Assembly (NCBI GenBank): GCA_021775575.1
Contig: JAJFHO010000173.1
Location: forward strand, 1 to 38,257
DNA: 38,257 nucleotides
DNA from: Hyphomicrobiales bacterium
GTDB lineage: Bacteria; Pseudomonadota; Alphaproteobacteria; Rhizobiales; Methyloligellaceae
Reading direction: 5' to 3'
The notes under the pieces were generated by a model that did not search any database, had not been told where the DNA came from, and saw only the letters and a program-made list of their open reading frames with translations. The translations under genes were made by a program, and so were the position numbers. Positions within the stretch are counted from its first letter, which is position 1. Every line of letters begins with the position of its first letter. Below are positions 1 through 38,257 of this stretch, one piece after another.

Positions 1-458
1 TCGATCCGGGCAGCACCTCAGGAAACCTGTTCCCGCGCGTTGTCTTCGCTCCGAAAGTCGGCGGCGATCTCGACAAATATTTCGGTAAGGTCGTCTACAC
101 AGGCAGCCATGAGCTTTCCTCCGTGGCCGTCATCAAGGGCAAGGTCGACGCTGCCTTCGTCGCCACGCATCGCTTCGATAATGTGGTGAACAAGGGTGAA
201 GCGAAGCTGGAAGACGTCAATATTCTCTGGAAGTCGCCCGCCATCCCGCAGGATCCCTTCGTCTATCGCAACACGCTGTGCGACGATTTGAAGGCGAAGA
301 TCAGGGCAACCTTTCTTGGGCTGTCTTCCGCCAATCCCGGCGAAAAGGCATTTCTCGATAACGTCAAATCCAACAGGTTCGTTGCCATGGCACCGAAGGA
401 CTATGATGTGATCCGCGCGTTGAAAAAGGCGAAGGACGCCCGGAAGAAGAAGAAATAG
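1..458 (+). CDS. phnD: Phosphonate ABC transporter substrate-binding protein, C-terminal part
   Basis: This is the 3' end of a gene cut by the left window edge. The open frame runs from base 3 and encodes 151 residues before a TAG stop. The visible part opens with the Ser/Thr-rich motif DPGSTSGNLFPR, which in PhnD-type periplasmic binding proteins contributes to the phosphonate-binding pocket. It continues with the second lobe (TGSHELSSVAVIKGKVDAAF). The C-terminus ends in a run of lysines. Downstream phnC and two phnE permease genes on the same strand complete an importer, which supports the call. The protein would act in the periplasm, delivering phosphonates to the permease. The ligand cannot be read from the sequence. 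The signal peptide and first lobe lie outside the window. Confidence 0.88.
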   Translation, partial: DPGSTSGNLFPRVVFAPKVGGDLDKYFGKVVYTGSHELSSVAVIKGKVDAAFVATHRFDNVVNKGEAKLEDVNILWKSPAIPQDPFVYRNTLCDDLKAKIRATFLGLSSANPGEKAFLDNVKSNRFVAMAPKDYDVIRALKKAKDARKKKK

Positions 459-471
459 CACTGGATCGTCG

Positions 472-491
472 TGCCGGTATGAAAACCGGCA
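472..491 (+). promoter_or_regulatory. Intercistronic stem-loop between phnD and phnC
   Basis: A perfect 7-bp inverted repeat (TGCCGGT at 472-478, ACCGGCA at 485-491) with a 6-base loop lies 14 bases after the phnD stop. No T-run follows, so it is not a standard intrinsic terminator. In binding-protein transport operons, hairpins at this position often stabilise the upstream message, so the binding protein is made in excess over the ATPase and permeases. That role is inferred from position only. Confidence 0.3.
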
Positions 492-570
492 TCGTTGCTG
501 CTCGGAAGAGGCGGGCGCGTGGCCCGTCGCTTCCGAAATTTCCCGAGTTGGATTGGAGCATTGGGGGCGC

Positions 571-1323
571 ATGTCTATTCTTTCGGTAAAGGACCTCAAG
601 GTGCGCTATTCGGCGTCCGGTCCGGAGATTCTCAAAGGTGTCAGCTTCGACGTCGAAGAGGATGATTTCTTTGCGATAATCGGACCCAGCGGCGCCGGAA
701 AATCTACGCTGATCCGCTGCATCAACCGGCTGGTCGAGCCGAAATCGGGCTCGATACTGTTGTACGGCACCGAGGTCCTGTCTCTCAATTCCCGCCAATT
801 GCGCCGGCTCCGCCGCGGCATCGGCATGATCTTTCAGGAATTCAATCTGGTGGACCGGATGTCCGTCATGGACAATGTGCTTTCCGGCAGACTTGGCTAT
901 GTCGGCAACATCACCGGACTGTTCCGGCTGTTCTCGAAAGCGGATATCACGCGCGCGCTGTCGGTGCTGGACCGGGTGGGGCTGTCCGACCATGTGGACA
1001 AGCGCGCCGACCAGCTGTCGGGCGGCCAGCGCCAGCGTGTCGGCATTGCCCGCGCGTTGATGCAGGACCCGAAGCTTCTTCTGCTCGATGAACCGACATC
1101 GAGCCTCGACCCGAAGATTTCCCGCGAAGTGATGGCGCTGATTATGGAGATTGCGGCCGAATACAAGGTTCCGGTGCTGTGCAACATCCATGACGTTCAG
1201 CTCGCCATGGAGTTTTGCAACAAGATTATCGGCCTGCAGGACGGCATCAAGATGTTCGACGGCCCCACATCGGAGATGAACACCAAAAAGCTGGATGAGA
1301 TTTACGCGATGGAGGTCCTCTAG
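571..1323 (+). CDS. phnC: Phosphonate ABC transporter ATP-binding protein
   Basis: This 250-residue protein has all ABC ATPase motifs: Walker A GPSGAGKST at residues 38-46, Q-loop Gln89, signature LSGGQRQ at 149-155, and Walker B LLLLDEP ending near residue 175. Its length and motif spacing fit PhnC, which drives phosphonate import with ATP at the inner face of the membrane. I placed the start at ATG 571 rather than an in-frame TTG 18 bases upstream, because the alignable N-terminus (MSILSVKDLKV) begins there and a GGAG lies 12 bases upstream. It follows phnD by 112 bases. Its TAG stop overlaps the GTG start of the first permease (TAGTG), so the two genes are probably translationally coupled. 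Confidence 0.93.
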   Translation: MSILSVKDLKVRYSASGPEILKGVSFDVEEDDFFAIIGPSGAGKSTLIRCINRLVEPKSGSILLYGTEVLSLNSRQLRRLRRGIGMIFQEFNLVDRMSVMDNVLSGRLGYVGNITGLFRLFSKADITRALSVLDRVGLSDHVDKRADQLSGGQRQRVGIARALMQDPKLLLLDEPTSSLDPKISREVMALIMEIAAEYKVPVLCNIHDVQLAMEFCNKIIGLQDGIKMFDGPTSEMNTKKLDEIYAMEVL

Positions 1324-2144
1324 TGGCCTCCGCGCAAGCAACAGCCGAACAGGTCGAGCGCATCATCGCGGCGCGCTCGAAGGCCAAACTTGTCCGTTCA
1401 TTGATCTATGCCGTGGTGCTGCTGCTCGTCGCCTGGAGCGTCAATACGACGATCATTGAAGACACCGACTGGGCCCGCATGGGTTCGGTCGCCAACGTTC
1501 TGGAATCGGTCGCGGAATTCATAGGGATCGATTGGGGCCTGTTTCCCCATCTTCTGGAGCCTGCCCTTGAAACAATCATGGTAGCGACGCTTGGAACGCT
1601 GCTCGGCGTGGTGCTTTGCGTACCCGCGATCTGGTTTGGCGCTCTTAACATTACGCCCTTCATGCCGATCACATATCCGTTTGCCAGATTGATGATGACC
1701 CTCAGCCGTTCCATCCATGAAATCGTCTGGGCGCTATTTTTCGTGGCGGCCGTCGGGCTCGGCGCTCTCGCCGGTGTACTGGCGATCGCGGTGCGTTCGA
1801 TCGGCTTCATCGCCAAGATGACGGCGGAGGCCATCGAAGATCTCGACCCGAAACCGGTCGAAGCAATCCGTGCCGTGGGCGGCAGCGAATTTCAGGTTTT
1901 TGTTTACGCCATCCTGCCGCAGGTTCTCCCCGTTATGGTCGGCGTCATCATCTTCGAGTGGGAAATCAATATCCGCCGTTCATCGGTCCTCGGACTGGTC
2001 GGCGCCGGCGGCCTCGGCCTGGTCTTTTTCCGACAGCTCAACACCTTCAACCATCCCGGCGTTACCACGGTCATTATCGCCATTCTGATCCTGATCCTGT
2101 TCGGTGAATTGGTGTCCTATTTCGTGCGGAAGGCGGTCATCTAG
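1323..2144 (+). CDS. phnE: Phosphonate ABC transporter permease, first subunit
   Basis: The predicted 273-residue membrane protein has several hydrophobic segments and a cytoplasmic coupling (EAA) motif, EAIRAVGGSEF followed by YAILPQVLP, typical of PhnE-type permeases in the BPD_transp_1 family. It starts at a GTG overlapping the phnC stop by one base. A second, related permease gene follows after two bases, so the channel is probably a heterodimer of the two products with PhnC attached. A charged, Gln-rich N-terminal tail of about 20 residues precedes the first membrane segment. The substrate is assumed from the operon. Confidence in the family is high; the specific phosphonate is unknown. 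Confidence 0.92.
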   Translation: MASAQATAEQVERIIAARSKAKLVRSLIYAVVLLLVAWSVNTTIIEDTDWARMGSVANVLESVAEFIGIDWGLFPHLLEPALETIMVATLGTLLGVVLCVPAIWFGALNITPFMPITYPFARLMMTLSRSIHEIVWALFFVAAVGLGALAGVLAIAVRSIGFIAKMTAEAIEDLDPKPVEAIRAVGGSEFQVFVYAILPQVLPVMVGVIIFEWEINIRRSSVLGLVGAGGLGLVFFRQLNTFNHPGVTTVIIAILILILFGELVSYFVRKAVI

Positions 2145-2146
2145 CC

Positions 2147-3004
2147 ATGTCCGTGAAAGCCGCCACACCAGCTCGCTCCGGCGCCAAGTCCAAACAGCCG
2201 CTGCGCGAGTGGAAGCGTTTCAGATTTCCGCAATCGCTGTATCGTTGGGGCGGTGTGCTGCTGGGGCTGGTGTTCCTGAGCTATTCGGTCGTTTATCTGA
2301 ACATCCCGCTTGAGCGCTTTTTCAACATGTTCGGCCGGGTCGGCACATTGGTAACCGAGCGCTACTATCCGCCCGAGATCGACTATATCACCGAGCCGGA
2401 TTATCTGGCCTCCGTCGTCGACACCATTCAGATGTCCTATCTCGGCGCTCTGTTCGGCATGATCATGGCGGTACCGCTTGGCTGGTTCGGGGCCTACAAC
2501 ATGTCGCCAAGCAAGCGGTTTGTGTATCCGCTCGCCCGGTTCGTGGCCATGAGCGCGCGCTCCGTCCATGAAACCATCTGGGCGATCCTGTTCGTCACCA
2601 TACTCGGCTTCGGCATGATGGCGGGCGTCCTGGCGCTGACGATGTTTTGTGTCGGCTTTGCCGGCAAGCTGTTCGCGGAAGAAATCGAAGCCATCGAGAT
2701 GGGGCCGGTCGAGGCCATCCGCGCAACGGGCGCAAACGAATTTATGGTCATGGTCTATGGCGTATTCCCCCAGGTGCGGGTCGCCTTCACCGGCATCGGC
2801 ATCTACACTTGGGATGTTGCCTTTCGCGCGGCAACCGTCGTTGGCTTCTTCGGCGCGGGCGGCATGGGCTGGTATCTGAAGCGGAATATTCTTCAGATCG
2901 AGACCTACCGGGTCTCGGCAATTCTGGTTTCAATTGTCGTCCTGGTGCTGATTGCCGAGGGCGTATCGGCCTGGGCGCGGGCGCGAGTGGCGAAAGCCAA
3001 ATAA
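2147..3004 (+). CDS. phnE: Phosphonate ABC transporter permease, second subunit
   Basis: This 285-residue paralogue of the preceding permease shares the same architecture and an EAA loop reading EAIRATGANEF then YGVFPQV. Paired phnE genes are common in phosphonate importers. The N-terminus is basic and Lys/Arg-rich before the first membrane helix. A glycine-rich stretch (GFFGAGGMGWYL) lies near the C-terminus, as in other PhnE proteins. The gene begins 2 bases after the first permease gene and ends the transporter operon within this window. The following gene is convergent, with only 17 bases between them and no clear intrinsic terminator. Confidence 0.92.
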   Translation: MSVKAATPARSGAKSKQPLREWKRFRFPQSLYRWGGVLLGLVFLSYSVVYLNIPLERFFNMFGRVGTLVTERYYPPEIDYITEPDYLASVVDTIQMSYLGALFGMIMAVPLGWFGAYNMSPSKRFVYPLARFVAMSARSVHETIWAILFVTILGFGMMAGVLALTMFCVGFAGKLFAEEIEAIEMGPVEAIRATGANEFMVMVYGVFPQVRVAFTGIGIYTWDVAFRAATVVGFFGAGGMGWYLKRNILQIETYRVSAILVSIVVLVLIAEGVSAWARARVAKAK

Positions 3005-3021
3005 CTGCGCCCACCGCTATT

Positions 3022-3900
3022 TCAGCTATCCCGCCTCTCCACGATCGATCCCGCGAGATTGAGGAACTCCCTGATCAATGGCCTGTTCCGCCGCGCCTTC
3101 AGGCAGACGATATAGGCGCGTGTAAACATCTCTGCATCGGTCACGCTCAGGGCCTTGAGTTCGGGATGCGGCGCGAATTCCGTTTCCGAGATAACCCCGA
3201 CGCCCAACCCGCGCACGATCGCTTCCCTCAACCCCTCCCGGCTTTCTATTTCGAAGGCGTGCGCCACCGCCACGCCCCTTTTGATGGCAGCGAGATCGAA
3301 TGCCTCCTGGGTGGTGGAACTGGCGGTGCGCATGATCATTTCTTCACCCTGCAATTCCTTCAGCCGAATATTGCGCCGGCCGGCAAGCCTGTGTTTCCGG
3401 TTCACGACCACAAAAACCCGATGTCTGTTGTAGAACACCGTATGGAAGGTGTCGTTGGCGCAGTCGCGGCCGACAATGCCGATATCGCCACGGAAATCCT
3501 CCAGGTCGCTCAGGACTTCTTCGATCAGTCCAAGGCGAACCGAGCATTTGATTCCAGGCCGCTGCTCGCGCAATGCCGCCAGGAGTTCCATGACGTCATA
3601 GGGGCCGACCGCACTGAACTTCAACTCGCCGACTTCGAGATTCCTGGCGGCCTTGAGGTAGGCAATGGCTTCCTGTTCGTGGCCGTAGAGATCGTTCGTG
3701 ATACCGAAAAGCGACTGCCCCGCCGCGGTCAAACGGATTGCCCGTCCCTTGCGGTGGAACAGCTCGACGCCAAACTGCGCTTCCAGATTGCTCACATGAG
3801 AGGAGATGGTCGGCTGCCCCACATTCAGTTTATCGGCCGCGCGGGTAAAGCCGCCCTCCGCAGCTACGTGATGGAACGCCTCAAGCCACTTTTGATACAT
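3022..3900 (-). CDS. LysR-type transcriptional regulator, probable phosphonate regulator
   Basis: This 292-residue protein begins with a winged helix-turn-helix at residues 1-60 (GGFTRAADKLNVGQPTISSH, then LEAQFGVELFHR and LTAAG), followed by the usual LysR effector-binding domain. It is divergently transcribed from phosphonoacetate hydrolase with about 110 bases between starts, the classical arrangement for a LysR regulator and its target. I therefore infer control of the phnA operon, perhaps with phosphonoacetate or a related metabolite as inducer. LysR regulators are known partners of phosphonoacetate hydrolase genes. I chose ATG 3900 because the conserved N-terminus starts there. An in-frame TTG at 3942 would add 14 residues and neither start has a strong ribosome-binding site. 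Confidence 0.85.
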   Translation of the reverse strand: MYQKWLEAFHHVAAEGGFTRAADKLNVGQPTISSHVSNLEAQFGVELFHRKGRAIRLTAAGQSLFGITNDLYGHEQEAIAYLKAARNLEVGELKFSAVGPYDVMELLAALREQRPGIKCSVRLGLIEEVLSDLEDFRGDIGIVGRDCANDTFHTVFYNRHRVFVVVNRKHRLAGRRNIRLKELQGEEMIMRTASSTTQEAFDLAAIKRGVAVAHAFEIESREGLREAIVRGLGVGVISETEFAPHPELKALSVTDAEMFTRAYIVCLKARRNRPLIREFLNLAGSIVERRDS

Positions 3901-4009
3901 TGATCCAATCGATGATTCGCCGGTCTTTTCCAATTTTACCAAATAACAGGATGAATGCTAGCCTGCTCTTCAAACGAGCCTAACGGTAAACAGAACAGGC
4001 GGGACGGAG
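3901..4009. promoter_or_regulatory. Divergent promoter/operator region, LysR regulator and phnA
   Basis: The 109-base gap holds two small dyads: CAGG-N11-CCTG at 3947-3965 and GCTC-N7-GAGC at 3965-3979. They sit next to an A+T-rich stretch (about 3931-3960). LysR proteins usually bind interrupted dyads of this size between divergent genes. Neither matches the strict T-N11-A form well, so the operator assignment is tentative. I see no convincing -35/-10 pair. Confidence 0.35.
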
Positions 4010-5266
4010 ATGGCTGCGAACGGAACTGAACTCAATGGCGTCACCTACGATATGCCCAAAGACCCGGTTGCGGTCATTTGTATCGATGGCAGCGATCCGG
4101 ATTATTTCGAGGCGGCGCGCGAGGCGGGCGTTATTCCCAATATAACGCGCTATATGACGGATGGTTTCTCGGCAATCGCCCATTGCGTCATCCCGAGTTT
4201 TACCTGTCCCAACAATATGTCGATCGCCACCGGCAGCCCGCCGAAAGTGCATGGTATTTCGGGAAATTTCTATCTCGATCCGAATACCGGCGAAGCGGTG
4301 GTGATGACCGGCCCGGAGTTGATGCGCTCGCGCACGATCTTCGATGTGTTGTCGAAAACGGGGGTGAAAACCCTGGTGGTGACCGCGAAGGACAAGCTGC
4401 GCCAGCAGCTCGGCAAGGATCTGGACGTTTCCCGGGGGAATGTCTGCTTTTCCACCCAGAACGCGGACCGCTGCACAATTGAGGAAAACGGGATTGAGGA
4501 CGCGCTTGGTTTCGTCGGACAGCCGCTGCCCGACATGTATTCAGAGGAGCTGTCTCTGTTCGTGCTGGACGCCGGCATCAAGTCTCTTGAACAGGATGAC
4601 CGTCCGGGTCTGCTCTATCTGTCACTGACGGATTATGTGCAGCATAAATACGCGCCGGACCATCCCAAGGCGCTCGCATTCTACAAGGCGCTGGACGAGC
4701 GCTTTGCGCGGCTGGAAGAACTTGGCGCCATAGTCGCGCTCGTTGCCGACCACGGCATGAAGGACAAATGCGACGCCGACGGCAACTACAACATCATCTA
4801 TCTGCAGGACTTGCTGGATAAGCGCTTCGGGGAGGGCAACACCAAAGTGATCTGCCCGATAACCGATGCCTTTGTCGGCCACCATGGTTCTCTGGGTGGT
4901 TTTGTGCGGGTGCACTGTTTCAACGGCGTAAATGCGCAGGACGCGATCGACTTCATTCGGCCCTTGGAAGGCATCGAGGAAGTGCTGGCGCGCGAGGACG
5001 CGGCGGAGCGGTTTGATCTTCCGCTCGATGTCGAAGCGGACGCGGTCGTAATCTCCGGCGAAAATTACTGTGTTGGCATGGGATGCGACGATCACGATCT
5101 TGCGGGCCTCAACGGCGCGCGGCTCAGGACCCATGGCGGTATTTCCGAGCGCGACGTGCCGTTTGTCATCAGCCGTCCGCTTAACGCCGGCTACCGCGCC
5201 CGGGCGACGTCGGAACAGCTGAAGAATTATCAGATCTTCGACTACGCCATCAACGGCACCAATTGA
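4010..5266 (+). CDS. phnA: Phosphonoacetate hydrolase
   Basis: This 418-residue member of the alkaline phosphatase superfamily should hydrolyse phosphonoacetate to acetate and phosphate with two zinc ions. Visible features in order: metal-ligand motif CIDGSDPDY (Asp26); nucleophile Thr65 in PSFTCPNNMSIATG; Asn86 in HGISGN; a lysine pair, Lys127 and Lys129, where substrate-carboxylate lysines occur in characterised enzymes; Asp208 and His212 in TDYVQH; Asp247-His248 in VADHGMKD; and a late metal histidine near His375 (THGG). These match remembered PhnA enzymes closely. ATG 4010 follows a purine-rich AGGCGGGA. The stop lies 20 bases before the alcohol dehydrogenase start, so the two are probably one operon. 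The hydrolase needs phosphonoacetate made by an upstream dehydrogenase. Confidence 0.92.
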   Translation: MAANGTELNGVTYDMPKDPVAVICIDGSDPDYFEAAREAGVIPNITRYMTDGFSAIAHCVIPSFTCPNNMSIATGSPPKVHGISGNFYLDPNTGEAVVMTGPELMRSRTIFDVLSKTGVKTLVVTAKDKLRQQLGKDLDVSRGNVCFSTQNADRCTIEENGIEDALGFVGQPLPDMYSEELSLFVLDAGIKSLEQDDRPGLLYLSLTDYVQHKYAPDHPKALAFYKALDERFARLEELGAIVALVADHGMKDKCDADGNYNIIYLQDLLDKRFGEGNTKVICPITDAFVGHHGSLGGFVRVHCFNGVNAQDAIDFIRPLEGIEEVLAREDAAERFDLPLDVEADAVVISGENYCVGMGCDDHDLAGLNGARLRTHGGISERDVPFVISRPLNAGYRARATSEQLKNYQIFDYAINGTN

Positions 5267-5286
5267 TCGATCAGGGGGAGAAGCCC

Positions 5287-6384
5287 GTGTCAAAACGAAC
5301 CGCGCGAGCGGCCGTATATGATGCGCCGAACACACCTTTTGTAATCAAGGACTATCCCTTGCGGGATGTGCGTCCTGACGAGGTGCTGGTGCGGATTTCG
5401 ATGTCCACCATATGCCGGTCCGATATCCATTCCTGGGAGGGCAGGCGGCCCAACCCGTGTCCCGGTATCCTCGGGCACGAGATCATTGGCATGATCGATC
5501 AGCTCGGCGGGGATATCGAGCACGATATGCGCGGCGATGTGCTTTCGGTCGGCGACCGGATCACCTGGACGGAATATTTCCATCACGGCCAATCCTACTA
5601 TCGCGACGTTCACGACATGCCGCAGAAATCGCACGGCGTGCGGAAATATGGCCATGACCTGGTGGCGGACGATCCGCATTTCCTCGGCGGATTTGCGGAA
5701 TATTGTTACGTGGTGCCGGGCACCGCCATACTGAAGCTGCCGGATGAGCTGAGCGATGAGGAAGCCACGCCGCTCAATTGCGGCGTTGCGACCATGGTGT
5801 CCGTGACGGAAGCCTCGGAGATTGGATTGGGAGATATTGTCGCCATCCAGGGGCTCGGCCTGCTCGGTCTATACGGTTGCGCGATGGCCAAGGCCCGCGG
5901 CGCACGCCGCGTAATCGGTCTGGACTCGGTCGGTGATCGGCTTGAAGCGGCAAAAAAATTCGGCGCCGACTTCGTCATCGATATCTCGGGGCGCAGCGAA
6001 GACGACGTCGTCGAAGAGGTGCGCAAACTCGCTCCGCCCGACGGCGTCGATGTCGTGATCGAAGTGTGCGGCGTTCCCGATGTGGTCACGGCAGGATTGA
6101 AGATGCTGCGCGTTGGCGGCCGCTACACGCTTGGCGGCATCGTGACGCCCGATGCCAATGTGACGGTCGACGCCAACATGTTCGTGAAAAAGTGGGTCAC
6201 CTTGCGGGGTATCCACAACTACCATCCGCGCCATCTGATACAGGCGCTGGACTTCGTCGTCGCCAATCGCGAGCGTTTTCCGTTCAAGGACATCGTTGAT
6301 TCCAAATTCAAACTTGACGATCTGAACGATGCCTTCAAGCGGGCCTCGGAACGCACGGTCCTGCGCGCGGCGGTTGTTCCATAA
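5287..6384 (+). CDS. Zinc-type (MDR) alcohol dehydrogenase, phosphonate-associated
   Basis: This 365-residue medium-chain dehydrogenase is sandwiched between phosphonoacetate hydrolase and an aldehyde dehydrogenase. Catalytic zinc ligands are visible as Cys43 (STICRSD), His64-Glu65 (GHE) and Cys165 (LNCGVAT). The Rossmann motif GLGLLG is at 189-194, with Asp213 ending the second strand, which suggests NAD rather than NADP. The region that normally carries four structural-zinc cysteines (about residues 98-124) has none. It resembles the family annotated as phosphonate-catabolism-associated alcohol dehydrogenase (TIGR03366, from memory). Start GTG 5287 is preceded by GGGGGAG at 6-base spacing; the upstream in-frame TTG overlapping the phnA stop is rejected. 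I infer oxidation of an alcohol phosphonate to an aldehyde. The substrate is unproven. Confidence 0.82.
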   Translation: MSKRTARAAVYDAPNTPFVIKDYPLRDVRPDEVLVRISMSTICRSDIHSWEGRRPNPCPGILGHEIIGMIDQLGGDIEHDMRGDVLSVGDRITWTEYFHHGQSYYRDVHDMPQKSHGVRKYGHDLVADDPHFLGGFAEYCYVVPGTAILKLPDELSDEEATPLNCGVATMVSVTEASEIGLGDIVAIQGLGLLGLYGCAMAKARGARRVIGLDSVGDRLEAAKKFGADFVIDISGRSEDDVVEEVRKLAPPDGVDVVIEVCGVPDVVTAGLKMLRVGGRYTLGGIVTPDANVTVDANMFVKKWVTLRGIHNYHPRHLIQALDFVVANRERFPFKDIVDSKFKLDDLNDAFKRASERTVLRAAVVP

Positions 6385-6401
6385 AGACGGGGCGGGCAAT
6401 C

Positions 6402-7859
6402 ATGGCGGCTAAAACTCCTGATCTCGGCTTCACGCCGAAGGGCTTGTTCATCGGTGGAGAATGGGTGAGCGCCAGTTCGGGCCGGACCATTACCAGCATC
6501 AATCCTTCCAATGGCGACATTCTGGGAGAAGTGCCGCTCGCAAGCGAGGCGGATGTCGACCGCGCGGTGGCCGCGGCCAGGGCGGCGTTCCCGGGCTGGG
6601 CCGGCCTGCCGGTTACCAAGCGCGCGGAATATCTCATTCGCCTGGCCGACGCGATCGATGAAAATGCCGGCCCTCTGGCACTGATGGACTCCGTGGACAG
6701 CGGCAATGCGATTTCGGGAATGCGCGGCGACATGAAATGGACGTCCGACACTTTCAGATATTTTGCCGGCTTCGTCACCGAGATGAAGGGCGAAACCATG
6801 TCGCGCGAGCCGGGCCATCTCAACCTGACGCTGCGCCAGCCTTATGGCGTCGTTGCCAAGATCAACCCGTTCAACCATCCCTTCCGTTTCTGCGCGGAAA
6901 AGGCGGCTTGTGCATTGGCCGCGGGAAATACGGTGGTGATCAAGGGGCCGGAGCAGGCGCCGCTCTCGAGTCTCAGGCTCGGCGAGCTGTGCGAACAGAT
7001 CTTTCCCGCCGGCGTGGTGAACATCGTGACCGGCGACGGTGCGACCGGCTCGGCCATGGTGCGCCACAAGGATGTGCCGCGCATCGGCTTTGTCGGCTCG
7101 GTGGAAACAGGCCGCATCATTGCGCGCGAAGCGGCTGAAGGTCTCAAAGAGGTGACGCTGGAACTCGGCGGCAAGAATCCGATCGTCATCTTCCCCGATG
7201 CCGATCCGAAGAAGGCGGCGGAGACGGCCGTCAAGTCGATGAATATGAACCGTCAAGGACAGTCCTGCTCATCGACTTCACGCGTGCTGGTGCATAGCTC
7301 GATGCACGACCGGGTCGTTGACGAGCTGGCGAAAATCGTATCCGCGATTCCGATTGGTTTCCCGTGGCTTGAAGGCGCCGAGATGGGGCCGATCGTATCG
7401 CAGCAGCAATATGACCGTGTCATGCGCTACATCGGTTATGGCGGCGAAGACGGCGCGAAGCTGCTCACGGGTGGGGGGAGACCTGACGATGACGACCTCA
7501 AGAAGGGGTTCTTCGTTGCGCCGACCGTATTCGATGGGGTGACGCCGGAGATGCGCATCGGCAGCGAGGAGATATTCGGCCCCGTCATGTCGGTGATGAC
7601 ATGGAGCGATTTCGACGAGATGATCGAGATTGCCAATGGCGTAATGTACGGCCTTACGGCTTCTATCGTGACCAACGATTTCAGCATGGCGATGCGGGCG
7701 GCCGAGCAAATCGAGGCAGGATATGTCTGGGTCAATTCGTCCGGCCGCTATCTCGGCGCGCCCTATGGCGGCTGGAAGCAGAGCGGCCTGGGCAAAGAGG
7801 AAAGCTTCGAGGAGCTATTGAGCTATACGCGCGTGAAAAACGTCAATATGCGCTGGTAG
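6402..7859 (+). CDS. NAD(P)-dependent aldehyde dehydrogenase, possible phosphonoacetaldehyde dehydrogenase
   Basis: This 485-residue ALDH-superfamily enzyme has catalytic Asn158 (INPFNHP), cofactor Lys181 (VVIKGPEQAP), general base Glu254 (LELGGKNP) and nucleophile Cys289 (RQGQSCSST). All key residues are present and the length is normal. It lies 17 bases after the alcohol dehydrogenase, so it probably belongs to the phnA operon. Its likely job is to oxidise phosphonoacetaldehyde to phosphonoacetate, the phnA substrate. The motif around the nucleophile and the C-terminal region differ from the PhnY type I remember from Sinorhizobium and look more like the betaine-aldehyde group. It may therefore be an independent recruit to this step. 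Another aldehyde substrate is possible. Confidence 0.85.
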   Translation: MAAKTPDLGFTPKGLFIGGEWVSASSGRTITSINPSNGDILGEVPLASEADVDRAVAAARAAFPGWAGLPVTKRAEYLIRLADAIDENAGPLALMDSVDSGNAISGMRGDMKWTSDTFRYFAGFVTEMKGETMSREPGHLNLTLRQPYGVVAKINPFNHPFRFCAEKAACALAAGNTVVIKGPEQAPLSSLRLGELCEQIFPAGVVNIVTGDGATGSAMVRHKDVPRIGFVGSVETGRIIAREAAEGLKEVTLELGGKNPIVIFPDADPKKAAETAVKSMNMNRQGQSCSSTSRVLVHSSMHDRVVDELAKIVSAIPIGFPWLEGAEMGPIVSQQQYDRVMRYIGYGGEDGAKLLTGGGRPDDDDLKKGFFVAPTVFDGVTPEMRIGSEEIFGPVMSVMTWSDFDEMIEIANGVMYGLTASIVTNDFSMAMRAAEQIEAGYVWVNSSGRYLGAPYGGWKQSGLGKEESFEELLSYTRVKNVNMRW

Positions 7860-7886
7860 CCGCGGGTTTGGTTGCGGCCGACTACC
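7855..7886. terminator. Possible bidirectional stem-loop between convergent operons
   Basis: GGTAG-CCGC (7855 onward) can pair with GCGG-(ccga)-CTACC (ending 7886), giving a 9-bp stem with a small internal bulge and a 10-base loop. It overlaps the aldehyde dehydrogenase stop and sits between this operon and the convergent cusA. No T-run follows on either strand, so termination is only suggested by position. Confidence 0.25.
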
Positions 7887-7917
7887 AGGCGCATGATCGT
7901 AATGTAAGACTATCTCA

Positions 7918-10900
7918 TTATTCAGCCGCCTCGGGCGCGCGCGCCATTAATCTGCCCGAGCGTGTCGCACGGTCGATTGCGGCGCGTTTCCAGATCAGGA
8001 ACATCGCCGGAATCACGAGTAACGTGAGGACGGTGGCGCTGACCATGCCGCCGACCATCGGCGCCGCGATCCGGCGCATCACTTCCGAGCCCGTTCCCGA
8101 ACCCATCATGATCGGCAGGAGACCCGCTATGATAACCGATACGGTCATCATGATCGGACGCACGCGCATCAGCGCGCCATCGATGATTGCATCGCGAAGG
8201 TCGTCGCCTGTCAGCGGCCGTTTTTCTTTTTGAACCTGTTCTTCCTTATGGCCGAGCGCCTGATTGAGATAGACGATCATCAATACGCCGATCTCGACGG
8301 CCACCCCGGCCAGGGCGATGAACCCGACGCCGACGGCGACCGAGAGGTTATAGCCCAGCAGATAGAGGAACCAGATACTCCCCACGAGAGAGAGGGGAAG
8401 CGTTCCCATGATGATCATTACGGCCGTCATGTTGCGGAAACTCAGGAACAGCAGCAGAAGAATGATCACCAACGTGACCGGAACGACGACGCTCAGGCGC
8501 TCCTTGGCGCGCTGCATATATTCGAACTGGCCCGACCAGGCGAGCGAGTATCCGGCCGGCAGGTCTATTTGCTGGGCGACAGCGGCCTGCGCGTCGGCGA
8601 CATAGGACCCGATGTCGCGCCCCGTTATATCGACATAAATCCAGCCATTGAGGCGGGCATTCTCACTTCGGATCAAGCCGGGCCCATCCGATATCTTGAC
8701 TGTCGCCACTGAACCCAACGGGATTTGCGCTCCCGAAGGCGTGACCACCGGCAACATCCGCAGACGCTCGAGCGAATTGCGGAATTCGCGCGGGTAACGC
8801 AGATTGACAGGATAACGCTCCAGTCCTTCCACGCTTTCGGTTACTTTCATGCCGCCGACCGCGGTGCGGATAATGTCCTGCACGTCAGCGATATTGAGTC
8901 CGAAGCGCGCAGCGGTCATCCGGTCGATATCCACGTCTATGAAGCGTCCGCCGGTCACGCGTTCCGCATAGACCGATGCGGTTCCCGGCACTTTCTGGAT
9001 CACTTGCTCGATGCGTCTCCCGACCTTGGCGATCACGTCGAGATCGGGACCCGCCACCTTGATTCCGACAGGCGTCTTGATGCCCGTCGCCAGCATGTCG
9101 ATCCGGTTCTTGATCGGCATGATCCAGACATTGGTCAGGCTCGGCACCTGAACCAGCCGGTTCAACTCCTCCCTGATGGTCTGCGTGGTCACCCCCGGGC
9201 GCCATTGATCCTGGGGTTTGAGCCGGATAGTCGTTTCCACCATGGTAAGCGGCGCTGGATCGGTCGCCGTTTCAGCCCGGCCGGCCTTGCCGTAAACCGT
9301 TTCGACCTCGGGTATCGTCTTGATCAGTTTGTTGGTCTGCTGGAGGATCTGCGCCATCTTGCCGGCCGATATCGCCGGATAGGCGCTCGGCATGTAAAGC
9401 AGATCGCCCTCGTCGAGATCGGGCATGAACTCGCTGCCGATCCGTTGCAGCGGCCAGATCATGGAGAGCACGGCGATCAGCGTCACCGCCACCATTCCCC
9501 ACGGATATTTGAGGACGAGGCCAATGAAGGGACGGTAGGCTGCGATCAACGCCCGGTTCACCGGGTTCTTGTGTTCCGGCGTGATGCGCCCGCGGATAAA
9601 ATACCCCATCAGCACCGGAACAATGGTTATGGAAAGTGCGGAGGCCGCCGCCATGGCGTAGGATTTCGTGAAGGCGAGGGGCTGAAACAGCCGGCCTTCC
9701 TGGGCTTGCAGCGCGAAGATCGGCATGAAGCTCAGAGTGATAATAATGAGGGAAAAGAACAGTGGAGGACCGACTTCGACGGTTGCTTCCGCCACCAGAC
9801 GCCAGCGGTTCTGGTCAGTGACTTTCCGCTTCTCGAGATGTTTGTGGTAATTTTCGATCATGACGATCGTGGCGTCGACCATCGCCCCGACGGCGATGGC
9901 GATGCCGCCCAAAGACATGATGTTGGCGTTGATGCCCTGGGCATTCATCACGATGAATGCGGCAAGGATGCCGACCGGCAAACTCAGCACGACAACCAGC
10001 GCGGAGCGTAGGTGGAAGAGGAAGATCGCACAAACCAGCGCGACAACGACGAACTCTTCAACCAACTTCTCCGCCAGCGTGTAGACGGCGCGGTTGATCA
10101 GGTCCGAACGGTCATAGGTCTCGACAATCTCAACACCCTTGGGGAGGCCCTTCTTCAGAGTGGCGAGCTTCTCCTTGACCCGCCGGATCGTCGTCAAAGC
10201 GTTCTCGCCGAACCGCATGATCACAACGCCGCCGACGGCCTCGCCTTCGCCGTCGAGCTCGCCGATGCCCCGGCGCAATTCGGGACCGAGGCGGATGTCG
10301 GCGATATCCTTGAGCAGGACGGGTGTGCCCATCTTGGTGCGGCCGAGCGGGATAGCGCGCAAGTCTTCCAGGCTGTCGATATAGCCGGTTGCGCGAATCA
10401 TATATTCGGCTTCGCCCAGCTCCACGACCCGGCCGCCTGTTTCCTGATTACCGCGCCTGATGGCGTCGCGTACCTTCGAGAGGGTAATATTGTAGGCGCG
10501 CAGGCGGTTGGGATTAACGACCACCTGATATTGCTTGGTCATGCCGCCGATCGTGGCGACCTCCGAAACGCCCTCGACCGTCTGCAGTTCGAATTTCAAG
10601 AACCAGTCCTGAATGCTGCGCAGCTGTGAGAGGTCGCGGCCCCCGGTCCTGTCGATTAGCGCGTATTGGTACACCCAGCCGACGCCGGTTGCGTCGGGCC
10701 CCAGCGCGCTACGTGTGGCACTGGGGAGAGTCGGCGCGACCTGGCTCAGATATTCGAGAACCCGCGATCGCGCCCAATAGAGATCCGTACCGTCTTCAAA
10801 AATAATGTAGACGAAGGAGTCGTTGAAGAACGAGTAGCCCCGCACGGTTATGGCGCCGGGTACGGAAAGCATGGCGGTCGTGAGGGGATATGTCACCTGA

Positions 10901-11088
10901 TCTTCAACGACCTGGGGCGCCTGACCCGGATAGGTGGTCTTGATGATAACTTGAACATCGGAAAGGTCGGGGATGGCGTCGAGCGGTGTCTTCTTGACCG
11001 CGTAAAGGCCCCATCCTGTTATCAGCAGGGTCAGCATAACGACCAGAAACCTGTTCGTGATCGACCATCTGATGATGTTAGCAATCAT
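7918..11088 (-). CDS. cusA: CusA/CzcA-family heavy-metal efflux RND pump, Cu/Ag type
   Basis: This full-length 1056-residue inner-membrane RND transporter exports metal ions using the proton gradient. The N-terminus (WSITNRFLVVMLTLL) and the TM4 acidic motif (AVGAMVDATIVMIEN) are typical of the heavy-metal (HME) group. Methionine-bearing segments DLLYMPS and NRIDMLATGIK match the regions of E. coli CusA that hold copper-binding methionines 573 and 623, favouring Cu(I)/Ag(I) over zinc or cobalt. The last gene of a minus-strand operon, it starts 20 bases after the adaptor gene stop. ATG 11088 has GGAG about 8 bases upstream. The order outer-membrane factor, adaptor, pump is the standard tripartite set. 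Metal choice is inferred from motifs, not shown. Confidence 0.93.
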   Translation of the reverse strand: MIANIIRWSITNRFLVVMLTLLITGWGLYAVKKTPLDAIPDLSDVQVIIKTTYPGQAPQVVEDQVTYPLTTAMLSVPGAITVRGYSFFNDSFVYIIFEDGTDLYWARSRVLEYLSQVAPTLPSATRSALGPDATGVGWVYQYALIDRTGGRDLSQLRSIQDWFLKFELQTVEGVSEVATIGGMTKQYQVVVNPNRLRAYNITLSKVRDAIRRGNQETGGRVVELGEAEYMIRATGYIDSLEDLRAIPLGRTKMGTPVLLKDIADIRLGPELRRGIGELDGEGEAVGGVVIMRFGENALTTIRRVKEKLATLKKGLPKGVEIVETYDRSDLINRAVYTLAEKLVEEFVVVALVCAIFLFHLRSALVVVLSLPVGILAAFIVMNAQGINANIMSLGGIAIAVGAMVDATIVMIENYHKHLEKRKVTDQNRWRLVAEATVEVGPPLFFSLIIITLSFMPIFALQAQEGRLFQPLAFTKSYAMAAASALSITIVPVLMGYFIRGRITPEHKNPVNRALIAAYRPFIGLVLKYPWGMVAVTLIAVLSMIWPLQRIGSEFMPDLDEGDLLYMPSAYPAISAGKMAQILQQTNKLIKTIPEVETVYGKAGRAETATDPAPLTMVETTIRLKPQDQWRPGVTTQTIREELNRLVQVPSLTNVWIMPIKNRIDMLATGIKTPVGIKVAGPDLDVIAKVGRRIEQVIQKVPGTASVYAERVTGGRFIDVDIDRMTAARFGLNIADVQDIIRTAVGGMKVTESVEGLERYPVNLRYPREFRNSLERLRMLPVVTPSGAQIPLGSVATVKISDGPGLIRSENARLNGWIYVDITGRDIGSYVADAQAAVAQQIDLPAGYSLAWSGQFEYMQRAKERLSVVVPVTLVIILLLLFLSFRNMTAVMIIMGTLPLSLVGSIWFLYLLGYNLSVAVGVGFIALAGVAVEIGVLMIVYLNQALGHKEEQVQKEKRPLTGDDLRDAIIDGALMRVRPIMMTVSVIIAGLLPIMMGSGTGSEVMRRIAAPMVGGMVSATVLTLLVIPAMFLIWKRAAIDRATRSGRLMARAPEAAE

Positions 11089-11108
11089 GGCCTGTCTCCG
11101 TCGTCGGG

Positions 11109-12848
11109 TTACTGTTTGCCGCTCTTCGAGAGCGACTCGATGACATAGTCGCCGGCCGCCTTGTCGCGCTTCAGCGTGAAGCCGATGGCATCGCCGGGCT
11201 TCACGGCGTCGATGTCGACGTCCTTGCCGATCCGGAAGTCCATGGTCATCGTCGGCCAGCCGATTGACGGGATCGGTTCATGGGTGATGTTGAGCTTGCG
11301 CTCGCCCGCCTTGACTTCCTTGACGACGCCCGCCGCCGAGACGCCTGAGCTTTTGCTTTTGGCAGCCGCGGCACCGCCTTTAGAGACAGATTCAATGACA
11401 TAGTCACCAGCCGCCTTGTCCTGCTTCAGCGTGAAATTGATGCTGTCGCCGGCTTTCATGGCGTCGATGTCGACGCCCTCACCAATTCGGAAATCCATGG
11501 TCATCGTCGGCCAGCCGATTGACGGGATCGGCTCATGGGTGATGTTGAGCTTGCGCTCGGACATCTTGACCGTATCGATGGTGCCTTTACCGGTGATTTC
11601 CATCTGCGCGTCTGTTTGGGTTTCGGTTTTTTCACCTGCATCGGCCATGCGGAGCAGAGAGGCGTCGAGACTGGCCTCTGAATCGAGGAGGAACTGGCCC
11701 GACGTTACGATCGTCTCGCCTTCGTTCAGGCCGACCACGATCTCAATCATGTCATCGGACTCCATACCCGAGACCACCTGGGCCGGCCGGAAGCGGCCCT
11801 CGCCAAGCGCCAGGATAACGCGCTCCGATTTGCCGGTGCGTATCAGGGCTTCGCGGGGGATGGCGACAACATTTTCCTTCGCTTTCCCGTGAACCGTGAC
11901 TTCGGCATACATATTGGGCTTCAACTGCTCATCCAGATTTTTGAATCGCAACCGAACCCGTATTGTGCGGCTTTGTGGATCGATCGTCGGATAGACGTGA
12001 TCCACCTCTCCTTCCCAGATCTTGCCGGGAAGGAAGGGCAGGCGCATCTCCGCCAGCTGACCTTTCGCCACAATGCCGGCCTGTTGCTCGTAAATCTCCA
12101 CCATGACCCAGATCGAGGACAGATCCGCCAACGTGAAAACGGTTGTTTTAGGCTGAATGAACATGCCCTCGCGGACATTGAGCGCGACGACATATCCATC
12201 CTGCGGCGTGTAGACATCCACAAATTGCTCGATCTTCCGGTTGGATCGCAGTTCCATAATTTGCAGCCGGGACATGCCCAGCGCTTCCAGGCGGGCCAGG
12301 GCGGCCTCGGCCAATATCTTCTGGTCGATCTCAAGCGCCTGGACATATTCGGCCTGGGCGGTCGTGAGTTCCCTGGAATAGAACTGGAACAGCAGACTGC
12401 CTTTTTTGACCCGTTCACCCTCGGTCTTGACGGCAAGGTTTTCGATCCACCCGTCCGTTCGCACGTGAATATCGCGTGTCAGATCGTCATCCGGCGTCAT
12501 AAAGCCCACCGTATGGATCATTTGGTGGAGCGTCTTCTTTTCAACTTTTGCGGTTCTGACGCCGATATTGTTGACGACAGCGGCACTTATTCTGAGGGCC
12601 TTCTCGTCGCCGCCATCTTTTTCCGCGCCCTCATAAACAGGGATCAGGTCCATGCCCATTGGCGATTTTCCCGGATTGTCCTTGCGGAAATCCGGATCCA
12701 TCGGGGCGACCCAATAGAGTATTTTCTTTTCCTGTTTATCGGTTGTAGCCGCAGTGCTCTTGTTGAGCTCAAGCTGCGAGACAGCGTAACCCAGACCGAT
12801 TCCAGCCAGGAGAATGACGGCCGCCGCGCCCAATCCTATTGCTTTCAT
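11109..12848 (-). CDS. cusB: CusB-type periplasmic adaptor with two fused CusF domains
   Basis: The 579-residue membrane fusion protein links the CusA pump to the outer-membrane channel. Domains in order: N-terminal membrane anchor or signal (residues 5-24); a heavy-metal-binding motif with Met-rich PMDPDF and SPMGMDLIP (about 45-72); the adaptor hairpin, lipoyl and barrel core (about 85-400); then two CusF-like copper domains, residues about 420-490 and 505-576. Each has the CusF metal set: His438, Trp446, Met449, Met451, and His523, Trp531, Met534, Met536. CusF normally is a separate periplasmic chaperone passing Cu(I)/Ag(I) to CusB; here two copies are tethered to the adaptor. ATG 12848 lies 8 bases after the upstream gene stop. 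Confidence 0.92.
   Translation of the reverse strand: MKAIGLGAAAVILLAGIGLGYAVSQLELNKSTAATTDKQEKKILYWVAPMDPDFRKDNPGKSPMGMDLIPVYEGAEKDGGDEKALRISAAVVNNIGVRTAKVEKKTLHQMIHTVGFMTPDDDLTRDIHVRTDGWIENLAVKTEGERVKKGSLLFQFYSRELTTAQAEYVQALEIDQKILAEAALARLEALGMSRLQIMELRSNRKIEQFVDVYTPQDGYVVALNVREGMFIQPKTTVFTLADLSSIWVMVEIYEQQAGIVAKGQLAEMRLPFLPGKIWEGEVDHVYPTIDPQSRTIRVRLRFKNLDEQLKPNMYAEVTVHGKAKENVVAIPREALIRTGKSERVILALGEGRFRPAQVVSGMESDDMIEIVVGLNEGETIVTSGQFLLDSEASLDASLLRMADAGEKTETQTDAQMEITGKGTIDTVKMSERKLNITHEPIPSIGWPTMTMDFRIGEGVDIDAMKAGDSINFTLKQDKAAGDYVIESVSKGGAAAAKSKSSGVSAAGVVKEVKAGERKLNITHEPIPSIGWPTMTMDFRIGKDVDIDAVKPGDAIGFTLKRDKAAGDYVIESLSKSGKQ
11239..11304 (-). repeat. Direct repeat copy A inside cusB (second CusF domain)
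   Basis: This 66-base segment is repeated at 11494-11559, exactly 255 bases (85 codons) away in the same orientation. I find one mismatch, at 11277. It encodes the copper-binding core around His523 to Met536 of the adaptor. Similarity continues at a lower level into the rest of the domain, so the repeat is the best-preserved part of a tandem domain duplication. Confidence 0.95.
11494..11559 (-). repeat. Direct repeat copy B inside cusB (first CusF domain)
   Basis: This is the partner of the repeat at 11239-11304, with a single difference at 11532. It encodes the copper-binding core around His438 to Met451. The flanking parts of the two domains have diverged more, so the core was either under strong selection or homogenised by recombination. 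Confidence 0.95.
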
Positions 12849-12856
12849 TTCGCTAC

Positions 12857-14095
12857 CTACTTTCCTGCCAGAAAAAGAAGTTTCGCATTCGCCTGGGCGC
12901 GGTTGACGCGAAGGCGCAGCAGCATGAGTTCGTTGTCGAGCTGGGCCAGCCGCGCGCGGATAAGCTCCGCGAAGTCCGATACGCCGGAGCGGTAAGCCGT
13001 CATCGAAGCCCTTGTCGTATCGGCGGCCCGCTTAATGACGACCCCGCCATACAGTTTGACCCGCTCCTCCAGCCGTCGCCATTCGGCATAGGTGCGCGCC
13101 AGCGCCTTGTCGACCTCGAGCAAACGGGCATCACGGCCGAGAACCGCCGCGGAACGCTGACGGTGCGCGGCGCTGAGATTGCGGTCCTGGCGCTTGCCGG
13201 TAAAGATCGGAAGGCTCATTCCGACCTTGGCGGAAAGAAAGTCCGGACGCCCCCCGCGCGCACCATAGTCCAGACCGACTGAAAAGCGCGGCTTGTACTG
13301 CTCGCGGGCAAGGTCGATGTCATGCTCCCGGACTTCGATGCGGGTGTCTTCGATAAGAACGGCCGGGTGCTGCACGAGCATCCGCCGCAATGCGCTTTCG
13401 GGAGGCGGCACCGGCAGGGCAGGGAACGCCGAGGTCAGTGACCTTGATGCCACAGCTCTGCCGATGAAGCGGGCGAGGTCGGCTCGCGCCTGTTCCTCGC
13501 GGCGGCGCACATCGATGAGCCGGTCGTCAAGCAGGCTGAGTTCGAGCTCGGCGCGCAGCACATCCTGGCTGTTCCGCCGGCCGGTCGCGAATACCGATTT
13601 TGCAACGGAGACAAGCTCTCTAACGGCCTGTTGGCTCTCCGCGACTTTCCGCCGGGCGCCGAGCCAGTAATAAAGCTCCAGCCAGCTGGTTCGGGTGTCG
13701 AGCTTGATCTGGGTTTCCTGGAGCAGCGCCCTGGCGTCTTCAACTCCGGCCTCCGCCGTGCGCCGCCGTCTTGTTATCGAGCGGGTTTTGCCAGGTGGAA
13801 ATTGCTGCTGGACACCAATTTTGGCCTGCGTCACCGGTTCCTGGGTGAAACGCAATGTATCCAGGGGGAGATTCAGCAAGCCCAGACTGAAGGTCGGGTC
13901 GGAAAGTTGTGAGTCCGCCACGGCCTTCTCGCTCAATGCGGCTGCCCGCTCCCTGGGTCCGGTGACCGTCGGGTCCTGTTTTTCCACCGCGATCGTAACG
14001 GCCTGGGTCAACGACAAGGGTCCAGCAGCGTTGACCGGCAACGCTGAGAGCTTGAGTGCGGTGGAGGCTACCGCGACGCAAATGATGAGACGCAT
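12857..14095 (-). CDS. TolC/CusC-family outer-membrane efflux protein
   Basis: This 412-residue protein should form the outer-membrane channel of the copper/silver efflux complex. It has a signal peptide (MRLIICVAVASTALKLSALP, cleavage near VNA-AGP) and then the duplicated, coiled-coil-rich pattern of the outer membrane efflux family. Long Ala/Arg/Glu helices include LRAELELSLLDDRLIDVRRR and RASMTAYRSGVSDFAELIRA. I chose ATG 14095 because GGAG lies about 10 bases upstream and a signal peptide follows directly; the longer in-frame extension to 14215 would bury it. It precedes the adaptor gene by 8 bases. No lipobox is evident, unlike E. coli CusC, so I leave the symbol empty. Confidence 0.87.
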   Translation of the reverse strand: MRLIICVAVASTALKLSALPVNAAGPLSLTQAVTIAVEKQDPTVTGPRERAAALSEKAVADSQLSDPTFSLGLLNLPLDTLRFTQEPVTQAKIGVQQQFPPGKTRSITRRRRTAEAGVEDARALLQETQIKLDTRTSWLELYYWLGARRKVAESQQAVRELVSVAKSVFATGRRNSQDVLRAELELSLLDDRLIDVRRREEQARADLARFIGRAVASRSLTSAFPALPVPPPESALRRMLVQHPAVLIEDTRIEVREHDIDLAREQYKPRFSVGLDYGARGGRPDFLSAKVGMSLPIFTGKRQDRNLSAAHRQRSAAVLGRDARLLEVDKALARTYAEWRRLEERVKLYGGVVIKRAADTTRASMTAYRSGVSDFAELIRARLAQLDNELMLLRLRVNRAQANAKLLFLAGK

Positions 14096-14244
14096 GATAA
14101 TGATCTCCAGCAAATCGGGATGATCCCCGTTTGGATTGACTAAGCTGATTCCATGGAGCGTACGCAGTTTGCGACGCATTTGCACTCCGCGCATAGTGCA
14201 GGCGCGGGCCGACAATCAGCAAGCACAATAGGGTGCCAGTCGTA

Positions 14245-14589
14245 TTAGCTGAGATCGTATGTTTTTGGAGGATCCGGTTCGGGGGTCCGGGCTCTACCGG
14301 CCCGCGATGCCATGGAACCGGGCGCTGGACCTGTCGGAACGCTCAGGATCATTGCGCCACTGTTATCGGCGGAAACAGCGCTAAAGCAAATCGCACAGGT
14401 CATAGCACAACCTGCGTTGTCGTTATGCTGTTCATCGGGACATGCCGGGCAGCAATTTCCCCCAGCCATGCCGCTATGGCCGCCTACAGCCATCTCTGCC
14501 GTCATTGCGCTGGTCTGGACGACTGACAGACTCGTCCCAACAGCCACGGCCAACCCGAGCAGCAGAGCGAAAATTATCTGAAATGGCAT
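14245..14589 (-). CDS. Small Cys-rich secreted protein at the head of the copper efflux operon
   Basis: I do not recognise a named family. The 114-residue product starts with a hydrophobic signal or anchor (residues 3-24). A Cys- and Met-rich middle follows, with Cys46, 47, 50, 61, 65 and 68 arranged as GGNCCPAC and GCAMTCAICF plus nearby His and Met, and then a Pro-rich tail. Thiol and thioether clusters in a secreted protein just upstream of Cus genes suggest periplasmic copper or silver binding; this is inferred. It lies on the same strand, 149 bases upstream of the outer-membrane factor gene. ATG 14589 is chosen because the signal sequence begins there, although no strong ribosome-binding site is seen. 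The frame stays open upstream to 14844 without a convincing protein. Confidence 0.6.
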   Translation of the reverse strand: MPFQIIFALLLGLAVAVGTSLSVVQTSAMTAEMAVGGHSGMAGGNCCPACPDEQHNDNAGCAMTCAICFSAVSADNSGAMILSVPTGPAPGSMASRAGRARTPEPDPPKTYDLS

Positions 14590-14916
14590 ACGCTTATTCA
14601 CAATGGGAAGATTGCAGAAGATCAAGCTGAACACAATACAAAGAATAGTGTGCGACCAGGCGACACCCCGGACCCACGGTTTCCACATTCCCAAACGTAA
14701 TTTTCTTAAACGTGGTTTGTCCGCCGCGAAACCGTGCGCTCTTTGCATGCTTTTGCAGAAATGCAGAACCGGTGAGGTGCGTGGACCCCGACGGGCCTGG
14801 ACAGCGGCGGCGCATGAGCCGCGGCATTCAGGATTGATTACCATTTTTCTTCTAGTCTCGGCGGTGCAGGGAAGGGGTTGCCCATAGTGCGCGCCCCGCT
14901 AACTGGAGCCGCTTTC
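14590..14916. other. Divergent intergenic region, copper operon and methyltransferase
   Basis: This 327-base gap holds no gene I can support. The part nearest the copper operon is A+T-richer than the flanks (about 14600-14760). It carries an AAACGT direct repeat (14693-14698, 14708-14713) and a widely spaced 8-base inverted repeat CACGGTTT/AAACCGTG (14675-14682, 14729-14736). These could be regulator sites for the copper operon but match no copper-responsive operator I know. A GGAG at 14904-14907 is the ribosome-binding site of the methyltransferase. Confidence 0.4.
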
Positions 14917-15729
14917 ATGACTTCTCTCGATCAATCTCTTGCGCGGCCGGTTGCCGCCCACCGCGCCCGGCGCTTCGAGGCGGGCGGCGGCGCGCTTGGC
15001 CGGGTCGTTGCCGGGCTCGATCCGGATATCCGTTCGGAATGGGCCTGGGAAAATTACCGCAACATGATCGAAACCCTTGCACGGGAATTCCAGCTCCGGC
15101 GCCTGATTGAAATCGGCGGTGGACGCGATCCGCTGCTGACCCCGGCTCAGGCGCGCAAACTTGGCGTCGACTACACCGTGAACGACATTTCCGAAGAGGA
15201 ACTGCGCAACGCGCCTGGCGCCTTTAACACGGCCTGCTTCGATGTGTCGGGTGATCTGGCGGCGGCGGGTATCGAGCCGGAGAGCCAGGAGCTGGCCTTT
15301 TCGCGCATGGTCTTTGAACATGTCAAGGACGTGCGGCGGGCCTGGAGCAATCTGCATACCATTCTCGCGCCAGGAGGCGTGGGTTTCATTTTTGTGCCGA
15401 CCCTCTACGCGCTGCCCTATGTCGCCAACCTCATAATCCCCGAATGGCTGTCGGGGAAGATCGTCAAGGCGCTCTATCCGCACCGCACCGATGCCGAGGA
15501 TCCGAAGTTTCCCGCCTATTACGACTGGTGTTATTCCAGCGAACGCAAGGTCGCGCCGATGCTGCGCGAGGCGGGATTTCGCGAGACGCTGATCGTGCCG
15601 TTTTACGGGCATCAATATTTCGAGAATCTTCCCGTCATCCGGGAGGCCGATGAAGCGATTACGCGCCTTGCAATCCGCTTCGACTGGCGCGCCCTGACGC
15701 CCTACGCTTACATCTTGGCGCGCAAATAG
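14917..15729 (+). CDS. Class I SAM-dependent methyltransferase
   Basis: This 270-residue protein has the Rossmann-type methyltransferase pattern: motif I LIEIGGGRDPLL, an acidic second strand (YTVNDISEEEL), and a motif IV/V region (LAFSRMVFEHVKD). The following segment reads LHTILAPGGVGFIFVPT, as in Methyltransf_11 enzymes. A hydrophobic patch (ALPYVANLIIPEWL) follows. The substrate is unknown. Its place beside an O-antigen ligase and other polysaccharide genes suggests methylation of a sugar or lipid-linked glycan, but it is convergent with those genes and may be independent. ATG 14917 has GGAG at 9-base spacing; an earlier in-frame start at 14878 is less likely. Confidence 0.8.
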   Translation: MTSLDQSLARPVAAHRARRFEAGGGALGRVVAGLDPDIRSEWAWENYRNMIETLAREFQLRRLIEIGGGRDPLLTPAQARKLGVDYTVNDISEEELRNAPGAFNTACFDVSGDLAAAGIEPESQELAFSRMVFEHVKDVRRAWSNLHTILAPGGVGFIFVPTLYALPYVANLIIPEWLSGKIVKALYPHRTDAEDPKFPAYYDWCYSSERKVAPMLREAGFRETLIVPFYGHQYFENLPVIREADEAITRLAIRFDWRALTPYAYILARK

Positions 15730-15746
15730 CGCAAAGCGTCAGGCGG

Positions 15747-16982
15747 TCAGGACCGGTAGGAATAGCGGGCGCGGTAGTCGAGGGTGGCGGCCGAGAGGCC
15801 CCACACGATCCCGGCCAGCAGAAAATAGTGCCGCCAGTGGTCGGTATCGATCACAATACCTTCAAGAGAAACGCCAAAATAGGTGGCGAAGGCGGCAATC
15901 TGGAAATTCTGCCATGGGCTGGTGATGAGCGCGCATCGCGATCCCACCAGCCATGTCGAGACCACAAAAGCCAAGTAGGCGAAGCCCCCGAGCCAGCCAT
16001 AGGAAGAGAAGCCGTTCAGATAAACATTATGCGCGTCCTGGCCAAAGCGCATGGAGAATCCATACGGACCAAAGCCGAGGGGGTGCTCCAATATTTCCGT
16101 GAGACTGCGCAACTGCGCGCCGAAACGGCCGGTAGCCCCGGCGTCATAGTCCTGAACGAGTTCGGCCCGCGCCATGAATATCTCGCTCACCGAAGGGATT
16201 GCGAGAAGCACCGCAATCAGGGTTCCGGCCAGGCACAGCCCAAGAACGCCGCTGCCAATAATTCTGAGACGCAACAGGTTCGAACCCGATGTCACGAACA
16301 TCAGCCCGGCCATGAGTACGCCGGAGAGCAGCAGATGGCCCCAGGACGCGCGGGAGAAACTCAACAATATCGCGGCCAGTATGGTTGTGAGCATGGCGCC
16401 CGATAGGGCGAGCCGGCGTTTGGGGGAGGAAATTATGTCCTGAACCAGCAGCAGCGCCGGAAGGATCAGAAATGGGGCAAAGACATTGGGATCCTTGAAC
16501 ATGCCGCGCGCGCGGCTGAATTGGGCGAACATGTCGGAGCCCGGAAACAGATGGAAATAACCGGCGATGCCGGCGAGCGCGGCAATCATGGCGGCGGCGA
16601 GATAGGCGCGCCGGATCGTCGACGTGATTTTTTCCGGGCGTTCGGCGCACAGGGCGGCAAATATTATGGTGGAAATCGCGAGGTAGGCGGAAACCGCCAT
16701 GTAGGTAATCGTCCGCATGTCGCTTCCATTCGCCGCCAGCGACAGCGTTCCCCCAACCAGCCAGAATGCGAGCAGAACCACCGGTATGGAAAGCAATCTG
16801 GGAAACCAGGTTCCCCTGATCAGAACGGCCAGGCACAGAAAGCTGAAGACCACCTCGTAGGGCGAGGGCTCCATGAAGACAAAACCACCGGAGAAGATCG
16901 TGATCGCCAGCAGGACGCTTGTCAGGCGCGTCAATCCGGCGCTTCCGACAGCATCACTGTCTGCCCATGCGGCGGAAGACAT
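15747..16982 (-). CDS. O-antigen ligase / Wzy-type polymerase family membrane protein
   Basis: This polytopic protein of 411 residues has about ten hydrophobic segments. A large periplasmic loop near residues 270-320 contains GATGRFGAQLRSLTEILEHPLGFGPYGFS and then AHNVYLNGFSSYGWLGG, the Wzy_C signature shared by O-antigen ligases (WaaL) and polysaccharide polymerases (Wzy, HfsC). It would join lipid-linked repeat units at the periplasmic face of the inner membrane. Its ATG overlaps the stop of the initiating transferase gene (TGATG), indicating translational coupling. Neighbours suggest polymerase of an exported polysaccharide rather than a ligase to lipid A, but sequence alone does not separate these. 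Confidence 0.82.
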   Translation of the reverse strand: MSSAAWADSDAVGSAGLTRLTSVLLAITIFSGGFVFMEPSPYEVVFSFLCLAVLIRGTWFPRLLSIPVVLLAFWLVGGTLSLAANGSDMRTITYMAVSAYLAISTIIFAALCAERPEKITSTIRRAYLAAAMIAALAGIAGYFHLFPGSDMFAQFSRARGMFKDPNVFAPFLILPALLLVQDIISSPKRRLALSGAMLTTILAAILLSFSRASWGHLLLSGVLMAGLMFVTSGSNLLRLRIIGSGVLGLCLAGTLIAVLLAIPSVSEIFMARAELVQDYDAGATGRFGAQLRSLTEILEHPLGFGPYGFSMRFGQDAHNVYLNGFSSYGWLGGFAYLAFVVSTWLVGSRCALITSPWQNFQIAAFATYFGVSLEGIVIDTDHWRHYFLLAGIVWGLSAATLDYRARYSYRS

Positions 16983-18532
16983 CAATAGGCGTTCTTGCTG
17001 GAGAGCAGCGAGAAGGGCGTCTTGATCAAAATGTAGAGATCAAACCAGACCGACCAGTTCTCGATATAGTAGAGGTCATGCTCGACCCGGCGCTCGATCT
17101 TGTCTTTCGTGTCTGTTTCCCCGCGCCAGCCATTGACCTGCGCCCATCCGGTAATGCCCGGTTTTACGCGATGCCGGGCAAAATAGCTGTCGACCACCTC
17201 GTCGTAGAGCGCGTTCGCGGCTTTGGCCTGCAGAGCGTGCGGGCGGGGGCCGACAAGCGAAAGCTCGCCTTTGAGCACATTGATCAGTTGCGGAAGTTCG
17301 TCGAGGCTCGTCTTGCGAATGAAACGGCCGACCGGCGTCACGCGCGGATCGTCTCGCGTCACCAGCTTCGACGCATTCTGGTCCGACTGCTCGGTATACA
17401 TCGAGCGGAATTTGTAGACGCCGATCATTTCGTTGTTGAAGCCATACCGTTTCTGCTTGAAGAAGACCGGGCCACGGCTGTCGAGCTTGATGGCGAGCGC
17501 TACCAGTGCCATCAAAGGCAGAGCGGCAATCAGGGTCAGCAACGAGACGAGCTTGTCGAATGACCATTTGAGGACGCTGTCCCAGTCCGCGATCGGCCTG
17601 TCCTGAACGTCGATGAAGGGAACATTGCCGATATAGGAATAAGTGCGGGGGCGGAACCGCAGCTTGTTGGTGTGCGCTGACAGACAGATGTCGACCGGCA
17701 GCACCCAAAGCTTTTTCAGCAACTGCAGCAGGCGGTTTTCAGCCGTTATCGGAAGTGTGACGATCAAAAGGTCGAGGCGCATTTTGCGGCCGAATTTGAC
17801 AAGCTCATCGATATTTCCAAGCTTCGGATATCCGGCGATGCGCTTATCGACGCGCTCCTCGCTGCGGTCGTCGAATATGCCGTAAATCCGGATATCCGTA
17901 TCGCTGGAGGCTTCGAGCGCCTTGATAAGGTCGCGCGCCGCCGGGCCACCCCCGACGATGACCGCCCTTCGGTTGAGACGCCCCTCGCGGGCCCAGCTCC
18001 TGAGCGTCGTGCTTAGCGCCGCCCTGAAACCAGTGAGCACAAACAAACCGATCAGATACCAGGATGCCAGCCAGAAACGGGAATATTCAATTCCCAGTTT
18101 CATAAAGAAGGCGATTACGGCAAGGAGCGCAAAGACAAGCGTCCAGGCCGCGCCAATCCGTGTGAGTTGCCGGGAGATGCTCGTCAGGGTCGATAGATCA
18201 TAGAGCTGAAAAGCCTGAAAGCTGAGAATGGAGGCGGCCGACGCGGTTGTAATGGCGAGCCCATAAAGGACGTAGCCGGTGTAACCCTCGAATGCCGAAG
18301 GGCCGCCTAGGTAGGCGGCGAAGATGCCGTAGCCCAGGCATGCGACGATGACGAATTCGGCGAGCCGGACCGCACCGCAGACGACAACCGGAGAAATCAG
18401 GCCGGAGCTGTCGCTGAATTTGAAATTGGCAAGGCGCGGACGCGGGAAACGCCGGCGCTCGATATCATGCTCGGCGGCCTTCGAAGAGGACAGTTCCTGG
18501 ACACCGCGTTTCAGCACGGGAATGTCAGACAT
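16982..18532 (-). CDS. Polyprenyl-phosphate sugar-1-phosphate transferase (WcaJ/HfsE type)
   Basis: This 516-residue initiating transferase moves a sugar-1-phosphate onto undecaprenyl phosphate to start a polysaccharide repeat unit. The N-terminal half has four to five membrane helices and a CoA-binding-like Rossmann segment ([16 protein letters not shown]). The C-terminal third is a complete bacterial sugar transferase domain with [39 protein letters not shown] and the [13 protein letters not shown] motif. I chose ATG 18532 with AGGGG at 9-base spacing over a TTG 9 bases upstream. It is translationally coupled to the downstream ligase/polymerase gene. The sugar could be glucose or galactose; the domain does not decide. 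Confidence 0.9.
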
Positions 18533-18599
18533 TGCACTCAACCCCTATTGCGCGATACATGCCCCGTTGGCCAAGCACCCCCCGTGCCAGGTTCGGTTT

Positions 18600-18628
18600 T
18601 TGCTATTATTCGGTATCGTGCGGGTCAA
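18600..18628 (-). promoter_or_regulatory. Candidate sigma-70 promoter upstream of the sugar transferase gene
   Basis: On the minus strand TTGACC (18628-18623) is followed after 17 bases by TAGCAA (18605-18600), about 70 bases before the ATG. The -35 is close to consensus and the -10 is weak. The gap 18533-18768 otherwise holds no gene. Confidence 0.35.
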
Positions 18629-18691
18629 ATATGCCGGAAGAGGCTCAGCGAAGGCTTAATCGGCGCCAAATCTGCTTCGCCGACTGTTTTT

Positions 18692-18699
18692 ATGGTTAA
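18692..18699 (-). promoter_or_regulatory. CtrA-like half-site TTAACCAT upstream of the sugar transferase gene
   Basis: The octamer TTAACCAT is read on the minus strand. It is the half-site form recognised by the alphaproteobacterial cell-cycle regulator CtrA. It lies about 65 bases upstream of the candidate promoter of this operon. No second TTAA at the standard spacing is present, so on its own the evidence is weak. It gains some weight from the second site at 20686-20705. Confidence 0.3.
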
Positions 18700-18768
18700 A
18701 GCGTTGTTTCCGAACGCAGATCTTGATCAGCGAAGAGGGGCGGGAATCAAAACAACGCAAAGGGCTTG

Positions 18769-19923
18769 TCAGCTGCGCTCATTTGCGCTGGTCGTGCGCT
18801 CGAACAGGCGTTCGTAGCTGTCCAGGATTGTTTTCGCCATTTGCGGCGCCTGGTATCGTTCTGACACAGTTTTTTGCAGAATTCCGGCCCGGTCCGCGTA
18901 ACCCGCCGGGTCGTCGAGGAAATTCTCCATCTGCACGATCAGCGCCGCCGTGTCTCCCGGTGGCACGAGGTCCATGCCTGTTTTCGCAACGATCTCCGGA
19001 ATGCCGCCGACATGTGTCAGGATCATCGGGATCCGCGCCGCGGCCGCCTCGAGGACGATATAGGGAAAGGATTCGGCCCGCGACGGCAGAACGATACAGC
19101 GTCCGAGCGCAAACGCCTCGCGCGCCGGCATGGCGCCTGTGAAGGTGACACTTGCGCCCAGCTGCAGCTGTTGCGCCATGCGCTGGAATTCGGCCTCGTC
19201 GGGGCCCGAGCCGACAATCCTTGCCGTTGCTTTTTCTTTTTGTCTCATTCCGGCGAGCGCGTTGAGCAGGATGTCGACCCCCTTGAGGTGGCGCAGCTCC
19301 CCGACAAACAGAAAATCCGCCGCATCCCTTGACGGTTTAACCGCCTTGAATTCCTCGGGCCACAGCCCGTTTGGTGCAACCGCGACCTCGCATGGGAACG
19401 GCGCCACCTTTATCTCGTAGAGGCCGGCTGAATACTGACTTTCAAAAACAAGAATATCGGTGAGCGGCGCCAGCAGTTTTTCCAGCGTGTGAAAAATACA
19501 CCCGGCAATGCTTGCGCGATCATAGTGCAGGCTGCCGCCATGCGGCGTATAGCAGGCAAATATCTTGTGCCCGCCTTTTTTCATCACGGCAGCCGCTAGC
19601 CGTGCATAAGCTCCTCCCTTGGCGCCGTGGCCATGCAGGATTTGGGCATTCGCTTCGATTGCAAGGCGGCGTACCGCGCGCGTCGCCGATATGTCGCGCA
19701 ATCCGATATGGCGACTCATGGCAATGCGCCCAATCCCGAGCGCGCAATAAGGATCGAGGCCGGCAAGGGCCTGGCGCGCCGAGGCGCCGCCGGAGCCGGA
19801 GTCGCAAATAATACCGACCGAATGTCCGGCATTTGCCTGGGCCTTGACCAGATCGCGGACATGGCGAAACAGGCCGCCGACAGGCGCACGGAGACAGTGA
19901 AGAATTCGGCGTTGATGTGTCAC
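18769..19923 (-). CDS. GT4-family glycosyltransferase
   Basis: This 384-residue GT-B glycosyltransferase has an N-terminal glycine-rich loop (APVGGLFRHV) and a linker to the C-terminal domain (DFLFVGELRHLKGVDILL). The GT4 EX7E-type donor site reads ESFPYIVLE, followed by THVGGIPEIV. It would transfer a nucleotide-sugar-derived residue to a lipid-linked acceptor in the cytoplasm. It lies 37 bases downstream of the Wza-like gene on the same strand, probably in one operon with it. The only plausible start is GTG 19923 and it has a poor ribosome-binding site. A 236-base gap separates it from the transferase gene downstream, which has its own candidate promoter. Confidence 0.87.
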   Translation of the reverse strand: MTHQRRILHCLRAPVGGLFRHVRDLVKAQANAGHSVGIICDSGSGGASARQALAGLDPYCALGIGRIAMSRHIGLRDISATRAVRRLAIEANAQILHGHGAKGGAYARLAAAVMKKGGHKIFACYTPHGGSLHYDRASIAGCIFHTLEKLLAPLTDILVFESQYSAGLYEIKVAPFPCEVAVAPNGLWPEEFKAVKPSRDAADFLFVGELRHLKGVDILLNALAGMRQKEKATARIVGSGPDEAEFQRMAQQLQLGASVTFTGAMPAREAFALGRCIVLPSRAESFPYIVLEAAAARIPMILTHVGGIPEIVAKTGMDLVPPGDTAALIVQMENFLDDPAGYADRAGILQKTVSERYQAPQMAKTILDSYERLFERTTSANERS

Positions 19924-19960
19924 AAGAAACAGCGATAAGGGCTTTTGGTTTCCGAAAAGA

Positions 19961-20629
19961 TCAGAACAGGCGCTCCTTCACGTAAATCGTGTCGCCGGGC
20001 TGGACGAGGTGAGAACTGGACACCTGCATTGTAACGGACCGGCCGTTGGTCTTGCGGGTCAATTTGAATTTCTTCTCGCGAGCCCGCTCGGTGTAACCGC
20101 CCGCGATCGCAACGGCGGTCTGCAGCGTCATGCCGTTCACATAGGGGAATTGGCCGGGACGGCGGACTTCGCCGAGGATGAAGAATGGCCTGTAGACCGC
20201 CACCTCGACGGTGACCTTCGGGTCCTTCACATATTTCGAGCGCAATTTTGCGGCGATTTTGTCTTCAAGTTCGAATGTGGTCGATGCTTGCGCTTTGACG
20301 GCGCCGATCAGCGGCATGGAAATAAAGCCGCTGCCGTCAACCGAATAGGTCCGCGAGAGATTCTCCTGTCCGAATACGACGACCCTCAACCGGTCGCCGC
20401 TATCCAGCCGGTAGAGCTGTTCCGGGGTTTGCGGTGCCTCGGCTGTTGTCAGCCAGCTGGCATGACTGGCGGCCATGGACGGGCGCAGTTGATGCGGTTG
20501 AGCCATTGTCGTGGAAGAAATGGCTGCAGGATGCGCCGTCCGCTTGGCCTTGCGAAATTTCGACGAATGTTTGCAGCCGGACAGAGCCAGGGCGATTGCG
20601 GCTGTGATCATGACAATGCGAATGAACAT
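19961..20629 (-). CDS. Short Wza/HfsD-like polysaccharide export lipoprotein
   Basis: This 222-residue lipoprotein has signal MFIRIVMITAAIALALSGC (lipobox L-S-G-C, Cys19). It then carries a Poly_export domain (YRLDSGDRLRVVVFGQENLS, with DGSGFISMPLIG) and one SLBB domain (FFILGEVRRPGQFPYVNGM). It ends soon after (LVQPGDTIYVKERLF), without the extra domains and C-terminal outer-membrane helix of E. coli Wza (about 379 residues). It should form or gate the outer-membrane exit for polysaccharide. Its small size fits the HfsD/GumB-type proteins. It is divergent from the Wzc-like gene across a 174-base region and is followed by the GT4 gene. Confidence 0.9.
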   Translation of the reverse strand: MFIRIVMITAAIALALSGCKHSSKFRKAKRTAHPAAISSTTMAQPHQLRPSMAASHASWLTTAEAPQTPEQLYRLDSGDRLRVVVFGQENLSRTYSVDGSGFISMPLIGAVKAQASTTFELEDKIAAKLRSKYVKDPKVTVEVAVYRPFFILGEVRRPGQFPYVNGMTLQTAVAIAGGYTERAREKKFKLTRKTNGRSVTMQVSSSHLVQPGDTIYVKERLF

Positions 20630-20803
20630 CGAAGGACCGGCTTTTCCTCTACAAGGCGAATCTGTAAGGAGTTTTTACCGCCGGGATGGTTAAAAAAGAT
20701 TAACCGCGCGTGTCAGGCTGGTCCAAACCTTAAGCCTTTGGTTACCGGAAGGCGGTATCACTCATGAGAGTTGGACATGTAAACAGTGAGTCTGAGTAGG
20801 GCC
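20630..20803. promoter_or_regulatory. Divergent promoter region of the export genes, with CtrA-like dyad
   Basis: This region between the Wza-like and Wzc-like genes contains a perfect dyad GGTTAA-N6-TTAACC at 20688-20705. Read on the minus strand this is TTAA-N6-TTAACCAT (20703-20686), close to the CtrA consensus TTAA-N7-TTAAC and including the TTAACCAT octamer. Known CtrA sites usually have a 7-base spacer, so the fit is near but not exact. A symmetric operator for another regulator is the alternative. The two genes could share this control. Confidence 0.42.
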
Positions 20804-22951
20804 ATGAACAGACCCCCCCTTTATTCGCCGCGCGATGATGTCGATATCACCGCGCTCTGGCGCGCCGTCTCTGAAAGAAAGGCGTATCTGCTCGGTCTGG
20901 CGGTTACCGCCGGTCTTTTGACCTTCATCGCATTACAGTTTGTGACACCTCTCTATACGTCACAGGCACGAATCCTGATCGAAAATGACGAGCTGACATT
21001 CATGCGTCCGCGCACTGATTCGGGGAATGCCGACCGGCGCGTTCTGCTCGATCCGGAAGCCGTCGCCAGCCAGGTTCAGGTGCTGCTGTCGCGCGATCTG
21101 GCCTATCGGGTGGTCAAGGACCTCAAGCTTGAAGACAATGCCGAATTCAACAGGGCGTCGGGGCTGTCAGCCGCGTTCAAGAAAATTTTCGTTGCCCTCG
21201 GTCTTGCCAACGCGCCAACTGTTGCCACGCGGGAGGAAAGGGCGCTGGATGCTTTTGAGGAGCGCCTGAGCGTTTATCAGGTCGCGAAATCGCGCGTTAT
21301 TGCGGTCGAATTCGATTCCCGGGACGCCAAAATCTCGGCGGAAGCCGCCAACCGACTGGCCGAATTCTATCTGACCTGGCAGCAGAAGGTGAAACTCCAC
21401 CAGACCAGAGACGCCACCCATTGGCTGAACGAACAGATCAAGACGCTTCGAGGGGAGGTGGCGGCCTCGGAGGCGGCGATCGAGAAATACCGGTCTTCGT
21501 CCGGCATTATCTCAGGGTCGAATAATATCACCCTCGACGCGCAGCAGCTTTCGGAACTGAACAGCCAATTGATCCTCGCGCGGGCGCAGCGTTCGGAGGC
21601 CGAGGCGCGGGCCTCGCTGATAAGAAGAATGCTCAAGGAAAAGGGCGATGTCGCCGCGGCGCCCGACGTCCTGCGTTCGACTCTGATTCAAAGGCTGCTC
21701 GAACAACGCGTGCGGTTGCGCCGCGAGATGGCCGAGCTGTCCGCGACGCTCCTGCCGTCCCATCCGCGGATCAAGCAGCTCAGTTCGGAATTGGCTGATT
21801 TGCGTCGCCAGATTGTTCAGGAAGCGGCAAAGGTTGTCAGCAGCCTGGAGAATGAAGCGCAAATCTCCGGCGCGCGCGAGGAGTCCCTGCGCTCCAGTCT
21901 CGACGAATTGAAAAAGCGGTCTTCGGCGACGCGTTCAGATGAAATCAAGCTTCGTTCACTCGAACGCGAGGCAAAGGCGAACCGTGATCTGCTGGAGTCC
22001 TATCTGGCGCGCTATGGCGAAGCGAGTGCGCGCCGTGACGAATCCTCGGTTCCCGCGCATGCCAGCATTATTTCACGTGCGCATGTCGAGAGTGAACCGT
22101 CATTTCCCAAAAAAGGCCCGATTTCGGCTCTTGTCGCCGCGGCCGTCGGCTTGCTTTCGCTGGCGGGTATGATGGCGCGGGAGCTGGTGAGCGGTGCGCA
22201 TTCGAGCCATGGCGGGGCAATGCGACCTGCAGAATTGCGAACCGAAACGCGAGAAGCGCCGGCGAGACCGGCCGGCGATCGCGCGCCCGTGCACAAGGGG
22301 AGGGGCCTCCGGGCGAGGTCGGCCCGTGCGGCGGCAAAGATCATAAAACAACATCATGCCGGCGGACTTGCCCATAACGTCTTCCTGATGGCCGACAATC
22401 ATCACGCGAATACCGCGCAGGATGCGCTCGATGTTGCCAGGGCCCTGGCCGCCTCCGGCCTTCAAGTCGCGGTCGTTGATTTTTCCAGCTCCGGTCCCGG
22501 AGTTGCCGGGCTGGTTGGATTGTCCAATATTCCCGGACTTGGAGAGCTGCTCGCGGGCGCGGCCCGGTTTGAGGATGTGGTCAGCGCCGATCCGCAAGGC
22601 AATGTCCAGATAATTCCTTCCGGCGTTCTTAAACAGGACGGCTTCGCGCGCCATGAAACGTCACAGTGGCGCCGTGTCCATGAAGCATTGGATCAGATTT
22701 ATGATTGTGTCCTGCTCCACACCAGCATGTCCGACGCCAGGCGTCTGATCGGCGGTTTCCCGCGCGACCGGGTCACCGTGCTGCTTGCGAGCGATAGCAA
22801 GGCAGATGCCGCGTTTGTGACGGAGGTTGCCGAGTATCTGGCCGGCAGCGCCGATACATGTCCCGATATCGTAAAATATGACGGCGTGCCCGCATCCAGG
22901 CGACGGACTGCGAGCTCCAATTTTGTCCGGGAGGCGGCGTTTGCCGGTTAG
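20804..22951 (+). CDS. Wzc-like chain-length/export protein with degenerate kinase domain (HfsA-HfsB-like fusion)
   Basis: This 715-residue inner-membrane co-polymerase has a Wzz domain with TM1 near 27-47, a long periplasmic coiled-coil region (about 190-400) with the GNVR-like part, and TM2 near 438-462. A cytoplasmic BY-kinase-like domain follows (about 520-700). The fold is recognisable: LQVAVVDF at the A' strand, NIPGLGELLAGAARFEDVV, VQIIPSG and the Walker-B-like YDCVLLHTS. The Walker A loop is absent (LMADNHHANTAQD), the A' aspartate motif is SSSGPG, and no Tyr cluster ends the protein. It probably cannot act as a tyrosine autokinase and may be a scaffold. ATG 20804 is preferred, but GTG 20786 is possible; neither has ideal spacing. 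Confidence 0.85.
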   Translation: MNRPPLYSPRDDVDITALWRAVSERKAYLLGLAVTAGLLTFIALQFVTPLYTSQARILIENDELTFMRPRTDSGNADRRVLLDPEAVASQVQVLLSRDLAYRVVKDLKLEDNAEFNRASGLSAAFKKIFVALGLANAPTVATREERALDAFEERLSVYQVAKSRVIAVEFDSRDAKISAEAANRLAEFYLTWQQKVKLHQTRDATHWLNEQIKTLRGEVAASEAAIEKYRSSSGIISGSNNITLDAQQLSELNSQLILARAQRSEAEARASLIRRMLKEKGDVAAAPDVLRSTLIQRLLEQRVRLRREMAELSATLLPSHPRIKQLSSELADLRRQIVQEAAKVVSSLENEAQISGAREESLRSSLDELKKRSSATRSDEIKLRSLEREAKANRDLLESYLARYGEASARRDESSVPAHASIISRAHVESEPSFPKKGPISALVAAAVGLLSLAGMMARELVSGAHSSHGGAMRPAELRTETREAPARPAGDRAPVHKGRGLRARSARAAAKIIKQHHAGGLAHNVFLMADNHHANTAQDALDVARALAASGLQVAVVDFSSSGPGVAGLVGLSNIPGLGELLAGAARFEDVVSADPQGNVQIIPSGVLKQDGFARHETSQWRRVHEALDQIYDCVLLHTSMSDARRLIGGFPRDRVTVLLASDSKADAAFVTEVAEYLAGSADTCPDIVKYDGVPASRRRTASSNFVREAAFAG

Positions 22952-22971
22952 CTGGAGACTGCTTGTGTTGA

Positions 22972-24198
22972 TTAGCGCCGGAAGACGGTTTTCCTGATCG
23001 ATGTGGCCAGGGCCCACAAGGCCGGGCTGTTCTTGATCCACCGCTTCGCGCCGGACAGCAGCGTCATCGGAATTTTCAGCAAATATCCCGCTTCGTCGAG
23101 CGCGATGAAGCTGTCATAGAGCGGAATCTCCTCGTCGCACCATTCGGATTTATGCCGGGCCAAGCCACTGCCGAGATCGTAATGTAGGCATCCCCGCCCG
23201 CAAATATCGCGAATCTGGTTTCGCATGAGCAATATGCCCGGCGACCATCGTTCGGTTTCCCCATCGGCGATTGAAGAGAGCAGCATGTGGAACCGCTTTC
23301 CCACCATTGCTCCGTGAAATGTAGCAGCGACTGTGCCGCCAACTTTCAGATAGCCGAGTGCGAGGTGGCCGGGAGTATCCTCCGGCAACTGGCTCAGCTT
23401 TTCATAAAACGTCCTGATTCTTTCATTGCCGAACGGGTCGGCTATCCCGTGGCGTGCAAACCATGCGGATTTTTGCCGGCTGTAAATGTCGAAAATTTCA
23501 TGGCGCTGCGCGGCGCTGTCCGCCCAACCGAATTTCAATGGTCCCAGATCGCTCAACCGGCGTTCTTTGCGGCGTAGCGTGTTGCGGGTTCTGCCGCTAA
23601 AACGATTGCGGTACAGGGTGTCGAAATCCTGGTCCAGCAATACAGCATAGCCCCGGTTTGGCGAAGGGCGGGCGGCAAGCTTCGCGAATGGATTTGGGAC
23701 ACCTTCCCAATCGGCGGGCTGGTTGCGGAAATGGGCGAGCGAGAGTCCTCCAGCCATGTCGGCAACGGTGCGAAGCAAGGATTTGATATCGCCCGGTGTC
23801 GCGGTTGCTGCGAATTCCGGGTTAAACACTCCCATATTGTAGTTGGCGTGATCCTGGCCGATCCATTTCAGAATCCGAAGCCCGTGCCGGGTGACCACCT
23901 CAAGCGGCCAGACAAACAGCAGGCCGCCATTGTCCGACCGGCCTGCGAATATCGCCGCTTGCGCGCCCTCGGGGCCGGAGACCGTTTCATGCCACAGGCG
24001 CGCGCACGCATAGGATTGTGCGTGGGTAACCGGTGCGTTCGTCTGGAGCCTGTTCCAGATCGGACGAGCGTCATCGAAATTCCGGTAATGGGTGAGCGAG
24101 ACGCGGCCCCACCCCGTATCGACAAAAGCGAACCCGGCATCGGAGGGAACGGCGCCAATGACGCCAGGCCGGTCTCGCGTCAAAGCACGTGTGGACAT
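22972..24198 (-). CDS. FemAB/BioF2-like GNAT acyltransferase (HfsK-like)
   Basis: This 408-residue cytoplasmic protein resembles the Acetyltransf_6 (BioF2-like) group, related to FemAB and CelD proteins of polysaccharide clusters. Visible are the basic segment RFSGRTRNTLRRKERRLSDLG (about 198-218), then YSRQKSAWFARHGI, and the core GNAT part ALGYLKVGGTVAATFHGAMVG. The C-terminal DLGSGLARHKSEWCDEEIPLYDS stretch is typical of the group. It likely acylates a sugar or lipid-linked intermediate. In Caulobacter an enzyme of this type (HfsK) modifies holdfast polysaccharide. ATG 24198 has GGGGAG at 5-base spacing. It is convergent with the Wzc-like gene and divergent from the deacetylase. Confidence 0.8.
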   Translation of the reverse strand: MSTRALTRDRPGVIGAVPSDAGFAFVDTGWGRVSLTHYRNFDDARPIWNRLQTNAPVTHAQSYACARLWHETVSGPEGAQAAIFAGRSDNGGLLFVWPLEVVTRHGLRILKWIGQDHANYNMGVFNPEFAATATPGDIKSLLRTVADMAGGLSLAHFRNQPADWEGVPNPFAKLAARPSPNRGYAVLLDQDFDTLYRNRFSGRTRNTLRRKERRLSDLGPLKFGWADSAAQRHEIFDIYSRQKSAWFARHGIADPFGNERIRTFYEKLSQLPEDTPGHLALGYLKVGGTVAATFHGAMVGKRFHMLLSSIADGETERWSPGILLMRNQIRDICGRGCLHYDLGSGLARHKSEWCDEEIPLYDSFIALDEAGYLLKIPMTLLSGAKRWIKNSPALWALATSIRKTVFRR

Positions 24199-24390
24199 GC
24201 CCACTCCCCAACACCAAAGATACGCATCACTTCCAGGCGGTCGAAAACGGGAATTCGGTCCGGGTGACGCACACTAAGTCAAGGCTTTCTCAAGGAAAGT
24301 CTGACACTCTTGCTACTCAAGTAACGGCGAGTATGGCAGCAACTGGTTAATTGGCGGTTGTCTGCCGGGTTCACAGGATCGCGAGCGGCT

Positions 24391-25437
24391 ATGAAGCACG
24401 AACTCATGAAAACGGGGCTCAATGCGCTCTATTTTTCCGGTACGCACCGCCTGCTCGCGCCCTTCACGCAAGGCGTGGGGCTGATTTTCATGCTGCACAG
24501 GGTCTGCCCCGGACACCAGCCTCCCTTCGCCCCGAACGGTATTTTGACGGTCACACCGGAATTTCTGGATTCGGTCATCGGGCAGGTTCGCGCCGCCGGG
24601 CTCGACATCGTGACTCTGGATGAAGCGCGAAAGCGAATTGTCCAGGGTAACGCGAGCCGTCGTTTCGTCTGCTTTACGCTCGACGACGGCTACCGCGACA
24701 ATCTGGAGTATGCCTGGCCCGTCTTCAAACGGCATGCGGCGCCTTTCACTGTCTATGTGCCGTCTGACTTCGCCGACGGGACAGGCAGATTGTGGTGGGT
24801 GGCACTGGAAAGAATTATCGCCGGGAATGACACTGTCGAAGCCGAATTCGACGACGGCAGCCAGGTCCTGGCCAGCGATACGCGTGGGCGGAAGCAGGAG
24901 AGCTTCCAGCGCATCTATTCATGGCTTCGGATTGTCGATGAGGACAGGCAGCGGGCCTTTATCGATGAATTGTGCGGGCGCCACGGCCTTGATCAGGATG
25001 CGTTGTGCCGCGAGCTGATCATGAGCTGGGATGAAGTCCGTGAACTGGATAGCGATCCGCTGGCGACAATCGGAGCGCATACGGCGGGGCATTTCGGCGT
25101 GGCGAAATTATCAGCCGAGCGCGCGCTGCGGGAGATGAAATGCGGGGCCGATCGTATCGAGGCTGAGACCGGACGGCGGCCGCGCCATTTGAGTTATCCC
25201 TATGGCGACGCGGCCAGCGCCGGGCCGCGCGATTTCGAACTGGCCGCCGGTCTCGGATTTCAGACCGCGGTCACCACGCGTAAAGGGGTCCTGTTCCCCG
25301 AGCATGGCGATCACTTGATGGCGCTTCCGCGCGTCTCACTCAACGGCGCCTACCAGTCGCTGATCTATACGCGGCTCTACATGACCGGCGCGCCATTCGC
25401 GCTTTGGAACGGATTCCGCAAGGTCAATATCGGTTAG
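24391..25437 (+). CDS. NodB-type polysaccharide deacetylase (HfsH-like)
   Basis: This 348-residue protein has carbohydrate esterase family 4 motifs: motif 1 TLDDGYRDN (catalytic base and metal Asp), motif 2 GAHTAGH (metal His pair), motif 3 RPRHLSYPYGD. A later LPRVSLNG segment follows. It would remove N- or O-acetyl groups from a glycan. No classical cleavable signal is evident, only a modest hydrophobic stretch near residues 28-38 (GVGLIFMLH), so the location is uncertain. Partial deacetylation of N-acetylglucosamine by HfsH makes holdfast adhesive in Caulobacter; a similar role here is inferred from context. The start at ATG 24391 is chosen over an upstream start at 24358. Its stop overlaps that of the next, opposite gene by 3 bases. 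Confidence 0.85.
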   Translation: MKHELMKTGLNALYFSGTHRLLAPFTQGVGLIFMLHRVCPGHQPPFAPNGILTVTPEFLDSVIGQVRAAGLDIVTLDEARKRIVQGNASRRFVCFTLDDGYRDNLEYAWPVFKRHAAPFTVYVPSDFADGTGRLWWVALERIIAGNDTVEAEFDDGSQVLASDTRGRKQESFQRIYSWLRIVDEDRQRAFIDELCGRHGLDQDALCRELIMSWDEVRELDSDPLATIGAHTAGHFGVAKLSAERALREMKCGADRIEAETGRRPRHLSYPYGDAASAGPRDFELAAGLGFQTAVTTRKGVLFPEHGDHLMALPRVSLNGAYQSLIYTRLYMTGAPFALWNGFRKVNIG

Positions 25438-25658
25438 CCGGGACCCGAGGATTCCGGACCGGGCCGGACCATCCAGCGGATCAACGCACCGGCCGGGACC
25501 AGCCAGAGTATGCCGGCGCTGAGAAAATAAAGAACCTGCCAGCCAACGCCCGCATGCGCGAAGTGATTGGCGCCGACAACCATCGCCACCGGCAGATAAA
25601 TTGCCAGCAGCAACAGCAGTGCTATCGTGCCGAAAAGCTTGCGTGTACGTATGCGCAT
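25434..25658 (-). CDS. DUF2842-like small membrane protein
   Basis: This 74-residue protein has a basic N-terminus (MRIRTRKLFG), two membrane helices (about 11-31 and 42-62) and a short Pro/Gly tail. The spacing of the helices and the IRWM motif near the end fit the DUF2842 family of alphaproteobacteria, whose function is not known to me. It is divergent from heme A synthase and its stop codon overlaps the deacetylase stop on the other strand. ATG 25658 follows a purine-rich TGGAAC; an upstream in-frame start at 25697 would add 13 polar residues and is less likely. Confidence 0.72.
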   Translation of the reverse strand: MRIRTRKLFGTIALLLLLAIYLPVAMVVGANHFAHAGVGWQVLYFLSAGILWLVPAGALIRWMVRPGPESSGPG

Positions 25659-25803
25659 GTTCCATGACCTGTTTTCGCGGCGGCTATTTGCCGCCATGTG
25701 ACGTGCCCTGCCAATGCGGCATCATGGCCTCTTGTAACCGGGCAGGCGAGAGCGAATCTTGCGCCCGCCGCAACGAATTGCGGGAATGCGCGCTGGAGAT
25801 GTA

Positions 25804-26868
25804 ATGAGCGAAGCAATTGCGATACCGGTGAGGGACGCAGGCGCCGAACGGGCGATCCGCTGGTGGCTTTACGGTCTGTGTCTTCTCATATTTGCGATGA
25901 TCCTGGTGGGCGGCGCGACGCGGCTGACCGACTCCGGTCTGTCGATCACCGAATGGAAACCGATCCTTGGCGCTTTGCCGCCATTGAGCGATGCGGACTG
26001 GCAGGATGCCTTCGCCAAATACCAGCAGATTCCCGAATATCAGGTCATCAACAAGGGTATGAGCCTGGCCGAGTTCAAATATATTTTCTGGTGGGAATGG
26101 GGGCACCGGTTCCTCGGCCGCTTTATCGGATTTGCCTTCCTTTTGCCATTCCTGTTTTTCTGGCTCAAAGGCTGGGTTACGAAAGCCCTTATGCCGAAGC
26201 TGCTCGCCATGTTCGTTCTCGGCGGGCTCCAGGGTGCGCTTGGCTGGTACATGGTCGCCAGTGGCCTCGTCGAGCGCGTCGATGTCAGCCAGTATCGGCT
26301 GGCCGCGCATCTGAGCGCCGCGATGCTTATTTTCGGCTTTATTTTCTGGGTCGCGCTCGGACTGCGGGAGACGCCGCGCGATAACGCTCGAACGGGCAGG
26401 GGGTTGCCGGTTTCCGCTGCCGCACTGACGGTGGTGATTTTCCTCCAGGTTGCGCTCGGTGCCTTTGTCGCCGGGCTCGACGCCGGCATGGGCTACAATA
26501 CATGGCCTCTGATGGACGGCGCATTTGTGCCCGACGGGCTGGCTGCGATGTCGCCCTGGTATCTCAACCTGTTTGAGAATGCGCTGACCGTGCAGTTCGA
26601 CCACAGAATCCTCGCCTATGTCATCCTGGTCTGGACACAGCTCCATGCCGCCCTGGCCTTTTCCCGCGCGGGCGGGGGCGCGGTGGCTCTGACAGCGGGC
26701 CTTCTTGCCCTCGTCACCCTCGTCCAGCTTGCGCTTGGCGTGTGGACATTGCTGGCGGAAGTGCCGCTCTCGCTCGGCTTGATCCATCAGGCGGGCGCGG
26801 TCGTCCTGTTCGCAATTGCGCTTTTTCACCTGCACCAATTAACCGGGGCGAACCGCGGACGCGTCTGA
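25804..26868 (+). CDS. ctaA: Heme A synthase, COX15/CtaA type
   Basis: This 354-residue inner-membrane enzyme converts heme O to heme A for cytochrome c oxidase. Eight hydrophobic segments are visible. The four conserved heme-ligand histidines are His101 (WEWGHRFLGR), His169 (LAAHLSAA), His267 (QFDHRILAY) and His328 (LIHQAGAV). The N-terminal motif GGATRLTDSGLSITEWKP is diagnostic of the family. ATG 25804 has GGAG about 6 bases upstream, and an in-frame GTG region further upstream is rejected. It ends 12 bases from the convergent metY. No cytochrome oxidase genes are next to it. Confidence 0.95.
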   Translation: MSEAIAIPVRDAGAERAIRWWLYGLCLLIFAMILVGGATRLTDSGLSITEWKPILGALPPLSDADWQDAFAKYQQIPEYQVINKGMSLAEFKYIFWWEWGHRFLGRFIGFAFLLPFLFFWLKGWVTKALMPKLLAMFVLGGLQGALGWYMVASGLVERVDVSQYRLAAHLSAAMLIFGFIFWVALGLRETPRDNARTGRGLPVSAAALTVVIFLQVALGAFVAGLDAGMGYNTWPLMDGAFVPDGLAAMSPWYLNLFENALTVQFDHRILAYVILVWTQLHAALAFSRAGGGAVALTAGLLALVTLVQLALGVWTLLAEVPLSLGLIHQAGAVVLFAIALFHLHQLTGANRGRV

Positions 26869-26880
26869 CACTGCCGGCGC

Positions 26881-28167
26881 TCAGGCCTGTTCCAGCGCCT
26901 GTTCCAGATCGGCGATTATATCGTCCTTGTCCTCTATGCCGATCGACAGGCGTACGACATCGTCGCCGGCGCCGGCCGCCTTGCGCTCGTCGCTGGTGAG
27001 CTGGCTGTGCGTCGTGGAGGCCGGATGGATGATGAGGCTGCGGGTGTCGCCGATATTGGCCAGATGGCTGAACAGATTGACGTTGCTGACCAGCGCGACG
27101 CCTGAATCATAGCCGCCCTTCAGACCGAAGGTGAACACCGACCCCGCGCCCCTCGGGAGGTATTTCCCGGCCAGCTTGTTGTAGGCATTTCCCTTCAGGC
27201 CCGCATAGCTGACCCAATCGACCTTGTCGTGGCTGTCCAGCCATTCGGCGACGCTGAGCGCGTTGTCGCAATGGCGCTGCATACGCAGGGGCAGCGTCTC
27301 GATGCCGTTGAGAATGAGGAAGGCGTTGAAGGGCGAAATGCAGGGGCCGAGATCGCGCAGCCCAAGCATCCGGCAGGCGATGGAGAAGGAAAAGTCGCCG
27401 AAGGTCTCCGCCATCCGGATACCGTTATAGCTGGGGCAGGGCTCCGACAGGGTCGGATATTTGCCGCTGGCGAGCCAGTCAAAGGTACCGCAATCGACGA
27501 TGATGCCGCCGAGCGAATTGCCCTGTCCGCCGAGAAATTTTGTGAGCGAATGCACAATGATGTTGGCGCCATGCTCTTTCGGGCGGCACAGATAGGGCGT
27601 TGCGAGGGTGTTGTCGACAATCAGCGGCACGCCGGCTTTTTTGGCGATTTTCGCTATCGCCTCGATGTCGACGACGACACCGCCCGGATTGGCGAGCGAC
27701 TCGATGAAGATCGCCTTGACCTTGTCGTTCAGCGCCGCCTCGAAGCTTTCCGGTTTGGTGGCGTCGGCCCAGATCACATGCCAGTCGAATTTCTTGAAAG
27801 CATGATTGAACTGGTTGACCGAGCCGCCATAAAGCTGCCGGCCGGCCAGGAAATGATCGCCGGGCTCCAGAAGCGTATGAAAGACAATACTCTGGGCGGC
27901 ATGGCCCGAGGCGGTGGCGAGCGCCGCGGTGCCATCTTCGAGCGCCGCGACGCGCTCCTCCAGTACCGCTTGCGTGGGGTTCGTGATGCGGGTGTAGACA
28001 TTCCCGAAGGCTTCAAGCGCGAACAGCGACGCGGCATGTTCGACGTCGTCGAAAACATAGGAAGACGTTTGATAGATCGGCGTCGCGCGCGCTCCCGTTG
28101 CCGGGTCGGGCTGCGCTCCGGCGTGAATGGCGAGCGTGTTGAAGGCGGGATAGGGGGGCTCTGTCAT
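26881..28167 (-). CDS. metY: O-acetylhomoserine aminocarboxypropyltransferase (sulfhydrylase)
   Basis: This 428-residue PLP enzyme of the Cys/Met metabolism family makes homocysteine (or methionine) from O-acetylhomoserine and a sulfide. The PLP lysine is Lys210 in VHSLTKFLGGQG. Upstream are the substrate-loop motif YTRITNPTQAVLEER and the PLP-phosphate motif TASGHAAQ. Length and motifs favour MetY over the shorter cystathionine gamma-synthase or MetZ. AGGGAC lies about 6 bases before ATG 28167. It lies downstream of a CoA-binding-protein gene on the same strand (48-base gap). A homoserine dehydrogenase that feeds this pathway is elsewhere in the window. Confidence 0.92.
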   Translation of the reverse strand: MTEPPYPAFNTLAIHAGAQPDPATGARATPIYQTSSYVFDDVEHAASLFALEAFGNVYTRITNPTQAVLEERVAALEDGTAALATASGHAAQSIVFHTLLEPGDHFLAGRQLYGGSVNQFNHAFKKFDWHVIWADATKPESFEAALNDKVKAIFIESLANPGGVVVDIEAIAKIAKKAGVPLIVDNTLATPYLCRPKEHGANIIVHSLTKFLGGQGNSLGGIIVDCGTFDWLASGKYPTLSEPCPSYNGIRMAETFGDFSFSIACRMLGLRDLGPCISPFNAFLILNGIETLPLRMQRHCDNALSVAEWLDSHDKVDWVSYAGLKGNAYNKLAGKYLPRGAGSVFTFGLKGGYDSGVALVSNVNLFSHLANIGDTRSLIIHPASTTHSQLTSDERKAAGAGDDVVRLSIGIEDKDDIIADLEQALEQA

Positions 28168-28215
28168 CTTTGTCCCTTGATGTTCCGTTGCTGCTGATCC
28201 GCCGCAAAAGAAGAG

Positions 28216-28734
28216 TTAGTCGCCGCGGATAACACGATGCTGAATGCCCTTGGACGCAAGCATCGGCCGTCGGCTGGAGATTGTGCGGGAATTAACGCCG
28301 GCCCAGCCGATTTCACCGGAGAGACGGCCATATTCGATTTTCGGGCACCGGTTCATGACAACCTCAAGGCCGGCTTCCTCGGCAAGACGCGCCGCGTCGT
28401 CGTTGCGTACGCCGAGTTGCATCCAAACAACCTTGGCGCCGATTTCGATCGCTTCCTTCGCAATTTCGAGCGCCGCCTCGGAATTCCGGAAAATATCGAC
28501 CACATCGACCGCCTCGGCAATGTCGGCGAGGGAGGCATAGACCGTCTCGCCGAGAATTTCCTTTCCGCTATGCCCGGGGTTGACCGGGATCACACGGAAA
28601 CCCTTGTCCTGGAGATATTTCATCGCAAAATAGCTGGGGCGTATCTTTTTCGGGCTGGCTCCCACGAAGGCGAATGTCTTGTGGGTTGTCAGGAGGCGGC
28701 GAATATAGCGGTCACTATATTGGTCGTGTTTCAT
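28216..28734 (-). CDS. YccU-type CoA-binding domain protein
   Basis: This 172-residue cytoplasmic protein has one CoA-binding Rossmann domain: KTFAFVGASPKKIRPSYFAMKYL at the first strand and loop, then GFRVIPVNPGHSG, YASLADI and VVWMQLGV. The family (YccU) resembles the CoA-binding part of succinyl-CoA synthetase alpha but lacks the catalytic domains; its role is unclear. The tail contains MNRCPKIEYGRL, conserved in the family. ATG 28734 is chosen because homology starts there; the open frame upstream overlaps the hydratase gene. It lies between that gene and metY, all on the minus strand, so the three may be cotranscribed. Confidence 0.87.
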   Translation of the reverse strand: MKHDQYSDRYIRRLLTTHKTFAFVGASPKKIRPSYFAMKYLQDKGFRVIPVNPGHSGKEILGETVYASLADIAEAVDVVDIFRNSEAALEIAKEAIEIGAKVVWMQLGVRNDDAARLAEEAGLEVVMNRCPKIEYGRLSGEIGWAGVNSRTISSRRPMLASKGIQHRVIRGD

Positions 28735-28759
28735 ATCGTGCCGCGGGTTTCGGCGATCT

Positions 28760-29587
28760 TCAACGGTCAAGCCAGTGCGGGGTGCGCTTTTCGATGAACG
28801 CATCCAGGCCTTCTTCCGCGTCGGCAATCATCATGTTGGCGGCCATGGCGTGCGCCGCCGTCTCGTAAGCCTGCCCCAGCGGTTCCTCGACCTGCCGGTA
28901 AAATGTTTCCTTGCCAATAGTGATTGCGGCGGAGGATTTGGCGGCGATCTTGCCAGCCATGGCCATCGCCTCGTCCAGCACCTTGTCGCGCGCCACGGCG
29001 CGATTGACGAGACCGAAATCAACCGCTTCACGCGCTTCGATCATTTCCCCGAGCAGGAGCATTTCCATCGCCCGCTTGCGCCCGACATTGCGGCTGAGTG
29101 CGACCATGGGCGTGGAACAGAACAGGCCGATATGAACGCCCGGCGTGCAGAATTGCGAGTCGTCGCCCGCGACCGCCAGATCGCATGTCGCGACGAGCTG
29201 ACATCCGGCTGCCGTGGCAGTCCCCGTCACAGCAGCAATAACCGGCTTCGGGCATCGCACGATTGCCTTCATCATGCTGGCGCAAAGATTGAAGATCTTC
29301 TCGAAATAACCGAGCCCGCCGTCGGGATCGCCGCGATGCGCGGACAACTCCTTGATATCATGCCCGGAGGAAAACACCGGGCCGTTCGCGGCGATGACGA
29401 TGGCCTTGACCTCCCGCGACCGCGCGGCATCTGAAATCTTTTCGAAAAGGGCCTCGATCAATGTCTCGCAGAGACAGTTGCGGGCCTCCGGCCTGTTCAG
29501 CGTAAGGAGATTGATACCGTCCTGTTTCTCGCACAACAGGACGCTCTCATTGGCCTGGAGCGTGGCGCTTGTAGTGCTGTCATTCAT
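28760..29587 (-). CDS. ECHDC3-like enoyl-CoA hydratase family protein
   Basis: This 275-residue crotonase-fold protein has the acyl-CoA-binding and oxyanion segments LTLNRPEARNCL and VFSSGHDIKEL, and TAAGCQLVATCDLAVAGDD followed by GVHIGLFCSTP. The two catalytic glutamates of standard hydratases (Glu144 and Glu164 in rat) are replaced by Gln130 and Gly150. The whole central block closely resembles human ECHDC3, which has the same changes. It is therefore unlikely to be a classical enoyl-CoA hydratase; another CoA-linked activity is possible. It starts the minus-strand series that continues to the CoA-binding protein and metY. Confidence 0.88.
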   Translation of the reverse strand: MNDSTTSATLQANESVLLCEKQDGINLLTLNRPEARNCLCETLIEALFEKISDAARSREVKAIVIAANGPVFSSGHDIKELSAHRGDPDGGLGYFEKIFNLCASMMKAIVRCPKPVIAAVTGTATAAGCQLVATCDLAVAGDDSQFCTPGVHIGLFCSTPMVALSRNVGRKRAMEMLLLGEMIEAREAVDFGLVNRAVARDKVLDEAMAMAGKIAAKSSAAITIGKETFYRQVEEPLGQAYETAAHAMAANMMIADAEEGLDAFIEKRTPHWLDR

Positions 29588-29634
29588 CGGTGTCGCATGG
29601 GTCCGCGTTGAGATGCCGCCAGCATAGCGAAACC

Positions 29635-30216
29635 CTAGTCTGAGTCCATGACAGCGGCGATTTCGCTCTGCATTTCCCTTGCGATCGCCAGGTTTCCGGG
29701 CAGAGGTTCATATTGTTTCAAACGGCCGAGCTGCTGGGTCACCAATTCTTCCATTTGCTTTTTCTGCGCGTCGGAAAGGCGGGAATTGTCGCGGATGGAG
29801 GCGAGTGCCTTCTCGGCCTGGCCGCCAAGCTGCTGCGGGGTCTTGCCGGACTTCACAAAACCGTAGGCGAGGGCGACCGAGCGCGCCACGTCGAGCCATT
29901 TTGGGAAACTGGCAAAACCGTGCGAAGAAAGAACGCTTTCCATCTCCGCGCGGGCGGCCTGATGCTGCATGTATCCAGAAAGGGCCGCCATCGGCCCCTT
30001 GCCCGCGTCAACCGCCTTGGGATTGTCCTTTTCGTATTTCTTTCCGAGCGCTTTCAGTTCCGGATAGGATGCCAGAAACCGGGAGACTTTGCTCTTGTCG
30101 AGGGGGACCTGCTGGATCTGGGGTTGATCCGCGGCGGCCGCTGTCGCGGTCGCGGTCAGGGGCGCCACCGCCGTGGTGGCGATTGCGGCGGCGAACAGGC
30201 AATGACGAAGAAGCAT
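29635..30216 (-). CDS. Secreted protein of unknown function
   Basis: I do not recognise the family. The 193-residue product has a Sec-type signal peptide (MLLRHCLFAAAIATTAVAPL, cleavage near ATA-AAA). The rest is an alpha-helical, Lys/Ala/Gln-rich mature part with segments such as SRFLASYPELKALGKKYEKD, then MQHQAARAEMESVL and LSDAQKKQMEELV. No cysteines remain after the signal and there is no membrane anchor, so it is probably periplasmic. AGAGGG lies about 10 bases before ATG 30216. It is divergent from the thioesterase gene, with 139 bases between starts. The frame remains open upstream to 30357 but lacks coding character. Confidence 0.72.
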   Translation of the reverse strand: MLLRHCLFAAAIATTAVAPLTATATAAAADQPQIQQVPLDKSKVSRFLASYPELKALGKKYEKDNPKAVDAGKGPMAALSGYMQHQAARAEMESVLSSHGFASFPKWLDVARSVALAYGFVKSGKTPQQLGGQAEKALASIRDNSRLSDAQKKQMEELVTQQLGRLKQYEPLPGNLAIAREMQSEIAAVMDSD

Positions 30217-30355
30217 AGGCTTTGGCCCTCTGGTCTGGATGTCGATTAAGGCGGTAAGTTCATATCCGATTTGCACCACAACGGCTATGACCGATAACGC
30301 CGCATTGATTGCCGCCAATGGTGACGACATAAAGACCCCGGGGAGGATTATCGAC

Positions 30356-30829
30356 ATGGCTGAGGACGGTACGTCCGGCAGCAGGGAAACCGGTGAGGGG
30401 CTCGCCCTGCCGGCGGATAAACTTGTTCGCTATCTCGACGAGGTGTTCCCGGAACGCAACATCGCCTGGCCGCCCATTCATATCGAAAGTCTGGAGCCCT
30501 ATGAAGCGCGCCTGCGCATGGAGTTCGACGCCAGCATAGTGCGCCCCGGCGGAACGATTTCCGGTCCGGCGATGTTCATGCTCGCCGATTACGGGATTTA
30601 TGTCGCGATTCTGGGCATGATCGGCGCGGTTCCGCTGGCCGTTACCACCAATCTCACGATGAATTTCCTGCACCGGCCTTTGCAGCGCGACCTGATTGCC
30701 GAGGTAAGGTTGCTCAAGCTCGGCAAACGTCTCGCCGTGGGCGACGCCATGCTGCATTCCGATGGAGCGGATGCCGTCGTGGCTCATGCATCTGGCACCT
30801 ATTCGATCCCTCCTCCGGACAAAAGGTAA
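30356..30829 (+). CDS. PaaI-family (hotdog fold) thioesterase
   Basis: This 157-residue protein has the single hotdog domain typical of PaaI/acyl-CoA thioesterases. A long helix segment, RPGGTISGPAMFMLADYGIYVAILG, carries the family active-site region. Strands VTTNLTMNFLHRPLQRDLIAEVRLLKLGKRLAVGDAML follow. It likely hydrolyses an acyl- or aryl-CoA ester; the substrate is unknown. I chose ATG 30356 because GGGGAGG sits 9 bases upstream, and the 39 extra codons of the open frame have no family similarity. It is the last gene before the rplM promoter region. Confidence 0.83.
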   Translation: MAEDGTSGSRETGEGLALPADKLVRYLDEVFPERNIAWPPIHIESLEPYEARLRMEFDASIVRPGGTISGPAMFMLADYGIYVAILGMIGAVPLAVTTNLTMNFLHRPLQRDLIAEVRLLKLGKRLAVGDAMLHSDGADAVVAHASGTYSIPPPDKR

Positions 30830-30883
30830 TATGATACCTCATCAATAACTATATGGTTTTTTTGCCTTTTCCCAATTTCGCCG

Positions 30884-30912
30884 TTGACGGGCGGCACCGC
30901 AGCCGATAGAAG
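30884..30912 (+). promoter_or_regulatory. Sigma-70-like promoter for rplM-rpsI
   Basis: TTGACG (30884-30889) and TAGAAG (30907-30912) are separated by 17 bases, about 90 bases before the rplM start. The -35 matches consensus at five of six positions and the -10 at four. It is the best promoter match I noticed in the window and is suitably placed for a ribosomal protein operon. Confidence 0.55.
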
Positions 30913-30928
30913 AGCGCGATATTGGCAT

Positions 30929-30962
30929 GTGGCGGATGACGTGAAAACCGACCGCCCGCCAC
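30929..30962 (+). promoter_or_regulatory. Leader stem-loop upstream of rplM
   Basis: GTGGCGG (30929-30935) pairs perfectly with CCGCCAC (30956-30962) over a 20-base loop, in the untranslated leader between the promoter and rplM. L13 is known to repress its own operon in E. coli, so a structured leader could serve here. Structure and role are inferred; the stem is not followed by a T-run. Confidence 0.35.
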
Positions 30963-31002
30963 CTTCACCCGGAATAGCAACAAAGATTGCAGGACTGCGG
31001 CA

Positions 31003-31467
31003 ATGGCCACTTATTCGGCAAAACTCGGCGATATCGAAAAGAAATGGATTCTGATCGATGCCGACAACCTCGTGGTCGGGCGGCTGGCCGCCCTTATCGC
31101 GACGCGTCTGCGCGGCAAGCACAAGGCGATATTCACGCCGCATATGGATTGCGGTGACAATGTAATCGTCGTGAATGCGGACAAGGTAGCGCTGACCGGC
31201 AACAAGCGCGCCAACAAGACATATTACCGGCATACCGGCTATCCGGGCGGCATCAAGAGCCGGACCGCGGGTCAGGTTCTCGATGGCGCCCATCCCGAGC
31301 GGGTTCTGCAAATGGCGGTGCAGCGTATGTTGCCGAGCGGGCCGCTGGGCCGCCGGCAATTGAAGAATCTGCGGGTTTACGCCGGCGCCGATCATCCCCA
31401 TGAAGCGCAGGACCCCGAGAAACTGGATGTCGCCGCGCTGAACGGCAAGAATGCAAGGAGAGCCTGA
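31003..31467 (+). CDS. rplM: 50S ribosomal protein L13
   Basis: The 154-residue product carries the L13 hallmarks: [59 protein letters not shown], and the C-terminal [21 protein letters not shown]13 is an early-assembling large-subunit protein. AGGA lies 8 bases before ATG 31003. It is followed by rpsI after 5 bases, the conserved bacterial pair. The length is normal for alphaproteobacteria. Confidence 0.98.
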
Positions 31468-31472
31468 CGCCA

Positions 31473-31961
31473 ATGGCCGAAGAAGAGACAAAAACCCTCG
31501 AGGATCTCGGCGAATTGACGGGAGTCGAGGCCGCCGAACCGGAAGCGCCGGTATATGAGCAGAAAATCGACGCGCAGGGCCGCTCCTATGCGACGGGCAA
31601 GCGCAAGGACGCCGTCGCCCGGGTATGGCTGAAGCCGGGGCCCGGCAATATCGTCGTCAACGGCAAGGATCATGTTGAATATTTCGCGCGGCCGGTTCTG
31701 CAGATGATCCTGAAGCAGCCGTTGAACGCCGCGGAGCGGGCCGATCAGTATGACATACACTGCACGGTGAAGGGCGGCGGGCTCTCCGGACAGGCCGGTG
31801 CGGTGCGCCACGGTATATCCAAGGCGCTGACCCATTACGAGCCGGAATTGCGGTCGGTCCTGAAGAAGGGCGGCTTCCTGACCCGCGACTCCCGCGTCGT
31901 GGAACGCAAGAAGTACGGCAAGCGCAAGGCGCGACGCAGCTTCCAGTTCTCGAAACGCTAA
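31473..31961 (+). CDS. rpsI: 30S ribosomal protein S9
   Basis: This 162-residue protein has the S9 core: [18 protein letters not shown], then [30 protein letters not shown], and the basic tail [20 protein letters not shown] that reaches the decoding site. An acidic N-terminal extension of about 35 residues (rich in Glu) precedes the core, as in many alphaproteobacterial S9 proteins. Its AGGAG ribosome-binding site lies inside the end of rplM. A strong terminator follows. Confidence 0.98.
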
Positions 31962-31992
31962 GCCTCACCTTTTGACAGATTGTGTATATGAT

Positions 31993-32028
31993 CGGGCGTC
32001 TCCTGGTGAGACGCCCGTTTTGTTTTGT
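31993..32028 (+). terminator. Intrinsic terminator after rpsI
   Basis: A perfect 10-bp G+C-rich stem (CGGGCGTCTC at 31993-32002, GAGACGCCCG at 32008-32017) with a 5-base loop is followed by TTTTGTTTTG. This is the clearest intrinsic terminator in the window and should end the rplM-rpsI transcript before argC. Confidence 0.9.
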
Positions 32029-32060
32029 GCACCGGTTATTGCCTCGCTGGAGGGGATGAA

Positions 32061-33011
32061 ATGTCCGTCACGGTATTCATAGACGGTGCGGCCGGAACGA
32101 CCGGCCTTCAGATCAAGGAACGTCTCGAGGGCAGCGGCGATATTGCGCTGCTGCGCCTCGATGACGCCGAGCGCAAGGACACCGCGCGCCGGCGCGAGAT
32201 GCTGAACGCGGCCGACTTCGTCATTCTGTGCCTGCCCGACGATTCGGCGCGCGAGGCCGTTGGCCTGATCGAAAATTCCAGGACGCGGGTTATCGACGCG
32301 TCGACGGCTCACCGCACGGCCGATGGCTGGGCCTATGGATTTCCCGAATATGAACCGGGCCAGCGCGCGCTGATCGCCCAATCGAAGCGCGTCGCCAATC
32401 CGGGCTGCTATGCATTGACGTCGATCGCCATTCTGCATCCGCTGATCAAGGCCGATATCCTCAAACCCGACTGGCCGGTCGCCATCAATGCGATATCCGG
32501 CTATTCAGGCGGCGGGAAGGGGCTGATTGCCGCTTTCGAGGATGCCTCCTCGGCCAGCTATACCCAGGCGCCCTTCTACGCCTACGGATTGACGCTTGCG
32601 CACAAGCATCTGCCCGAGATCACGACTTGGGCCGGGCTTTCCCATGCGCCTGTTTTTGTGCCGAGTGTGGGCCGCTTCGCGCAAGGCATGATCGTGCAGG
32701 TGCCCCTGGCGCTTTGGGCGATGGCGGGCAATCCGACGCCGGGCGATGTGCATTCGGCTCTCGCGGCGCATTATGAGGGACAGCGTTTTGTCACCGTGGC
32801 TCCCCTTGAGGAGAGCGCTGCGATGACGCAGCTGCAACCTGAAGCCTTGAACGGCACCAATCAGCTGGCGCTATACGTCTTCGCAAACAAGGAGAACGGC
32901 CAGGCCGTTGTGATGGGGCTGATCGACAATCTCGGCAAGGGCGCCTCCGGCCAGGCGGCGCAGAATCTGAATGTCATGATGGGCGTGCCGGAGGAGACCG
33001 GCCTCGGGTAA
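32061..33011 (+). CDS. argC: N-acetyl-gamma-glutamyl-phosphate reductase, short (type 2) form
   Basis: This 316-residue enzyme reduces N-acetylglutamyl phosphate to the semialdehyde with NADPH in arginine synthesis. Motifs: nucleotide loop FIDGAAGTTGLQI near residues 6-18, catalytic Cys116 in VANPGCYALTS, and later NAISGYSGGGKGLI. It has the shorter length of the type 2 ArgC common in alphaproteobacteria. GGAGGGG lies 8 bases before ATG 32061; the open frame upstream to 32025 crosses the terminator tail and is rejected. It is convergent with phaC, 25 bases away. Confidence 0.95.
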   Translation: MSVTVFIDGAAGTTGLQIKERLEGSGDIALLRLDDAERKDTARRREMLNAADFVILCLPDDSAREAVGLIENSRTRVIDASTAHRTADGWAYGFPEYEPGQRALIAQSKRVANPGCYALTSIAILHPLIKADILKPDWPVAINAISGYSGGGKGLIAAFEDASSASYTQAPFYAYGLTLAHKHLPEITTWAGLSHAPVFVPSVGRFAQGMIVQVPLALWAMAGNPTPGDVHSALAAHYEGQRFVTVAPLEESAAMTQLQPEALNGTNQLALYVFANKENGQAVVMGLIDNLGKGASGQAAQNLNVMMGVPEETGLG

Positions 33012-33036
33012 CGCCGAAATATTCCGTGCCCGCAGG

Positions 33037-34887
33037 CTATTGTCCTCGTTCTTTCACATAGCTGCCCGGCGCGTCCTCGATTGCCTTCAGCTTGCCTTCG
33101 CCGGGCGTGCGGGCATCGACCTTCTCGCCGGAATGGCTTACGAGCCACTCGGCCCAATCCGGCCACCATGAACCGGGATGCTCTTCGGCCTTTTCGAACC
33201 AGTCGTCGAGCGTCTTGAGATTGTGCTTCTTTGATGAGGGTTTCTTGCCGGTCCAGTACTGGTATTTCATCTTGTCCGGCGGATTGACCACGCCTGCGAT
33301 ATGGCCCGAGCCGGCCATCACATAACGCACGGGTCCACCGAACATGCGCGCGCCGATATAGACCGAGGCGGCCGGTGCGATGTGATCCTCGCGGGTCGCC
33401 AGCTCGTAAATCGGGATTTTTACCTTGCTGACGTCGAGTTTTTCATCGCACAGCGACATCTCGCCCTTGGCCAGCTTGTTCTCATTATAGAACTCGCGCA
33501 GATAAAAGGCGTGGTTGGCGGCGGGCATGCGCGTCGAATCGGAATTCCAGAACAGCAGGTCGAAGGGGAAGGGCTGCTTGCCCAATAGATAGTTGTTGAT
33601 CACATACGGCCAGATCAGGTCGCGGGGGCGCAGCATGTTGAACACAGCGGCCATGCGCGAGCCGTCGAGATAACCCTCTTCCGCCATCATTTCCTCAAGC
33701 GAGGTGATCTGTGCGTCGTCGATGAAGATCAGAAGGTCGCCCGCCTTGGAGAAATCGACCTGCGCGGTCAGGAAAGTCGCCGATGCGATCCGTTCGTCGC
33801 CCTTCGCGGCCATGTAAGCGAGGGTCGAGGCGAGAAGCGTTCCGCCGACGCAGTAGCCGAGCGCATTGATATGCGGGGCCCCGGTTGCATCCATCACCGC
33901 CTGTGTCGCGGCCAGAAGCCCCTCGCTCATATAATCCTCGAAGGTTTTCGAGGCGAGCTTCTCATCCGGATTCACCCAGGAAATGACGAATACGGTGAAG
34001 CCCTGGTCGACCGCCCATTTAATGAAGGATTTTTTCGGAACCAGGTCGAGAATATAGAATTTGTTGATCCATGGCGGAACGATCAGCAACGGTATTTCAC
34101 GGGCATTTGGGGTCGACGGTGCATACTGGATGAGCTGGATGATATCGTTCTGAAAAACGACTTTGCCGGGAGTTACCGCAAGATTTCCGCCAACTTCGAA
34201 GGCATCCAGGTCGGTCTGTTTAATGCGTAACAGGTCTTCCGACGCTTCCAGGTCCTGGCTGAAGTGCCGTATTCCCTGGACCAGATTCTCGGCGTTGGTC
34301 GCAAGCGTCTCGCGCATGACCTCAGGATTGGTAATGGCGAAATTGGACGGCGAAAGCGCGCTCGCGATCTGGTTGAGATAGAATTCGGCTTTTTTCTTTG
34401 TCTTGTCGTCGATGCCATCGGTCTGCTCGACCAATTCGTCGGCCCAGCGCTCGGTCAGCAGATAGGCCTGTTTCCAGAAATCGAAATACTGTCTTTTCGT
34501 CCAGTCCGGATCGCTGAACCGTGCGTCGCCATGTTCCGGCTCGGCGGCGGGTTCGACGTCATTGCCGAGAAAACGCTGGACCGAGCGGCCCCACAAATCG
34601 ACGTAACTGCGGGCAAGCTTGCCCTGCGCCTCAACCAGCCTGCTTGGATCGCTGACCCAGTGTTTCGCGACCGACCCCAATACCTTGGCGGCTTCCCCCA
34701 TCTCGCTGGTGGCGCTGTAGGGTCCAGACTGGCCGTTTGTCCTTTCAGCAAGAGTGAGGAAAACCTTTCCGCCTTCCTCGAACAGGCGGATCATATTGCG
34801 GGCCAGTTCGCTCGGATCGTTTATCTGATACTCCGATCCAGCAGCCGCGTCCCCGGTTTCCTGATCGGCGCTCTTGTCATCTGACAT
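33037..34887 (-). CDS. phaC: Class I poly(3-hydroxyalkanoate) synthase
   Basis: This 616-residue enzyme polymerises 3-hydroxyacyl-CoA into storage polyester at the granule surface. The lipase-like box is GYCVGG with nucleophile Cys346; the rest of the triad is Asp501 (TREDHIAP) and His529 (GSGHIAGV). The N-terminal domain (PSNFAITNPEV, then GGNLAVTPGKVVFQND) and the catalytic part with PPWINKFYILDL are typical of class I PhaC. GGAG lies 6 bases before ATG 34887; an in-frame start at 34914 is rejected. No phaA, phaB, phaR or phasin gene lies next to it, so monomer supply is encoded elsewhere. It is divergent from a small lipoprotein gene. Confidence 0.95.
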   Translation of the reverse strand: MSDDKSADQETGDAAAGSEYQINDPSELARNMIRLFEEGGKVFLTLAERTNGQSGPYSATSEMGEAAKVLGSVAKHWVSDPSRLVEAQGKLARSYVDLWGRSVQRFLGNDVEPAAEPEHGDARFSDPDWTKRQYFDFWKQAYLLTERWADELVEQTDGIDDKTKKKAEFYLNQIASALSPSNFAITNPEVMRETLATNAENLVQGIRHFSQDLEASEDLLRIKQTDLDAFEVGGNLAVTPGKVVFQNDIIQLIQYAPSTPNAREIPLLIVPPWINKFYILDLVPKKSFIKWAVDQGFTVFVISWVNPDEKLASKTFEDYMSEGLLAATQAVMDATGAPHINALGYCVGGTLLASTLAYMAAKGDERIASATFLTAQVDFSKAGDLLIFIDDAQITSLEEMMAEEGYLDGSRMAAVFNMLRPRDLIWPYVINNYLLGKQPFPFDLLFWNSDSTRMPAANHAFYLREFYNENKLAKGEMSLCDEKLDVSKVKIPIYELATREDHIAPAASVYIGARMFGGPVRYVMAGSGHIAGVVNPPDKMKYQYWTGKKPSSKKHNLKTLDDWFEKAEEHPGSWWPDWAEWLVSHSGEKVDARTPGEGKLKAIEDAPGSYVKERGQ

Positions 34888-35075
34888 GGCACTCTCCATC
34901 CCCGCTAGCCGCATCCGTCACATTGTTACCACCTATTTAGCAATAAAGCGCCTCCAGCTATAGCTATCCCTAAGTTGATCGCGCGTACGTGCGGCGGAGC
35001 GCAACATTATGCTATGCAGTCTATCTTGGAATTGTGAACCCGCGAGGCATGGGAGGCCGGCATTCCGGAATTTGG

Positions 35076-35321
35076 ATGACGGGTAAGAGTGTGGGCGGAC
35101 ACTGGAAGAAGCCGGCAATGATATTGGGGCTGTGCGCGGCGCTGACGGCGCTGGCCGGCTGTGCTGCGACCGAAGCGATCCCGTTTCCGAAACTGTCGAG
35201 CGTCAAGCGGATAACCAAGCGCGTGCTCACGCGGGAAGAAAAAGACGATGCGATCCGCGATTTGACGATAGAGCAGAAAAAGCACCGTGAAGAGGCGGAG
35301 CGCGAACTCGAAAAGCGCTGA
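35076..35321 (+). CDS. Small lipoprotein of unknown function
   Basis: The 81-residue product has a basic N-terminus, a hydrophobic segment and a lipobox (MILGLCAALTALAGC), so it is probably lipid-anchored. The mature part of about 50 residues is highly charged and ends in a predicted helix (EQKKHREEAERELEKR), which may form a coiled coil. I do not recognise a family. The start is uncertain: ATG 35076 is chosen, but ATG 35118 has a better-spaced GGAAG and would give a compact 15-residue signal. It lies 180 bases before alaC on the same strand and is divergent from phaC. Confidence 0.6.
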   Translation: MTGKSVGGHWKKPAMILGLCAALTALAGCAATEAIPFPKLSSVKRITKRVLTREEKDDAIRDLTIEQKKHREEAERELEKR

Positions 35322-35501
35322 TCGGCATGGCGCATTGACGCGGTGCATTCCAGGCTGGGTAGCCCCCGGCTGATTTATACTTATCCCGGCCGGTATCTTT
35401 TGCTAGATCACAGTTGCGGTTTCGGACGATTCCGGACGGCCAGCTACAAAAGTGATGTGGAAACCGCGTTTGGCACGCGTGGCGACGGAGAGATACAACC
35501 G

Positions 35502-36734
35502 GTGAAGGAAGAGTTTCACAAGATCAGGCGCTTGCCGCCTTATGTCTTTGAGGATGTCAACCGGCTCAAGGCGCTTGCGCGCGCGCGCGGCGAGGACATT
35601 ATCGATTTCGGCATGGGAAACCCTGACATGCCGACCCCGCGCCATATTGTCGAAAAGCTTGTCGAGGCCGCCGAGGACCCGAAGACCAACCGCTATTCCG
35701 CATCGCGCGGAATTCCGGGTCTGAGAAAAGCGCAAGCCGGTTATTATGAGCGGCGCTTCGGCGTCAAGCTCGACCCCGACACCCAGATTGTCGCGACGCT
35801 GGGGTCGAAGGAAGGCTTTGCGAATATGGCCCAGGCGATTACCGCCCCGGGCGACGTCGTTCTGGTGCCCAACCCCACCTATCCGATCCACGAGTTCGGT
35901 TTCATTATTTCCGGCGGCGTGATCCGCCATTTGCCGGCGAGCACGGACTCCGAATTCATGGTCAGGCTCGACCACGCCAGGCAACATTCGATCCCCGAGC
36001 CGATAGCACTGGTCCTCAATTTTCCTTCCAACCCGACCGCGCTCGTCGCCGATCTCGATTTCTACTCCGAGGTTGTGACATATGCGAAGCGGCACGAGCT
36101 CATTATCCTGTCCGACGTCGCTTATGCCGAAACCTATTTCGACGACCGGCCGCCGCCGTCGATTCTGCAGGTGCCGGGCGCTATCGATATCGCGGTCGAA
36201 TTTTCGTCACTCAGCAAGACCTACGCGATGCCGGGATGGCGCATGGGCTTCGCCGTCGGCAACGAACGGCTTATCGCGGCGCTTGCCCGCGTCAAATCCT
36301 ATCTCGACTATGGCGCCTTCACGCCGATACAGGTTGCCGCCGCGGCCGCGCTCAACGGTCCGCAGGAGTGCATCGACGAGATTCGGGCGACTTACAAGAG
36401 CCGGCGGGATTGTCTGGTCGAGGCGCTGGAGCGGGCCGGCTGGCCAATCCCGGCACCGCCCGCAACCATGTTCGCCTGGGCGCCGATACCCGAGAGTTTC
36501 CGCGATGTAGGATCGCTTGAATTCTCGAAACTTCTGCTTGAGAAGGCGCAGGTCGCGGTTTCGCCGGGAGTTGGTTTCGGCGAGTATGGCGAAGGCTTTG
36601 TCCGCATCGCTCTTGTCGAAAACGAACAACGCATCCGTCAGGCGGCGCGCAATATCAAAAAATTCCTTTCCGATCCCGCCGCGTCGATGCACAACGTCAT
36701 CCCACTTGCATCAGCGCCCAATCTGAAGAATTGA
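35502..36734 (+). CDS. alaC: Alanine aminotransferase, AlaC type
   Basis: This 410-residue fold-type I PLP aminotransferase has PLP Lys239 in SSLSKTYAMPGWRMGF. The N-terminus (IRRLPPYVFEDVNRL, then DIIDFGMGNPDMPTP), YSASRGIPGLR, LVLNFPSNPTA and SPGVGFGEYGEGFVRIALVEN align closely with E. coli AlaC as I remember it. It should exchange amino groups between alanine and glutamate/2-oxoglutarate. GTG 35502 is chosen because family similarity starts there and GGAGAG lies 10 bases upstream; the 53-codon upstream extension is rejected. Its stop lies 8 bases before hom, so the two are probably cotranscribed. Related enzymes are often labelled LL-diaminopimelate or aspartate aminotransferase. Confidence 0.88.
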   Translation: MKEEFHKIRRLPPYVFEDVNRLKALARARGEDIIDFGMGNPDMPTPRHIVEKLVEAAEDPKTNRYSASRGIPGLRKAQAGYYERRFGVKLDPDTQIVATLGSKEGFANMAQAITAPGDVVLVPNPTYPIHEFGFIISGGVIRHLPASTDSEFMVRLDHARQHSIPEPIALVLNFPSNPTALVADLDFYSEVVTYAKRHELIILSDVAYAETYFDDRPPPSILQVPGAIDIAVEFSSLSKTYAMPGWRMGFAVGNERLIAALARVKSYLDYGAFTPIQVAAAAALNGPQECIDEIRATYKSRRDCLVEALERAGWPIPAPPATMFAWAPIPESFRDVGSLEFSKLLLEKAQVAVSPGVGFGEYGEGFVRIALVENEQRIRQAARNIKKFLSDPAASMHNVIPLASAPNLKN

Positions 36735-36742
36735 ACTGGCCA

Positions 36743-38068
36743 ATGAACGGACCGTTGCGACTTGGAATTGCTGGCGTGGGAACCGTTGGCGCCGGCGTAA
36801 TCCAGATGCTGGAGCGCAGTAGCGCAGCGATGGCCCAATGGCAGATACCGGAGATCAGGATATCGGCCGTCTGCGCGCGCGATCGCGCCAAAAAACGCGA
36901 TGTCGATATTTCCGCCTTCGAATGGTTCGACGATCCCATTGAGCTTGCCAAAGATGACAAGATCGATGTTTTCGTCGAGTTGATCGGCGGGGAAGACGGA
37001 GCAGCGAAGGAGGCTGTGGAGACCGCCCTGAAGTGCGGCAAACATGTTGTTACGGCGAACAAGGCGTTGCTGGCGCATCATGCAGTGGAACTTGCCAGCA
37101 TTGCGGAGGAAAAAAATGTAGCGCTCAATTTCGAGGCAGCCATCGCCGGCGGCATTCCGATCGTCAAGACCATGCGCGAGAGCCTGCTCGGCAACCGGAT
37201 CACCCGCGTCTACGGAATCCTGAATGGAACATGCAACTATATCCTCACGCGCATGCAGGCGGAGGAACGGGAATTCGCCGACGTCCTGCGCGAGGCGCAG
37301 GAGGCGGGGTATGCGGAAGCCGATCCCGCATTCGATATCGGCGGGCATGATACGGCGCACAAGCTTGCCCTTTTGACGACGCTTGCATTCGGCACGGTCA
37401 CGTCCTTTGACTCAATCTATCTGGAAGGGATCGAGCGGATTTCGTCGGCGGACATCGAGGCGGCCGACGAACTCGGATACCGGATCAAACTGCTCGGCGT
37501 GGCGCTGGCCACCGAAAGCGGTATCGAGCAGCGCGTCCATCCCACAATGGTCGAGAAACACTCGGCGATCGCGGAAGTGGATGGCGTGACAAATTGCGTG
37601 GCGGTCGACGGCGACTTTGTCGGCGACGTGATGCTGGTGGGCATGGGCGCCGGGGCGGGACCGACGGCGTCCTCGGTTATTAGCGACATCGTCGATATCG
37701 CGCGCGGCATTATCCTGCCGCCCCTGATCCGCCCGGTAGCGGCGCTGCTGCCAATCAAGCGGGCGCGTATGCGCGCCCATGCGGGGGGCTATTATATAAG
37801 ACTCTCTGTCGCTGACAGACCTGGCTCATTCGCCGCGATCGCCGGGCGGATGGCGGAACAGAATATCTCCCTGAAGAGCATCGTTCAGCGGCCTCCCGCC
37901 GGAGAAATATCGCGCCGGCCCGGCAACCGGCCAACCGATAAACCCATGCCGGTCGTGATGATTACGCATGACACGACGGAAGCCGCGATCCAAAAGGCAT
38001 TTGCCCTTATCGAACAGGACGGCCATGTGCAGGAGCCGCCGCAGATGATACGCATTGAAAAGCTATGA
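36743..38068 (+). CDS. hom: Homoserine dehydrogenase with C-terminal ACT domain
   Basis: This 441-residue enzyme reduces aspartate semialdehyde to homoserine, the branch point to threonine and methionine. It has the nucleotide-binding loop GIAGVGTVGAGV (residues 8-19) and catalytic motif VVTANKALLA. The substrate segment is GILNGTCNYILTRM, with EADPAFDIGGHDTAHKLALL carrying the catalytic Asp and Lys. A C-terminal ACT domain (YYIRLSVADRPGSFAAIAGRM) suggests feedback control, usually by threonine. It is the monofunctional form, without an aspartokinase domain. ATG 36743 is preferred over TTG 36731, which overlaps the alaC stop. Order alaC-hom-glpX is common in alphaproteobacteria. Confidence 0.95.
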   Translation: MNGPLRLGIAGVGTVGAGVIQMLERSSAAMAQWQIPEIRISAVCARDRAKKRDVDISAFEWFDDPIELAKDDKIDVFVELIGGEDGAAKEAVETALKCGKHVVTANKALLAHHAVELASIAEEKNVALNFEAAIAGGIPIVKTMRESLLGNRITRVYGILNGTCNYILTRMQAEEREFADVLREAQEAGYAEADPAFDIGGHDTAHKLALLTTLAFGTVTSFDSIYLEGIERISSADIEAADELGYRIKLLGVALATESGIEQRVHPTMVEKHSAIAEVDGVTNCVAVDGDFVGDVMLVGMGAGAGPTASSVISDIVDIARGIILPPLIRPVAALLPIKRARMRAHAGGYYIRLSVADRPGSFAAIAGRMAEQNISLKSIVQRPPAGEISRRPGNRPTDKPMPVVMITHDTTEAAIQKAFALIEQDGHVQEPPQMIRIEKL

Positions 38069-38096
38069 CGACGCGCTAAGACGCCCGGCGCGTCGT
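38068..38096 (+). terminator. Stem-loop between hom and glpX
   Basis: A perfect 9-bp repeat, ACGACGCGC (38068-38076) and GCGCGTCGT (38088-38096), with an 11-base loop begins at the last base of the hom stop. Only ATTT follows, so termination would be partial. It could lower glpX expression relative to hom or stabilise the upstream message. Confidence 0.4.
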
Positions 38097-38117
38097 ATTT
38101 GCAGGAGAGGGACGAGA

Positions 38118-38257
38118 ATGCCCAAGGATAATCAGAGTTCCGGCCTCGACCGGATGCTGACGCTCGAAATTGTACGCGTCACGGAGGCGGCCGCGGTCGC
38201 GGCGGCGCGGTTGCGCGGACGTGGCGATGAAAAGGCCGCCGACCAGGCGGCGGTGGA
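38118..38257 (+). CDS. glpX: Class II fructose-1,6-bisphosphatase, N-terminal part
   Basis: Only the first 46 codons are in the window. The N-terminus reads LDRMLTLEIVRVTEAAAVAA, then ARLRGRGDEKAADQAAV, the strongly conserved opening of GlpX-type fructose bisphosphatases. The enzyme acts in gluconeogenesis. ATG 38118 has AGGAGAGG 7-10 bases upstream. The gene is cut by the right window edge. Confidence 0.9.
   Translation, partial: MPKDNQSSGLDRMLTLEIVRVTEAAAVAAARLRGRGDEKAADQAAV

Follow-up and report, generated by a model that had tools for sequence, protein, structure and literature searches.

Genes for a possible hydrolytic route of 2-hydroxyethylphosphonate use beside phnA in a Hyphomicrobiales bacterium

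The window, meaning the whole stretch of 38,257 nucleotides analyzed here from a Hyphomicrobiales bacterium, opens with genes for a phosphonate importer on the forward strand. Its phnD gene for the phosphonate-binding protein (3..458) has lost its 5' part to the contig end, window base 1 being base 1 of contig C83; the remainder matches PF12974 and positions 142-287 of TIGR03431 (135.7 bits, cut-off 261.1). The importer ATPase gene phnC (553..1323; TIGR02315, 309.5 bits, cut-off 266.1) and two phnE permease genes (1323..2144 and 2147..3004; TIGR01097, 242.8 and 233.5 bits, cut-off 216.7) score above the curated cut-offs, as expected of a PhnCDE importer. Next comes a LysR-type regulator gene on the reverse strand (3022..3942), whose best model is TIGR03339 phn_lysR (278.9 bits, below the cut-off of 341.1). 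Diverging from it on the forward strand are phnA for phosphonoacetate hydrolase (4010..5266), a gene for a predicted zinc- and NAD-dependent alcohol dehydrogenase (ADH; 5263..6384), proposed to be a 2-hydroxyethylphosphonate (HEP) dehydrogenase, and a gene for an aldehyde dehydrogenase (ALDH; 6402..7859), proposed to act on phosphonoacetaldehyde. With mechanically called starts, phnA and the ADH gene overlap by 4 bases and the ADH-ALDH gap is 17 bases, the TTG start of the ADH gene being uncertain. Profile scans found this tight row, the divergent regulator and the adjoining partial phnD, phnC and paired phnE where the sequence-only reading had placed them.

PhnA matches TIGR02335 over its full length (536.5 bits, cut-off 407.55; profile positions 2-407 of 408) and aligns to the solved structure 3szy with 392 bits. 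The catalytic Thr and the metal-site motifs are kept: this alignment retains the Thr (Ala in 3t02), the AKDK lysines, TDYVQH, ADHGMK and THGG, which we take to be the active-site motifs of PhnA. After exclusion of rows with stops or with <300 residues matched, the PhnA tree separates 60 ADH-linked rows and 2 survey rows from 31 phnW-type rows with a support of 100. The window PhnA belongs to the ADH-linked clade, and the two phnA copies of its genome fall on opposite sides of the tree.

The ALDH matches PF00171, and its C289, E254 and N158 are invariant in the 38 sequences aligned (of 42, four short ones being omitted). It scores 452.8 bits against the TIGR01804 BADH model (cut-off 668.6). An identity as PhnY was rejected, as TIGR03250 gives 233.9 bits, far under the cut-off of 635.65. 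Among the best 80 of 117 ADH loci, a BADH-like ALDH is found in 42 and PhnY in 16; the two never share a locus and thus look interchangeable. At locus L125, a true PhnY (843.5 bits) occupies the usual place of the ALDH, behind phnA-ADH and with no phnW, suggesting that the ALDH performs the job of PhnY.

The ADH matches PF08240 and PF00107 and has the catalytic zinc ligands of a zinc MDR enzyme; C51, H72, E73 and C173 are kept in 81/81 aligned sequences, as are D221, R52, R62 and an H318-N-Y-H-P-R323 block. R52, R62 and the block could be phosphonate-binding residues. The block is missing in the alignment from 1vj0, the nearest PDB entry (Z 48.9) to the predicted model (pLDDT 93.6), which has an ordinary zinc-ADH fold and names no substrate. 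A structural-zinc loop with at least three cysteines is present in only 4 of the 81 ADHs, the window ADH not among them. The best NCBIfam model is TIGR03366 (HpnZ_proposed), named putative phosphonate catabolism associated alcohol dehydrogenase. However, this model is hypothetical, with no reaction stated in its listing, and the window ADH (287.8 bits) and nine relatives scanned (282.0-309.9 bits) all fall under its cut-off of 328.1.

Accessory enzymes studied by the Peracchi group (PbfA, PbfB/C/D and PbfF) channel other phosphonates, by way of phosphonoacetaldehyde, into the PhnX or PhnY-PhnA routes. PbfF is described in PMC12366243 as a pfam02826 NAD racemase for 2-amino-1-hydroxyethylphosphonate, for which a role as HEP dehydrogenase was considered and excluded by assay. 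The window ADH differs from PbfF in being a zinc MDR enzyme; a PbfF-like identity was rejected, since all its matches are to zinc-dehydrogenase models, PF08240 and PF00107 among them, and none is to pfam02826. PhpC interconverts phosphonoacetaldehyde and HEP, but is presented in PMC9381506 as an iron ADH of phosphonate biosynthesis, from a different protein family. An iron ADH of this type was also rejected, zinc-dehydrogenase models alone being matched.

In genome-wide profile searches, the window contig has no match to phnW, PhnJ, PhnX, PbfA or a class III aminotransferase, and PhnJ and PhnX were not found anywhere in the genome. The sequence-only claim that phnW, phnX and C-P lyase are missing holds for this contig, but for the genome it fails as to phnW, which lies at C237:1083-2141 (496.1 bits against TIGR02326, cut-off 400.8). 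Next to it are PbfA and another phnA, and the true PhnY of the genome is on C165 (761.1 bits against TIGR03250, cut-off 635.65). The window triad is a second module, apart from the 2-aminoethylphosphonate cluster with phnW and its own phnA. Given that phnW, the module could also use phosphonoacetaldehyde derived from 2-aminoethylphosphonate. An aminotransferase gene beyond phnD had been named as evidence that would speak against the original proposal; phnW has no match in the 4.1-4.2 kb to the left of phnD in three close relatives (L065, L067 and L068). The five genes scanned there are unrelated to phosphonates and to one another, and a phnW just past the contig end was rejected because these relatives show none. 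In L066, whose contig is shared with L156, and in L155, about 4-4.6 kb separates phnE2 from lysR; in L066 this stretch holds genes for an efflux protein, a multicopper oxidase and a cupredoxin, none of which has to do with phosphonates.

The ADH gene is recurrently linked to phnA. A search of 385 genomes from the class with the ADH gave matches in seven at E 1e-60; four of these, the present genome included, are 64-100% identical and have the gene directly behind phnA in 4/4 cases, so the arrangement is not due to chance. The remaining three, at 34-36% identity, are not counted as orthologues. Among the best 80 of 117 loci, phnA lies ≤200 bp upstream of ADH in 58; of the 74 whose upstream sequence reaches 400 bp or more, 56 have phnA directly upstream. 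The loci with this adjacency come from MAGs and genomes placed in several phyla. Two of the labels, Gemmatimonadetes and Spirochaetaceae (L071 and L072), are MAG titles, and the ADHs of these loci are close to Hyphomicrobiaceae ones, making transfer or misbinning possible. The full phnA-ADH-ALDH triad is present in 35 of the same best 80, only one of which has phnW in the locus, and ADH directly follows phnCDEE in 9 of them. Partial arrangements include ADH-ALDH without phnA (L069, L076) and phnA-ADH without ALDH (L102, L110). In a mostly betaproteobacterial branch, phnW is directly behind ADH (16 of the best 80), and in some lineages ADH adjoins phnW and PhnY. The ADH is therefore not confined to phnW-less clusters, and in this branch it resembles an extra way into the pathway.

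Genome searches covered the genomes of 50 of the 80 loci plus G000, G044, G122 and G306; L070, L105, L116, L117, L108, L111, L113 and L122-L144 were omitted, L108, L111 and L113 being contigs of G044, G122 and G306. The genome-wide set consisted of phnW, PbfA, PhnX, PhnY, PhnJ and phnA, with the FAD-dependent Pbf enzymes, which also supply phosphonoacetaldehyde, outside it. Triads account for 30 of the 50 loci. Their genomes have phnW somewhere in 18 cases and lack it in 12. Ten of these 12 genomes are also without PbfA, PhnX, PhnY and PhnJ above cut-off, one of them (G433) having a PhnX-like match below it (115.1 bits vs 220). Because most genomes are drafts, such absences are weak, except in L104 (5.73 Mb) and L107 (3.64 Mb), which are among the ten and are single records titled chromosome 1. 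PhnJ was not found by profile search in 49 of 54 ADH-bearing genomes, the present one included. At another 12 loci, phnA is missing from the whole locus and no ALDH stands next to the ADH. For 8 of them the genome carries phnW, phnA and PhnY at other places; for 2 it has phnW and PhnX and is devoid of phnA. Phosphonoacetaldehyde as the ADH product fits these 8 and 2 loci. The L090 and L092 genomes have no phnW, phnA or PhnX above threshold. The gene identities and order, catalytic residues, conserved linkage and separate PhnA clade are established by sequence.

Most settings of the ADH share consumption of phosphonoacetaldehyde, which is thus its likely product, with HEP its likely substrate. 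Moreover, Pseudomonas fluorescens PhnA acts on phosphonoacetate, as related in PMC10574752, so the simplest ALDH substrate would be phosphonoacetaldehyde, and the corresponding alcohol would be the substrate of the ADH. In the proposed pathway, the PhnCDEE importer would take up HEP, the zinc, NAD-dependent ADH would oxidize it to phosphonoacetaldehyde, the BADH-like ALDH would convert this to phosphonoacetate, and PhnA would release acetate and phosphate. Control of the operon would lie with the divergent LysR protein, probably in response to a pathway phosphonate. The gene set probably gives cells phosphorus and carbon from HEP, which is common in the sea, two oxidations preceding C-P cleavage. 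We infer the HEP substrate, phosphonoacetaldehyde as shared intermediate, the direction of flow, the cofactor, the importer specificity and the regulation. On balance, the window likely encodes an accessory hydrolytic phosphonate pathway comprising HEP import, ADH, ALDH, PhnA and LysR control. The series put forward earlier, from alcohol through aldehyde and phosphonoacetate to acetate plus phosphate, is the best explanation and is strengthened by the survey, although phnW elsewhere in this genome and somewhere in most triad genomes weighs against it. The PhnW-PhnY-PhnA pathway shares with it the last two conversions, PhnA and a LysR-type regulator, but the window cluster has an ADH instead of phnW, a BADH-like ALDH rather than PhnY, and a PhnA from a separate clade.

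The ADH may instead oxidize another phosphonate alcohol, such as a methyl-substituted relative of HEP, the ALDH then yielding phosphonoacetate or a homologue accepted by PhnA. The ADH superfamily is so broad that the alcohol cannot be read from the sequence alone, and P. fluorescens PhnA also takes 2-phosphonopropionate, though less readily (PMC10574752). However, HEP is among the phosphonates known from the sea (PMC9381506, PMC5649143), and G410 and G432 have the ADH with PhnX, which hydrolyzes phosphonoacetaldehyde (PMC12366243), and without phnA. As both also hold phnW, PhnX there can be explained without the ADH; G410 carries PhnJ and PbfA as well. Another alcohol is, overall, unlikely. 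It is a little less likely still that the ADH runs in reverse as a safety valve, turning excess phosphonoacetaldehyde into HEP while the true input is an aminophosphonate processed by PhnW, PbfA or a FAD enzyme elsewhere. The biosynthetic phosphonoacetaldehyde reductase PhpC runs that way, yet it is an iron ADH of another family (PMC9381506). Likewise, phnW and PbfA are present in the genome, and ADH lies between phnA and phnW in the mostly betaproteobacterial branch, but the phnW here has phnA and PhnY of its own, and ten triad genomes, including two single chromosome records, have no phnW, PbfA, PhnX, PhnY or PhnJ above cut-off, which argues against such a reading.

Phosphonoacetate itself or other imported phosphonates might also be what the cluster serves, with ADH and ALDH mere neighbors acting on an unrelated alcohol. 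The phosphonoacetate phnA cluster of P. fluorescens 23F, with its LysR regulator and putative transporters (PMC10574752), and the resemblance of the ALDH to betaine-aldehyde dehydrogenases are in keeping with this. Such a coincidence is very improbable given the 56/74 phnA-ADH adjacency across several phyla, the separate side of the tree taken by ADH-linked PhnA and the loci with ADH directly after phnCDEE.

Some relatives have extra genes near the ADH. In L093 and L097 (one of the pair scanned), a DUF3604 gene and one of the sulfatase family stand ahead of it, the L093 sulfatase-family protein matching sulfatases better than phosphonate monoester hydrolases. A metallophosphoesterase gene precedes it in L091, and in L118 and L121 (one of the pair scanned) genes for MGH1-like glycosidases separate phnA from ADH. 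An esterase link to ADH loci is only a lead.

Among the open-licence papers that literature searches listed, no title or abstract opening reports a HEP dehydrogenase in catabolism, and a text search of the review PMC10574752 does not return 'hydroxyethyl'; in the literature searched, the double-oxidation route for HEP is suggested, short of demonstrated. The route demonstrated in that literature is C-P lyase, which also frees phosphorus from HEP but yields ethylene (PMC5649143), and for which this genome has no PhnJ match. HEP and methylphosphonate combined are put at as much as 20% of the phosphorus in the high-molecular-weight fraction of marine organic matter (PMC9381506). Chances are about even that dedicated HEP mineralization is widespread, combining an importer, HEP dehydrogenase, a non-PhnY ALDH and a PhnA clade of its own to obtain phosphate without C-P lyase or ethylene, and fed in some lineages by esterase- or glycosidase-like neighbors that free HEP from polysaccharide esters. 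If true, a hydrolytic HEP route would alter the accounting of HEP turnover and ethylene release and point to a role for dehydrogenases whose database model records no more than an association with phosphonates. Part of the phnA counts in metagenomes would then not report 2-aminoethylphosphonate use, and the PhnA tree offers a marker to tell the two kinds of PhnA apart.

The window starts at base 1 of contig C83, in a draft genome of 4.06 Mb and 281 contigs. Inward from this contig end lie phnD (start missing), phnC, two phnE genes, a LysR gene on the opposite strand, phnA, a zinc alcohol dehydrogenase (ADH) and a BADH-like aldehyde dehydrogenase (ALDH), in agreement with the cluster that the sequence-only reading had described. 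The last three are all on the plus strand and, with mechanically called starts, phnA overlaps ADH by 4 bases and ADH is 17 bases from ALDH, a spacing that makes a single operon very likely. Beside this operon lie genes for CusA/CzcA-type metal efflux and for a CusB-like adaptor that ends in two CusF-type domains (7918-12848), the efflux gene being on the minus strand. The window also holds sugar transferase and Wzz-type genes (16982-22951) and a PhaC-type polymerase gene (33037-34914).

Genes for the phosphonoacetate hydrolase PhnA score above cut-off in 44 of 385 genomes of the class, and ADH is matched at E 1e-60 in seven. Four of these seven ADHs, including that of the source genome, are 64-100% identical and sit directly behind phnA in every case; identity is only 34-36% in the other three, of which the G281 copy lies roughly 5 kb away from a phnA. 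Within the source family ADH occurs in 8 of 30 genomes, the remaining seven at 79-89% identity. When 84,980 species genomes were scanned with an alignment built from four ADHs, 117 loci came up, and the best 80 of these were kept. Their ADHs are 56-90% identical to that of the window and come mostly from Alpha-, Beta- and Gammaproteobacteria, together with MAGs titled Spirochaetaceae, Gemmatimonadota, Chloroflexi, Planctomycetaceae and Deltaproteobacteria, whose binning is doubtful as usual. Limnohabitans sp. MMS-10A-178 (L139) is among the carriers that have a strain designation. Among these best 80 of 117 loci, phnA lies within 200 bp upstream of ADH in 58 (56 of the 74 loci whose upstream sequence spans 400 bp or more), ALDH within 400 bp downstream in 39, and the 2-aminoethylphosphonate aminotransferase gene phnW within 1 kb in 16. 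The full phnA-ADH-ALDH triad is found in 35 of the 80, with phnW in the same locus only in L096. The phnW-type loci bear mostly Betaproteobacteria titles, and many include the phosphonoacetaldehyde dehydrogenase PhnY and a PhnR-type regulator.

Several loci depart from this arrangement. At L069 (1-4241) 48 bases separate the lysR end from ADH with no phnA between, and a genome-wide search of that genome found no phnA match, reflecting either loss or an assembly gap. The close relatives L066 (1069-5506) and L155 (10839-15450) have about 4-4.6 kb between phnE2 and lysR, a stretch that in L066 carries genes for an efflux protein, a multicopper oxidase and a cupredoxin. Just before ADH stand a DUF3604 and sulfatase-family gene pair in L093 (6376-9985) and L097 (6165-9979), a metallophosphoesterase in L091 (9176-9991) and MGH1-like glycosidase genes in L118 (5492-9806); the products of these genes might release 2-hydroxyethylphosphonate (HEP) from esters.

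Does a phnW elsewhere in the genome supply the module? The sequence-only reading had noted no phnW, phnX or C-P lyase gene in the window. A genome-wide profile search likewise gave no match to PhnX or the C-P lyase component PhnJ in the source genome, but phnW is present on a second contig (C237:1083-2141; 496.1 bits against TIGR02326). Around it lie a second phnA, truncated by the contig edge, and genes for a LysR regulator, a FAD-GcvT oxidoreductase, an iron ADH, an ALDH, a glutamine-synthetase-like protein and PbfA (661.4 bits, cut-off 525), as well as an ABC importer differing in type from the window's, the importer and iron-ADH labels being partly our own reading. A third contig begins with a phnA end (C165:1-258) that fits the part missing from the C237 copy, followed by a true PhnY (761.1 bits). 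A 2-aminoethylphosphonate pathway is thus present in a separate cluster of the source genome, and what the window adds is another phnA copy, whose importer and dehydrogenases differ from those of that cluster. PbfA, the glutamine-synthetase-like gene, ALDH and iron ADH occur in identical order in L017 (5431-14282, on C237) and L083 (2-4398), a row reminiscent of pathways that gamma-glutamylate an amino alcohol. The L017 row continues with a class-I glutamine amidotransferase and the FAD-GcvT oxidoreductase.

The same separation is seen in all four ADH-bearing class genomes, where the phnW cluster lies apart from the ADH module, accompanied by a phnA and a PhnY of its own in G000 (the source, over C237 and C165), G044 and G122, and by PhnX in G306. 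Across 54 genomes (those behind 50 loci plus the four class genomes), phnW is above cut-off in 34, phnA in 47, PbfA in 21, PhnX in 9, PhnY in 19 and PhnJ in 5. Triads make up 30 of the 50 loci. A survey for triads without phnW had been suggested from the sequence, and such cases are found: phnW is in the genome for 18 of the 30 triad loci, and the profile search at cut-off detected none genome-wide for 12. Ten of these 12 genomes also have no PbfA, PhnX, PhnY or PhnJ above cut-off, one of the ten (G433) having a PhnX-like match that reaches 115.1 bits (cut-off 220). A sequence gap is an unlikely cause of the absence in the genomes of L104 (5.73 Mb) and L107 (3.64 Mb), because each is one record, with chromosome 1 in its title, that spans the whole genome length. 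Distant PhnA-like proteins at 179-186 bits, under cut-off, occur in G306 (contig C64), G405 (C56) and G415 (C7), adjoined in the latter two by a distant PhnY-like gene (504-511 bits); these proteins perhaps act on another substrate.

Loci without phnA, 14 of the 50, bear on what the ADH makes. Two (L069 and L076) have ADH and ALDH, and the other 12 have ADH without either partner, directly behind phnE in eight. In eight of these 12 genomes phnW, phnA and PhnY are encoded elsewhere; G410 and G432 combine phnW with PhnX and lack phnA; and in the remaining two a genome-wide search found no phnW, phnA or PhnX. PhnX acts on phosphonoacetaldehyde and PhnA on phosphonoacetate, and HEP is the alcohol of phosphonoacetaldehyde. 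We infer that phosphonoacetaldehyde is the compound feeding each of these gene sets, and hence that HEP is the alcohol. The proposed route from a HEP-type alcohol through the aldehyde to phosphonoacetate is plausible, with more support than the window alone provides.

The window ALDH is far removed in sequence from PhnY. Among the best 80 of 117 loci, ALDH is present in 42 and PhnY in 16, and the two never occur together in one locus, which suggests that they perform the same job. In L125, a locus that has no phnW, PhnY occupies the place of ALDH behind phnA-ADH. All 38 of the aligned ALDHs keep residues C289, E254 and N158.

The zinc ligands C51, H72, E73 and C173 are invariant in 81 aligned ADHs, as is D221, a residue characteristic of NAD use; the structural zinc loop cysteines are kept only in L109, L113, L118 and L121. 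Also invariant are R52, R62, K128, H131, H139 and H318-N-Y-H-P-R323. The predicted ADH model (mean pLDDT 93.6) is nearest to solved structure 1vj0 (Z 48.9, rmsd 1.7 over 361 residues, 27% identity), whose W-V-S-D-T-S aligns with the H318-R323 block, a candidate that could hold the phosphonate.

In a quick PhnA tree of 93 rows (90 different), a branch with support 100 has on one side all 60 ADH-linked rows and two survey rows, one of which (L030) is the same G306 gene as L113, and on the other 25 phnW-linked and six survey rows. The two copies in each of G000, G044 and G122 fall across it, one per side. Sampling is uneven, the phnW-type side coming from the class survey and three paralogues only; despite this, the split marks ADH-linked PhnA as an old lineage rather than a recent copy.

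Sulfitobacter with C-P lyase converts HEP to ethylene (PMC5649143). Entry of HEP into the hydrolytic pathways has already been suggested in print: PMC12366243 names HEP dehydrogenase activity among the roles considered for PbfF, and rules it out by assay. The NCBI hypothetical model TIGR03366 describes a zinc ADH associated with phosphonate genes; its cut-off is reached neither by the ADH of the window nor by nine relatives. A search of open-licence papers found no report of a phnA-ADH-ALDH module or of a catabolic HEP dehydrogenase. Judged from its genes, the window module is a proposed new variant within the hydrolytic phosphonate pathways.
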